A DNA stretch of 64,000 bases from Isoetes taiwanensis (taxonomy: Eukaryota > Streptophyta > Lycopodiopsida > Isoetales > Isoetaceae): the NCBI GenBank assembly GCA_021234155.1, contig JAJEKV010000198.1, forward strand, positions 62,001 to 126,000. Reading direction: 5' to 3'. The notes beneath the pieces were generated by a model. That model was not told the DNA's origin. It was given only the letters and a program-made list of their open reading frames with translations, and searched no databases. Every line of letters begins with the position of its first letter. The stretch's first letter is position 1. A program made the translations under genes and the position numbers. This document shows positions 1 through 64,000 of this stretch, piece after piece.

Positions 1-345
1 ACCATTTGGGGGGTGCCAGGGGGCAGGTATACCACCCAAATAGCGCCATTTGGGGGTTGCCGGGGGGCAGTATACCACCCAAATGGTGCCATTTGGAGGG
101 TGCCAGAGGGGGTAGGTATAACCCCCAAATGGCGCCATGGAGCCCTTTGGGGTGCCATTTGGAACCCTCAAATGGCTCCATGGCACCATTTGGGGGGGTG
201 CGGAAAAGGGCGGTATACCCTCAAATGGCCATTTGTGGGGTGTGGAGGGGAAGGTGGGGGATGCTGGGGAATGCCATGGGGCGGTATACCCCAAAATGGC
301 ACCTTGAGGATGTAAATGGCGCTATGGCGCCATTTGCATCCGCAG
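1..345. repeat. Palindromic minisatellite, copy in block A1
   Basis: Repeated units of roughly 45-60 bases combine a palindromic core AAATGGCGCCATTT (often degraded) with a G-rich stretch such as GGGGGGTGCCAGGGGGCAGG and GTATACC. The array ends with TTTGCATCCGCAGCAGC followed by a T-run. The same array is at 18,160-18,597 in the same orientation, an inverted relative is at 27,775-28,036 and a short fragment is at 9,840-9,925. The open frames here are by-products of the repeat. The array continues off the left edge of the window. The family is not one I recognise; foldback or MITE-like is an inference. Confidence 0.75.
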
Positions 346-1209
346 CAGCTTTTTTTTTTTTTTTTTTAAGCACACCAGCCCTACCGGGCCTAGAGCCTTT
401 CCTCAAATTCTAGCCTATCCACGTGTAATTTCCATGTCATTAAAATCTGATGTGGCTTACTTTTTTATTTTATTTTTTTTTAATTAAGTGAAAATGTATG
501 CACAACCTTTTAAATACGGTAAGGATTACATGTAGTTTTGGATTCCATCAAGACAAGTGGCTTTAAAGGTTTTAAATTGACTGTATGGGATGGCATGGAC
601 TTAAGCAATAGCTAGGATGAATGTGAAGAGCACTCCAGTTGCATAACATTACAAATCAAGCTTGTACAAAGGGGTTTAGTTTATTATTTTAATATGATAG
701 TCTTATGACCAAGTTATTGAACTTTAAAACATCTTATTCAGAAAATCGAGACTATTTTCTAGGGTTTGTTTCAGCCAAGGTCCTAATGTAGATCCGCACA
801 AAGTGCTTACAGCCGGTTGAGTGCCGGCCAAGATCTGTAACAGACAAATAGATTGTTCGCACATATGAAAGAGGATCTTCACAAGCTCGGACTGTCATTT
901 GTTTGCTGGCCTTACAGGGTACATAGACGAAGGGTGAGTTTGCACAGTTCGGCCTGCTTTAAACAGGGCAGTACCAAGTACTGCTTCCGCTTAAGGCAAG
1001 GATGTACAAGCAATATTTGCTTGTTCTTCACATACAAGGTGTCGTGTTTCAGTTGTTAATAGCCTATTTTAAATATTAGGCTTACTTTGGTGTTAGCTAT
1101 AAATGAGAAGGAAAAATTTGGAAACAGATTTGCTAATATTAGCTTTTTCTATTTATGGCTACTTGTTGCTATTTAGGCTTCTGGAACAGATCATTTAATT
1201 ATGTTAATA

Positions 1210-3252
1210 TAGTCTGTGCCCAGCGTTGCTGGGCATAGCTAGAAACTGTGAATGACATACTGGAGCAATTGTTAAATGGATTCTTGGTTTTAAAATTGGA
1301 TAATCAAGAGCATTCGACCACATTTCGCACTTCCCCTTATCTTTTCCGTTTTCCTTTTTCATTTTGCCTTTGTCTACTATTTTTTTTTTCCTATTTCCCC
1401 CTTGCCCCTTTTCCCTTTTTACATTTTTCAATTTACTTTTTTCTTTTTCCATTATTCCATTTCCTCTTTACTCTTTTTTGTTTCTGCTTCCCCATTTTTC
1501 CTTTTCTATTTTTCCCTTCCCTTTTCTCCAATTTGTGGTTGCCCTTTTTCCCTTTCCTTGTGCCCTTTCCCCCCTCTCTTTTCCCATTTCCCTCTTCCCC
1601 TTTTCCTCGTGCCCTTTTCCTTTCTGCTTTCCCCTTTCCTTTCCCTTTTCCCCTTTCCCTTTCCTTCTCCCCACCTTTTCTTTTTTCCCTTTTTCCCTTC
1701 CCTTTTCCTCTTTTTGTTGACCCTTGATCTTCCTTTTTTCTAGTGCCCTTTTCCCCCCTTTTTTTTTTTTTCTTTTCCCTCTTTCCCTTTCCCTTTTTCC
1801 ATGTGCATTTTTCCTTCGGTTTTCCCCTTTCCTCACCCTTTCCCTCTTCCCTTTTTTGCCATGTCCCTTTTCTCTTCTATTTTTTCATGCTCTTTTTTTC
1901 GCTCCTTTTTTCCCCTTTCGTCACCTTTTTCCTCCTCCCTTCCTTTTCCTTTTTTTCCTTCTCTTTTTTTTTTTCTATTTTGCTCTTCCTTTTTATTCAC
2001 CTCCCCTTTCTATTTTTCCATTTTACCTCCCGTTTTTTCCCTTTTGCCTTTTTCCATTTGCTTCCACTTTTTTCACGTTTGCCTTTTCCATTTTCAACCT
2101 CCTTGTCTTTTTTTCCCTTCCCTTTATTTCTCTTCCCCTTTTTACAGTGCCATTTATTCCTTCCCTTTGCCCACCCTTTCCCTCTTCCCTTTTTCTCGTA
2201 GTCTTTTTCTTTCCCTTTCCTCCCTCATTTGTTCTTTTCTTTTTCCCTTTCCCCTTTCCTCCCTCCTTTCTCTTCCTTTTTTCCGCTTCTCTCCTTCTTT
2301 TCTCTTCCTCTTTTCCCCATGCCCTTTTTCCCTTTTGCCCCTCCCCTCGCTTTTTCCTTTTACCCTTTCCATCCCTTCTCTCCTCCCTTTTTCTCTTTCC
2401 TTTTTTTTCGTGTCCTTTTTCCCTTCCTTTTTTCTCCTTTCCCCACCTTTTTTCTCTCCCCCTTTCCCACTGTCCCTTTTCGCTCCCTCCTCCTCTCCCC
2501 TTTTTCCCTTTCCATTTTCCTTTCCTTTTCCCTTTTCCTTTTCCCTTCCCTTCTCTCTACCCTTTTCCTCATCCCCTTTTTCCCTTCCCTTTTACTCCTG
2601 TCCTCACCCTTTCCCTCTTCTCCTTTTCACAGTGTCATTTTTTCCTTTATTTTCTCTCTTACTTTTACTTTCTCTTTTTTGTGCTATTTTCTATTTCCTT
2701 TTCCCTTTTATCCGTGCCTTTTTTGCCTTTCACTTTGCCTTTATCTCCTCCCTTTTCCTCCTTTCCCCACCTTTTTACTCTTCTCCTTTCCCAGTGTTCC
2801 TTTTCACTCACTCCTCCTCCCCCTTTCTTTTACCTTTTCCTTTCCCTTTCCCTTTTCTTTCCTTTTCCCTTTTCCTTTTCCCTTCCCTTTTCTCTACCCT
2901 TTTCCTCATCCCCTTTTCAACTTCCCTTTTACTCCTATGCTCATCCTTTCCATCTTCTCCTTTTCATAGTGTCATTTTTTTCTTTATTTTCCTTTCCCTT
3001 TTTCGTGCTCTTTTCGCTTTCCTTTTTTCCTTTCTTTCTTTCCCTTTTACCCGTGCCTTTTTGCCTTTCACTTTGCCATTATCTCCTCCCTTTTCCTTTT
3101 CCCTTTCCTCTTCAGACATTAGAGCATGGCCAATCATGGTGAAGGCAAGTCGTGCGATAAATCTCGACCTCCGAATGCAATCGGATGATCTCAACCATCC
3201 AAATTAGGGTTTCATTCATGACATACTTACGCTATAACATTATAATATAAGA
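1210..3252 (-). mobile_element. Non-autonomous Helitron-like element filled with pyrimidine tract
   Basis: Read on the minus strand, the right end begins TCTTATATTATAATG, matching the TCCTATATTATAATG end at 8,209. The left end carries a hairpin (GCCCAGC GTT GCTGGGC, 1,218-1,234) a few bases inside the boundary. The Helitron at 20,125-25,016 has the same kind of hairpin before its 3' end. Flanks are A on the left (1,209) and T on the right (3,253). The terminal CTRR is imperfect here (CTA then T). The interior is almost entirely polypyrimidine and no Rep/helicase is present. Block A2 lacks the element except for a possible few-base remnant, so the exact left boundary is uncertain. Confidence 0.5.
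1325..3110. repeat. 1.8-kb polypyrimidine tract
   Basis: The plus strand is almost purely C and T for about 1.8 kb (runs of CCTTTTTCCC type), broken only by scattered purines. It opens long frames in all three plus frames, up to about 470 codons, coding only F, L, S and P. These are not genes. Such mirror-rich homopyrimidine DNA can in principle form triplex (H-DNA). Similar purine-rich tracts on the plus strand lie at 38,590-38,860 and 41,675-42,130. Confidence 0.9.
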
Positions 3253-3483
3253 TTGACTTTATTAAATCAATTAGATTCTTTCGTTCTGATACTAATGGGC
3301 TACAAGGGAGGTGCAAGGAGTGACCGGTGATAAACCGAGAGGCTCTATGTACCTTCTGGCCCTGGATTTGTTACCATTATCATGTTAACAAATTCTTGGT
3401 TGGCTGCAGGTACGAATGTCTCTCTTCTTCTTGCTTTTCCTTGTCGTTCTTGCAGTATTTGGAATGAAATGGATTTGAAATTT

Positions 3484-4750
3484 CTACACAAGGAAGGAAG
3501 GAAGGAAGGAAGAAATTTTTAACGTCCGCGGAACCCAATCGGGTTATGGGACCCAATACAAAAGAGAGGGCAAAAGCCAGGGGGTGAAACTTCGGGGGCG
3601 AAGCCAGTGACCAAACAAAAAGGCCGAAGCCAAAATCAAGCGTGGGGACTAGCCCGGTCTGAAGAGAGAACTTCGGGGACTATGCCCCGTAGCAAATCAC
3701 AATACTAGAATAAAACAAAACAAAAGGGCATAAGCCCAAGCAGATCTCGGAGTCAACTCAGCTACACGGACACTGCCCATGGATCAAGTGGCCAGTGATC
3801 CCGAATGACAGCCTGGCCGCCTCTATACACAGCCCACTTCCGGTGCAGACGAGCCTCGCGGACTCGACATAATTCATCCTTCCGTCGGTGGAGCTAGGCT
3901 GGGGTAAGGTCTTCCTGGACGGAGAAGGAGGTCCCTTGCAAGTGATTACCATGGCGGAGGATGTGCAGCCTGGATAAAGCATCCCCCCAAACCGACTAGC
4001 AAATGGCCGGGGCCGGTCGGGCGTCTTTGCTCCAACTTCGGCAGTAGAGAATGCCATCACTTTTGTCGTGCATCACCTGCGCGAAAAAAAGCGGGTCACC
4101 TCAAGCTGCCCGGGGAGTGTCGTTTGCTTCCTCCAAACCCACAATCGTAGGTTCGGGGTTAAAAGGTGAAATGTGGCTTTGGTCGGCTTGGCGGGACAAA
4201 TGCGATGGGCAAACAACCCTCGGATGACGGCCGTGTGGGCATAGATGTGGTATCATCGGCCTGGGACGTAGCATCCACATGCTCTTTCGGGCACGCTTAT
4301 TTGTGAGAGAATGCGGGTGTAGCAACTTCTTGTCTTTCTTATTTGAATCAGCTCTTCCCGGCGTAGCAAAGCATCTCTAGAAATTTGGACCCGGCTTCCC
4401 AAGGGCATGGCGAGCCGATGTTCCCCGTGGCGTTTGTATCGATTGGATCGTCGCGGATCCGACCAACAAAACGGAGGCAAACAATGGATCGAGCATCAAT
4501 CTGGTCAAGGCTGCAGCCAAAGATGCATCTGGGCGGATTAGTGTGCAGGGGTGTGTAATGCGGGTCTAAGTATAGGTATGCCGAGGCCCAAATGATGGGG
4601 CTGCCTGAAGATATGGCGCAATTGCGGGGTCATAGGGCCTATTCAAGACCGGCTCCGGCAGCCTAACAAGGTTCTTTTCTTTACGGGTCTCCCTGGCCAT
4701 GCGTTTGATCTGACGAGCCATTCAGAGCAACAAGAGGATGGGCGAGCAGA
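3484..4750 (-). mobile_element. LINE 3' end with GGAA tail, and attached GC-rich stretch
   Basis: On the minus strand the sequence ends CCGCGGACGTTAAAAATTTC followed by a CTTCC microsatellite (plus strand 3,487-3,512). The same terminal motif, with different microsatellite tails, ends the LINE at 51,237 and occurs at about 27,460-27,530 and 33,140-33,200. That identifies a LINE 3' end. The body from about 3,680 to 4,750 is GC-rich with short minus-strand frames (for example 3,758-4,060) without domains I recognise, so its membership in the LINE is inferred. Confidence 0.5.
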
Positions 4751-5999
4751 ACTGCTTATAAGAAAAGAAGGGAGCTCCAAGCTTCAAGGAATCGAAACTG
4801 TAAACAAGGGCTGTGGAATCAATGTCCAAGCTTGCCGATTGTAGACGTAAAAAGGCGTTATGTGAAAAGCGTGGTAGCTTGGGCAGGCGGTGGCAGACCC
4901 TGGGCAAATCTTGCTAGATCAAATCCTGCCGGGAGCTGGGGTCTGAACGGGGCGGATGCTGAGGGAGGATCTGAACTGGACAAACTCTTAGATGATTTAA
5001 TACAATACATATGCTTCATAGAACAAAAATAATTTAATTATATACCCTTGTTTGTTGCATCCACATCTTTCTACGTGTATCACATCCACATCTTTCTACA
5101 TGTATCACTCGAAAGCTCACTCTTTTCAAAAAGTATATTAATTATCCCAACTAAAGGAATGCTTAAGAATGCAAAGAGATATGCTTTGCATAGGCACTCA
5201 AGCTTTTGTCTATGGCAAGCATCATCGAATGTCATACCCAAAATCTGCCAGAATAAACTAAGAGATGATTGGGAAAAAAAATATAACTTCAAAACTGCTA
5301 TTATTCTGTTGAGAATTCAATTTGACTTTTATCTACGTCTTACTTTGAAAGCTTGGCCCAGATCATGATGCCCTTCATATTCAGCATATTGTCGAGTCTG
5401 AGAATTACAAAAATGAAATTGACCTACTAAAAAATAAAATAAAATGCAGAACATGTCTTAAATCCTCCACGTCATCGCCATCAATATACATCTAAACTGC
5501 CACTACTCTGTTGAAAATTCAATTTGACTTTTATTTATACCTTACTACAAAAGCTTGGCAACATGAGTCTACCTAGACCAAATTTGCTAGCTTGATGCTA
5601 TATAAGCACTTAGAATGGTAATAAGCAGCTTACAGAGATGGCCCTCCATCAATGGAACTTGCCTTTGATCTGTGTCATGTGTTCTTCATGAGCTGGGTTA
5701 GCCTGCACCAAAGAAAACACAAATAAAGATCCCCTGACAGTGAGATTACCAAGTCCTTTGCAAATTCCTCAGCTACTTTTGATGACTTTTGTTTAAAACC
5801 CATTGCTGGCATAAACAGGAAAAGCTTTCTGCAATTTTTTCTAGATTCTCTTCAAGGATATTTAATTCTCTTAAATGTGCCTATTTGCTTGCAAATGGAA
5901 ATCTAAAGGTCATACCTGCATTTGGGGATACTGTTGATTGCAAGAGCTTGACAAAGGCGAGCTCTGGTTTGGCTAGCACTATCTACCTTCCGACGGTAT
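4751..5999. other. No gene recognised
   Basis: AT-rich sequence with only short frames lacking domains. There are two similar copies of a sentence-like stretch (ATTCTGTTGAGAATTCAATT near 5,303 and CTCTGTTGAAAATTCAATTT near 5,506), suggesting local duplication about 200 bases apart. The 3' end of the Helitron whose 5' end lies at 8,209 should be in or left of this stretch, but I could not find its hairpin. Confidence 0.5.
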
Positions 6000-6109
6000 G
6001 ACTTCTAAGCATTCATGTTCAAGCCAAAGAAGCAAACACAACCTGCAATCCAAGCATAACTATGTAAGAACAGTGATGATACCTCCCTCAAATAGTAGCT
6101 GAACCTATT

Positions 6110-6740
6110 CTTTACCGAATGTACTGCTCCAATACGGGCACAAGCAAGCATTGCTATAGGTAGCTCCACAATCATAGGCATATAGATTACAACTGTATCT
6201 CCTTTCTTCACACCTAAAGAACGCAAGTAGTTTGCGAGCTGAAAAATAATTAATCATCATTAATCTCAACTCTTAAGGTAATCATTTTCAAAGTCTTTGG
6301 CAGATATCTGTACCTGGCATATAAGCTGAAGAACTTCGGCATGAGTGAGTTTTTTATCATGACCACGGTCATTCCCTTCCCATAGGAAGGTAACATCATT
6401 CCCTCTGCCTGCTTTCACATGTCTATCCAGTGCATTGTAACATTGTTTTCCCACCTTTAAACCACTGAAGACATACCAAAGAGTGCCATACAAATTAGGG
6501 AAATGATATTAACAGAAATGTAGAAATCACATAAGCGAATGTACCTCCACAGAAATACGACCATTACGGACATCAAGGTTCTCATTGTGTGCACTTTTCC
6601 ATTCCATGTAGTTTCCCAGTAAAATTCAGATGCTCTATCTGTCCAGAATCCATCTGGATCTTCTACTGCATATTTGTAGAAGATGTGAGGGTTCAGATTG
6701 AAAATGGAGCCGTGAAAATGCAGCGACTGACCATTCTTCT
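6110..6740 (-). pseudogene. Acetyl-CoA synthetase exon fragments, set 1
   Basis: Three exon-like pieces on the minus strand, read from high to low coordinates, match the N-terminal part of plant acetate-CoA ligase (AMP-forming; makes acetyl-CoA from acetate, ATP and CoA). The first, at 6,541-6,740, contains EDPDGFWTDRASEFYW. The second, at 6,266-6,493, contains CYNALDRHVKAGRG and FLWEGN. The third, at about 6,110-6,226, contains [13 protein letters not shown] and [16 protein letters not shown]. The catalytic C-terminal part (adenylation core and lysine motif) is absent. The first piece carries a 2-base difference from its duplicate at 6,809-6,975 that throws it out of frame after VH. The pieces lie inside sequence ending in a Helitron 5' terminus at 8,209, so they are best read as captured gene fragments and not as a working gene. 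Confidence 0.8.
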
Positions 6741-6808
6741 TCCCATAGACAGAACTAAGTTACAGATTAAACAGTAAACCATGGCATAAGAAATCACATA
6801 AGCGAATG

Positions 6809-7600
6809 TACCTCCATAGAAATACGACCATTACGGACATCAAGGTTCTCATTGTGCACTTTTCCATTCCATGTAGTTTCCCAGTAAAATTCAGATGCTG
6901 CATGCGTCCGAATCCATCCGGATCTTTCTCGCATATTTGTAGACGATGGGAGAGTTCAGATTGAAAATGCAGCCGTGAAAATGCAGCGACCGACCAATCT
7001 TCTTCCCATAGACAGAACTAAGTTACAGATTAAACAGTAAACCATGGCATAGGACTTCTTCCGACGGCCATAGACAGAATATTTCAGCCTGAATCTTGAA
7101 TCCGACTGTATAAAATTTTGACATGAATCTTGAATCTGGCTGCAGCAGAGTCAGTGAGAAAGGAAAATCCAGAAACTAAAGGGCAGAGTTTGGCATTGCT
7201 TCAAGCCTTGAAATATTAAATATTCATACAAAAAGCTATTCCATGGATTCGTTTTTTCATTTGTTGCAATGAAACGCGTGCACAATCAATCGTTCTTTGC
7301 ACAACCGTCTGCAATAATGGATCACATCTTGCCCCAAATAAAACATCTGGTGTTTGTGAGGAATAAATGTGTGTTAAGGTAATCATTTTCAAAGTCTTTG
7401 GCAGATATCTGTACCTGGCATATAAGCTGAAGAACTTCGGCATAAGTGAGAATGAGTTTTTTATCATGACCACGGTCATTCCCTTCCCATAGGAAGGCGA
7501 CATCATACCCTCTGCCTGCTTCCACATGTCTATTCAGTGCATTGTAACATTGTTTTCCCACCTTTAAACCACTGAAGACATACCAAAGAGTGCCATACAA
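6809..7600 (-). pseudogene. Acetyl-CoA synthetase exon fragments, set 2 (duplicate)
   Basis: A second copy of the same gene pieces lies directly beside set 1. The region 7,380-7,600 repeats the exon with CYNALNRHVEAGRG and FLWEGN. The region 6,809-6,975 repeats the upstream exon and keeps the frame through VHNENLDVRNGRIS. In the direction of transcription the order is exon 2-like then exon 1-like, so the set is rearranged relative to a normal gene. A stub of the exon-1 3' edge and its flanking intron also occurs near 7,630-7,665. The adjacent duplicated introns show that genomic DNA was copied, not mRNA. The stretch 7,000-7,320 between the pieces shows nothing recognisable. Confidence 0.75.
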
Positions 7601-8209
7601 ATTAGGGAAATGATATTAACAGAAATGTAGAAATCACATAAGCGAATGTACCTCCACAGAAATACGGCAATATCTCCCCATAACAGTCCATAACAGTTGA
7701 TGCCTCTGGTGAAGATGCTCATGAAATCCAGACGGAATGAAAACAGATTGTTTGAGCCTGTATAGGCCCATGTTATTGCTCTGTCCAATGCTATTGCTCT
7801 GTCCAACAGGTCTTCAACGGACATTTTAATAACGACAAATCTTTGTAGGCCCTTTGTTGCCCTTAATATCTTGTAACGACCATGGCTGCATGAACATAGC
7901 TCGCAGAAAAAGCTCTGATGATCCTGCAGCCAATTTTTAAAAGCCCTATTCTGTTCGACCCCTATTCGGCCAAGGCCGAAATGGAAGATGCAAGCTGAGC
8001 TTCTTTGTGGCTCTGCCAAAAAGGCCTCACCGAGATAGCAGGCTAAAAACGTATGTGGACACTGGAGGAGTGCAGCAGGCGCCATATCGGCCTCGCAAAC
8101 CCTAAAAACATCGTGATGTGGCATCATCTTCCCCATCAGTTTAGTCGAATCCGAGCCATTAAAATTAGGGCGTGGTTCAAGACACACGCCATAACATTAT
8201 AATATAGGA
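7564..8209 (-). mobile_element. Helitron 5' end region with a 207-codon open frame
   Basis: On the minus strand the sequence from 8,209 starts TCCTATATTATAATGTTATG, with T following at 8,210 and A ending the element on the plus strand, as expected for a Helitron 5' end inserted at A/T. The same end (TCTTATATTATAATG) marks the element at 1,210-3,252. A frame without stops runs from 8,187 to 7,564. It has no ATG near its beginning and no domain I recognise (it includes CELCSCSHGRYK), so I do not call it a gene. The flank to the right is L1 LINE sequence, so the Helitron appears to have landed in that LINE. Confidence 0.55.
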
Positions 8210-9822
8210 TATTATGCACAAGGTCCATACAATCAATCTTCTGGTTAATCCCATTATCACTGATTGGACCCTATTTGACAAACCAAGTTATAGTGTCTCA
8301 AAAGTCTACAGATATTTAAACAAATCACATGTGCCTTCAAAGGCTAAATTGTATTGGGGTTTCTCGGATGAAACTGAAACCAGACTCTTCACAAACATTT
8401 GGCATTCCTATCTGCCCCCAAAGATCTCTTACTTTGTTTGGCTTCTTGCAAACAAGAGTTTACCCAATTTGGAAATGCTATCTAGGCACTCAAATCATCT
8501 CACTCATCCTATTGATGCAAATTGCCCTCTTGGATGTGGTAACGTGGAAACTTTTGAGCATATCTTTGGTTGTGTCAAGCTCACCTCCTTCTGGCTTTGG
8601 TTTGAAGATACCTTCAAAATTTTATGTCCTGCTACTCTGTTGGATTTCATGATGAATGATGATGGTTTCACAAACTCTTTATGCTTCATTGCTTTATGGA
8701 ATGTATGGAAACATAGAAATAGATGTCATCATGGGAGAAAAAGAATATCTATTCACTGGATAAAAACACAAGTTATATCACGACCTTTGAAATGGTCGCA
8801 ACTAGTCGGATGCATGTAGATAGAGATTACGTGGATAACAAGTGGCATAACATTGGTCATTTCATAGGCTTCTATCATTTGTTTAAATTAAATTGCAATC
8901 TTTGCATTTCTCGACAATGATTGTCCTTTTGCTACATTACATGATGAGTCTTAGCGTAGATTTTAACACATCGGTTGAGCCGGTGAGCATACACTTTTCA
9001 GGCGATGAGGTTAGTTCATGATATTCGATTACGCGGATGATGGATTATGGGAGGCCTAGTCGAGGAGGCATCACAAACATTGACATTCACGATATCCCGG
9101 ATCATGAAATTGATTGGGCATCTGAGTTTTGCGAGAGGCACATACTTAATGGTGCAATTATGGTGGTTCATGGAAAGTAATAGCGAAGGATAGCGGACCA
9201 ACAATTTGAATACTACGGGACAACGATATTACCATCACAGATGTTTGGCAGACGCTTATGGTACACTCATCATCCTGATGTCCACAACCAATGCTGACAG
9301 ACTAATTCAAGAGCTAAACTGGGGAAATGGTAACACTCTCATTTTGCAACCAGATTTCCAGCCAAAATTTGACTACCTTCACTCATATCATTTTCTATCC
9401 AATATCCCACCAAATCCCAATTCCTGAACTACAATCCTAACATCCCATCTCCATGATCCTTTTTACATCTCTTCATCCTCCCATTCTGAATCCCAAAACA
9501 GCATTACCAGGATATACAGGTTTTTCTACATGTTTTTGTCTACATACTGCTGCCTACAGTTAACTCAATTTCGGGTTTCTCCATTGGTTTAATTCAGTAG
9601 CAGCACTGCAGGTTTCACACCTTTCATATGGCAGTCAAGGACTTCTTAATTTCAAGCACTTTTGCCATTTATATAGCATGGCATTCACTTATGTCTATTT
9701 TGTCTATTTTGTTTTCATGCTTAATGTTGAGTAGTCAACTACATGGCTCACTCACATCATTGTACCTTTTTCTATAATTAATGAAAAAAACCCCATTCTC
9801 TCTCTCAAAAAAAAAAAAAGGG
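8210..9822 (+). mobile_element. L1-type LINE, 3' part (zf-RVT, 3' UTR, poly-A)
   Basis: The frame 8,214-8,819 encodes the C-terminal reverse-transcriptase-associated zinc-binding region of plant L1 LINE ORF2: SVSKVYRYLN, then PPKISYFVWLLANKSLPN, then CPLGCGNVETFEHIFGC with the expected C-x3-C and H-x4-C spacing, then ALWNVWKHRNRC. The reverse transcriptase and endonuclease parts are not here, because the 5' side is cut by the Helitron end at 8,209. The following kilobase lacks coding sequence and ends in an A-run at about 9,808-9,822, preceded by TTAATGAAAAAAACC-like sequence typical of L1 3' ends. Right after the tail, duplicated block B begins. Confidence 0.75.
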
Positions 9823-12800
9823 GTTGAGGGGAGGGGTGGGTGGGGGCAGGTACATTCCCCAAGCCCAAATGGCTCCATTTGGGGGGTGCTAGGGGGGCAG
9901 TTATACCCCCATTTCAGTTGGATTGGGGTGATCCCCACCAGGGTTCAAAACCCACTGGCTATCATCGTGTGGATTGGGGTGCAAGTCCCACCAACTATGC
10001 CTTAAAAAAAGGAAAAAAAAGTTCAAATTGAGTTGTTTCATAAAGTATGTAAGACCACATGGTCAGTATGCACTTCAAAATGATTCCTTAAAAGATAATG
10101 TCTCCAAGCTCTAAGTGCATGTACAATTGCCAACAATTCCTTATCATGAGTGGGATAATTTCATTCTGCATCATTCAGTTTATAAGAAATATATGCACAT
10201 ACATGCTTGTCTTGCATCAACACAGCTCGTGTCCCTTCCCCACTAGCATCTGTCATAACCTGGTACATCTTATTTGGATCTGCCACTTTTAAAGCATGAG
10301 CATTTATCAACTTTTCCTTTAAATTTTTGAAAGCTCTCTCACATTGTTCTGTTCTGCCCATTGAAAAGATATATTTGATTTTGTAAGTCTTGTCAAAGGA
10401 CTTGCTATTGTAGAAAAGCTTTTGATAAATTTCCTAAAGAACCCTGCAAGTCCCAAGAATGAGGGCACCTATTTTGGGTTTTTAGGAACTAACCATTCTC
10501 TCACTGCCTCAACCTTTCTGGGTCAGGTTTAATTCCCTCTGCTGAAATAATATGACGTAGATAATCCATTTTGGTGCTACAAAATGAACACTTGACAGAT
10601 GTTCTCTATGCTCTTCCAAATTCTTTGAATACACAAGTATATCATCAAAGAACACGAGGACAAACTTATCAAGGTATTCATGGAAAATATCGTTCACTAG
10701 ACACTGAAAAGTTGCTGGTGCATTTGTTAAGCCAAAAGGCACAACCACAAATTCAAAGTGCCTATATCTTGTAGAAAAAGCTGCTTTGGGTATGTCACTC
10801 GCTTTGATTCTTATCTGATGATATCCAGATGTATCTTTGAGAACAATGTAGCTCCTTGAAGTTGATCAAACAAGTCATCTATTCTAGGCAATGGATATTT
10901 ATTTTTAATTGTGATATCATTTAATTGCATATAATATAATCATTACACAAATGCATAAAACCATTTTTTTTCTTAACAAATAGTATTACAGCACCAAAAG
11001 GTGAAATACTCGGTTGTATATATCCTTGTTCTAGAAGTTCTTTTAACTGTTTTTGTAATTCCACTAACTCTGACAAAGCAAATCTATATGGAGCTTTTGA
11101 TAAAGGAGAAGCTCCTAGAAGCAAATCAATTGCATAATTGACATATCTTCGAGGATGTAACTCCGTCAACTCTTTCGGAAACACTTCCTTGAACTCCCCA
11201 AGGATGTCCTGCACATCATTCATGTATACTTGATTAATTTCTCCTGAGCCTTTGAGTACAAGCAACCCCAACATTTCATGCTTCCTAATTGACCTGTTGA
11301 CTTGCTTGCGACTAATGGGCTTAGGAGTAAAATACTGCTTATTCAATCCTTCCAGTGTATATAGCTCTTGATGTTCCTTAGTTTTTACTCCCACAACTCT
11401 TTCATGATAATCTACTATAGCATGCACCTCGTTAAGCCATTCTAGCTGAAGCACATGGAAATTTATAATTGTAGGCATTTCTTGCACTTTCAATTTTAAT
11501 GTATGCATATACTCGCTAGTAGCTTTTCGCTTATCATCAGCCATTTTCACCATTCTTAAGGCTTGTTGATTAATATTCAACCCAAATAACTTAACGAGCC
11601 TTGGTGAAATAAAATTGTGAGTGGCTCCCATATCAATCAAAATACTAAAAGGAACTTCATTGATTTTACCTTCAACCTGCACTACATGTGTACTGCTAGA
11701 TTCTGTCCCTTGATCGTTGCTGCACAAACTTGTATAACTTCCTCTAAATCCATGAGACTTGCTTGATTAGCTCTCATTGCCCCTAAATTTTGAGATCCTT
11801 GAACCTTGGCATTTGAATTATTCTTCTTAGGACAAAAACGTGCCCTATGCCCCTTTTGCTTACAGTAAAAACATAAACTTTCCTTCATGCACTTATCATA
11901 TTCAACTTTCTACTTTTGTTCATCCATCTGTGACATTGCATTCAAAGGTAACTTAGGCCGGGGCATTATGAAAAATTTGATGAACCTGAGAATTTGATTC
12001 ATCTCTATAATTCTTTTGAAAATTTCCTCTTTGTGGCTCTCTACGATTGACATTCTTCTCCTCCTTAAGGATACTCTCGAAGTATGACTTGTGCCCCGCT
12101 TCTTCCAAGGTGAGTTGATCACATCCAACTAATTTTTTAAGCTCCATATCTAGTCCTTGCACGAAGCGACTAGCTAATTCTTATAGTTAAAGACTAATTA
12201 TTTTTTATAATACTTCGTTTAAAGATAAGATAAGATAAGAACGATGCTTGCTCAATAGAAATAATTCCTTGGCTTTGAATCTAACGGACAATGTCGTTTC
12301 AAAGTGGAGAATTCTAGTGTATAGTTATCCAATAATTGCCCTTTCTGTTTATACTCCAGAAATTTATTCATCTGTATGATATGAAAAGGAAGGTGGACAA
12401 TATTTTGATACGAAGAGTTCCTTGAAAGTCTCCCAAGCTACTTCCTCATCAGTCACCTTATGTGCTGTCTTATGACGATTCCACCACATCAAAGCATTCC
12501 CAGTCAAACTCAATAGCACTACTCCCACCTTTTCTTCTTTAGGAACTTGTCTTACAACAAAATAATTTTTAGCCTTCTGAATCCAAGCTTCTGTCTTAAC
12601 TCCATCCTTATCGAAACTATCAAATAGTTTCAACTTGTATTTCTTGGCAATCTCCTTTAAAGCAGATGACTTCTTTTGTGCCTGAGAACTTTTCTTCCCT
12701 TGGCTCATAGGCATAGATGATGTCGTATTGTCTTCTCTATTCTTTTTTCTCTGCCTAGAGTGCGAGCTTAGGGGGGCATAGGGGATTCTCGTTGGTGGCT

Positions 12801-14010
12801 TCTCCACCTATCTGTTCTCAATATCTGTGGACCTCCAACATCTCTATATTTATTCAATCAAGATTAATTAAGAAAATTCCCCCCTTACATAGTTTGTCCT
12901 TGTCGCAATGTCTCAATTTGCATTTGCAGGTTTTGCATTTGCTCTGCGCTAGCTCGATTCAGATAAATTGGTTCTCTATGCGTGTTTGGAAGCTTAAGAA
13001 AGCTTACAACATAGAGGATTCTAAAGTTTTCCTCATTGCGTCAAAACTACTCTCCTCTCGATTGGCATTACTAGCAGCATGATGAGGACTCGATATATGC
13101 TTCTTAGGAGGTAATTCCATCTGAAGAATACATAAAAATTTTCGTACTCAATGAACTCTCTAGGTCAATCGAAAAAACATCAAACTATCTAAACTTTCAA
13201 AACAGATTCCTATCATATTCTTCTTTCCATGATTCTTATAGAGGGCAATGACATAGTCACCACATTCCTTAGCTATTCCCATGTCCTCATTCATTCCATT
13301 TATTGATTTGCATCTATTAAGCGAGCAAATAATGAACTAGGTTAATTAGCTAATAACAACACAAAAATTTTAACATTAACAGTTAGCAAACCACCAGTTT
13401 CCCATTCCAGTCCTACACTTGTAAGGCCTGCCTCTACTAGCAACCACCCTCACCCTATCGGGTTGGCCTTGCTGATTGGGCTTTGGCTCGGGCCTCCCTC
13501 TTCATGGAAAAGGAAGCTTCTCGCTTATGCATGATGTCTGGTCGAGGCCGTTTTCGTGGAGGCCCTTCAGTTTGGTCCTTCCAAGCGAGTTTGTCATGTG
13601 TGTGACCAGTAGATGGCGGGGGCACCTGGACAGCAAACGAGACCTGGGCCTGGGCCTGGGCTTGGGGCTGAAGTGTGTCTCCTTCCAAGTCTGGGTTTGC
13701 ACATATGGCCATGGCAAGCACACAACCTGAAAAAGTGTCAATTTGAGCACTGAAACAAAGCCAAGCAGCTCTCTGACACTAGATGTGTGAGATACAGCCC
13801 GTTGAAGTGTCTATCGGCTGCCACAGAAACCCTAGCACACAGCCCAAAAAAGTGCCGATTTGAGCACTGAAACAAAGCCCAACATACCAATTACTAGTTT
13901 TAATTTATATGAAGCGAAAGTGGAAAAAGCTTACATTAAATTCTGTGCGGCATCCTTTCTTTCTATTGTAGTCTTAGCCAATGCTAAATAATCTTCCATC
14001 AAATAGAGCA
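9823..14010. repeat. Segmental duplication block B, copy 1
   Basis: This 4.2-kb stretch is nearly identical by eye to 27,947-28,036 plus 28,512-32,308. The shared right end is the sequence AATCTTCCATCAAATAGAGC, after which the copies diverge (a LINE follows here, unrelated sequence follows copy 2). It contains a fragment of the palindromic minisatellite (9,840-9,925), a Ty3/gypsy fossil, and 1.2 kb of non-coding sequence at 12,811-14,010. In that part the only frames are short and unrecognised. Confidence 0.88.
10095..12807 (-). mobile_element. Ty3/gypsy retrotransposon fossil, copy 1 (broken)
   Basis: Minus-strand pieces appear in the normal pol order. A gag-like domain is at 12,364-12,807 (LSLTGNALMWWNRHK). 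A CCHC zinc knuckle is at about 11,840-11,880 (CFYCKQKGHRARFC). A retropepsin-like region is near 11,630 (ILIDMGATHNFISPRLVKLF). Reverse transcriptase pieces lie in 10,500-11,130, including [11 protein letters not shown] and [12 protein letters not shown]. An RNase H-like piece is at 10,161-10,361 (YQVMTDASGEGTRAVL). I see no integrase and no LTR pair. The element is broken, with several breaks, and is shared with block B2, so it was inserted and decayed before the duplication. Confidence 0.85.
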
Positions 14011-14049
14011 ATAATTTCTTTTTGCTGGGGTTTGAAGACGAAGCCCTGT

Positions 14050-15251
14050 TAATAGATTGACTTCAAGAGGTGTTTTCTCAATAGGAGGCTCATGTGTCAT
14101 TTTTCAGCATTATTCACCAGGCTTTTCTGCTGATAATCCTTATAAAGCAATGTTGCCTTGCTGGTTTCAAATTCATGGTTTGCCACCCGATCTATTGCTT
14201 CCAAAGTTCCTTATCTCTATTGCTAATGGTATTGGTAAGCATATATCTCATTCAATTCTCAGAGATGCTCGTGTTTGTCTAGCATTACCAATGGATCAGA
14301 GTCTTTCTAAGGAGGTAATAGTGAAGAGGGGAGTTTTTCTCACGCTTTAACTTAGAGCTTTTGAATGGCAGTGAGTTAAAGTGTTGGTTTCCTTCTTTGA
14401 AGATATTGGATGTAGATGTGCAGAAGGAATATTCCATTGGTGATAAACAGCAAAATATGGATATGTCTGCAAATCCTACAGAAGTTGCTCTAGAGAATCT
14501 GGATGAAAAGAAGGTATCTGGTTCGCAAGAATGTGGAAAAGATATAGAAGCAGTTCCAATGGTGGTTGGTGAGGATGTTCATGATTCATCACCAGATGAA
14601 GAGATGGTAAAATGTTCCAATGATGAGTTGGCATGGCAAAGTCCTAAAAAGCGTAAAAGTAAAGCAAGGGTGAAGCATAACTTGGATAACGGTGATATCA
14701 TAGAGTCAGGGGCTGGTGACGATTCATCTGAGGAGGAATATAGGCACAAGGATACTGGTGATATTAGTGAGCATAACATGGACCAGGCCTTGGTATTGTA
14801 TAAAGCCATGTGAAAACCGAGGTAAAAGTAGGAAAAGCCTCATCAAAAAAGAGGAGGAAGAAGAAATCCAAAATACCTCATGCTTAAGATCATGTCTTGG
14901 AATGTGAGAGGAGCACGTTCATCTCCTCAAAAACAGCAGAGGTTGGCTAATTTAATTAAACACATTAATCCAGATATTTTATGTATTCAAGAGCAGAAAT
15001 GTGATAGAGGCAGGGTTGTTCCAATGATGAATTTGTTTGGGAAGCAAACTTCTGCTATAATAAGTACTTCAGGCAAGGCTCGGGGTGGTACAATGATAGC
15101 CTAGAGTATGGATGTTCATGTCACATTTACAGCAAAAGATAAATTTGGAAGGTGGATAGTCATTAAATGGAAGCAAGGACTTCAAGAATGTGGTATCATT
15201 AATGTATATGCATCTAATATTCCTAGAAAAAGAGCAACTTTATGGGCTTCT
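14050..15251 (+). mobile_element. L1-type LINE fragment: ORF1 end and ORF2 endonuclease start
   Basis: The frame 14,057-14,350 matches the DUF4283-type region of plant L1 ORF1 (CWFQIHGLPPDLLLPKFL, then IANGIGKHI). An acidic tail-like frame follows at 14,361-14,813. The frame 14,880-15,104 begins ORF2 with the apurinic endonuclease start (KIMSWNVRGARS, then INPDILCIQEQK), and endonuclease sequence continues to about 15,245 (IINVYASNIPRKRATLWA, in a different frame after a stop near 15,104). The rest of ORF2 is missing because an LTR begins at 15,252. The LINE is a dead fragment: ORF1 and ORF2 are both interrupted by stops and frame changes. Confidence 0.8.
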
Positions 15252-16270
15252 TGTTAGTCCTGTACATACTGGTACAGGACTATTCATGCACACCTCAGAC
15301 CAGGTCAAGAACAAGGATCCACAGTCAGGACCAGGTCAGTCGTCAAAAGCCCAGCAGAAGACCAAGCAGCAGACCATGCAGAAGGCCACGGGCACGCCAA
15401 AGAAGAGGTCGAAAATAGACAAGTGAGGGGCCGTCAGCGTCAGCGTGATTTCAGGCATTTCAAGAGGCACCGCCAACATTCCTGCAAATCAGGCCTCCTT
15501 CCAGGAGTCAGCACCGAGATCTGACAGAGTGTCTATATTGGGCCAGAGGCCATTGTACTATATATATGAGCAGAGCTAGCACTCAAGTTTTAGATGAGTT
15601 TTTGGTCTTGTCTCCATTCTGTTTCTCTCTTTTGCGAGAGCTCATGTATCATCATTGATATCAAAGAGTTTTGTTCTCATCAGTGTGTTCTCATTGTTTT
15701 CTTTTGTTCTCTCTCTTTTCTTTTCCCTTGTTTCTTTTGCAAATCCCGCGTGACCACACTCACGGATTCTCTGTTTGATCCGGGGTCCTCACATAGGGCT
15801 GTCTTGCAGGAGCTCCCGAACCCAGACCCCAAACATTGTCGCCGCTGCCGGGTCTGATCTTTCTTTTTTCCTTCTTTTCGTCATGTCGCAAATTGGTTTC
15901 ACTCTGAAGAACTTCTTTGCCAAAACGGCGGCTCATTTGGAGTGCCATCAACGACGCGAGGCTGTTCGTGATATGTATGACACTGCCTATGACATTGAGG
16001 GTGGTCGTGTCCGCTTCAGAGCTCAATCGGCACCTCCTACCCCTCGTGCTCATTCTCGACCAGGGTCTCCCCCTGTGTGTCGGCATTGTTCTCAACCTCA
16101 ATCACCACATCATACGCCTGTTCATCCCACGCCTCACTATTTTCAGACTCCTGACAGCACCTATATTCATATACCTTCAGGCCACACCCCTCTGCCGTCA
16201 CAACCTTCTTCACCTCCTGCTGGGATGGTCTACCTTCAAGTTTCCTTTGGCCCTCCCCGTTCATGAATTT
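15252..16270 (+). mobile_element. Truncated LTR retrotransposon: LTR, PBS-like site, gag start
   Basis: An LTR-like stretch of 584 bases (15,252-15,835) begins TGTTAGTCCTG and ends CCCCAAACA, with a TATATATATGAG motif near 15,560. It is followed by TTGTCGCCGCTGCCGGG, which resembles the primer-binding region seen after many plant Ty3/gypsy LTRs. A gag-like frame follows (15,883-16,266, starting MSQIGFTLKNFFAKTA) and the element then stops. No second LTR is seen. The LTR starts with a hairpin (CCTGTAC ATACTG GTACAGG, 15,259-15,278). It lies directly on the broken end of the LINE at 14,050. It is a broken fossil. Confidence 0.55.
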
Positions 16271-16327
16271 CAGGCTTCACCATCTTTTCAGAATGCTCTT
16301 CCTATCTACCAGTCACAGATCTCAAGC

Positions 16328-17170
16328 CTAATGAGGTGGGCTCCCAGGGTCCTTCCCCACAGGAACATATCGTCCTTGGAAAGTGCCAATGGCATTCCAC
16401 TCTTTGTCATAACCTTTCCCTTTAACTGCTTTGTGTGCAATTGCTGAATCTATCAATGAAGTCAGAAAGGCCTGTTTTATCCAAATCAGATTTGGAGTTT
16501 TATTTTCAATAGCAACCCTGTTCCTATGCTTCCAGATTGCCCAGCAGCTCAACGACCTAGTTGTATTTAGTAGCCTGTTGCCAGTGTTCAGAAATTCCAT
16601 CATACATGAGTCACCAGCAGCCCCTTTGTTAACTTGTGCAGCCCAGCTCCAAAATTCTTGGATTACAGGGCTAAGAAGACATGGTTAGATGTTTCAATTT
16701 CTCCACATCCTAATGGACATACCTCTGAGATTGAACAATCATATTTTGCCTTCTATGGTTTGTAGTTAGACTCTGATGTAAGATTATCCAACCAAAGGTT
16801 TTGATTTTGTTTGTTGTATAATTCTTCCAGCCCCGAGCACAAACAACAGCTAGCCTTTCGTCATCACAGTTCCAAAGTTGTGTTGCTTTGGATGGTTTAT
16901 GGTTCACCAAGTTCTTATAAATCTCCTTCACAGAATAAATCTCCTTTCCTCTTAGGTGCCATTGGTTTGAGCTTTCACACAATTCCTCATACTGCTTAAC
17001 CTTATCCATAATGCTTTACCTTCCTATCCAGCTCTGAGCCTTTAGTAACCGTTGCAATTTCCTCCCATTTCTTCCATGATGTTTCTCCACATCTTAAATC
17101 CTCAATTTTCCTAATTTCTGCATTATGCCATTGCATATATTTCTGTGGATGCTTGACCATTTGCATCCTC
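16328..17170 (-). mobile_element. L1-type LINE fragment, ORF2 C-terminal zf-RVT region
   Basis: Minus-strand pieces at 16,710-17,009 (YSVKEIYKNLVNHKPSKATQ, then NKIKTFGWIILHQSLTTNHR) and 16,328-16,603 (SLSCWAIWKHRNRVAIEN) correspond to the zinc-binding region at the end of plant L1 ORF2, as in the LINE at 8,214. The two pieces are in different frames. No endonuclease or reverse transcriptase is present. It is a short decayed fragment, opposite in orientation to the LINE at 14,050, so the two are separate insertions. Confidence 0.7.
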
Positions 17171-17299
17171 AATATGCATCAGACAAATATATATTTGAGA
17201 AATTAGTGCTATTTGACTAGGAAAACTCAAAAATCAAGTAAAAAAAGACCTACCTTTGCCTTGGAGACTTGCCTTCATGATTCCTGGTATCTTTAGTGT

Positions 17300-18060
17300 C
17301 TAGAGTGATGAAAACTAAGGCGCTAAGCACTGGCGTTGTCACTAGGCGCTAGGCCATCTAGTAGCAGGCGCTAGCGCTAGGTCCAATAGGCCATCTAGCA
17401 GCAGGCGCCGCTGGCAGTCGAAGCTGGTGCTGGCAGTCGCAGGCGGCGGGAAGCAGGCGGGATGTAGGCGGCGCTAGGCCATCTAGCAGCAGGCGCTGGC
17501 GCTAGGTCCAATAGGCCATCTAGCAGCAGGCGCCGCTAGCAGTCGAAGCTGGTGCTGGCAGTCGCAGGCAGCGGGAAGCAGGCGGTATGTAGACAGCACT
17601 AGGCCATCTAGCAGCAGGCGCTGGCGCTAGGTCCAATAGGCCAGCAGCAGGCGCCGCTGCCTGTCGAAGCTGGCGCTGGTAGTCGCAGGCGGCGGTAAGC
17701 AGGCGGGATGTAGGCGGCGTTGGCGGGTGGTATGGTGAAGCTCATGGAAGGTGGGCGCAAATTTAAAAATGCCCACCCAAATTTGAAATCCCTTTGCCCG
17801 GCCAAATTTGAAACCCCTCCGCCCGCCCAAATTTGAAATTCAAAATTTGAAATCCCAAACTTGTTATTGCTGCTCCATATATCATTTCTTTAGCCGCTTG
17901 TATAGATCCTTCTATAGGCGGATGCAGGGTCTTCGACGGTCCTTACCGATCGACACTTCTAGGCGGCTTCTTGCAATAATTTATTTTCAGGTATATTAGC
18001 TGTTTGCACAAGGTTTTTTGGGCGCTTCTCTTTGAGGCGCTGCAATATTCTTACAAGATC
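17300..18060. mobile_element. Possible hAT-like non-autonomous element with GCGCT-rich ends
   Basis: The left part (GATGAAAACTAAGGCGCTAA) and right part (GGGCGCTTCTCTTTGAGGCG) both carry GGCGCT motifs in roughly inverted arrangement. The interior has the GGCGCTAGGC-type motifs common in plant hAT-derived repeats. I see no clean target duplication and no transposase. It contains the 125-bp tandem repeat at 17,351-17,720. A repeated AAATTTGAAAT motif lies at 17,760-17,850. The call is an inference. Confidence 0.3.
17351..17720. repeat. 125-bp tandem repeat, three units
   Basis: Units start with AGGCCATCTAG at 17,351, 17,476 and 17,601, an exact 125-base period; the third unit is slightly shorter. 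Each unit holds further internal echoes (AGCAGCAGGCGCCGCT, GTCGAAGCTGGTGCTGGCAG). GC content is far above that of the neighbours. Frames in it are by-products of the repeat. Confidence 0.9.
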
Positions 18061-18159
18061 CATATACTCAAGTCGCTAATAGTTTTTTTTACCAAAATGG
18101 TGACCACCATATCCAGGTAAGTCTTTCTATATGCGTCGTCTTTTTGTTAGAGCTATTCA

Positions 18160-18597
18160 TCATATGTATACCTCCCCCCCAGCACCTCCAAAGGAGCCAT
18201 TTGGAGCACCATTTGGGGCCCTTAAATGGCTTCATGGCACCATTTGGGGGGTGCCAGGGGGACAGGTATACCACCCAAATAGCGCCATTTGGGGGGTGCC
18301 AGGGGGCAGTATACCACCCAAATGGCGCCATTTGGAGGGTGCCAGAGGGGGTAGGTATAACCCCCAAATGGCGCCATGGAGCCCTTTGGGGTGCCATTTG
18401 GAACCCTCAAATGGCTCCATGGCACCATTTGGGGGGGCCAGAGGGGGCAGGTATACCCTCAAATGGCGCCATTTGTGGGGTGCCAGAGGGGGCAGGTGGG
18501 GGGATGCTAGGGGGATGCCATGGGGGGCAGGTATACCCCAAAATGGCACCTTGAGGATGTAAATGGCGCTATGGCGCCATTTGCATCCGCAGCAGCT
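18160..18597. repeat. Palindromic minisatellite, copy in block A2
   Basis: Second, longer copy of the repeat at 1-345, with cores AAATGGCGCCATTT at several positions, spacer blocks rich in G, and the same right end (TTTGCATCCGCAGCAGC, then a T-run). It shows what lies to the left of the window edge in copy 1. Confidence 0.8.
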
Positions 18598-19293
18598 TTT
18601 TTTTTTTTTTTTTTTTTAGCACACCAGCCCTACCGGGCCTAGAGCCTTTTCTCAAATTCTAGCCTATCCACGTGTAATTTCCATATCATTAAAATCTGAT
18701 GTGGCTTACTTTTTTATTTTATTTTTTTTAATTAAGTGAAAATGTATGCACAACCTTTTAAATAAGGTGAGGATTACATGTAGTTTTGGATTCCATCAAG
18801 ACAAGTGGCTTTAAAGGTTTTAAATTGACTGTATGGGATGGCATGGACTTAAGCAATAGCTAGGATGAATGTGAAGAGCACTCCAGTTGCACAACATTAC
18901 AAATCAAGCTTGTACAAAGGGGTTTAATTTATTATTTTAATATGATAGTCTTATGACCAAGTTATTGAACCTTAAAACATCTTATTTAGAAAATCGAGAC
19001 TATTTTCTGGGGTTTGTTTCAGCCAAGGTCCTAATGTAGATCCGCACAAAGTGCTTACAGCCGGTTGAGTGCCGGTCAAGATCTGTAACAGACAAATAGA
19101 TTGTTCGCACATATGAAAGAGGATCTTCACAAGCTCGGACTGTCATTTGTTTGCTGGCCTTACAGGGTATATAAACAAAGGGTGAGTTTGCACAGTTCGG
19201 CCTGCTTTAAACAGGGCAGTACCAAGTACTGCTTCCGCTTAAGGCAAGGATGTACAAGCAATATTTGCTTGTTCTTCACATACAAGGTGTCGT

Positions 19294-20103
19294 ATCTTTG
19301 ACCAAACTATGGTTGTTGAAAATGGCTTCAATCATATCCAGAACTAGTATTAGTGACATCCCTGATTTCCATATCACTGGCACGATTTTGCCTAGTCTGT
19401 CTCCCTCCTTTTATCTTCCCTCTAAAATGGATTGAGAGTTCGACTCAGATGGATACTCCATCAGTGCAAGTAATGAAGAGCTTGATGAGCTCCTAGAGTC
19501 CGAATTACAGTGGTGTCTTGCTGAGATAAGTATGGCACATATGCAAGTTCCAGTTAATGTCGGAGACAGCAAAAGGGCACTTATGGATGATTCTGAAAGC
19601 AAGGATAATTGCAACACTAAAAATCTAGCAAGAAGGAATACACGGGATACATCTTCAGTCCCTGAAACTCAAATGCATGTGGAGTATAATTCCGACCATG
19701 AGGATTTACAGGTACCTTTAGTGTATTATCTTCTGAACTACTGCTTTGAGGTGTTCAAAATCAGTCTTACAGGACCTTCTTAGACTTAGAACTTATTTAG
19801 GTTGATCTGATTGCATATCAGGATGATTTACTGCTCCATTATGCAAATAAAAATGTGCTTAGACGTGATACATGTTCCTTTGATTGGTCTCCCCTGATTT
19901 AGCTTGCTTTGGGTTGATCAAAAGCAGTTTTCATCTATTACATAGTTTTTGAGATTGTAAGGATGAAACAAAATCGTAACAGGTTGGTGTTATTGTATTC
20001 TGCAAAGAGCTCTGCTTATTATGTTTATAGTATAACACTTTCTGGCTTTATAGTTTGGTTTATGAGAATGGTTTAACCTATGATTATAAGCATGTTAGTG
20101 CTT
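19294..20103 (+). other. Copy-2-specific 810 bases with an exon-like frame
   Basis: Present in block A2 and absent from block A1 between CATACAAGGTGTCGT and GTTTCAGTTG. No target duplication is visible, so loss from copy 1 is as likely as gain in copy 2. A stop-free stretch at about 19,438-19,710 encodes an acidic peptide (SASNEELDELLESELQWCL, then MAHMQVPVNVGDSKRAL), followed by AG/GTACCT-like sequence that could be a splice donor. It looks like an exon of a gene I do not recognise. It could also be chance. Confidence 0.35.
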
Positions 20104-21532
20104 GTTTCAGTTGTTAATAGCCTATCCTATTGTTTAAATTCGGTTTTTCCGGGGTTCCGAAAATTTTTTGGATTTTTTTTCAGATTGGTTTGCCTAAGGT
20201 TTGGGGTTTTTTTATTGCCGACAAAAATTTCCGGTGGTCTAAAAATGAGAAACAAAGAATTAGGGTCCGATGGGTATGATTTTGGAGAGGTTTCTATTTT
20301 GGGAGCGGATTGGATGGAAGGAGATGGTGGTGGCTGGCATGCACATGCATTTGCCAGGTATAAGGAGGAGGATGGATGAAATGGAGCATGTTTATGCTAG
20401 CTCATCTTATCTGGTCGATTTGATGTAGATGGGGTTTTGAGTGGGTCTTGATGCTGGAAAAAATATATTAGCGACTCCCTCATTCATTTGGAAGATCTTA
20501 TATTTTGAGCAAAGATATGTTGCGATTTCTTATTGCATCGGTGTAAATATTGTTGTTCCTTGATGAGGTTAAATCAAATTCTTCTTCAGCCGGCTGCTTA
20601 TACTATAGGATTAAGTTTTTTTTATCTTCTATTGTGCAAGTGGATGCACTTCACGGTAAAAAGCTTGGTTTTGGCGTCGGATCATACATTGCGGAAGCAT
20701 AAGTCCAAGTTTACTTTATTGATAATCGTCTCAGGTTATAACAGGTCGTAGCACCTTCTGGCTTCTTAGGCTTGATTCCTTTTCATTTTTTATTTATTCG
20801 CAGATGGTTGTGTCGGATTTATAGTATCAATAGCAAAACTCTGATGCATTTCTCAAACAATCCAGGCTGTTGTTCAAGATAAAGTGTAAATTCCCTTTGG
20901 CCATTGGATCAGCAAGAATATGGACTTTTCTTTCCACTGTGCAACAAATTTGGAGTGTTTTTCATATGAAACAGGAGCCTGTAATTGAAACATTATTTCG
21001 TCTGATATGAACTTGGCGTGCACTAAAGGTCCCTGCCCTATGAAGGCTACGCTTACTCCGTTTCATGAAGGAACAAAATGGTATTTCAATCCTTTCCTTT
21101 CCAAGTAAGATTCTGTTTTGGTGTTTGTTGTTCTTTTAGTGTTAGGTTGTGGTAAAGCATTTTTCGAAGAAACAATTTGTCCTTGGCTTTTCTTCTTGCT
21201 TCAAGGAGCGATGGGTTGTTGTTGGATGCATTAAAAATTGTAGATTTGGACATGCCTTTGCTCATTTTTGCATACCCAAATATCATTACCCTAGCCAAAT
21301 TCTCCTATTATGTCGTGTACTTGTACTTGCTTGCATTTTGCACATGTATGTTGGGCATAGCACTGTTGTGGCGACTGCTCTGTTATGTATGGCAGTGTGC
21401 ATAATGCATTGAACCTTTTAGAAAAGGCAACAACATGATAGGCTTTCATATCCATTGCCACCATCATCTACTAGGGTCAAAAAGTAATTATTCAAATAGC
21501 CATCAGTCTGATTTGCTTCCACCATATTTGAG

Positions 21533-22420
21533 ATTTGGCAGTACCACTCCTACTTTTGAGTCAAGACTTTCAAATTTGAAATGAGTTCTGTTGAATTCTT
21601 GCCTTGCGCCATCAGCTGTTACATCCTATAAACTTAACTACTTTGAAAAGATGCATTCTGACCAACTGCGAAATCAGTGCTCCTTACATTACCACCATCA
21701 TGCAAACAAGTTGACTGAAGATACAGTTATGATTATGAAAATTTTCAGTTAGCCAGCATGCGTGCATGCTCAAGGGTTGTATGGGTACAAGTAAACTCAA
21801 ATTTTCTAAGATGACTTTCCCGCACAATTGGCTAAACAACAATAAAACTAAGATATTTGTATCTACGAAATAGCCACAAGCAGATGTAAATTCCCTGCCT
21901 ACTTGGTTTCCCTTGGCTCACTGATATATTCATCCAGTAAATCTAGATTCTCTGCCTACTTGGTTTTCCTTGGCTCACTGTTATATTCATCCAGTAACTT
22001 CTTGATAGATTTGGCAGTACCACTCCTACTTTTGAGTCAGACTTTCAAATTTGAAATGAGTTCTGTTGAATTCTTGCCTTGCGCCATCAGCTGTTACATC
22101 CTATAAACTTAACTACTTTGAAAAGATGCATTCTGACCAACTGCGAAATCAGTGCTCCTTGAGCAGGCACATTACCACCATCATGCAAACAAGTTGACTG
22201 AAGATAACAGTTATGATTATGAAAATTTTCAGTTAGCCAGCATGCAGTGCATGCTCAAGATATTTGTATCTACGAAATAGCCACAAGCAGATGTAAATTC
22301 TCTGCCTACTTGGTTTCCCTTGGCTCACTGTTATTCATCCAGTAAATGTAGATTCTCTGCCTACTTGGTTTTCCTTGGCTCACTGTTATATTCATCCAGT
22401 AACTTCTCTACCTCCTCCCA
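21533..22420. repeat. Direct repeats inside the Helitron
   Basis: The stretch at 21,533-21,774 (starting TTTGGCAGTACCACTCC) returns at 22,008-22,259 with small differences. Around and between them the sentence CTGCCTACTTGG...CTTGGCTCACTG occurs four times (near 21,895, 21,952, 22,304 and 22,358). Nested duplications of this kind suggest repeated template switching or unequal exchange. Confidence 0.8.
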
Positions 22421-22440
22421 GAATATTCTCTCCGCAAATA

Positions 22441-22574
22441 ATCCATCTTTTGAAAACCTGGCAACAATGAGGCAAAAATATGCTATGCGTATCAACTGTC
22501 TTCATGCATCCATCTTTTGAAAACCTGGCAACAATGAGGCAAAAATATGCTATGCGTATCAACTGTCTTCATGC
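22441..22574. repeat. 67-bp tandem duplication
   Basis: The unit starting ATCCATCTTTTGAAAACC at 22,441 repeats at 22,508, and the two units are essentially identical. Confidence 0.9.
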
Positions 22575-23282
22575 ATGTCACAAGTTTATACTATTCAGGA
22601 CATCATGGGCAGTTCATGCATTCTCCATTCAAGGTAAGAAAATTTGCTCATGTTTAATTATTTGCCATAATCAATTGCCACAAGTAGAGCATTCTACCAC
22701 AAGCAGAGCATTCTGGAGTCATATTGAATAAGGATGTCTAGATTTATCCGCGCTACATGTTTTTCTCTGCTTTTAACTGCGCACTTTCTTCTGACACATC
22801 TACATCTAACAGGCCTTCCTAGAGTCCAAGTAACTGGTGGTTCTGAAGGTATAGCAGAGGTTGAATTGAGTGATAGACATCATTTTATTCTTGCTTCAAG
22901 GATCATAAAGTTGTTGCAGAGAACAGCAAGCAGCAGTAGGTTGTTCCAGATGCATTTAAAAATTGTAGATCGGACATGCACTGCACATTTTCTGCATACC
23001 CAAATATCATTGCCCTGGCCAAATTCTCCTATTATGTCTTGCAATTGTGTTCATAGATTCTCTAAACCTAGAATATGCCTTAAGACATGCCAAGACGGCT
23101 TAACAGAATTTCGTATTTTTGAATTACAATGTTCTCTTTATTTTTGCTTCTACATTATGCTGGTTCAATTGCTGGCACTGTCTTCTAAAAATAAAAGTTA
23201 CAAGCCATTGCCCCATAAATTCTTGATACATTTGTTGCTAGATTTCTTCAATTCATATAGGTATATGCCAATTCTATTAATG

Positions 23283-23546
23283 TTGCATATCCCGGGGGTT
23301 TCACCTACTATAAAGGTGATACGCCACGTGCGTTAATGGGGTTAGCAAAAAACCCTCCATATACGTCTTGTCCAACCTTCTAAACGCCCCTTCCCGTATA
23401 CATATTACACTGGATTCCCCCCCAGAAAACCCCCTAGCCAAGCCCCTATCCGTATTTATACATACGGTTTAGGGTAAAAAAACCCCACCCCTTTCACTCA
23501 CATGGTATATATGCCTTAAACTATGTGACATCCCCGGGTTGCATAT
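23283..23546. mobile_element. hAT-type MITE with 8-bp target duplication
   Basis: A 248-base element (23,291-23,538) starts CCCGGGGGTTTCAC and ends GTGACATCCCCGGG, giving imperfect inverted repeats that match at 12 of 14 bases. It is flanked on both sides by TTGCATAT (23,283-23,290 and 23,539-23,546). An 8-base target duplication and short inverted ends fit the hAT superfamily. There is no coding capacity. It is nested inside the Helitron. Confidence 0.75.
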
Positions 23547-25335
23547 GCTATGCTAATTCATACATTTGTATGTCAATCCATTAATGTTGCATATGTAATG
23601 TCGAACAAAATGTTATTGATGCATGGTTTTGCAATAATGCCATAGTATTCACAAGGTTGTGAGTAGACATTTTAAATGAGGCGATGAAACTTGAGGGCTA
23701 TAATTTTAAGTTGCAAAGGGCAATATTGCAGGTGAATACGATGATGATTTAGAATAATATTACGTTGTTTCAAACAAGCAATTTTGCTTCCATACCAACT
23801 TCATACATTTGAATGTTTATTATGTTTTAGTACAAGGGAAATGTGTTACTTAGAGTGTGGCTCCAAATTTAACTTTGCTTCCACAAAGCACCAACTTCAT
23901 ACATTTGGATGTTCATCATGTCTTAGTATAAAAGGAGATGGTTATTTAGAGTGTGGCTCCAAAGTTTTATTCAGTTTGGATCAAAGCTTTTAGTCCAAAT
24001 GCCAAATAAGATTCCTTAATCAGTGTTTTCAAGCACTTAAAGGTCTAAAATTGCACACAATTGTATCAACTAAGAATTGTTTGGAAGATTCGGAAGAGTA
24101 TGGAGATGGCCAATTAAATCTATATGTATGACTATAAGAATTATAAGGGCTTTGTACCAATTCAATGTTCTTATCCTATTTGCCAAGTGCAAAAGAAAAA
24201 ATGTTTATAATCCTACTTCATCCCCCATTGAAATGGATACAATAAAGGTATATTGGTCAAACATCATGATCACTATATCAGTATCAACACATCATTAATA
24301 CTCATGGTTATCTCAATTCTGTCTTTATAATATAAGCTAAAGTCAAGAACAACAATATCTAAGCAATGTCATCAGCCTAAGGCTTCTAAGGCTTTGATTA
24401 TTTGCATGTTTGAACACAAGTGTCATGTTCACGAAAATATCACATACACAAGAAAATCTACCTGTTCAATGTTAGAGCGGACATCATGAATAGTATATGG
24501 TATATCTTTTCCGAACAGGCAATGCTTCGACACCTACAATATGAGCCCATAAAAGAAACCTCTTCAAAATCATACCCCCTCCAGAGTCATATGAATCATA
24601 TTTCTTGGTTTTTCATTTTTGGCCCATAGAGGAACTTTTTTTGCAACCCCAAAAAAAAAAAAAAAAGAAGAAAAAACTCCCAAACTTTAGGAAAACCAAT
24701 CAACATTTTGCTGGCATTATCATCATAATTTGATCAAGTCGGTATTATATTATAATTATGTCTTCATGTGCCACACCTCCCCATCTAGGAATCTTCTTAT
24801 TATAATGCAAATACGACAGCAATTGTAATGTAAATACATACCAAACTGCAAATATGAACATAAAACATAGTATCTTCTTTCTAATCTTATCTTTCTGCCA
24901 ATCTAATAAAAAAATTCCCATTTCATTTTTAAATTTAATAGATTGTTAAGAAGATCCTTAAAATTTTATCGCTACCTACACTACTTATGCCCGGCAACGC
25001 CGGGCACCGTTACTAGTTTTAAATATTAGGCTTACTTTGGTGTTAGCTATAAATGAGAAGGAAAAATTTGGAAACAGATTTGCTAATATTAGCTTTTTCT
25101 ATTTATGGCTACTTGTTGCTATTTAGGCTTCTGGAACAGATCATTTAATTATGTTAATATAGTCTGTTATACCTTTATGATATTAGTACTACTATTGACT
25201 TTATTAAATCAATTAGATTCTTTCGTTCTGATACTAATGGGCTACAAGGGAGGTGCAAGGAGTGACCGGTGATAAACCGAGAGGCTTTATGTATCTTCTG
25301 GCCCTGGATTTGTTACCATTATCATGTTAACAAAT

Positions 25336-26024
25336 TCTAGAATGGGACTCGCAAGAAACCAACAAACCGCCCGATAGATAGGCTTCTCATTCATCTCAGC
25401 AGATTTTCTACAATGGTGGACAGTGGGTAGCCGCCACATGCGAACTACCCACGAAAAATAAAGGGAAAATCCAATTATATCATTTGGACCCCAAAAAATA
25501 CAATGCTAATAGATGATGTACCTGCCGAAAGCTTATCACCGGGATTAAAAAACCCCGCCCTTTCGGGTTTTCGAGGAAAAACCCTAGTGATAAGCCTTCG
25601 GCAAGGGGCTTAGACAAACGTAAGGCATAGAATCGCTCCCAAAAACCCCCGCATGGAGAAGTCGAAAAGATGCCGCTCGCCAACCTGTACCTGCACATCA
25701 CCAACAAAACAAACGAGACAAACATACCAGAGAATAGCATCACCCAGCGGGTGGAAAAAAAAAGCATCACCTAGCGGGTGGAAAAACATGATAAACAGAA
25801 ACTTGTACAAAATACAAAATACAAAGAAGGGGGGGAGGGTGGGTTCAAAGAGAATAAGGTAATCATTGAGAGAAGAGGAAGCTACCGATGAGACGAGGAT
25901 GCGTAAACGCTACCAAATAGCTTAACTCCCAACCAAAAACGGGCATGCGCCACCGCGATGCATGCACGACATGCATGCTCGTCCCATTCTAGAATGGCGA
26001 TCCGATGTCTCGGATCGATGCGAT
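25336..26024 (+). mobile_element. Helentron/Helitron2-like non-autonomous element, unit 1
   Basis: Starts TCTAGAATGGGACTCGCAAG. Near the other end the start is present in inverted form (GTCCCATTCTAGA, about 25,981-25,993), followed by a perfect hairpin (CGATCCGA TGTC TCGGATCG, 25,998-26,017) and GATGCGAT. The insertion site is T/T, as shown by the uninterrupted AAATTCTTGG in block A1. An inverted copy of the 5' end placed inside a 3' hairpin, with T/T insertion, is the described layout of Helitron2/Helentron elements. No protein-coding capacity is evident. Confidence 0.65.
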
Positions 26025-26375
26025 TCTAGAATGGGACTCGCAAGAAACCAACAAACTGCCCGACTACCAGAGAACTTCCTTACAAACTAGGATCGAGGAT
26101 GAAGGTCACAGGACGAGGCCGAAGGCCGGAAAAGGATAGCAAGAAAGAAATGCCAAATTGGCTAAACCAGGCAGGAAGAAGCCCCTCCCCTGCCTGGAAA
26201 CAGTTCAAAGAGAATAAGGTACTGCTGAGAGAAGAGGAAGCGCCGATGAGACGAGGATGCAGAAACGCGCCTGAAATAGCGAACTCCCAACCAAAACGGG
26301 CATGCGCCGCCCGCATGCATGCACGACATGCATGCTCGTCCCATATGGCGATCCGATGTCTCGGATCGATGCGAT
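26025..26375 (+). mobile_element. Helentron/Helitron2-like element, unit 2, head-to-tail with unit 1
   Basis: Begins again with TCTAGAATGGGACTCGCAAG directly after unit 1 and ends with the same hairpin (26,349-26,368) and GATGCGAT. Its middle differs from unit 1 but its last 170 bases or so are closely related (GAGAAGAGGAAGC, CATGCATGCTCGTCCCAT). The pair was inserted as one block into AAAT/TCTTGG. Confidence 0.65.
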
Positions 26376-26461
26376 TCTTGGTTGGATGCAGGTACGAATG
26401 TCTCTCTTCTTCTTGCTTTTCCTTGTCGTTCTTGCAGTATTTGGAATGAAATGGATTTGAA

Positions 26462-27740
26462 AACGTACATGCAACTTTGGTAGCTGAGGTTTACTGGAGG
26501 ACATTATTTTGGCTGACTGAAATTACTCCTAGTCAAGTGGGTTTTACCTGTTATTTGTTTTTTATAAAATCCTGCAAAGTTTTGCAAGGTAATCACTCTA
26601 TTTTCCTAGTTTGACTCTTAGCTAAGAATTTTTAGATGCTGAAATATTACTGGAGTATTTTGGGAAGTGAGCTTACATACATATGATATAAAGTTCTGCT
26701 TTTTATGAGATGAAAAACTAAAGTGCATAACAACAGTAAATTATAGGTCTAAAATTGATTCACTTCTTGGAATGTGTTCTGTTTAATTACAATTTACTTG
26801 GTACAAATGTACGTGGTAGATATGCTGTTGGTATCTAGGTTAAAAATGCTCTTAATAAAGTTGATATTGATCGAATTTTTTTGCCAAACCCTGTACATTT
26901 GTCTTCTTGATTTTCAACTTGCATTAAGGGAAATGGAGATGTCCTGAAAATTCTAATATTTCTGTTAAACTGATATTTAACTAGGCGACTGGTTGGTTCA
27001 GTACTTAACCGATTAAGTTAATAATTGTTCTCATAGTTTAAAAGTTTTTTCAATGGGGGACCATGATCTTAAAAGTCTATTCTAATAATTGAGTTGTTGC
27101 TGATACAAAAAATTAAAATGGGAGTAGTCTTCTTTAATGATCGATAAATAACCAATGTGCATAATAAGACATTAAGGCCTTTGAATTTAAAAAGTTGATA
27201 AGATCTTTTGGCTAGCTGCTAGCAATTAAGGTTATTATTGGCTAATGGTATAACTTTAACTAAGAATCGAGACATAATCTTTAAGATGTACTCTTTTATG
27301 TGAAACCTTTGGTTGTACGAGCTGTAAGTTGACTGGCATATTGGTTAACTAGTAGTAAATGTAGGATATTATTGTTGGAAATTGAATTCAACAAGTTAGA
27401 ATTGTTTGTATTCACTATGGTCCATAAGTAACTTGTTGTTCTTGTTGTTGTTGTTGTTCTATGGTTCATTGTATGGGTCCCATGACCTATTGGTCTCCGT
27501 GGACGTTAAAAAATCTATTCTATTCTATTCTATTGTTAAAAGCAAATAACACTTAGTGGTTGGGATCAAATGCTTGATAGACGAGGGGTTGACAATGTTT
27601 AACTAAATATTAATGGACTTGGATCTTTGTTACGTCATGTGGACTTTTGTATTCTTGGAGATAGGTTACTAAGATCAAAGACATTAAGTACCAGCCTTGT
27701 AAAACCAGTTAGTTGGTCTGGATTGATCAGACTACTTAGG
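26462..27740 (+). mobile_element. LINE 3' end with TTCTA tail, within unassigned AT-rich sequence
   Basis: At about 27,466-27,500 the sequence carries TATGGGTCCCATGACC and CTCCGTGGACGTTAAAAAAT, followed by a (CTATT)n tail. This is the plus-strand form of the LINE 3' end also found at 3,487, 33,150 and 51,240. A (TTG)n run is just upstream at 27,435-27,455. The preceding kilobase has no coding sequence I recognise and may be LINE 3' UTR or older intergenic DNA. Confidence 0.5.
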
Positions 27741-27774
27741 GATTGACCGAAGCAGATGCAATTGTTTTTTTTTT

Positions 27775-28036
27775 TCCTCCCCCTTCTGTTGCGGATGCAA
27801 ATGGCACCATGGCATCCTCAAGGTGCCATTTTGTTATTTTGCTTCCATTGGGGAGGAGGGAGGAGGAGGGAGGGATACACGCCCCATGGCACCCACCAAA
27901 TGGGGTACCCAAAAAAAAAAAAAAAAAAACACCTCCCTGTACATTTGGGGTTGGGGGGAGGGGGGGAGGGCAGGTACATTCCCCAAGCCCAAATGGCTCC
28001 ATTTGGGGGGTGCTAGGGGGGCAGTTATACCCCCAG
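27775..28036. repeat. Palindromic minisatellite, inverted relative
   Basis: Reverse orientation relative to 1-345: it starts with TTGCGGATGCAAATGGC and AAGGTGCCATTTTG, and ends with the CCCAAATGGCTCCATTTGGG segment also found at 9,840-9,925. A-runs inside make several worthless open frames. Confidence 0.65.
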
Positions 28037-28511
28037 GGGGAGTAGGTATTGGGACCGAAATGGGGGTATATTTACTCCCCCTAGCACCAACAGAGGTTAC
28101 AAAATCTGTGGTGCCATCTCTTGAACTTCCAATCATATGCTGGGGTGCAGATAACATTGATGAAGCAGTAGGTGCATTTATTCAGTTGCCAAAGAAGGAT
28201 GTAAGACTGGTTGAGGCTTGTATGCTACAAACATATGTATGATACATATGTACTATTCACGTGTATCATACACCTGCAGAAGATCTACAAATCTATTGGA
28301 TTCATGTGTCTTAAAAATATATGTATGATACATAGGTGCCATACCCGTGTACCTAACACATGCAGAAGGTGTATGATACCGAGTAAATATGTTTTCTAAA
28401 ATATTTCATGGTGTACACGACATATGTATGATACACGGGTACTGTACACGTGTACAATAAAAAAAAAAAGTCCAGTTTACTAAAAATTTTCCCATTATCA
28501 CGAAATTGTGT
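28037..28511. repeat. Copy-2-specific insert with ATGTATGATACA repeats
   Basis: Absent from block B1. Begins with GGGGGAGTAGGTATTGGG, then a short frame (28,090-28,242) resembling a captured exon (LELPIICWGADNIDEAVGAF), function unknown. Then there are three copies of a near-palindromic motif TATGTATGATACA near 28,235, 28,320 and 28,422, each followed by a GTGTAC-type motif. No terminal repeats or target duplication could be fixed. Confidence 0.5.
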
Positions 28512-28599
28512 TTGATTGGGGTGATCCCCACCAGGATTCAAAACCCACTGGCTATCATCGTGTGGATTGGGGTGCAAGTCCCACCAACTATGCCTTAAA

Positions 28600-31106
28600 A
28601 AAGGAAAAAAAAGTTCAAATTGAGTTGTTTCATAAAGTATGTAAGACCACATGGTCAGTATGCACTTCAAAATGATTCCTTAAAAGATAATGTCTCCAAA
28701 GCTCTAAGTGCATGTACAATTGCCAACAATTCCTTATCATGAGTGGGATAATTTCATTCTGCATCATTCAGTTTATAAGAAATATATGCACATACATGCT
28801 TGTCTTGCATCAACACAGCTCGTGTCCCTTCCCCACTAGCATCTGTCATAACCTGGTACATCTTATTTGGATCTGCCACTTTTAAAGCATGAGCATTTAT
28901 CAACTTTTCCTTTAAATTTTTGAAAGCTCTCTCACATTGTTCTGTTCTGCCCATTGAAAAGATATATTTGATTTTGTAAGTCTTGTCAAAGGACTTGCTA
29001 TTGTAGAAAAGCTTTTGATAAATTTCCTAAAGAACCCTGCAAGTCCTAAGAATGAGGGCACCTGTTTTGGGTTTTTAGGAACTGACCATTCTCTCACTGC
29101 CTCAACCTTTCTGGGTCAGGTTTAATTCCCTCTGCTGAAATAATATGACGTAAATAATCCATTTTGGTGCTACAAAATGAACACTTGACAGATGTTCTCT
29201 ATGCTCTTCCAAATTCTTCGAATACACAAGTATATCATCAAAGAACACGAGGACAAACTTATCAAGGTATTCATGGAAAATATCGTTCACTAGACACTGA
29301 AAAGTTGCTGGTGCATTTGTTAAGCCAAAAGCCTTGTATATATCCTTGTTCTAGAAGTTCTTTTAACTGTTTTTTTAATTCCACTAACTCTGACAAAGCA
29401 AATCTATATGGAGCTTTTGATAAAGGAGAAGCTCCTGGAACCAAATCAATTGCATAATTGACATATCTTCGAGGAGGTAACTCCGTCAACTCTTTCGGAA
29501 TCACTTCCTTGAACTCCCCAAGGATGTTCTGCACATCATTCATGTATACTTGATTAATTTCTCCTGAGCCTTTGAGTACAAGCAACCCCAACATTTCATG
29601 CTTCCTAATTGACCTCTTGACTTGCTTGCGACTAATGGGCTTAGGAGTAAAATACTGCTTATTCAATCCTTCCAGTGTATATAGCTCTTGATGTTCCTTA
29701 GTTTTTACTCCCACAACTCTTTCATGATAATCTACTATAGCATGCACCTCGTTAAGCCATTCTAGCTGAAGCACATGGAAATTTGTAATTGTAGGCATTT
29801 CTTGCACTTTCAATTTTAATGTATGCATATACTCGCTAGTAGCTTTTTGCTTATCATCAGCCATTTTCACCATTCTTAAGGCTTGTTGATTAATATTCAA
29901 CCCAAACAACTTAACGAGCCTTGGTGAAATAAAATTGTGAGTGGCTCCCATATCAATCAAAATACTAAAAGGAACTTCATTGATTTTACCTTCAACCTGC
30001 ACTACATGTGCCTGCAGTTGCGCTGTCCCTTGATCGATTGCTGCACAAACTTGTATAACTTCCTCTAAATCCATGAAACTTGCTTGATTAGCTCTCATTG
30101 CCCCTAAATTTTGAGATCCTTGAACCTTGGCATTTGAGTTATTCTTCTTAGGACAAAAATGTGCCCTATGCCCCTTTTGCTTATAGTAAAAACATAAACT
30201 TTCCTTCATGCACTTATCATATTCAACTTTCTACTTTTGTTCATCCATCTGTGACATTGCATTCAAAGGTAACTTAGGCCGGGGCATTATGAAAAATTTG
30301 ATGAACCTGAGAATTTGATTCATCTCTATAATTCTTTTGAAATTTTCCTCTTTGTGGCTCTCTACGATTGACATTCTTCTCCTCCTTAAGGATACTCTCG
30401 AAGTATGACTTGTGCCCCGCTTCTTCCAAGGTGAGTTGATCACATCCAACTAATTTTTGATCTAGTCCTTGCACGAAGCGACTAGCTAATTCTTATAGTT
30501 AAAGACTAATTATTTTTTATAATACTTCGTTTAAAGATAAGATAAGATAAGAACGATGCTTGCTCAATAGAAATAATTCCTTGGCTTTGAATCTAACGGA
30601 CAATGTCGTTTCAAAGTGGAGTATAGTTATCCAATAATTGCCCTTTCTGTTTATACTCCAGGAATTTATTCATCTGTATGATATGAAAAGGAAGGTGGAC
30701 AATATTTTGATACGAAGAGTTCCTTGAAAGTCTCCCAAGCTACTTCCTCATCAGTCACCTTATGTGCTGTCTTATGACGATTCCACCACATCAAAGCATT
30801 CCCAGTCAAACTCAATAGCACTACTCCCACCTTTTCTTCTTTAGGAACTTGTCTTACAACAAAATAATTTTCAGCCTTCTGAATCCAAGCTTCTGTCTTA
30901 ACTCCATCCTTATCGAAACCATCAAATAGTTTCAACTTGTATTTCTTGGCAATCTCCTTTAAAGCAGATGACTTCTTTTGTGCCTGAGAACTTTTCTTCC
31001 CTTGGCTCATAGGCATACATGATGCCGTATTGTCTTCTCTATTCTTTTTTCTCTGCCAGAGTGCGAGCTTCGGGGCATAGGGGATTCTCGTTGGTGGCTT
31101 CTCCAC
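28600..31106 (-). mobile_element. Ty3/gypsy retrotransposon fossil, copy 2 (broken)
   Basis: Duplicate of the fossil at 10,095-12,807, with gag-like, CCHC knuckle, protease-like, reverse transcriptase and RNase H-like pieces in the same order. The protease-like and N-terminal RT pieces lie in one frame at 29,271-30,209. An additional piece matching the RT-RNase H connection is visible at 28,912-29,097 (FLGLAGFFRKFIKSF). No LTRs and no integrase are seen. Broken, with several breaks. It came with the duplication of block B and not by a separate insertion. Confidence 0.85.
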
Positions 31107-32308
31107 CTATCTGTTCTCAATATCTGTGGACCTCCAACATCTCTATATTTATTCAATCAAGATTAATTAAGAAAATTTCCCCCTTACATAGTTTGTCCTT
31201 GTCGAAATGTCTCAATTTGCATTTGCAAGTTTTGCATTTGCTCTGCGCTAGCTCGATTCAGGTAAATTGGTTCTCTATGCGTGTTTGGAAGCTTAAGAAA
31301 GCTTACAACATAGAGGATTCTAAAGTTTTCCTCATTGCGTCAAAACTACTCTCCTCTCGATTGGCATTACTAGCAGCATGATGAGGACTAGATATATGCT
31401 TCCTAGGAGGTAATTCCATTTGAAGAATACATAAAAATTTTCGTACTCAATGAACTCTCTAGGTCAATCGAAAAAACATCAAACTATCTAAACTTTCAAA
31501 ACAGATTCCTATCATATTCTTGTTTCCATGATTCTTATAGAGGGCGATGACATAGTCACCACATTCCTTACCTATTCCCATGTCCTCATTCATTCCATTT
31601 ATTGATTTGCATCCATTAAGCAAGCAAATAATGAACTAGGTTAATTAGCTAATAACAACACGAAAATTTTAACATTAACAGTTAGCAAACCACCAGTTTC
31701 CCATTCCAGTCCTACACTTGTAAGGCCTGCCTCTACTAGCAACCACCCTCACCCTATCGGGTTGGCCTTGCTGATTGGGCTTTGGCTCGGGCCTCCCTCT
31801 TCATGGAAAAGGAAGCTTCTCGCTTATGCATGATGTCTGGTCGAGGCCGTTTTCGTGGAGGCCCTTCAGTTTGGTCCTTCCAAGCGAGTTTGTCATGTGT
31901 GTGACCAGTAGATGACGGGGGCACCTGGACAGCAAACGAGACCTGGGCCTGGGCCTGGGCTTGGGGCTGAAGTGTGTCTCCTTCCAAGTCTGGGTTTGCA
32001 CATATGGCCATGGCAAGCACACAACTGAAAAAGTGTCAATTTGAGCACTGAAACAAAGCCAAGCAGCTCTCTGACACTAGATGTGTGAGATACAGCCCGT
32101 TGAAGTGTCTATCGGCTGCCACAGAAACTCTAGCATACAGCCCAAAAAAGTGCCGATTTGAGCACTGAAACAAAGCCCAACATACCAATTACTAGTTTTA
32201 ATTTATATGAAGCGAAAGTGGAAAAAGCTTACATTAAATTCTGTGCGGCATCCTTTCTTTCTGTTGTAGTCTTAGCCTATGCTAAATAATCTTCCATCAA
32301 ATAGAGCA

Positions 32309-33228
32309 TTTAAGGGCACTGTTGCTATGCCAGGTCCAGGAAAATTTGGAAAATATCATAGATCCTTAGCTCTATCCAATGAAAACATTATAAAAGTTGC
32401 ACATCATGGGTTATATCGGTGTTTATAATTAGTGACAATGCTTGAAGAAATATAAAAATTGGATCCACAAATGTAGCATGGTTCCAAACCAAAATGAGAG
32501 CTTGATTCAACTGATTTTATAGCTTAAAGACATTGATGATTTTTCTTACCAAATTAGCTGCATATACTAAAAAGACATTATTTCTTTTCTCTTTATGATT
32601 ATAACAACTAACTTGTCATTGCCTAACATGCACAACGAAAATGTTATAAGGCCAATATTGCATTTCCTTCATGCCATGAAGATAATTCTTAATTCTGTTA
32701 TACAATCCCTGAAATATCTTGCTTTTCTTAGGGCGGTGTCTATCACAAACATCAAGGACATTGATGTTGTATAGCTCTATATAGTCCAGCTATGTTTGCC
32801 GTGTGCACGACTATCCTAGCAAAGAAAATGGAGAAGATGAAGGGTTTCATCTTTCAGTATGCAGATATGGAAAATTTAGATGATCCATGGCAATTTAATG
32901 TAAGTTGCCTCAGATCTATTTGAATGGATCTGTGAATCAAATAAAATAGAATGTCACACTTCTTCCTGCATAATTTTTCTAAACAATATGACAGATATAG
33001 AGGAATCAACTTCCATATCCGGGCTTAGTCTACGTATTGGTTTTTCAGTACTATTACGTCAGCCAAGAGAAGCATGAATAAAACTATAAACTTGTCCCAT
33101 AAGTTATAAGAAGCTTTGATATGATTTCATATTGTATCTATTTCTATGGCCCGATTGGGTCCCCATGGATGTAAAAAGTTTATCTTATCTTTGTCTATCA
33201 TAAATGCTTCTCCTTTACACATAGGTAT
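32309..33228. other. Unassigned sequence with a LINE 3' end near its right side
   Basis: No gene recognised. At about 33,145-33,200 the sequence GGCCCGATTGGGTCCCCATG, then GATGTAAAAAG with a TTATCTTATCTTT tail, is a diverged relative of the LINE 3' end seen at 3,487, 27,470 and 51,240. Confidence 0.45.
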
Positions 33229-33915
33229 TGTTATATTATCATGCCATATATTGGTGTTTTATCATTGCATATTGCATTGGTGGTTTTTCATGGCATATAT
33301 TGGTGTTGCAAATTTAAGAAGGCACGTGGCCACAAAGTCGGTGGTAAAGGCAGCTATAAAAAACAGGGAGAGAACATACCTTGGGGTGTGACAGTGAGCG
33401 GACAGAGACAGCGGGCAGATGGAGTTTACTGCACAGGTGATCTCAGCAACAGGGCGCTGGTCTGCCGGAACTGGGAAAGAAGTGCTTGCAGACATGAATT
33501 GATGCAGATCGGCAAGGGAAGAAGACACGATTTGAGGAAGATCGGATTTGTACAGAGGTATTGATTTGCCTGATATCGGATTGTTGTGCTTACATCAGAG
33601 GTAGAATTGCTCTTACAGTTTGTTTCCGGATTAGCTTGTGTTCTTGCAATTTGTCTTTGGATTTGTTGCTGTGCTATTGAACTGAAACGGAATTTAGATT
33701 CCGGAAAGATTGGATCCAACTGCAGGTTCCACAGTGTTAAGTCCTGTGTTGAATTTCGGTCAGCAAAGAATAGTCTTGAAGTGTTTGCTGGTGTTGAATA
33801 CATCAGAAGATTTGATTGAAAGAAGGAGCATAGCTCAACGTCCTGTGGTAAATTTTGTTCTTGCATTTGATATTTGCTGTGCATAGAGATATTTTTGTTG
33901 GTGCCAATTTTAACA
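33229..33915 (+). repeat. 5' LTR of the copia fossil
   Basis: 687 bases, TG...CA ends, matching the 3' LTR closely. Contains TATAAAAAACAGGG near 33,353 as a plausible promoter region. The open frames on both strands inside it are shared by the two LTRs and are not genes. Confidence 0.92.
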
Positions 33916-35257
33916 GTGGTATCAGAGCCACCCATCAAGAATCATGGCAACCAGATTTGGAGCCACATTGCTTAATGCAATAGACGTTTATATAGGCGGT
34001 TCAGGATTTCAGGTATGGAAGGAGAAGATACAAAAAGTGTTAAATGCAGAAGGGTTGATGGATATTGTGCAGCCTCCAGAAGGTAAGGAGTTGAAGGATA
34101 TATTAAAGAGCAAAAGGACCTCTTGATCTTGTGCACACGGATCTTTGCGGGCCATTAAATATACAAGGGAGAACAGGTAAAAGATATTATATATCTTTTA
34201 TTGATGATTTCAGTAGAATTTAGATGCAGATTTAAGCTATATGTAAGTGAGATGGAAAGGCAAACGGGCCGTAGACTTAAATGCGTCAGGTCCAATAGAG
34301 GTGGAGAATATCTTTCGAGAATATTTAGATATTTTTGTTGCAAACATGGAATAAAAAGACAGCTTACATGTAGGTATTTACCTCAACAAAATGGTGTTGC
34401 AGAAAGGAAAAACCGAACGGTTCTAGATGATGTAAGGTCAATGATTAAGTTTGCAGGTTTGCCAAATTATCTCTGGGAAGAAGCAGTCAAAGCAGCATTT
34501 TTTATACAAAATAGGCTACCGTTGAGCAGTCTGAATGGTAATATACCTGAAGAACTGTGGTCAAATGGTAAGCTAACTCGCTCGTATGATTTCTTTAAAG
34601 CTTATGGTTGCTTGACATATGTTCATGTTCCTAAAGAAGCAAGACAGAAGCTAGACGATAGAGCAGAAGTTGGTTTCCTAGTAGGTTATGATGAGGAATC
34701 AAAAGGTTATAGAGTGTTCATGCCTGACACAAAGAAAATAATTGTCAGCAGAGATGTTATGTTTGATGAAAACAAGTTCTATAAAGATAGATATGGGATA
34801 GAACATCCAAAAATGGAGGTCAAGGATCATAACTCCAATAAGTCTATTATTGCAACTGACTTTGACTCTGATGATGATAGAACAGATGAGGAAGAAAGCG
34901 AAGATACCAATGGGGAATGTGAAGGTGTCATGCCTGTGCCCATGCCTGCAGGTGAAAGAAGACAACGCAAAAGAAAGTCTGAAGTGGAAAAGCTAAAGGA
35001 CACAGGTATAGACTATAATCCAGAAATGTTTGGTAGATATGGTACAGGAAAATCTAGGAGAATAGGAAGACAACCAAGTAGATATCCTTCCTTGATGGCT
35101 GTGTTTGAACCTGAGACTCCTAGATCCCTTGAAGAAGTTCTTGATTCAGAAAAGGTTCACGAATGGGTAAAAGCAATGCAAGAAGAAATGGACTCATTTA
35201 AAGATACAGGAACATATGAGCTCGTGAAATATCCAACAGGGAAAAATGTGGTCGGTA

Positions 35258-35630
35258 ATCGCATCGATCCGAGACATCGGATTGCCATTCTAGAATGGGA
35301 CGACGGGGGTTCTTGGGAGCGATTCTATGCCTTACGTTTGTCTAAGCCCCTTGCCGAAGGCTTATCACTAGGGTTTTTCCTCGAAAACCCGAAAGGGCGG
35401 GGTTTTTTAATCCCGGTGATAAGCTTTCGGCAGGTACATCAGCCACTCATCTATTAGCATTGCATTTTTTTGGGGTCCAAATGATATAATTGGATTTTCC
35501 CTTTTGTTTTTCGTGGGTAGTTCGCATGTGTGCGGCTACCCACTGTCCACCATTGTAGAAAATCTGCTGAGATGAATGAGAAGCCTATCTATCGGGCGGT
35601 TTGTTGGTTTCTTGCGAGTCCCATTCTAGA
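35258..35630 (-). mobile_element. Helentron/Helitron2-like element nested in the copia fossil
   Basis: A 373-base relative of the units at 25,336-26,375, in the opposite orientation. Its 5' end (complement of CCATTCTAGA) is at 35,630. The inverted copy of that end is at about 35,288-35,300 and the hairpin is at 35,265-35,284 (one mismatch). It interrupts the reverse transcriptase region at a T/T site (minus strand TTTAT/TACC). Its unit-1-like inner part (CTTGCCGAAGGCTTATCAC) is shared with 25,540-25,620. Confidence 0.75.
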
Positions 35631-37060
35631 ATAAATGGATTTATAGAGTAAAAACAAACAGTGATGGGTCAAAAAAATTCAAAGCAAGATTAGTCGCACA
35701 GGGATTCTCTCAAAAGAAAGGAATTGATTACGAAGAAACATACTCTCCCATAGTCAAATTAACAAGTATAAGACTTGTGCTAGCTTTAGCCAATGCCATG
35801 AAGCTTGAGGTACATCATATGGATGTAAAAACTGCATTCTTGAATGCAAGCTTGCAAGAAGAAATATACATGAAACAAGCACCGGGATTTGAGGAGGGAT
35901 ATAATATGGTATGGAAATTGCATCGTGCAGTCTATGGTTTATAACAAGCACCTAGAGAATGGAATAAATGTATAGATGAATATCTAAGGGAGCAAGGGTT
36001 TGAAAAACTTGAGAATGATGGAAACTTATATATGCTTAGGAATGAAGGGAATTTTTGCATTATTGCTTTTATATGTGGATGATTTGTATAATGGCAAAGA
36101 AATAGTATGCCTCGCCTAGATAAGTGCAAAGAAATTTTGAAGCAAAAATTTAAAATGCGAGATCTTGGAGAATTGAAACAGTTTTTGGGTATTGAAATGA
36201 GCGAGAGACAAAGAAAATAGGATGCTTAAACCGACAATGAGACAAGAAAAATATAGAGAATATGCTAAAAGGTTTAGGCTTGAAAATGCAAATCCAAAGC
36301 AAATTCTCCTCTTCTTGCCAGGATATAAAATTTCAAAGGGAGTTATGTCCATCATCGTAACATGAGAAGGAAGAAATGGAAAGTATACCTTCGAGAGAGC
36401 TTATAGGATGCCTACTTTATGTAGCTAATAGTACTCGACCAGACATCTCTTTTGCAGTAAACCTATTGAGTAGGTACAATAATAATCCCGGCAGAGGACA
36501 TTGGGTAGCCGCTAAAAGGATATTAAGATACTTAAAAGGCACTAAAGATCAAGGAATTACCTTTTGTTCGGACAACTTGACCCTATTTGCATACTCAGAT
36601 GCGGATTGGGCGGGTGATCTAGATGCAAGGAGGTCCACATCTGGTTATGCCTTAATTCTAGCAGGTGGCATAATTTCATGGAGGAGCAAAAAACAATCGT
36701 CAGTGGCAATGTCATCTGCTGAAGCAGAATACTCAGCATCTTCTCTGGCAGTCAAAGAAATTGTCTGGGTTAGAAGGCTGTTGATTGAGATAGGTATACC
36801 ACAAAGTGACCCTATTACACTCCTAACTGACAGTCTGAGTTGTATTGCTATAGCAAAGAACCCGGTACATCATGAAAGAACAAAACATATTGAATTGCAT
36901 ATGCATTTTATAAGAGATCTTATTGCTAAACAGGTAATAGTAATGCAGTATGTAGAAACTTCACATCAAGCAGCAGATATATTCACCAAGGCAATGACAG
37001 AGAAAAAGCTCGATATATACAAAAAATTGCTTGGAATACAATAATGGCATGAAGGGGAAT

Positions 37061-37746
37061 TGTTATATTATCATGCCATATATTGGTGTTTTATCATTGC
37101 ATATTGCATTGGTGGTTTTTCATGGCATATATTGGTGTTGCAAATTTAAGAAGGCACGTGGCCACAAAGTCGGTGGTAAAGGCAGCTATAAAAAATAGGG
37201 AGAGAACGTACCTTGGGGTGTGACAGTGAGCGGACAGAGACAGCGGGCAGATGGAGTTTACTGCACAGGTGATCTCAGCAACAGGGCGCTGGTCTGCCGG
37301 AACTGGGAAAGAAGTGCTTGCAGACATGAATTGATGCAGATCGGCAAGGGAAGAAGACACGATTTGAGGAAGATTGAATTTGTACAGAGGTATTGATTTG
37401 CCTGATATCGGATTTCTGTGCTTACATCAGAGGTAGAATTGCTCTTACAGTTTGTTTCCGGATTAGCTTGTGTTCTTGCAATTTGTCTCTGGATTTGTTG
37501 CTGTGCTATTGAACTGAAACGAAATTTAGATTCCGGAAAGGTTGGATCCAACTGCAGGTTTCGCAGTGTTAAGTCCTGTGTTGAATTTCGGTCAGCAAAG
37601 AATAGTCTTGAAGTGTTTGCTGGTGTTGAATACATCAGAAGATTTGATTGAAAGAAGGAGCATAGGTCAACGTCCTGTGGTAAATTTTGTTCTTGCATTT
37701 GATATTTGCTGTGCATAGAGATATTTTTGTTGGTGCCAATTTAACA
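37061..37746 (+). repeat. 3' LTR of the copia fossil
   Basis: 686 bases, near-identical to 33,229-33,915. Preceded by GGCATGAAGGGGAAT (purine tract) and followed by the target duplication GGTAT. Confidence 0.92.
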
Positions 37747-37751
37747 GGTAT

Positions 37752-38460
37752 TGCCCGGGGGGGCATTGGGTGTTTTATATATCAAAATATGTGCATCTCC
37801 AATACCACATGTACCTGAATATGGTTGTATAGTCCTTTATGGTCCTTGAGAATCAAAATATGTAAATAAATTGATGTCACAAAGGTGGCTTCTCCTATAT
37901 ATGTCAATTGCAATAGATAATGCCCCATTTTATGGCCCCATTGCTACCATAAGCTTTTAACACTTAAGAATGTTTGGAATTCCATCACTTTGTTGCATGC
38001 TTTCAAAACTTTTGAGAGCAAGACTCCCCTCATCATTCTGGCAGTAACTTGCAATCATTATGTTCCATGCCATAACAATCAAGAGTTGCCAAGTTGCCGA
38101 AAAAATTATGTCTCTGTCTGCCACATTTACTGTACATTCAACAAGCATATTTCCTATATTATAGTATATTTTGACTAGTTAGCCCATTCAGTACTCGATG
38201 TCCCTTTGCAAGCTTCTCAAACCTATCATATATATCAATAACTGCAACCATATCAGCTCAAAAAATCAAAATCCAAAATATGTTCATGGACGGATTATCA
38301 ACACTAATGTTTGCTGCTTTTAAGATAATTAAAAAAAGTAACCTTATCTGCTTTTGTGTTGTTGTGCTGCATTTTTTCAAAATAATCTGGGGCAAAAAGG
38401 CCACCACAATGCCCACAGTCAATAATTAACAATCCACAATCCAAACAATGAATAGAAACA
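37752..38460. other. No gene recognised
   Basis: AT-rich sequence with short frames only; nothing repeated elsewhere in the window was noticed. Confidence 0.5.
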
Positions 38461-38464
38461 AAAC

Positions 38465-39050
38465 TATTTTGCCAATGTTATAAATGTCATATTGTCATGG
38501 ATCAAGCACTAATTTGAACGGTTGAGATCATTTGAGTGTTTTTGAAGGCCGAGATTTATCGCACTACTTTCCATCAATGTGATTGGTTATGCTTTGATCT
38601 CTTGGGGAGAGGAGGAAAGGGAAAAAGTGAAGGGCAAAACGGCACGAAGAAAAAGGGAAGAGGGAAAGGAGAAAAGGAAAGGGAAAAATAGCATAGGAAA
38701 GGGAGAGAAAAAGGGAAAAGAAACAAAAGGAGGGGGAAAGGGAAGGAGAAAGGGGCACTAAAAAAGGGGGAAAATGGCAAGGTGGAAGAAAGAGGAAAAG
38801 GGAAGGGAAAAGGGGAACAAGAAATGGGTGAAGAGAAGGGAAGGGATTAGAAGAGGGATGAAGCGGTCGTCTCTTGGCGCTGACGTCCGCGGCTAGGGCG
38901 GATACAGGAGTGAGGAGGCCGGCCTCGTCTCTCTGATCCGGCATTGCTATGGCAAACGAGAGGTTCAAGGTCGAAATCTGGGTGCCAGTTGGGGATCTGA
39001 CAACCATTATTCATTTATATTCAGATTATGCCATAATATTGGGAATTTAA
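38465..39050 (+). mobile_element. Diverged relative of the pyrimidine-tract Helitron-like element
   Basis: The stretch 38,475-38,615 matches the complement of the right part of the element at 1,210-3,252: AATGTTATAAATGTCAT, ACGGTTGAGATCAT, CCGAGATTTATCGCAC and TGATTGGTTATGC occur in the same order. A purine tract follows (38,590-38,860), as expected for the reverse orientation. The right side (to about 39,050) is GC-richer and ends in ATTATGCCATAATATTGGGA. I cannot fix the 3' terminus. Confidence 0.5.
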
Positions 39051-41674
39051 AATATGTTTCATTCCCCGCCCGCCCACCTAAAATTTCCCCCGCCCGTCTA
39101 AAATTTCCCGCTCGTTTAGACTTTCCCCCCTTTTGCTTCCTCATTTCTTTTCCGCACTTTCCATACATACTTTTCCCATTGCATTTTTTTTTTGGGGACA
39201 CATGCCTATTTTGGCTTTCTTTTCCTATCTCTGCGTTTTCTTCATAGCCAGACCTATTCCGGCTATTTTCCCATTCCAGCTTTCTTTTCTCTGAACATTC
39301 TTCATAGCCAGGCCTATTTCGACCTTTTTGCCATTGCGACTTTCCTTCCCATATATTTCCCTGCCTTTTCTTCATGGACAAACCTATTCCGGCATTTTTT
39401 TCCATTTCGTTCTTCATAGAAAGACCTGTTCCGACCTTCTTCATACACATGCCTATTTCTCTGCCCATTCTTTGTAGGCATGCCCATCCTGGCTAGGCGA
39501 GCTCGGTCTGCTCTTTCTACCATTTCTTGGATGCAGCCATCCAGGCTATAGTGAGTATGTTTCGCCTTAAGTTCTCTTGCAATGGCTGTGTTTTCTGCAG
39601 GATCATATTTCAAATGACTAGGGCATGCAAGAGACAGAGGGACTGCCATATCTGCAGGTATTATTACCATCAAGTTTAAATCTCTCTATTTCGATTATGA
39701 TAATCTATTATTTGGCCTTCAATTCCGAATCAGAGTTTATGTACCAAGTTTGTGGAAATGTATTCTTCAGTTCGTTGAGATCTTATTTGCTTAATTTGGA
39801 GATGATACAGAAGCAAAAGGAACGATATGAGATGAAGCAGTAAGCTTTTATGAATATCTGGAAAGCACACTACACAGATGGGATTGCTTAGGATTTAATA
39901 GTTATTTTGCAGAAGATTTAGCCAAGACCCAAATTCTTGCTCCAATGACATTATATTTGTTTCCAAAGGCTTGTAGCAGCACAGATCATGTGATTCTTGC
40001 TCTGTTTTGCTTACAATTTGTTTGCAAAACTAACTCAGTTCTGATCGTGTACTGGTGTTTAGGTTTATTGTAGTACAAAGCCATGTTGCTGAAGGGGATA
40101 GATGTTTTTGATATATGCATGGGCTCTATCGTTCTCAAAGAAGAGGATGAAAGATGGATTAGTATTTAGTATGAAACTAAACTTTGTGACCTTCATCATC
40201 CAAGCTAAATCGCGCCAAGTGCGTTTTCATGTTCTAAAGTTTAAAGCCTGTAAACTGTAAAGCATGATTTTACTTACATACGTTTTTATAAACCAAACAA
40301 AGAACATGTTTATATACCTCATTTTTTTGTTGTTTGTAGGCCCTTTGGAAATTAATGAGAGTGTATTTTTGAATGATTATGTTGAATGTTAACAATAAGG
40401 TGTATTGTGTTTGTTTTGATTCTGTCTTCAAACACTGGATATTTGGGTTAACTTTTAATGTTGCTAAATATACATTACATGTATATTGACGCTATTTGCA
40501 TGTCCTATAAATTATATTAGAAGATTAAAACATGAAAAACAATAGCCATTCTCCATTATTCTACCTCAGAGAAATATTTCAATAATGCATGAATAAGTCT
40601 CCTTTTTATGGCATAATTTGAATTAGACTAGTCAACAAGTGTTTTTGAGTGAGATTTTTGGTGAATTGGTTTAATGTAAAAACAATAATATTTGGCTTGT
40701 ATAGGGCCAAACTGGCGCGCTTTTGGAACAGACATAATCCCAATTTAAATGAATGATGGTTTGACATTTTGTCTTCAAGATTCTGTTAAATAAGAATTGC
40801 TGGTTTCTTTGTGCTTAAAGCTGCTTCTTGGCGGTCTTTTTGGTCCTTGCAAGTACCACTAACGTAGTCTTTTTGCTCTAATGCGGAAGCATTATGATTC
40901 TTTATAATTTTGGAAGGACCTGGCAAGAGCAGTTTCCTCTATTCTTATTTTAGATCACACTGAAATTGCACAGCAGCTTATAAGGTGGAGCAAAATTTTC
41001 GCAAGGCTATTAAGAAAAGCAGCTTTAGGTTGTAATGTTTGCTGGCAGTTCATATCTTAAGCCAAATTTTAAGGTCGGATGGAAGAACCCTTTCCTTTTT
41101 CTTCGTCTCTCTTGCTAGTGGAGAGGTATAGAGCTGGTTCTTGGAAAGAACAGAGTATATTATCCAATTTCTACAGGTTTTCTACAAGAAATGAGATTGA
41201 TTTATAGAGCCGAGCTAGGGATTTATTTGTGTACAGGAAGAAGCCTTTACATCATAAATCAGACTCTAGGGAGGAGTCTTGGTGGTTGGGCTATGTGTCT
41301 AACCAACTCAGGCTCACTGTTTCACATCTCGATAATGCAGCATCTAATGCAGTCTCACATATTGTTGATTTACTTGTAGTTTTGGTCTTTTTGGAAGCAA
41401 TGGTTGCTTCCCTGAGCAGAGTGGCAGCTTCTCAGATTACTTTGGATTCTTTTCTAATATCTTTATTCTGAAGAGTTTTTTTGTGCATTCAGTTAGAGCT
41501 GGCTTCTAGAGCTTTAAATATTTCTTTGCACAGGGAAAATGAAGATGTTAAGTTCACTCCTATAGTAATCTTTTTTGTGTATTGAAATATTTGTATTTTT
41601 GTGCTTAATTCAAATCTGATCCAGATGGGATCCTGGTGTAATACTTCCTTTATTATGAAAACTTTCATTCAAAA
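39051..41674. other. Long non-coding stretch, no gene recognised
   Basis: Contains a C/T-leaning segment (39,060-39,480) with repeated CATAGCCAGRCCTATTYCGGC-like phrases about 50-60 bases apart, which generate a 153-codon minus-strand frame that is repeat-derived. The rest is AT-rich without domains. The right end (TTATGAAAACTTTCATTC, then an A-run at 41,672-41,680) looks like a poly-A retroelement tail leading into a GA-rich tract. Confidence 0.45.
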
Positions 41675-42130
41675 AAAAGAAGAGAGAGAGAGAGAGAGAA
41701 GGGAAGGTAAAAAAGGCATAGAAAAAGGGAAAAATAGAATGGAGAAAGGAAGCGGAAAAAAAGAGAAAGAGGAAAAGATTGAGGAAAGGAAAAAAGGGAA
41801 GAGAAAAGAAAAAATGAAAGCAAAAGAGGAGGGAAGGGAGCACCGGAAAAAAAAAGAAAAGCGAAAATGGTGGAGAAAAGGGAAGGGGAAAAAAACATGG
41901 GAGAAGGGAAAGGAATGGGAAAAGGGCACGGGAAAAATAAGAAGAGGGAAAGCGTGGGAAAATGAGGGACATGGAAATGAAAAAGTCCATCAAGGAAATA
42001 CAACGGGAAAAAAAGGAAACGGGGAAGGAAAGCGGAAAGGGAAAAAGGGAAAAGAAAAAAAGAAACATGTAGGGAAAATAAGAAAAGGAAGTGTGTAGGG
42101 AAACAATAAAAATGGAAAAGAAAAAAGACT
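41675..42130. repeat. Purine-rich tract
   Basis: About 450 bases of almost pure A and G on the plus strand, starting with an A-run and (GA)n. The overlapping frames (K, E, R, G-rich on plus; F, S, P, L-rich on minus) are low-complexity artefacts. Confidence 0.85.
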
Positions 42131-42459
42131 TGTGGAAACTTGTGGAAATAGAATCAGGTAAGCTTTTCTTGACTTTGTAGAATAGAATGGGTCAGCCATT
42201 TTTGCTGCCCCAGTGACCTAGAGAATCCGGTTGCATTGGGTAGAATCCGGTCACGCTAGTGCAGCCCATTCCAATGCACATTACAAAAAGATTCTAGAAA
42301 TTATTGGTTGGTAAGGAGCAGTATGAGTAAAGAGCAATAACTAACGTCTTTGTGCGTTCCCAAGGATAATTCTTTGTTATATATAGAAAGGAATACCTTG
42401 TTCTTCTATGAACTCATGGTGCATAGGAAGAGACGAACTTTTTGTAAGAGGTAAAAGTT

Positions 42460-43559
42460 GTTGAGGCCTTTATTCAGCTGAAAAGGCTGGCGGTGAGGTT
42501 ATTTGGCCGGCGCCTTCGCGAGAGCGGCGCCGCCAAATAACCTCCCGCCGCCAGGCCTTTACCCCGTAACGAGCGGTGGCCTCAACGGCCTTTACCTTAC
42601 ATAAAGGTAAAGGGGGCCACATTTTGGCCAGCTGGATGCCACGTCAGCAATATATATAAGTTTTTTTTTTTTTTTCTTTCCTTCTTTCGGGCGATAGCCC
42701 GCCGCCATAGCCGATCCACGAGCTATGGCGATATCTTTTTGGCATGGGCTTCTTTCGCTTTTTGTGTTGCCATAGCATTTTCGCATGCTTTAGCAGATTG
42801 CCGAGGCGATTTATTGGCGATCGTCATACTTTTTGGTTGATCTTTCTCTTCTTGTAGATTTTTTTCATTTAGGACGTCGCCATAGCTGATTTTGGTAATG
42901 TGTTTTGAGAGGTTTTAAATTTTTCTTGGAGTTTTTTTGTTAATCTTCTAATAAGAGAGTCCCGAGATCCGTCTTTCTTGCTTTCTCATAGATTTGGAAG
43001 GACCTATTCTAAAGATTTGATAAGGTAACATCACAAGAACGCCTTTCTTTGGGTTATTTACTATCTTTACCTCTCTACATGGCTTATTTCTTCATGCATG
43101 GATGCCAAGTCGGTTCAAGAACATACCTAGCTTTATATGGCGACCACCATGGGGGTTAATCCAAGAGCTACGCACATGGAACCATGAAAAAATGGCCTGA
43201 GGAGCTGAGATATGGAAGAAGATCCGGGCGAGCTACGATATGGCGTTTTGGGAACAGATGGCGATCCAAAGAAAGAGAGATGAGCTTCGAGCTAGATTTT
43301 TGTCTTTTTTTGGAAATCAGTGGAATTTTCTGATCAGTGGAATTTACTGTTTTTGATCAGTGTTTGTTGAATTTCTATAATACAGTGTTTCTTGAATTTC
43401 TATAATACAGTGGATTGAATTTCTGTGCTATTTCTATCTTCTGCAATAATAAAAATCAACAGATCAAGTCACCCGAAATCAACTGACCATAACAAGAACT
43501 ATTACTGGATTTAAAATCGGCTGAAAAAAGCCGAAATGTGGCCCCCTTTACCTTTATGT
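42460..43559 (-). mobile_element. Element with inverted ends plus a one-sided foldback hairpin
   Basis: Inverted repeats ACATAAAGGTAAAGGGGGCC (42,599-42,618) and its complement (43,540-43,559) continue inward for about 10 more bases. Directly outside the left repeat lies a strong foldback (42,460-42,586). Its outer arms are GTTGAGGCC and GGCCTCAAC, and its inner arms GAGGTTATTTGG and CCAAATAACCTC are extended by CGGCGCC/GGCGCCG. Inverted ends with a hairpin beyond only one of them is the same layout as the elements at 25,336 and 50,092, and fits Helitron2/Helentron-like elements in minus orientation. No coding capacity or clear target duplication. Confidence 0.55.
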
Positions 43560-44672
43560 CATCTAGTGTCCCTGTCACCTCAACCTTTAAAAAATTCTGC
43601 ACAAATCTTCATCCCATGTTGGAGGCATCCTTTGTCCACTACCTAGTTTAAAATCCATACCAGAGGATTATAATTTTATCCATTTAAACATTAATCCATG
43701 GAGAAACAAATGGAAGGCATTGTATTTTTTATTTTTTAAGTTTTTATTCATTTTCGTGTTGACGGCGACCAGATATAATACCGAAGCTTTGTAATAAAAT
43801 TTCCATTCATATGTTAATTATGAGCAATTAAATCTGGCTCGCATGTCCCACGAACCATCGCATCCAACCCTGATTCACACAAGGGATCTCTGGCGCTTCG
43901 CATTTTTGATTTGGCACTCTTCATCTTGTGAACAGAGAGGTACATGCGTTTCGTCAATTATGCTTCAACGCACAATTTTTTTGTGGAGCAGGATTGGAAG
44001 TGAAAGCTATAGATCTGGTATTGTTTTCCTTAATTCTTTCTCATCCTCCCATTGTTTCTAGAGTTAAATCGAAGAAGTGAATTTTAATGCATATGCAGGA
44101 TGAGAATTGGCAAAAAATCCTGCATTTGATTGGTGTATTGGCGTGATTCTTCACATATATAGAGTTCGGAAATCTCGTTTGCTTCAAAGTCAATCGATTT
44201 TGGGACAATGTGGAAAGGATTGGACATGAATCTGGCATTTGGAAGAAGAAAATCATATTCGGAAGGAAAAATAGCGGAAGGTATGATTAAATTTGCTTTT
44301 TCCAACTTGTTGTGTTTGATGCAGAAGGAAACGGGTTAAGTTAGTAGGGTTTCCGTTTGTTGATGAAAGACACTGGTTTGTCTGGTAACATCAGATTTAC
44401 GTGAGGAGCATAGAGCATATCCTGGACATAGTGGCCATGGCCTTGTCCTTGTCTTTTCGATGAATGGATTGGATGCCTAAATTCAAAATTCATAGCCTAG
44501 CCTGCGTTCAGTTCTGCTTTGAGTCAGTCACGTCAAAGTCTAAGAAGCCACAGTCCAAGTTTCCGTTGGATGCTCGTGAACAGTGCTTCTTTTGTCCATT
44601 TTTAAATTGTATTTTGAATTTTTAGCCCCTACTTTGTTTTTCATCCACATCCCATTGTTCTTGGTGAATCAG
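43560..44672. other. Upstream region of the TRM/LONGIFOLIA-like gene
   Basis: AT-rich. No convincing first exon was found; TRM proteins normally have a conserved N-terminal segment that should lie here or further left. TGTTCTTGGTGAATCAG at 44,656-44,672 is a plausible splice acceptor for the exon that follows. Confidence 0.4.
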
Positions 44673-47664
44673 GATCCGAAGCACCACGAAATAGTCTGGA
44701 TGTATGTAACAAGCCCGCCGAATTCTTCAGAACAATCAAGAATGACGACATTCCGGTAAGTCTTGCGCTGGATTTGGTTCTGGGTTATGGTTTTTTTTTT
44801 TTTTTTTTAATGCTATAAGCTCGTTTGAAGCAGTTCGGTGTAGAAATTCCAATGCCGGAAATGGATTTGGAAGAAACGAAAAGCGGGCAGAAAAATTCGC
44901 CCAGTGTGATTGCAAAGCTAATGGGCCTCGATCCAATGCCGGTTCAATCCCAGAAAATGGGCGGGCCGAGGAAACCTCTCAAAGATCTAAAGAATAAACA
45001 GTTTATCGATATAGATTCTACAAAAAGCGGGCCTCTCAGGCCTTTGTCCCGCCTTGGCTCAACAAGGAATTTGAAAACAGAGCAGGAAAACATGGAGCCA
45101 AGGAAAAGTGAAGTGATGAAGTCTGTTCACAGATTATCTCAACGCGGCTCTGTTGTAAGGCAAGTAGCAGATCCAAAAACGGCCAAAGATTTTCTGGGCG
45201 CGATGGAACTGTTGCAATCTAACAAAGAATTTTTTCTTCGATTCCTTCAAAACCCAGACTCGGTTTCTATGAGGCAACTTGCGGAGATGCAGATGCAACA
45301 AGCAAGATCAAGGCAATCAAGGCGTAGCAAACAACCGGCCCAACAAGGGAGCAAACAAAAAGAAGAGGCAGGGCCTCCTAAGAAGGCAAGAGAGGTAAGG
45401 GTTCCATCGTCTTCTTCTTCTTCTTCGACCAATAAAAAGAGAATGCCCAGCAAAGAGCCCCAACCTGCAAAGGCATCAAAAAGAGACATATCACCCCATG
45501 CCCGAAATCGAGGCCGGAATCAATGCCAAAGTAGTCCCCTTGCATCTCACAACCAACCTATTCGTGAACAGAGCCCAAGCAAAATAGTGCTTGCAAAGCC
45601 ATCCCCATCCGTAGCTTCATCTAACACCTTTACTCCACGAGCCCCTGCATTGAGCAGAGAATCTAAGGACCCCAGTAAAATAGTTCTTGTAAAACCATCC
45701 CCATCTATAAGCTCATCTAGCAGCTTTACTCCTCGATTGAGCAGAGAATTTATGGAGTCTAATAGCAAACACAGGCAGAATTCTAACAGTGAGCATTTGA
45801 CAAATCCAACCAGAGATAGAGGGTCAGGCAAAAATTCAGGTACTACAAATGCAAGCAATGATCCTAAAGCAATTGCTAAACAACTGGTAAGAGAGACCGC
45901 CCCTGCTGAATTGAGGAACAGTTTTTCTGTAAAGTTGAAGTGTGAAGAGCCTGCTAATGCTATTAGTACAAGTGCCATTAGGCCAGTTCAAAGCAGGGAG
46001 GCGGAGGTGATGTCAAGAAAGCTTGTTTCAGGACGAAGTATGAGCAACCCAAATTCACCTCCATCCAGAAAGGAGCCTTTAACTATTGATAGTGCAGAAG
46101 GAAGGGCAAGATTGATGGAAAAGTTGTTGATGGTTCAAAACCAGCAGCGCAAGGATTTCTCTGTGTCAAGTCAAATTAATGGCAACCACAACATCCCCGA
46201 GAATCACATCCTTTTTCAGTCTGCAGATGCCATAGATGGGAGCAAGAGCGACAGGTTCCAGAGAATCAATGTAAATGTTGAAGCTGAAGAAGCTGTCTGT
46301 GGCCAAGTTGAAACTGCCAACCATGTATCAGTAGTATTGACAAGGTCAAGATCACTTCCAGGTTCCTCTACAGCTGCTCTCAGGTGCTCCCAAAATGTGC
46401 AAATTCATCCACAACAATCACATGAAATTAGTGATTTGTTTTGGAGCATTAAACATTCTAATATAATGAAGCAAGTAGTTCCAAAGCACGAGCGTGTAAC
46501 TACTTCGAAGTCTTCAGAGGAACAGGCATCTGAAAATCCCAGTCAGCTGTGTAGAAGCTCTAGCATTAAGGACACACTACAATACAGTACCATTTCTCAG
46601 GTAGTGGTTCATTTAAATAGGCTTTTGTCATTTCAATTAAACTGTCAAATTTGGCCCTCATCGACGTTATGCTTTACCAGGCTGTAGATAAAGAGCCACC
46701 TTCACAACCTAGCAGGCCAATGCCCTTGATGGCAAATAATTCGAGTGGTGATTCTGTCATTGCCAAGGCTGAGCTGAGAAGCCCAGTTTCAGTTTTGGAT
46801 ATCCCATTCCAGGATGGAAGCCCAAGTCCTGTGGACATAAAGAGTCGTGCAACTGACCTTGAAGGTATGAACAATTTGTGCCTTCCTTCTAATTTTAGGA
46901 AGAATTTTGTTTAACTGTTACATATGCATCTGAAGATTCAGTTCTCACATATTGGCTTCATTTACACAGAAGTTCGTGCCCATCTCATGGAATTGGACAA
47001 CAGCCAGCCAGCTTATACAAAGGCATTGGATTTGAAGACCACAGATGCAGCGGAACTTGCTGAAAGCCCAGGTCCTAATGATACAATAATAGCATTTCAT
47101 GGATTGCTTCAGCAAGTGCCAGATGGAAAATCTGATAAAGAAGTGCAAGCCTGGGGAAACCACAAGGACATGCAGTATGTCAAGAAGGTCCTTACTGAGG
47201 CAGATCGGTCACAATGGTACTCTCCGAATTGTCCGCTTAATCCCTCTATATTTGAGACGGTGGAACAACATTACAAACATGGATGCAGTAATCAGGGGGG
47301 CAGGACAAGAGCAGCAGATTCTTTGAATAGGCGTCTTATGTTTGATGTACTGAATGAAGTCTTGTTCTGGAAATTACAACCATGGACAGATTCTAAGACC
47401 CCATCCAATAATTGGAAGTCAATTCTTTCCTCTCCACCAAAAGGGGAAAAGCTTATGCAGGATATGTATTTGGAATTAAGTGGGTTTCATAGCTCACATT
47501 GTGAGCCTGTAAATTTGGTTGAGACATTGGTTGACAAAGACCTGTCTAAAAGTCAGCATTGGACTTCTCAGGAGGAGGTAGAAAGAATTGGTGTTAAATT
47601 AGTCCAATTGCTTTTCAATGACTTGGTTGAAGACGTCATTTTAGACTTAATGACCATCAGATGA
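44673..47664 (+). CDS. LONGIFOLIA/TRM-family protein (DUF3741 motif plus DUF4378), 5' end unresolved
   Basis: Plant-specific TON1-recruiting-motif (TRM)/LONGIFOLIA protein family. Members associate with cortical microtubules and the TON1/TTP complex and influence cell elongation and organ shape. Likely exons are 44,673-44,755 (ending at GTAAGT), about 44,831-46,600, 46,681-46,864 and 46,970-47,664 (stop TGA). All introns are GT-AG, and the frame is kept across each junction. Visible regions are EFFRTIKNDDIP in the first exon, the VARLMGL-type motif as VIAKLMGLDPMP at about 44,906-44,941, a long S/K/P-rich disordered middle, and a C-terminal DUF4378-like domain at about 47,310-47,660 (RRLMFDVLNEVLFWKLQPW to LLFNDLVEDVILDL). 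About 900 codons are visible, close to the family's usual size. The true N-terminus was not found. It is the only convincing intact host gene in the window. Confidence 0.85.
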
Positions 47665-50080
47665 TCTGGAAGTTGCAATCTTCTGTACATAGAACAAAAT
47701 CAAGGACTTGTGTATCACTACTTTATATGAAAGGAGCATGTTCAACATTTAATTGAACCTAGGCTCCGTTTGCACATTTAATTCAACAATACTGAGCAAA
47801 ATGCTAAGTTCCAATGTTGTAATATTTTGTATTCTAGCAGACATTTCAAAATCAGAATTCCAACTACACAAAGTTGCCAACACGATATGGCATCGGTTTC
47901 TATTTAAATAAAAAGCATTGAAGATTCAGGTAATCTGTTTAAACCCTTTCCTAATTTTCCGGACCCCAGTGGTTAGGTAGAAATTACTGGGAATTTCAGA
48001 ACAATATATTACGGTGCATATAATTTCTAATTGCATCTTATTGAACGGGCCATTGACTCATTGACAAAATTTAACGTGCATATCAAAAAAACTTACAGAA
48101 GCACAAAATGGTCCCACTGTTTGTAAATTGTGTGTGTAAATTGGTCCTGGCAATAATTTAGTATATTAGAACTTAAAGCAATTTGAGCATTGAATTAGAT
48201 GGTTTTGATGTTACATAAGGCTTCTCGTAGACAACAATTCGTTCTTTACTTCTGGTTGCAAACACACTAGTTTGACACCACGCATCCATCCTTTATCTGA
48301 CGAGCATGTGAACCCGAAACTTAGGAAATCAATGGATCTTGGTTTTTTCAACACGAATTACTGTGGAGAAGAATGGCCTTCAAAAATGTGTCAATGTATT
48401 TATGTGTTTTGAGGTTTTATCACAAGGAGAGCTTCTCACCACATATCTCAGTCACTAACTATCGCTGCTTGCCAAAGTATTTTCACTATCTTATATAGCA
48501 TTATTACATCTTATGAAGGTTGTAGTGTTTGCCAAAAAATTAAACCCTTTGAGGAATGACTAAAGGCATCACATCTGAAATAACTAAACTGCTTACTGCT
48601 GTTTAAACTATAAATTGCATGGAACGTAAGACCCAATTATGGCCAATGTGGGCACTTTTGTTTGTTAAGCACTGTTTCACTGAGACAGGCAGTGCTGACT
48701 GCAGCAATGCTAAACATCATGCTCTGTGCAGCAATGTACGATACGATACTTTCTTTCCTCTCCTCAAATTAAAGTATTAGTTCCATCTACGAGACGAATT
48801 CACTGTTTATGATTTGCTTAAATGATACAGAAAAAACATGAGAATTGTGCCATGGTAGAGCTTGTTGATATTCACGTGTTCAACACAATACGTCACAAAT
48901 TTATCTAATGTTAGAGATGTTAAGAAACACCACAATTGGTGACAAAACCTTCTAACTCTTCTTGACTGGTAGCCTTCATTCCTCCAGTGCCTCATTATCA
49001 ACAAATCAGTACCTTTTAACTCTCTGTCTTCTTGACTGGTAGCCTTCATTCCTTCAATAGCTCATTATCAACAAATCAATACCTTCTAACTCTTTGTCTA
49101 CTTGACTGGAGTATCCATGAGCACAAAACTTCTTGCATGTTGGTTGCATGCACACAGAAGAGAAAGTAAGCTAAACTTTATCTGCATTCAGATCCTCTTG
49201 ATGCATTTCCTTCATGAGCTGATTGCAGTTTTGGCATTCCCATGCTGACAAATGCACTCCACAATATTTGAGGGAAATCCGTTAAATATTTGGGAAGCAT
49301 CCACATTTCAAACAAGGGAAATGCCCATGGAGACATCAGCTTTGGATTTTGTTCCCAAATTTACTATTGTGCATTCATTTCCCAAAGCTTTCTCAGCATA
49401 GCCCTTGAATGCTTACAAGGATTTAAAATCCTCTGACCCATGCTTCGTCAAGGTATCCTTCCAGACCATATCCAGCTGTCATTGAACTCAAAGAAACTAC
49501 ATCTCGTGCAGGCATCCGATCAAATATCTGGCATCTCTATAACATGGCATTTGTATGCATATCTGTAAGACTACTGCCATAAATATATCGCTCTTATCCT
49601 GCTGATATAATGTTTCTATGGCACTTTGCATATATATATCCATAAGACTGCTGCGAAAGTATCTAGCTCATTCCTGCTAACATGGATTTCAATGAATTTG
49701 CTTTCATCGTTGTAAACCAGAAGAGAACGACATGCAGTTAAAGCAGTGCCAAGACGGGATGCAAGCAAATACATGTATTTCCCGAGCTGCTACTTAGTGA
49801 CCAGTACTGTTCTATTCTATTCTAAGTACTAAAACTGAGAAGAAACTACTCCACAGGCGGCTTGAGGTCTGCTTTCATGCGGACTGCCAGAGACATCAAC
49901 AGGACTGTTGCTGTCAATTTGTGGGCCTAAACCGCCACAGCCCACCCCTCCCTCCAGCGCTGCACCAAATTCGATTCATGTTTACCCCCTCAGTATAGTC
50001 TTCGTATACAATTTTTATACTAGAGAGGAGGGGGCCTCCAAATGTTATCCATTCCTTAACTAGCTGTTATCAGACAAGCG
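47665..50080. other. Downstream intergenic sequence with a short tandem repeat
   Basis: AATAAA-like signals near 47,905 could end the TRM transcript. The stretch 48,950-49,115 holds about two and a half units of a ~71-base repeat (CTTGACTGGTAGCCTTCATT, then CTCATTATCAACAAATCA). TTCTATTCTATTCTAAG at about 49,810 resembles a LINE microsatellite tail. No coding sequence is recognised. Confidence 0.5.
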
Positions 50081-50091
50081 GAGGAAACCCC

Positions 50092-50585
50092 CATTGGCTC
50101 GGGGGTTTCCTGAAATAAACCCCGAGCCAATGCGGTTGCGCCACGTAAACGTCCACGGGGAGGAAATTTTTGCTAGGTGGAAAAAAAAAAATTGTTCTAC
50201 GGCATAGTACCACGAACGGTGCTGGCAATTCTTTTCTGCTCCAAATCACCAAACCTGCCCAGATAGATCAACGGGCTTCTAAATAGATACCAAGCTATGA
50301 CTATGGCTTCTGAATAGATTGAAAATCCGGCTTTCAGAGCTTCTGGGCTTCTGATCAGATGAAAATCCGGCTTTAGGCCTTCCGGCTAAGGCTTTCAGAG
50401 CTTCCGAGCTATGGCTATGTCTTCCAGTTATAGCTTTCAACGGGCTTCAGAGCTTCCAGCTATGGCTTTCAAAAAAAACCTTCTGGAGGTTTCTTGGCAG
50501 AGCGCCTGAGCTTCGAATCGGGCCAGTTTCTTGTTTTGAACAAAAGGCTAAAAAACAAGAAATTTCCTCCCCGTGGACGTTTACG
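50092..50585 (-). mobile_element. Small element with inverted ends plus a one-sided hairpin
   Basis: A perfect 25-26 base inverted repeat (CGTAAACGTCCACGGGGAGG plus AAATTT) lies at 50,144-50,168 and, inverted, at 50,560-50,585. Just outside the left repeat is a hairpin with arms CATTGGCTCGGGG and CCCCGAGCCAATG (50,092-50,132, one bulged base). The interior carries echoing phrases (ATCCGGCTTTCAGAGCTTC, AGCTATGGC). The architecture matches the elements at 42,460 and 25,336 and suggests a Helitron2/Helentron-like non-autonomous element. No coding capacity. Confidence 0.55.
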
Positions 50586-50629
50586 AAAATTTCATATCAA
50601 GCAAGCTCTGTTACGAAATTCAGAGAACT

Positions 50630-50860
50630 TGGGAGAACTGGAGAGAGAATGTGGCACTATGAAGAGATCGTCGCCCACTTGCCTTGTTCGGCCCTGTTGT
50701 GACTGAAAAAGAGCTTTATTTCTTTGAAATTTTGTCTTCCCTGGAGAGAGAACGTGGCGTCATGAAGAGATCGTCGCCCTGTTCGGCCCTGTTGTGACTG
50801 AAAAAGAGGTTTATTTCTTTGAAATTTTGTCTTCACTTACAAAATCGACTTGTTTCAAAT
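50630..50860. repeat. Imperfect tandem duplication of about 110 bp
   Basis: GAAGAGATCGTCGCCC, then CTGTTCGGCCCTGTTGTGAC-type sequence and GAAAAAGAGSTTTATTTC, occurs twice, near 50,660-50,730 and 50,763-50,835, separated by GGAGAGAGAACGTGGC-like sequence that is also repeated. Confidence 0.75.
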
Positions 50861-51236
50861 GCACACACAATTCAGGATTCTGAATGTGCATTGGAGCACT
50901 AGAATTTATTGTGGCATTCGATTTGATTCATTCCGGCATTCCATTGCTTTGGCATTGAGCATTCAGCTTTTGTTAAGCTTCTATTACTTCGTCCCGCCCT
51001 AAGGGTTCGTTAACTGGATATGTTGTTAAGAAAAGGGGACAAAATTGGGGTAGTCCAAAGTTGCCTCCGCATGAAAGTGGAGGTACAAATAAAAAGCTCA
51101 TCATGTGGTCGTGCCTACTCTGCCTACAATGATCAAATTCCTCAATAGTTTTTGAAGTAACCATCAAGATGTCCATGAAAGCGTTGAAAGATGGCCAGGG
51201 ACCTTACGCACCATTGGTTACATTATATTAAATTTA

Positions 51237-53520
51237 AGAAGGAAGGAAGGAAGTATATTTTAACGTCCACGGAGGCCAACTGGCCTATGAGACGGTTATA
51301 GACATACAATATATCGGAAAGTATCCAATCACAAAAGAAAACCACAGAAACCCTGTACAATGTGTCTACTACTGGGACAAAAAAACCCTCCATGTAGGAG
51401 GGAAAACCTTTGTAGTAGGCATTCAGAGTCCCTATCTGGGCGCTCAAATTCCCTGTGCTGTGAGGGACTCTCTGATGGTGGAGACTTGCAAAATGTAGGA
51501 CGCGAGACGTGCAACTATTGGCGAAGCCAGCAGTTGATGAATTGCTATCTCAGAGCATCTGAGATCGGCATGAGCTGCTCGAATGTGTGCATATACCGGA
51601 CACTCCTGTAGAGCATGGTGTTCATCTTCTACTATCTGCATGTGACAGCACTTGCATAATCTCTCGTGCTGGGGGATTCCCTGCCCGCCATCCGTACCCC
51701 AGCGCGCCTGTCTCAATTCTGAGATGGTGGGACCCTGTCCTTATTGCAGCTATAGCTCTCCGTTTCTTGGTAGAGATGTGTGCCTTCAAATACTGGTGGG
51801 GGCCATGTTCAAGCGACAGATTAACCTGCGTGTGGTAGTGCTCTGTTTTGGGCTTTGCAAGAGTGGGCGCATCCCACAAAGAGGTAGCAAAGCGCTCATT
51901 CAAATGCAGCTCCTATTCCGCGATATCCAACATATCCATAATCTGTTGATAGTCTATGGACCATCTTGCGAACCATCCCCTACAATGCTCCTGCCACACT
52001 CTCTTCACCCTTGTGCCAATAATAGAGCCCGGGGAGGAAGATGTTGTGGATCTATTCTATCAACCTTATGGAAATACGCAAGGTGCCTGCGCATAGCAGA
52101 ATGCTGCAGGGGCCAAAAGCCAGTCTCATACAGCAAAATCGGATAAGGCACCGTGTCCTTGACGCCTAGACTGTATGTCAGGAAAGCCTTCTGTACCCTC
52201 TCTAGCTTATCCCAAGTGCCCTTGCTAATTGCTCCCCAGACCTCTACCCCATACAGCAATACTGGTTCAACAAGTGCTCGGAACAGGTGTGCTTTGCATG
52301 CCCAATCGCAGAGATCTATTCTGTAACAGCTATTCTGCATTGCATACAGGACTTTCCATCCCGCCCTGACCCTTCTTTCTACATAGTCATCCCATAGCAT
52401 GTTAGCAGAGAAATCGATTCCCAGATACTTAAAGGTCCTTACAACTTCCATCCTTTATCCCCTGTAATAGAAGTCTGGGATATCATGCTGCGCAGACAGG
52501 ATTGGCAACAGCTTGGTTTTCTGCTGGTTGACGGTCATTCCTGCTATGTCGCAGAACTGACTGAGGGCATCCAAATGTTCTTGCATACTCCTAGCTGTAT
52601 GGGACAATAAGCCCAGATCGTCTGCATAGAGCAACTGTTTTACTGTATATGCCTCTGGCAACTGCGGGCCACCACCTCCATGTTCTTGCATGCAGGTCTT
52701 CAACTTGTCAATATAGAGTCCAAAAAGCGTTGGAGATAACGGACATCCCTGTTTAACATCTATGGTGCTATTCACCTGGTAATCTGGCGCAGGCAAAGTG
52801 GCATATATTCCGTCATAGAGCCGGTAGATGGCATTCTGCAAATCCTGTGGGACATGTAGCTCCTGCAAGCGTTGCCACAACAGGTCCCGAGGATGTCGTC
52901 TTAAAATCCACGAAACAGCAATACAAGTCACGTCAATCCACGAAACAGCAATACAAGTCACGTCGTGCATTGCAGCTAGCTTCCATAAGAATTCTGAGAG
53001 TAAAAATATGATCACTTGTGGAGTGGGCAGGGCAAAAACCTGCCTGGCCAACTGCACGTACTCCAGCTTCCTCAGCCCATTGTGTTAACTTCTTCTCCAG
53101 CACACCTGCTAGAAGTTTTGCGAGTAACGGGCTCACCATGATCATACGGTAGTTGGTGGAGTCATCCCTTTTCCCGTCTTATGAATAGGGGTGACCTTGC
53201 TAACCATCCATTTTTGTGGGAGGCCCTCTCTAATGGCCTGATTGATTATCCCTGTCAAAAGCCCGAGCAAAGCTGGCCCACCCCATTTCAACAGCTCGGC
53301 CTGAAGTCCCTGCAAGTCCTTTGCTTTACCATTAGCAAGATGCCTAAGACCCTAGTGGATGTCCTCCTTAGAAAGCTGTAGTGTTTCTCCTAGCTGATCT
53401 GGTACGTCAGCGATCGCTCCTGGGGGGTCATACAATTCTCCAATCGTTGTCTCCACTGGTCTGAGGTAACATTGCCAGGTGGTTGATGCCTCTTATACAG
53501 CACTCTATGCCAGAAGGAGT
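51237..53520 (-). mobile_element. 5'-truncated LINE: reverse transcriptase and C-terminal zinc-binding region
   Basis: Minus-strand pieces in order are a pre-RT region (53,180-53,380; ANGKAKDLQGLQAELLKWG), fingers and palm (AVGQAGFCPAHSTSDHIFTL at about 53,050; RRDLYCCFVD), KQGCPLSPTLFGLYIDKL and the catalytic LLYADDLGLLSHTA at about 52,630, then thumb-like FKYLGIDFSANMLWDDYV. A C-terminal CKCCHMQIVEDEHHALQECP-type zinc motif follows at about 51,620. The 3' UTR ends CCTCCGTGGACGTTAAAA with a CTTCC microsatellite tail at 51,237-51,260. The clade is not L1 (different C-terminus, no A-tail) and could be RTE-like; I cannot place it firmly. The endonuclease is missing. Several stops and frame changes mean it is dead. 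Confidence 0.88.
52905..52964. repeat. 30-bp tandem duplication inside the LINE reverse transcriptase
   Basis: AATCCACGAAACAGCAATAC plus AAGTCACGTC occurs twice in a row, repeating the ten-residue peptide DVTCIAVSWI in one minus frame. The unduplicated coding sense in a neighbouring frame reads RRDLYCCFVD. Confidence 0.88.
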
Positions 53521-54829
53521 TAACACCCTAATAGCTATACTAAGTTAATGCAAATATAATAGACGTTGCACAGCTCCTGTTAAGTTAACATTTAACCTAA
53601 CATAATATTTAAAATGTGCATTCAGACATGAGCGGTTAAGGTTTAGTTAAATTAACATTTAGCATAACAGAATTTGTTAACAATCTCGTTCGCACACAAA
53701 GCTGTTAAGGTATTTCAGAAAGCTATTCGTTTTACCAACATTCAGTCAAAAGAATCACACTTCGATACATCCATTTAACTTATTTATTTAACAAGTCGTA
53801 AAGCAGGCATCCCAATGGCTTTGAAAATCAAAATAAATGAAGAGAACATGTATCATATGAAAAGCTCTGCTTGTGATGGCATAAGAGCTCTGCTTGTGAT
53901 GGCAAAATCAGGATCCAGATGTTCTGGCCCAAGTGGCTAGATGGATTGCTAATTTTGCAAAATCTGAATCTCGGACAGCAGCATGTTACTAAAGTATCAA
54001 TAGCAGTCCCCCTACAAAGCTCCACGATGATATCTTAAGGGGCCCTCAATTGTACCTATATCTTTCTATTTTCCATTGATCTTAATAGTACTGGTGTACC
54101 TCGTTTCACAGAAAAATAATATGTCAAACTTGGGGTAGATGGCAGTGATTTTGCCCCATACTGTTTTGACAAGCTGGTCAGATAGATTGGACACTCGCCC
54201 TAAATAATAGAGAAATATTAACTCTCATCCTAAATGATAGAGGAATCAACATCCTATCCATATTTTCTTCATTTTGCATAGAAAACCAAGGTAAAAAAAA
54301 AAGACTCGTAATCTAATGACTCTGCAGATAAAGGAACTGATAACAGAAGTAGGTTACATGGGACAACATGTGTTGACTTTATATCTGAAGCCTTATCAAC
54401 ACCACATTTCATGATATGCATCATCTTCTATGGAACAAAGCTATGAAAAGATGACAACATCATATTAGCTCTCGAAAAATGCATCTAGAAATAACATATT
54501 AATAGAAAACCACTCTGCATATCTGAAATACTAAAAATCTCATATTATCAGAAATATTTGAGACATTTTAATCTCGGTAGAGACAAGACAATCTTATTTT
54601 TGGCAAATTAAAACAAACAATGCCAAATTTCTACTTCCTTATTAGAATAAATATAGCTTTACTATTAACAAATAAGCTTCCAACTTTATCGTCAATGGTC
54701 TAATTTTGGCTCATTCTCTTCAGATCTACAGATTTCTTAGTCTGATTTGCAGAAAGATGAAAACCCAAAACAAAACTTAAGAGCAAGCAAACGAACTGGT
54801 ACCATTAGAGTTTTTTTGAGGTCAAATAA
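53521..54829. other. No gene recognised
   Basis: AT-rich sequence. A phrase AGCTCTGCTTGTGATGGCA is tandemly doubled at about 53,862-53,905. A TTAACATTTARCMTAACA phrase recurs near 53,580-53,665. No domains were seen on either strand. Confidence 0.5.
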
Positions 54830-55153
54830 GGGCCTCCTAAGAATATATTAGGGGGGCCGCCACGTAGGATCCCGAACCTAGCTTCCCCCCTCCATATCTA
54901 AATTTCACTCTCCCCTAACCTAACTACCTAACCTCCGAACCTAACACCCGAACCTAACCCCGCAATCATTATTTCCGAACGACCTGAATATTTGATGATT
55001 ATATCTAGGATTTTCGTTTTCCCACCTTCGAGCTTATGCCATCGAGCTTCAGCACCATCGATCGAGCTTGCCCTCGCGCCATCGACCTTGCCATCGCGCC
55101 ATCGAGCGCCAACGATCTTGCCATCGCGCCCAGGCAGTTTTTGAATTCGAATT
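54830..55153 (+). promoter_or_regulatory. C-rich leader with CCTAAC and CCATCG repeats
   Basis: A short stretch (TATTAGGGGGGCCGCCACGT at 54,847-54,866) is followed by irregular CCTAAC repeats (54,915-54,962) and then repeats of GCCATCGAGCTTGCC type (55,035-55,135), directly upstream of the ATG at 55,154. It may be the 5' leader or promoter of that frame, or the left edge of the unusual 55-64 kb region. Assignment is by position only. Confidence 0.3.
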
Positions 55154-55891
55154 ATGGCGGATTCTTACCAGCAAATAGAGCGAAATTTTCTGTTTGTTGG
55201 CAAGAATCTTCCTAATTCTAATCTCCGCTCCGGTTCTCGGTCTTTTGCAACGTCAATGGCAAAGGTATTTGGTTTCCGAGTCGTCATTGCATTCTTTTGA
55301 GTGTTCTTCCTTCTAATACTTCTGTTTCAGGATCAAACTAATTTCGAGGGTCAATTTAGAGTGCAAGTGCCAAAAGAATGCCTGCCTTACAGGAATAAGT
55401 TCACTTGGAAGCAACCAATAGATGAAGATGCATTGCGAGCTTCTGGAGCCATGAATATAGACCTCTGGGCTAAAGGCCAACTGTATCCATGTGATCCTTT
55501 CACTCGAGCCCATCCAAACTTCCACTCTGCATCCGGTCTTATTGAATTTGCTTGTAAGGGACATCAAGGGTTACTAGGTTACTGTAATAATTTGGTTAAT
55601 GGTAATACTGATCCACATTCGTGTGCCATGTATAACCACTTGTATGGATTCAATTGCAAAGTTTTATCAGATGTTAATCAGCTCCAACAGGCGAATTACT
55701 TTCTGTCTCAACAATGCCGCAAGCTCAATGAATTGGAGGTAGAAAATCAGAAATTGGTGACTGAGATGAATGCACTGCAGCAAGGAATGAAGAGGGTTGC
55801 GCAAGAAAATGATTCCCTTCACAAGCGGGTCAAACGCTTAAAAAGAACTCCACTGGGGATCGGGGAGAGGGCAAAAACCCGAAGCCCATAA
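55154..55891 (+). CDS. Unrecognised protein with C-terminal coiled coil
   Basis: The proposed first exon, 55,154-55,264, starts with ATG (MADSYQQIERNFLFVGKN), ends AAG/GTATTT, and keeps frame with an exon from 55,331 after TTCTGTTTCAG. The implied intron of 66 bases is very short for a plant. The second exon encodes a mixed region with several Cys and His residues (about residues 75-165: CDPFTRAHPNFHSA, then CKGHQGLLGYCNN) and then a leucine-rich heptad region (about 165-215: KLNELEVENQKLVTEMNAL) ending in basic KRVKRLKR. This looks like a nucleic-acid-associated or dimerising protein, but I do not recognise the family. It is followed at once by another frame on the same strand. It may be part of a mobile or virus-like element, so I leave its state as possibly broken. 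Confidence 0.5.
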
Positions 55892-55908
55892 ATATATTAG
55901 CCCCCGGG

Positions 55909-56439
55909 GTGGAGGCAAAAAAAAGGGTCATGGCTATTAGAAAGCTTGTTGATCCAAATCTTGCAGAAGAAAATAAGAGAAAACCTGCTAATATTGCCGG
56001 TTTATTAAAGAAATTAGTTACTAAAGATGATGTATTGAGAATGTTAAAGCTTCCTAGTAGCATTCAACTTAGGAAAGCTGTAGTACATCAACTGTTGCGG
56101 GAGTTGGGGAACAGTCAAACCTCAGAATCAATGCAAGAACTGTGTGACAATGTCGGAATAAGTAGGCAAGCTTATATTGCTTTGTTCAGATGCTTGCAGG
56201 ATGGCTTTAAACAACAAGGCATTACCAAAACTATTCTACTACCAAGGATGACTAGTGTGATGACTTGTAGGTCATCGAGAAACAGACAAGTGCAAGAGCT
56301 TCTTGGTGATATGTATCAGCTGACCAGCAGTGTCAACTTGGATACATTGGCATCCTATACCAAAGGTAAGAAGAAGTCGAAGTTTGGTGATACTTTCTGC
56401 CTTAATGAAAATAACAATTCTTTGGATAGACTTAACTAG
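55909..56439 (+). CDS. Unrecognised basic helical protein region
   Basis: A frame of about 175 codons follows the coiled-coil frame after only a few bases on the same strand. It begins VEAKKRVMAIRKLVDPNLAE and continues with a helical segment (LLKKLVTKDDVLRMLKLPSS). A possible DNA-binding-like segment follows (LCDNVGISRQAYIALFRCLQ, which reads like a helix-turn-helix). It ends KGKKKSKFGDTFCLNENNNS. The first in-frame ATG is at 55,930. I do not recognise the family. The close spacing suggests it belongs with the upstream frame, but I have not joined them. Confidence 0.4.
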   Translation: MEAKKRVMAIRKLVDPNLAEENKRKPANIAGLLKKLVTKDDVLRMLKLPSSIQLRKAVVHQLLRELGNSQTSESMQELCDNVGISRQAYIALFRCLQDGFKQQGITKTILLPRMTSVMTCRSSRNRQVQELLGDMYQLTSSVNLDTLASYTKGKKKSKFGDTFCLNENNNSLDRLN

Positions 56440-56618
56440 AATGCTTCACTTTTGGTTCGATTTTATGATATGAAGGTAGAAGAGTGCTTGTTGGCAAACT
56501 AAGAATTGTTTTGAAATTTGGATGAAATGGAATTGGTGAAAGGCGAGAAGTACGAGAGGGTTTCATTTGAGTCTAATGAACGAGCTTTGAATACGAGGGA
56601 ATGAAGAGTCAAATCTAG

Positions 56619-57270
56619 ATGATAAGTTTTCCGTCCGGTCGAAGATCACATTTGGTGGGTTGGTTTATTTCAGGTACCGTAGAGGAAAATCACATTATCT
56701 TTGAAATGGGTTTTGATCAAACACCCATTCCCACAATGATTGCCTCTCCGGAATCGGGAGAAAAACTTGCACTTCCGGATATGGTGAGTACGAGGTTGAA
56801 TGGCATCTTGTTTGCAGATTTGAAGACAATAAAATGCATGTGAGAATGAAGCATGGTCTTTGGTAAGACTACTCATGCTTGTCCCTCTTGTCTCTATGCA
56901 AGAAGAGATTCAGCTGGATTGGACAAGAGTACATTATACTTTTCCAGGATGAGCCACCAAATAGAGAAGAGAAGGACACAACCTTGATGCCAATTCTGCC
57001 AATTCCGTTAAGAAGAGTACACATATGCACCCTTCATGCTTTCTTGAGAATAATAGACAAGATGGTTTACATGAGTATCCTGTTTGCTTGGAATAAATCA
57101 CCCCAAAGCTCTAGGGAAGCTGCCATGCATGAAGTTGAAAAGCTGTTATCTAATGTGGGACTTCATGGTGGGCATTACAAAATACTTCAAGATCCAAAGG
57201 TATCCGGTAAGGTTCCCCTGAAACCCAGTATGGGTGGTCCAAAAGCTAAGAGGTTTTGCCTCCCTTGAAA
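56619..57270 (+). pseudogene. Unrecognised decayed gene, pieces with HICTLHAFLRIIDK
   Basis: Pieces on the plus strand, in more than one frame, look like the continuation of the same gene cluster: 56,619-56,843 (GTVEENHIIFEMGF, then SPESGEKLALPDM), and 56,879-57,268 with RRVHICTLHAFLRIIDKMVY and LLSNVGLHGGHYKIL, then KPSMGGPKAKRF. A Cys-containing stretch (CPSCLYARRDSAG) lies between them in another frame. The pattern resembles a protein of a mobile element rather than a host enzyme, but I cannot name it. It is broken in a few places. Confidence 0.4.
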
Positions 57271-57979
57271 AGAGAACTTATCCGGTGTTTGGGAAGCTTA
57301 CAAGGATCTTATTGCAGGTGAGGATGATCGAAATGATCGTGGCGGATCACGCTGAAGAAAATCAAGGCATGGCAGGATTTCTCTGTCTTGGTAAAGGAAA
57401 TGCGAGAAAAAGGTAGTGCTTGGGGAAAATGATGTTGCCAAATTCCGGAGGAGGCGTCACAAACTTCACTAAGTCTTTCCCCGACGGCATGGGGTGAGGC
57501 CAATTTGACTCACTATGTCCATATTCTTCGCACATGGCGTGTGGTTTGTCGGGGAGTATGGAAACACGGGAATTTAGAATACGAGGGGAATGGAGAAGTC
57601 TCATAAGCAAGCAAAGAATGCATTCTTCCGTTTCACTCAACACGAGAGGTTCGGTTGGGGAATTCCTTGCATCAGATGTGTCAATGGTTTTAGGAAGGAT
57701 CGTGGTGCAAGTAGGTGAAGAAATCACGGAACGAGTGAATCAACACTTGCTAAGTTGTTTAGACAAAAACCAAAGCCGGAAAAAAAGGGAGCTTAGTATA
57801 AGTCCCGGTTGTTGAGCGATCAAGGGAGTGGAGATCAATGAGATGTAGGCAAGGCAAAGGTTATGTCCGTATTGAGAGCTCTTGATAACGCCTCTACCGT
57901 GAAAAGAGTTGGTTTAGTTATCGATTCGATAGTGCTGTGCAGCGAAATGCTTTGTGTTGTAAGTAAATTTGATGCATGT
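57271..57979. other. Decayed coding-like sequence, unassigned
   Basis: Short frames on both strands (for example 57,534-57,815 plus, 57,362-57,727 minus) without domains. Phrases such as AGAACTTATCCGGTGTTTGG and GATCGAAATGATCGTGGCGG suggest continuation of the preceding gene, but no frame is convincing. Confidence 0.3.
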
Positions 57980-58375
57980 ATTGCGCGATTGGCCCGGTGC
58001 GCGAAATATGGGCCTCAGAACTAAACGGATCCCATTATTTGCCGCACCGTAGCCACGGTCTTGAAATAGGCTTCAATAATTTGTAATCGAGTCGATTTTC
58101 GCGACCGTGGCTACTGATGCGAAAATAGGCCCTTCAATAATTTGTAACTGAGTCGATTTTGCACCGTGGAGACGGTGCGAAATATGGCCCTGTAACTAAA
58201 CTGGACCCACGTATTTTGCACCATAGCCATGGTGCGAAATAGGCCCTTCAATAATTTGTAACTTTCGATTTCGATTTCGCGGGCTACGGTGCGAAAATAG
58301 GCCCCTTCAATAATTTGTACACGAGTCAATTTTCGCGACCGCGGGCTACGGTGCGAAATATGGGCCAGTAACTAG
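57980..58375. repeat. Palindrome array 1
   Basis: Seven near-palindromes of core CGCACCGTGGCCACGGTGCG (variants include GCACCATAGCCATGGTGCG at 58,219-58,237) recur every 58-60 bases. The spacers are similar to each other (AGGCCCTTCAATAATTTGTA, then ACTGAGTCGATTT). The copies have drifted, many at CpG positions. The array lies between a plus-strand gene region (to about 57.8 kb) and the 3' end of the minus-strand family A gene at 58,494, which is a convergent intergenic position. Confidence 0.88.
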
Positions 58376-58493
58376 AGAATATTAACATATTAGAGAACAT
58401 ATTAGAGAATATTTATAGAACATATTAACACGGTATCATATGAAATATTTATGATAGATAGCAAAGGTTACTAGAGACCACGGCAGTATGTCC

Positions 58494-59140
58494 CTAGTAA
58501 CCTTCCCCTAGGTTCCTAACCCCTTCCCCTTCCCCTTCCCCTTCCCCTTGCCTGCAAGGTGTAACCCATGCATCTGGGTTTGGAGTCAAAAGCTCACGCT
58601 CCTCCCAGCCTGATTCTTCCCACCATATGGGGTACCTAGTCATTAGAAAAAGTAATTCCACAGGATGATACTCACGGAAGAAGAGCGGACCCAACTCCAC
58701 AAAACCGTTGTACTCGTTGTAGTACACCCTAATAAGGCCATACATCTGTCCCTTAGAAATTTCATGAATGAACTCTGATATGTATGCATCCAGAGAGTAT
58801 GCTAAATATCCAGCACGAAGAAGAGGCCTCAATTGCTGTAGCATCTCGTCCAGATAAGGAGGGGGTTCAAGAATTCCCCTCATTGCAAGTCTCCTATAAC
58901 ATTCAGATGGATTAATTTCCATCAGTGGCTCATGACCACAATCAAATCGCTCCAGAATGAAGTTGATCAACTCCATTGTAAGCTCCTTGGTGGGACTGTG
59001 GCGCAACCTCCACTCCAAGAAATGGTCCCAATAGCTCATCCATTCCAGGCCGCACAGAATGCCTGGGGCATGCTTGCAGGCCTTCTGGAGTAGCCCAGGG
59101 AGGATTGGGTCCAATCATTTGCACAAGCAAGCAAGGAACA
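58494..59140 (-). pseudogene. Family A gene, copy 1 (unrecognised, probably broken)
   Basis: A minus-strand frame encodes a mostly helical protein of about 200 residues containing ELTMELINFILERFDCGHEP, then MEINPSECYRRLAMRGILEP, AGYLAYSLDAYISEFI, and near the end LLFLMTRYPIWWEESGWEER. The C-terminus runs into a (GE)n stretch coded by CCTTCC repeats (58,520-58,550). Copy 2 at 60,023 matches in all these blocks (LINFI, EIN.S, LEPP..L, G.(L/M)AYSLD.Y, then W...E/D.R.L), so this is a real, conserved protein family and not a chance frame. Function unknown. The start is upstream at about 59,130 (QMIGPNPPWATPEGLQAC matches copy 2's start) but is not in one continuous frame. Confidence 0.6.
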
Positions 59141-59600
59141 AGGAGCAGAGCAAGGAACAAGGAGCAAGAAGCAAGGAAGAAGACCAAGTAGCAAGGAACA
59201 AGTATCAAGATCAAATAGCAAGAAGCAAGGAACAAGGAAGATCAAGGAGCAAGAAGATCAAGGAACAAGGAAGACCAAGTAGCAAGAACCAGGAAGATGA
59301 AGTAGCAAGGAACAAGGATCAAGATCAAGTAGCAAGAAGCAAGGAACAAGGAAGATCATGGAACAAGGAAGCAAGGAACAAGATCAAGTAGCAAGATCAA
59401 GAGCAAGGAACAACACCAAGTAGCATGAAGTAGCACGAAGATGAAGGAGCAAGAAGCAAGGATCAAGATCAATTAGCAAAGAACACGGAACACAAGTTGA
59501 GAAGTGAAAGCAAGGTGAGAACACGAGAAGTGAAAGCAATGTGAAAACATGGAACAAAGGTGAGAAGTGAAAGCAAGGTGAAAGAATTTATAGCTACGAA
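59100..59600. repeat. Purine-rich AGCAAGGAACAAGGA minisatellite
   Basis: About 480 bases built from AGCAAGAAGCAAGGAACAAG, GATCAAG and ACCAAGTAGC phrases in shuffled order, on the 5' side of family A copy 1. A shorter, similar purine-rich stretch (60,535-60,650) lies on the 5' side of family A copy 2. The frame in it (59,059-59,391) is an artefact. Confidence 0.85.
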
Positions 59601-59699
59601 TCCAATAATGTTGAAGTATAATACTAATACTGTTGAAGTATAATACCAAGAAAGTTGAAGAATAATACCAATAATGCTGAAGTATTATACCCTTTGGTG

Positions 59700-59810
59700 G
59701 TGGCGAAAGATGGGCCCGTAACTAAACTGGATCCACGGTGCGAAATAGGCCCTTCAATAATATTTAACTGAGGCGATTTCGCACCGTGGCCACGGTCCCG
59801 AATATGACCA
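59700..59810. repeat. Palindrome array 2
   Basis: One and a half units: a half-palindrome CCACGGTGCGAAATAGGCCC at 59,732-59,751 and a full one, CGCACCGTGGCCACGGTCCC, at 59,779-59,798. Spacers are of the same type as in array 1 (CTTCAATAATATTTAACTGA). It lies about 200 bases beyond the 3' end of family A copy 2 and on the 5' side of copy 1. Confidence 0.8.
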
Positions 59811-60022
59811 CAAATAAAACATTCACATGAGAAAATACAAGGAAAATGGTAGAAGAAACCATTCAATTACACTAAAAGTGTAAGATTGCCAAGATAATAC
59901 ATGATAATATGAGGATGTTACTTAATTACACGGAAATCACTTGCTTATATACTTAATTTCTATGAAAATCTTTATACCAGTCCAGTGGAGTATCTTCACC
60001 TGTGATATGTATGTATTATGTG

Positions 60023-60530
60023 CTATGTGCTATGTAGCCATAGGTCACGTGTATCCCAAGGAATTGTATCCCAGTCGGGGAATTTAGACAGTAACCACAG
60101 GTAATGGAAGTCGTAAAGTTCAATGAGGATATAAATCCTATTCTTCTCATTAGTAGGAATGACCAGAGGCACATACTGATCCAGAGAGTAGGCCATGAAA
60201 CCATGGAAAAGCATGTCCTTCAACTGTTCTAGCCTATCTTCTAAATCTGAGGGGGGTTCAAGAAGTCCCAAAGCACTTAGAGTGAACCTTGCTTGACTCG
60301 AATTGATCTCCTCCAGTGGAGGGAGATGACGAGTATAGCGATCGATAATGAAGTTGATGAGCTGCCTTGCAAGCTCTGTGGTTGGACCTGACGCCATCGA
60401 TGCTCCCAAAAGTTGTTAAAAAAATCATCAAAAGTGCACGTATTAACTCTGCCGCATGCTTGCAGGTATTCCGGATCAGCCCAGCGAGGATGTTCTTGCA
60501 AAGTTACCATTTGCAAGAAACTAGTGGAGC
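60023..60530 (-). pseudogene. Family A gene, copy 2 (unrecognised, probably broken)
   Basis: Minus-strand paralogue of 58,494-59,140. The start-like segment (MVTLQEHPRWADPEYLQACG) aligns with copy 1's QMIGPNPPWATPEGLQAC. The main block at 60,023-60,409 has TELARQLINFIIDRYTRHLP, EEINSSQARFTLSALGLLEP, GFMAYSLDQYVPLVI, then YLWLLSKFPDWDTIPWDTRD. The two copies share roughly a third of their residues by eye, so the duplication is old relative to the block A and B duplications. No domain is recognised, and the frame is not continuous. Neighbours are family B on its 5' side and palindrome array 2 on its 3' side. Confidence 0.6.
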
Positions 60531-60744
60531 GGCACAAGGAACAACTAGTGGGAGCGACAAGGGCAAAAGAAGCAACAAGAAGCCGGACGAGGGGAGGCAA
60601 GGAGCATGCAAACAAGAAGCGGAGACAAAGACAATGAAGGCATAGATGCCTATTTAAAGAGAAATCAGGTATATATGCTATATACGTACATTATATTTAT
60701 ATATTGTAGCTCATGTAGCATACGAGTACCATACAAGTATATAT

Positions 60745-60855
60745 ATGATAATAATTTTGGTATGTATATACCATCAATAATTTCTATGTATATACCATCA
60801 ATAATTTTGGTGGGTATATACCATCAATAATTTTAGTGGGTATAAATATACATCA
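60745..60855. repeat. 30-bp tandem repeat (ATACCATCAATAATTTT)
   Basis: Three to four units of GGTGGGTATATACCATCAAT plus AATTTT with a period near 30 bases, containing the small palindrome GGTATATACC. It lies directly upstream of family B copy 1 and so could be part of its promoter region. A related ATATACGCTATATACGTACA phrase recurs upstream of copy 2 (61,158) and near 60,671. Confidence 0.8.
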
Positions 60856-60869
60856 AATTGCCGAGTGCA

Positions 60870-61141
60870 GCAATATTGGCCTCCGATCTAGCCATGTGGT
60901 CTCATTACGGTCTGAGCGTGATTCCATTACACGCAAGATGAATCACGAAAATTTCAGCGGTGTCACATGGCGAGAAATACCCATGGAAGACCGGATGACC
61001 ACTTTGCGCTCTCAATCCTCGCTATTATCCTGATCCCTTCGATGTTATCATCCATCTAATATGGAATAGAGAGCATCAAATGTACATGATAGAAAAGATC
61101 ACTGGGGTGCCTGGTGACAATGACTCAGAAGAGTCCCCCTA
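60870..61141 (+). pseudogene. Family B gene, copy 1 (unrecognised)
   Basis: A plus-strand coding stretch includes SERDSITRKMNHENFSGVTW and REIPMEDRM and, in the last part, DPFDVIIHLIWNREHQMYMI and EKITGVPGDNDSEE before TAA at 61,139-61,141. The same blocks, in order, form copy 2 at 61,260-61,556 (DSIT.xM, xxIPx, xVIHLxx, Y.I.xIT, then an acidic end), which shows a real gene family. The protein is small (about 90-100 residues). Function unknown. This copy does not read through in a single frame. Confidence 0.5.
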
Positions 61142-61259
61142 AATCAATACTCAGAATGTATATACGCTATATACGTACATTATATACATGTGTATTTTGT
61201 ACATTATGCTCGTATGTATAACCAATAATGATGCTACAGTGCATATCAATAATTTTGTT

Positions 61260-61556
61260 CGATATAAGTACGGTTCCACTCAATGCAGAAGGCATCCATT
61301 TGCTATGTCTCGACCTCCTCGTCCCGAAGATATGGACTCCATTACTTGCACTATGACATATAATGATCTGTATAGATGTTCTCAGAGGGGTATCCCCCTT
61401 GATCCCTGGCTGGAAGGAGTAGCAGAGGGCCGAAATCATTCTTCCAGAGGGTTTTATCGTGTTGTTATCCACCTTTGGAGGGTTCCAGAGCGTGGCGTCT
61501 ATGAGATTAATCGCATCACTCAACTACCTTTTCATGATGATCCCGATCGCGAATAA
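61260..61556 (+). CDS. Family B gene, copy 2 (unrecognised small protein)
   Basis: Plus-strand frame ending TAA at 61,554-61,556. The likely start is ATG at 61,304 (MSRPPRPEDMDSITCTMTYN); a longer open frame upstream to 61,188 lacks conservation with copy 1. The protein continues LYRCSQRGIPLDPWLEGVAE, FYRVVIHLWRVPERGVYEIN, then RITQLPFHDDPDRE. It is about 84 residues from this ATG, with no signal peptide, membrane segment or motif I recognise. It is a paralogue of copy 1, about 400 bases upstream. Palindrome array 3 follows some 200 bases downstream, between this gene's 3' end and the convergent H3-like gene. Confidence 0.5.
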   Translation, partial: RYKYGSTQCRRHPFAMSRPPRPEDMDSITCTMTYNDLYRCSQRGIPLDPWLEGVAEGRNHSSRGFYRVVIHLWRVPERGVYEINRITQLPFHDDPDRE

Positions 61557-61749
61557 GCTTCTTCATTCATGTATGCTATGCCTCTTATATGAGTTCTATG
61601 TACATGCTATGCCTCTTATATGAGTTATAAGTATGTAACCATAAGTGATACATGTGATCCGTCTATTTACCGCACATTTTCAATTTGGAAAGCTCTTGGC
61701 CATTTTCCTTACGTCTAGATTCTAAATTCAGTTCAGCATTCTCTTCGCG

Positions 61750-61965
61750 ATGTGTGGAATAGTCTGTTTCGCACCGTAGTCACGGTGCAAAATTGCGCCC
61801 TCCAAAAAATTTGGAACCACTATTTTCGCACCATGGCCACGGTGCGAAATAGACCTTCCCAAAGAATGTGGAATAGTCATTTTCGCACCGTGGTGGCGGT
61901 GCGAAATAGACCTTCCCACAGAATGTGGAATAGTCATTTTCGCACCGTGGCCACGGTCAACACTA
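61750..61965. repeat. Palindrome array 3
   Basis: Four palindromes: CGCACCGTAGTCACGGTGCA (61,770-61,789), CGCACCATGGCCACGGTGCG (61,826-61,845), CGCACCGTGGTGGCGGTGCG (61,884-61,903) and CGCACCGTGGCCACGGTCAA (61,942-61,961), spaced 56-58 bases apart. The spacer here (AGACCTTCCCAAAGAATGTG, then GAATAGTCATTTT) differs from that of arrays 1 and 2 while the palindrome core is the same. The position is between convergent 3' ends (family B copy 2 and the H3-like gene). Confidence 0.92.
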
Positions 61966-62089
61966 GTAGATAAATGCACAGCCGCAATAAATAGAATAGC
62001 AAATAATTACAGATAAATATAAAACACTCATCACGATAAATACTAAAACACTCATATATTAACAAACAAAAAAGTGTTACAAAAGGATG

Positions 62090-62668
62090 CTAAGGGAGGC
62101 ATCCACGAAAGTATCTAGCTAAGGCATAGTCATTGCCATGCACAGTAACACGTCCTCTGTGCACACAACAGTGGACACTGTCCTCAAAGAGGCTAATTAG
62201 ATGAGCCTCTGCTGCCTCTTGCAGTATGTCCAAGGCCTCTGCTTGGATTCTATTCACCTCCTCCTCCACCATCGGGACCAAGTCTGGTGCTCTGTCCCTC
62301 CTCTTCCTCCTTGATTCCTTCCTCCTCTCAATAATTTCCTGCATCTCAAACCTGACCATTCTAGCGAAGGCAAGCTTGGGAATCAGAGGCTGGGTGCGTG
62401 CCTGCCAGTACCTAATCTCCCTCAAAGCCTGAGTGCCAGGAGGAGCACCATTTATCTTCTCAGGGCCACCATATCTAACACTAGGCTCCCCTTCCTTAGG
62501 CTTCCGCTTATTACCAAGCTTATCAGTCTCCTTGGCTGCATCTCTCTCAGCTTGTCTCCAACTAGGAACAAGCCTAGGAGGCTTTGCCGGCTCGGATTTC
62601 TTCGACCTAGATTTCAGCTTTCGCTGGGGCTTCCTAGTACCTGTTCCACTCGAACTAGGGTTCCGGGA
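62090..62668 (-). CDS. Divergent histone H3-like protein
   Basis: The minus-strand open frame ends TAG at 62,090-62,092 and is clear of stops back to 62,668. It shows the full H3 fold in order: PGTQALREIRYWQ (canonical H3 PGTVALREIRKYQ), LIPKLAFARMVR (LIRKLPFQRLVR), ILQEAAEAHLISLFED (ALQEAAEAYLVGLFED) and GRVTVHGNDYALARYFRG (KRVTIMPKDIQLARRIRG). Between helix 1 and helix 2 it has an insertion of roughly 25-30 residues, very basic at first (ERRKESRRKRRDR) then acidic. The N-terminal tail is K/R-rich but lacks the conserved ARTKQTARKS and KAPRK sequences, and no in-frame ATG precedes the fold. A TAG just inside the open frame's 5' edge could be a splice acceptor, so the 5' end is unresolved. 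H3 normally pairs with H4 in nucleosomes; no H4-like frame is seen here. It is neither canonical H3 nor typical plant CENH3. The context suggests a mobile or virus-like origin. Confidence 0.88.
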   Translation of the reverse strand, partial: SRNPSSSGTGTRKPQRKLKSRSKKSEPAKPPRLVPSWRQAERDAAKETDKLGNKRKPKEGEPSVRYGGPEKINGAPPGTQALREIRYWQARTQPLIPKLAFARMVRFEMQEIIERRKESRRKRRDRAPDLVPMVEEEVNRIQAEALDILQEAAEAHLISLFEDSVHCCVHRGRVTVHGNDYALARYFRGCLP

Positions 62669-62699
62669 TCAACATCTTTGGTCCACTGATGATGATCTT

Positions 62700-63520
62700 C
62701 TTTGGGGCGGTGATCCTGCTGATCTTTCTTTGGACCGGTGATCTTGTCTTCTTTGCCCGTCGATCCTGGCGATCATGCTAGACTAGGCGATCTTTGGTCA
62801 TCTTTGCACTTCCATAGTCTGCGGTTCTTCCTCCCCCACCACCGCCAAGCGTTTGGGAATGCAATAGTGGTCCCAACGTCCGAGGCGAGGGAGATAGCCG
62901 ATTCATGAGCCCTTTGGGCACCATGGCCTGGTCAACCGGGCCAAAGCACCGGCCGTGTGTAGAACCCAGTGGTTTCAACATGTAATCCAGCTCATTACAC
63001 AAGAACTGGAATGGCCATGACTCCGTGCCGGACATGGATGACATCAACCTGGGCCACACGACGTATGACCCGACGGCTTCCTCCAATGTCTCCGCTCCAG
63101 GGGTGGGGAACGGCAGCCGATTTTGTTGGATCGTGTGTCCTTTGCTACCCAATCTGATCATCACGGAACTAGAATATTGTGGCGGGCGGTGGCGTCGCGG
63201 AAAACTCCTTCCCCAACAACCTTACCGGGGCCAAAGCAAGGTGACCGACTAGGAAGCACGGTCGGGTTTTCGAAATATTCGTCCACACTATTATTAATAG
63301 TGTGGATGACATTTCCAAGGGTTTGCCCGAAGTCTTCTGTAAGGACAACCTCCTCTACGTCCATCTGCTGGCTTGTGATGGGAATAACTGCCTCGCCCTC
63401 TGTGATTGGAATAGAAGTCTCGGCCTGCTAGTAATGACCTAATCAACATTCTGGCGCTGGTCAAGCGCCTCATTTTGTGGGATTTCAGAGCTAGCGCCTT
63501 TCATGGACATTAGCGGATTT
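62700..63520 (-). pseudogene. Unrecognised decayed gene upstream of the H3-like gene
   Basis: Minus-strand pieces in more than one frame: SMKGASSEIPQNEALDQRQN near 63,500, then ITSQQMDVEEVVLTEDFGQT and IHTINNSVDEYFENP (63,161-63,364), then ETLEEAVGSYVVWPRLMSSM, FQFLCNELDYMLKPLGSTHG and PSPRTLGPLLHSQTL (62,778-63,164). The pieces run in the same direction as the H3-like gene and end just upstream of it. The stretch 62,680-62,780 has repeated GATCTT/GATCCTG phrases and codes basic peptides in two frames. I do not recognise the protein. It appears broken in a few places. Confidence 0.4.
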
Positions 63521-63589
63521 TAGCAAGGAGAAGAAATTCAATTAAGCAATATTGTCTGTCCCGATCCCATAAACCCCTAGACTGAAAAA

Positions 63590-63785
63590 TGTTACGGTAG
63601 CCACGGTCTAAATCAGGCTGGTCAAAAGCTGTCGACATTACGTTTTTTTGCAATCGTAGCCGCGGTCTTGAAATAGGGGCGATCAAAATTGCCGACCCTT
63701 TGTTTTTGCACCAGTAGCCCGCGGTCTTGAAATTGCCCGATCAAAAGCTGCCGACATCTGTTTTCGCGATTTGTAGCCACCATTA
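63590..63785. repeat. Palindrome array 4 (degenerate)
   Basis: Four weaker copies: GTTACGGTAGCCACGGTCTA (63,592-63,611), GCAATCGTAGCCGCGGTCTT (63,651-63,670), GCACCAGTAGCCCGCGGTCT (63,708-63,727) and CGCGATTTGTAGCCACCATT (63,765-63,784), again 57-59 bases apart. The spacer type is new (GATCAAAAGCTGCCGACATC). The core has lost much of its symmetry, often at CpG positions. Confidence 0.7.
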
Positions 63786-64000
63786 AAGAATACCTAACAT
63801 ATACATCTAACAAGGATTTATTGCTCACATTGAATTCTAACAATTAATGAATATCATAAATGAACATTCATACAAAAGCAATTTCGTCATATGAAAACAA
63901 TTGATACATTATAGAAAAGACAATTTATAGAAAAGACATTATATTAATCCAAAAGTTTTTTATGTACATTTCCTTTTCTTGGCATCAGGGCCTGTAATCA
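63786..64000. other. Window end, no gene recognised
   Basis: AT-rich sequence. ACATTTCCTTTTCTTGGCAT near the last bases could be the start of another minus-strand gene end, but too little is visible. Confidence 0.3.

Follow-up and report, generated by a model that had tools for sequence, protein, structure and literature searches.

Few proteins are as conserved as histone H3, and the presence of a divergent H3-like gene in the genome of Isoetes taiwanensis raises the question of what such a gene serves: the plant, a virus, a mobile element or nothing at all. The gene lies on the minus strand at positions 62090-62668 of a 64,000-nucleotide stretch of DNA (hereinafter the window, C1016:62001-126000 of the host assembly of 1,658,258,908 bases in 1110 contigs), and all coordinates below refer to the window unless another location is given.

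Multiple lines of evidence indicate that this ORF, which comprises 192 codons open from stop to stop (62093-62668) and a stop codon, encodes an H3-type histone fold. It matches the Pfam Histone family (PF00125) with an E-value of 9.8e-16 and the best H3 chain in the PDB with an E-value of 4.7e-17. The protein database holds 28 relatives of it, none of which exceeds 45-50% identity in that search; in the fold comparison, P0001 is the best match, at 55%. A profile built from 28 H3 relatives scores the ORF at 110.5 bits, compared with 5.5 bits for the next of the 2075 ORFs in the window and a top score of 7.2 bits among 1000 shuffles of the H3 protein. Over the whole ORF, codon usage is closer to that of the TRM gene of the window (see below) than it is in the other five frames (z of 5.5 versus shuffles). 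When only the fold is allowed to drift neutrally, 131 of 2000 runs still end without a stop, so that an open frame counts for little on its own. The landmark strings ALREIR, LAFARMVR, LQEAAEA, LFEDS, HRGRVT and LARYFRG are read in this order, and identity to canonical Arabidopsis H3.1 amounts to 48% over 95 fold columns. Thus, the original prediction of a divergent H3-like gene with four H3 landmark segments in order is borne out, and so are the two departures from canonical H3 on which it dwelt, an unusual N-terminal tail and a large insertion in loop 1.

With respect to the insertion, the spacing from R72 to Q85 is 35 residues, compared with 12 in canonical H3 and 13-14 in the three plant CENH3s compared; the approximately 23 extra residues, encoded at 62264-62332 (minus strand; 75% purine), have limits that depend on the alignment. 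In a structure model with a mean pLDDT of 69.4, helices are predicted at 62396-62434 (aN), 62300-62377 (a1), 62159-62278 (a2) and 62108-62137 (a3), all on the minus strand, and the insertion reads in this model as a lengthening of helices 1 and 2. The tail (about 62453-62668, minus strand) lacks the canonical H3 tail sequence. No in-frame ATG precedes the fold in the window copy, and splice scoring of 48 models for a first exon gave none that is compelling.

A search of the host assembly with 661 bases around the H3 ORF yielded 207 candidate places, 40 of which were scored. All 40 match the query over 590-661 of its 661 bases, the window copy at 100% and the other 39, which are spread over many contigs, at 91-96%. 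Long flanks were retrieved for nine of these 39 copies and short flanks for the other 30; in every one of the nine, the homology with the window copy extends well past the H3 ORF, into the neighboring genes and arrays. The original prediction had proposed to look for further copies with the same neighbors and palindromes, and its suggestion that the gene belongs to a mobile element is supported by the dispersed copies, the shared flanks and the common inverted ends described below. Eight of the 40 copies, the window copy included, are open over the 192 reference codons and 32 are broken; in some copies, the H3 frame is open further upstream than in the window. The further suggestion of a pseudogene holds in part, inasmuch as the window copy has no start codon. 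The largest deletion in any of the 40 copies does not exceed 13 nt, and hence the loop 1 insertion is retained in all of them. A subgroup of four copies (L044, L048, L051 and L058) has a different H3 tail and keeps the fold; the tail is rich in glutamine and aspartate in L048 and L058.

The H3-like gene is therefore one copy within a dispersed plant element of approximately 12.9 kb with inverted ends. As delimited by the homology among copies and by the ends themselves, the element extends from 54803 through the window end at 64000 to coordinate 67671, 12,869 bp in total, and homology starts at the same base in copies c1, c4, c5, c6 and c8. The terminal inverted repeat at 54803-54834 (plus strand), which begins with CATTAGAG, is 94% identical over 32 columns to the reverse complement of the opposite end, and both ends of the window copy carry the inverted terminus CATTAGAG(T)nGA(G/A)(G/A)TCAAATAAGGGCC. 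Among ten copies searched for the end motif, five (c0, c1, c2, c5 and c8) have both ends, with end-to-end lengths of 12,869 (window), 12,994, 13,037, 14,264 and 17,925 bp; three (c4, c6 and c7) have one end, and two (c3 and c9) have neither end by motif, their ends perhaps being diverged, lost or outside the fetched stretch.

Dispersed copies with common ends and terminal inverted repeats are the features of a DNA transposon. No target-site duplication was found in four of the five two-ended copies, and in c5 it would be at most 2 bases, a pattern at odds with the usual cut-and-paste classes unless the copies were rearranged afterwards. The palindromic repeat arrays within a large plant element, which may resemble CACTA subterminal repeats, suggested a CACTA element, but the ends read CATTAGAG rather than CACTA, CACTA-like 8-mers and ends occur at chance level, and a CACTA-type 3-bp duplication is absent from the five two-ended copies; this candidate was accordingly rejected. 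Because the two-ended copies also show no 8-bp duplication and no hAT match was found among the ORFs scanned, the element cannot be filed as hAT.

The gene content of the element is consistent with the duplicated small genes and palindrome arrays noted in the original prediction, both of which are real and lie in the same element as the H3 ORF. On the H3 strand lie a gene to the left of H3, beyond the window, an ORF upstream of H3, H3 and two orphan paralogues (58497-59114 and 60026-60415, both minus strand; 36% identity, E-value of 1e-23), the former of which has no Pfam match and no relative among 99 candidates in the protein search. On the opposite, plus strand, a gene in pieces (55301-55888, 55813-56436 and 56867-57265), recognizable as ORFs in several copies, reads as transposase-like from its pattern rather than from a family match, given that Pfam yielded no transposase family above the cut-off. 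Indeed, none of the eight element ORFs scanned has a Pfam match above the cut-off (best E-value of 0.0064). Palindrome arrays at 57995-58386, 59698-59816 and 61744-61962, the last with 57-bp units, sit between the element genes; additional, weakly matching palindrome units (E-values of 0.23 and 2.3) occur at 63623-63726, and a 58-bp tandem repeat spans 63622-63764. Upstream of H3, two ORF pieces (62781-63221 and 63161-63364, minus strand) open into the H3 frame in c5 and L058, in which the frame reaches up to 291 codons in total, so that the H3 could form the final part of a larger protein. Two further candidates were discarded: the upstream ORF appeared to us to resemble the plant domain DUF8039, for which Pfam gave no match, and profile comparison gave no backing for a second histone fold in the left gene.

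Is the H3 fold of any use to the element? With copy c3 as the reference of the pooled comparison, the fold shows 295 silent and 429 replacement changes, a dN/dS of 0.43, compared with 0.88 ± 0.07 in neutral simulations under the same mutation spectrum, none of 300 of which is as low; because these simulations are built on a star tree their significance is overstated, although the contrast between fold and tail is still drawn within the same copies. For the tail, the corresponding values are 0.73 and 0.81 ± 0.09, with 59 of 300 simulations as low. Pairwise ratios for three sets of pairs, inside each of two copy groups and across them, are 0.58 (528 pairs), 0.51 (21 pairs) and 0.55 (231 pairs) for the fold, 0.66, 0.67 and 0.59 for the tail, and 0.56, 0.94 and 0.82 for the loop 1 insertion, which points to weak constraint on the latter. 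These results support purifying selection on the fold during copying and no detectable constraint on the tail. Given this difference, the H3 part appears to have benefited either the element or its carrier; in view of the gap between the observed and neutral values for the fold, it probably served the element, though most copies are broken. We read the pattern as a fold that was useful while the element spread, a tail and perhaps an insertion that were free to change, and copies that are now decaying.

We consider it likely that this repeated element of approximately 12.9 kb carries an H3 fold kept by selection; with less certainty, its product would enter chromatin. The most likely function of the H3 part would be to help a protein of the element enter nucleosomes or imitate them. 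An H3 with a non-canonical tail and a charged loop 1 insertion could mark or package element DNA and, since the tail lacks the canonical H3 sequence, would perhaps not take up the host H3K9 mark. According to PMC549713, loop 1 of CenH3 contacts DNA and directs targeting; by analogy, the charged insertion would be placed at a DNA-contacting or targeting site. The gain to the element might be escape from H3K9-type silencing or steering of its insertion. This whole chain is the least certain portion of the explanation: the product, perhaps the C-terminal end of a larger protein made by the element, would pair with host H4 and so enter chromatin.

The chief rival to an H3 that serves the element is passive capture by transduplication, in which a host H3 or CENH3 gene would have been taken up once and amplified as cargo without a role. 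We consider this unlikely and nonetheless the explanation to be taken most seriously after our own. The nearest precedent comes from fungi: as described in two reports (PMC3538342, PMC6710886), hAT elements have multiplied H3 in Pyrenophora tritici-repentis and Pseudocercospora fijiensis, the former with 26 copies of H3L, 23 of which seemingly are able to code, with ESTs, and the latter with 784 H3-like sequences, inactivated by RIP save the original. The plant element resembles these in having an H3-like gene that lies between inverted ends and is multiplied with the element; it differs in its plant genome, its size of about 12.9 kb, its palindrome arrays, the constraint on the fold among its copies and an H3 that is far more divergent, both in identity to canonical H3 and in its long loop 1. 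Capture would also fit an H3 frame that is free of introns here, compared with the seven exons given for Gossypium CenH3 in PMC4308911, the broken state of most copies, and a tail that evolves as if neutral. On this account, the low dN/dS would stem from a small number of master copies, from common ancestry or from biased mutation, but the value for the fold is about half that obtained in neutral simulations under the same mutation spectrum, and the fold is preserved in both groups of copies although their tails differ. In the literature searched, H3 capture was met only in fungi and no plant counterpart of an H3-carrying transposon was found; one may still be published, and this is not proof of novelty in plants.

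That the gene is the CENH3 of the host, or some other H3 variant of the plant, and lies by chance among repeats is very improbable, although the sequence itself offers reasons to consider it. As working criteria for CenH3, the literature lists an insertion in loop 1 (PMC7052976) and the absence of Phe84 and Thr107 (PMC7598501), and the changes in the window H3 agree with the criteria of PMC11633173 as well. In addition to the longer loop 1, the window H3 has Ala in place of the conserved alpha-1 glutamine (Gln68), Ile in place of Phe84 and Ser in place of Thr107, and its tail and fold are divergent. These hallmarks, in keeping with the centromere-type variant that the original prediction listed among its alternatives, initially led us to a single host CENH3 gene, a reading overturned when all 40 scored places matched. 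The hallmarks of CenH3/CENP-A are thus present, but a multi-copy gene within an element, with at least 40 dispersed copies that share inverted ends and are mostly broken, and without a start codon in the window copy, contradicts a single host centromere gene. In three trees, the window H3 forms an end branch of 2.1-2.4 with no supported neighbor; L001, P0012, P0019, P0024 and P0028 were left out of the two later trees because of their branch length, insertions or identity. The data do not reject a grouping of the window H3 with three plant CENH3s (p of 0.66; window end branch of 2.37), and p is 0.56 when P0001, P0003 and P0022 are added and 0.136 for a clade with four canonical H3 rows. Judged by its sequence, the window H3 is CENH3-like in hallmarks, with kinship to CENH3 neither supported nor rejected by the trees.

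Histones occur in large DNA viruses, and a viral origin was likewise entertained in the original prediction. A gene of a virus or an endogenous virus is the least probable source of all, given that no relative of the window H3 was found in the viral contigs searched or in phage records, no viral protein name matched the scanned element ORFs above the Pfam cut-off, and the one viral contig recovered with another, broader query (L001) encodes a fused histone protein only 26% identical to the window H3 and differently built; with giant-virus histones, the element shares solely the circumstance that a mobile genome carries an H3 of its own. The viral open frame of L001 occupies 343-1446 of that contig and has its H3-like part behind a part that is histone-like by eye.

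A second search of the host assembly, with the canonical-like H3 protein P0002, yielded 8611 candidates, 150 of which were scored, and all 150 match. Fifteen do so over the full length at 85-87%, and L071, the only one of these that was read, proved to be a canonical H3. In the remaining 135, the match covers most of the query with 76-86% identity, and 44 of these non-canonical rows lie in open frames of at least 400 aa. In assembly G000, the two of these that were read, L069 (C1065:6858366-6858692) and L070 (C974:15275218-15275538), mark 409-aa proteins that start with MAITK. An N-terminal stretch that matches nothing in Pfam is followed in both by an H3 at the C-terminus (Pfam Histone, 3.5e-41 and 7.2e-41). 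When L069 is compared with L070, the N-terminal part shows 58 silent and 29 replacement changes (dN/dS of 0.13), and the H3 part, in this one pair, eight silent and no replacement changes. From its copy number and dispersal, with 150 of 8611 candidates scored, we infer that this second family is mobile. By joining H3 to another protein and, in the pair compared, keeping the H3 constrained, it adds to the case for an H3 that works for its element. A clade uniting the window H3 with L069 and L070 is rejected (p of 0.0098, with a very long window branch), and therefore H3 was perhaps gained twice. We advance a broader hypothesis, the chances of which we would put slightly below even: at least two separate mobile-element lineages in this genome encode their own selected H3, one of them possibly in thousands of copies, which would give the element a nucleosome or chromatin tag of its own for protection or steering. 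An element that holds its own H3 fold under selection while letting it diverge to this extent would represent a novel means by which selfish DNA handles chromatin silencing, and a natural experiment on the changes that an H3 can tolerate. The data hint at plant transposons that bring along a chromatin protein of their own; an element-borne H3 is a possible source of divergent, centromere-like H3 genes, and H3-like or CENH3-like matches in plant genomes may be element genes.

As for the DNA around the element, the window appears by its content to be land-plant DNA. It contains a plant-type DUF3741/VARLMGL/DUF4378 (TRM) gene in two open stretches (44819-47661, plus strand), which has no relative among 7987 candidates in the protein database, and copia-, gypsy- and LINE-type pieces, all of which we take to be characteristic of land plants. 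There is also a tandem duplication of about 18.3 kb (5-14010 and 18244-32308), 95-100% identical in the reported stretches, and a long C/T-rich tract (1542-3097) with many tandem repeats and a strong strand skew.
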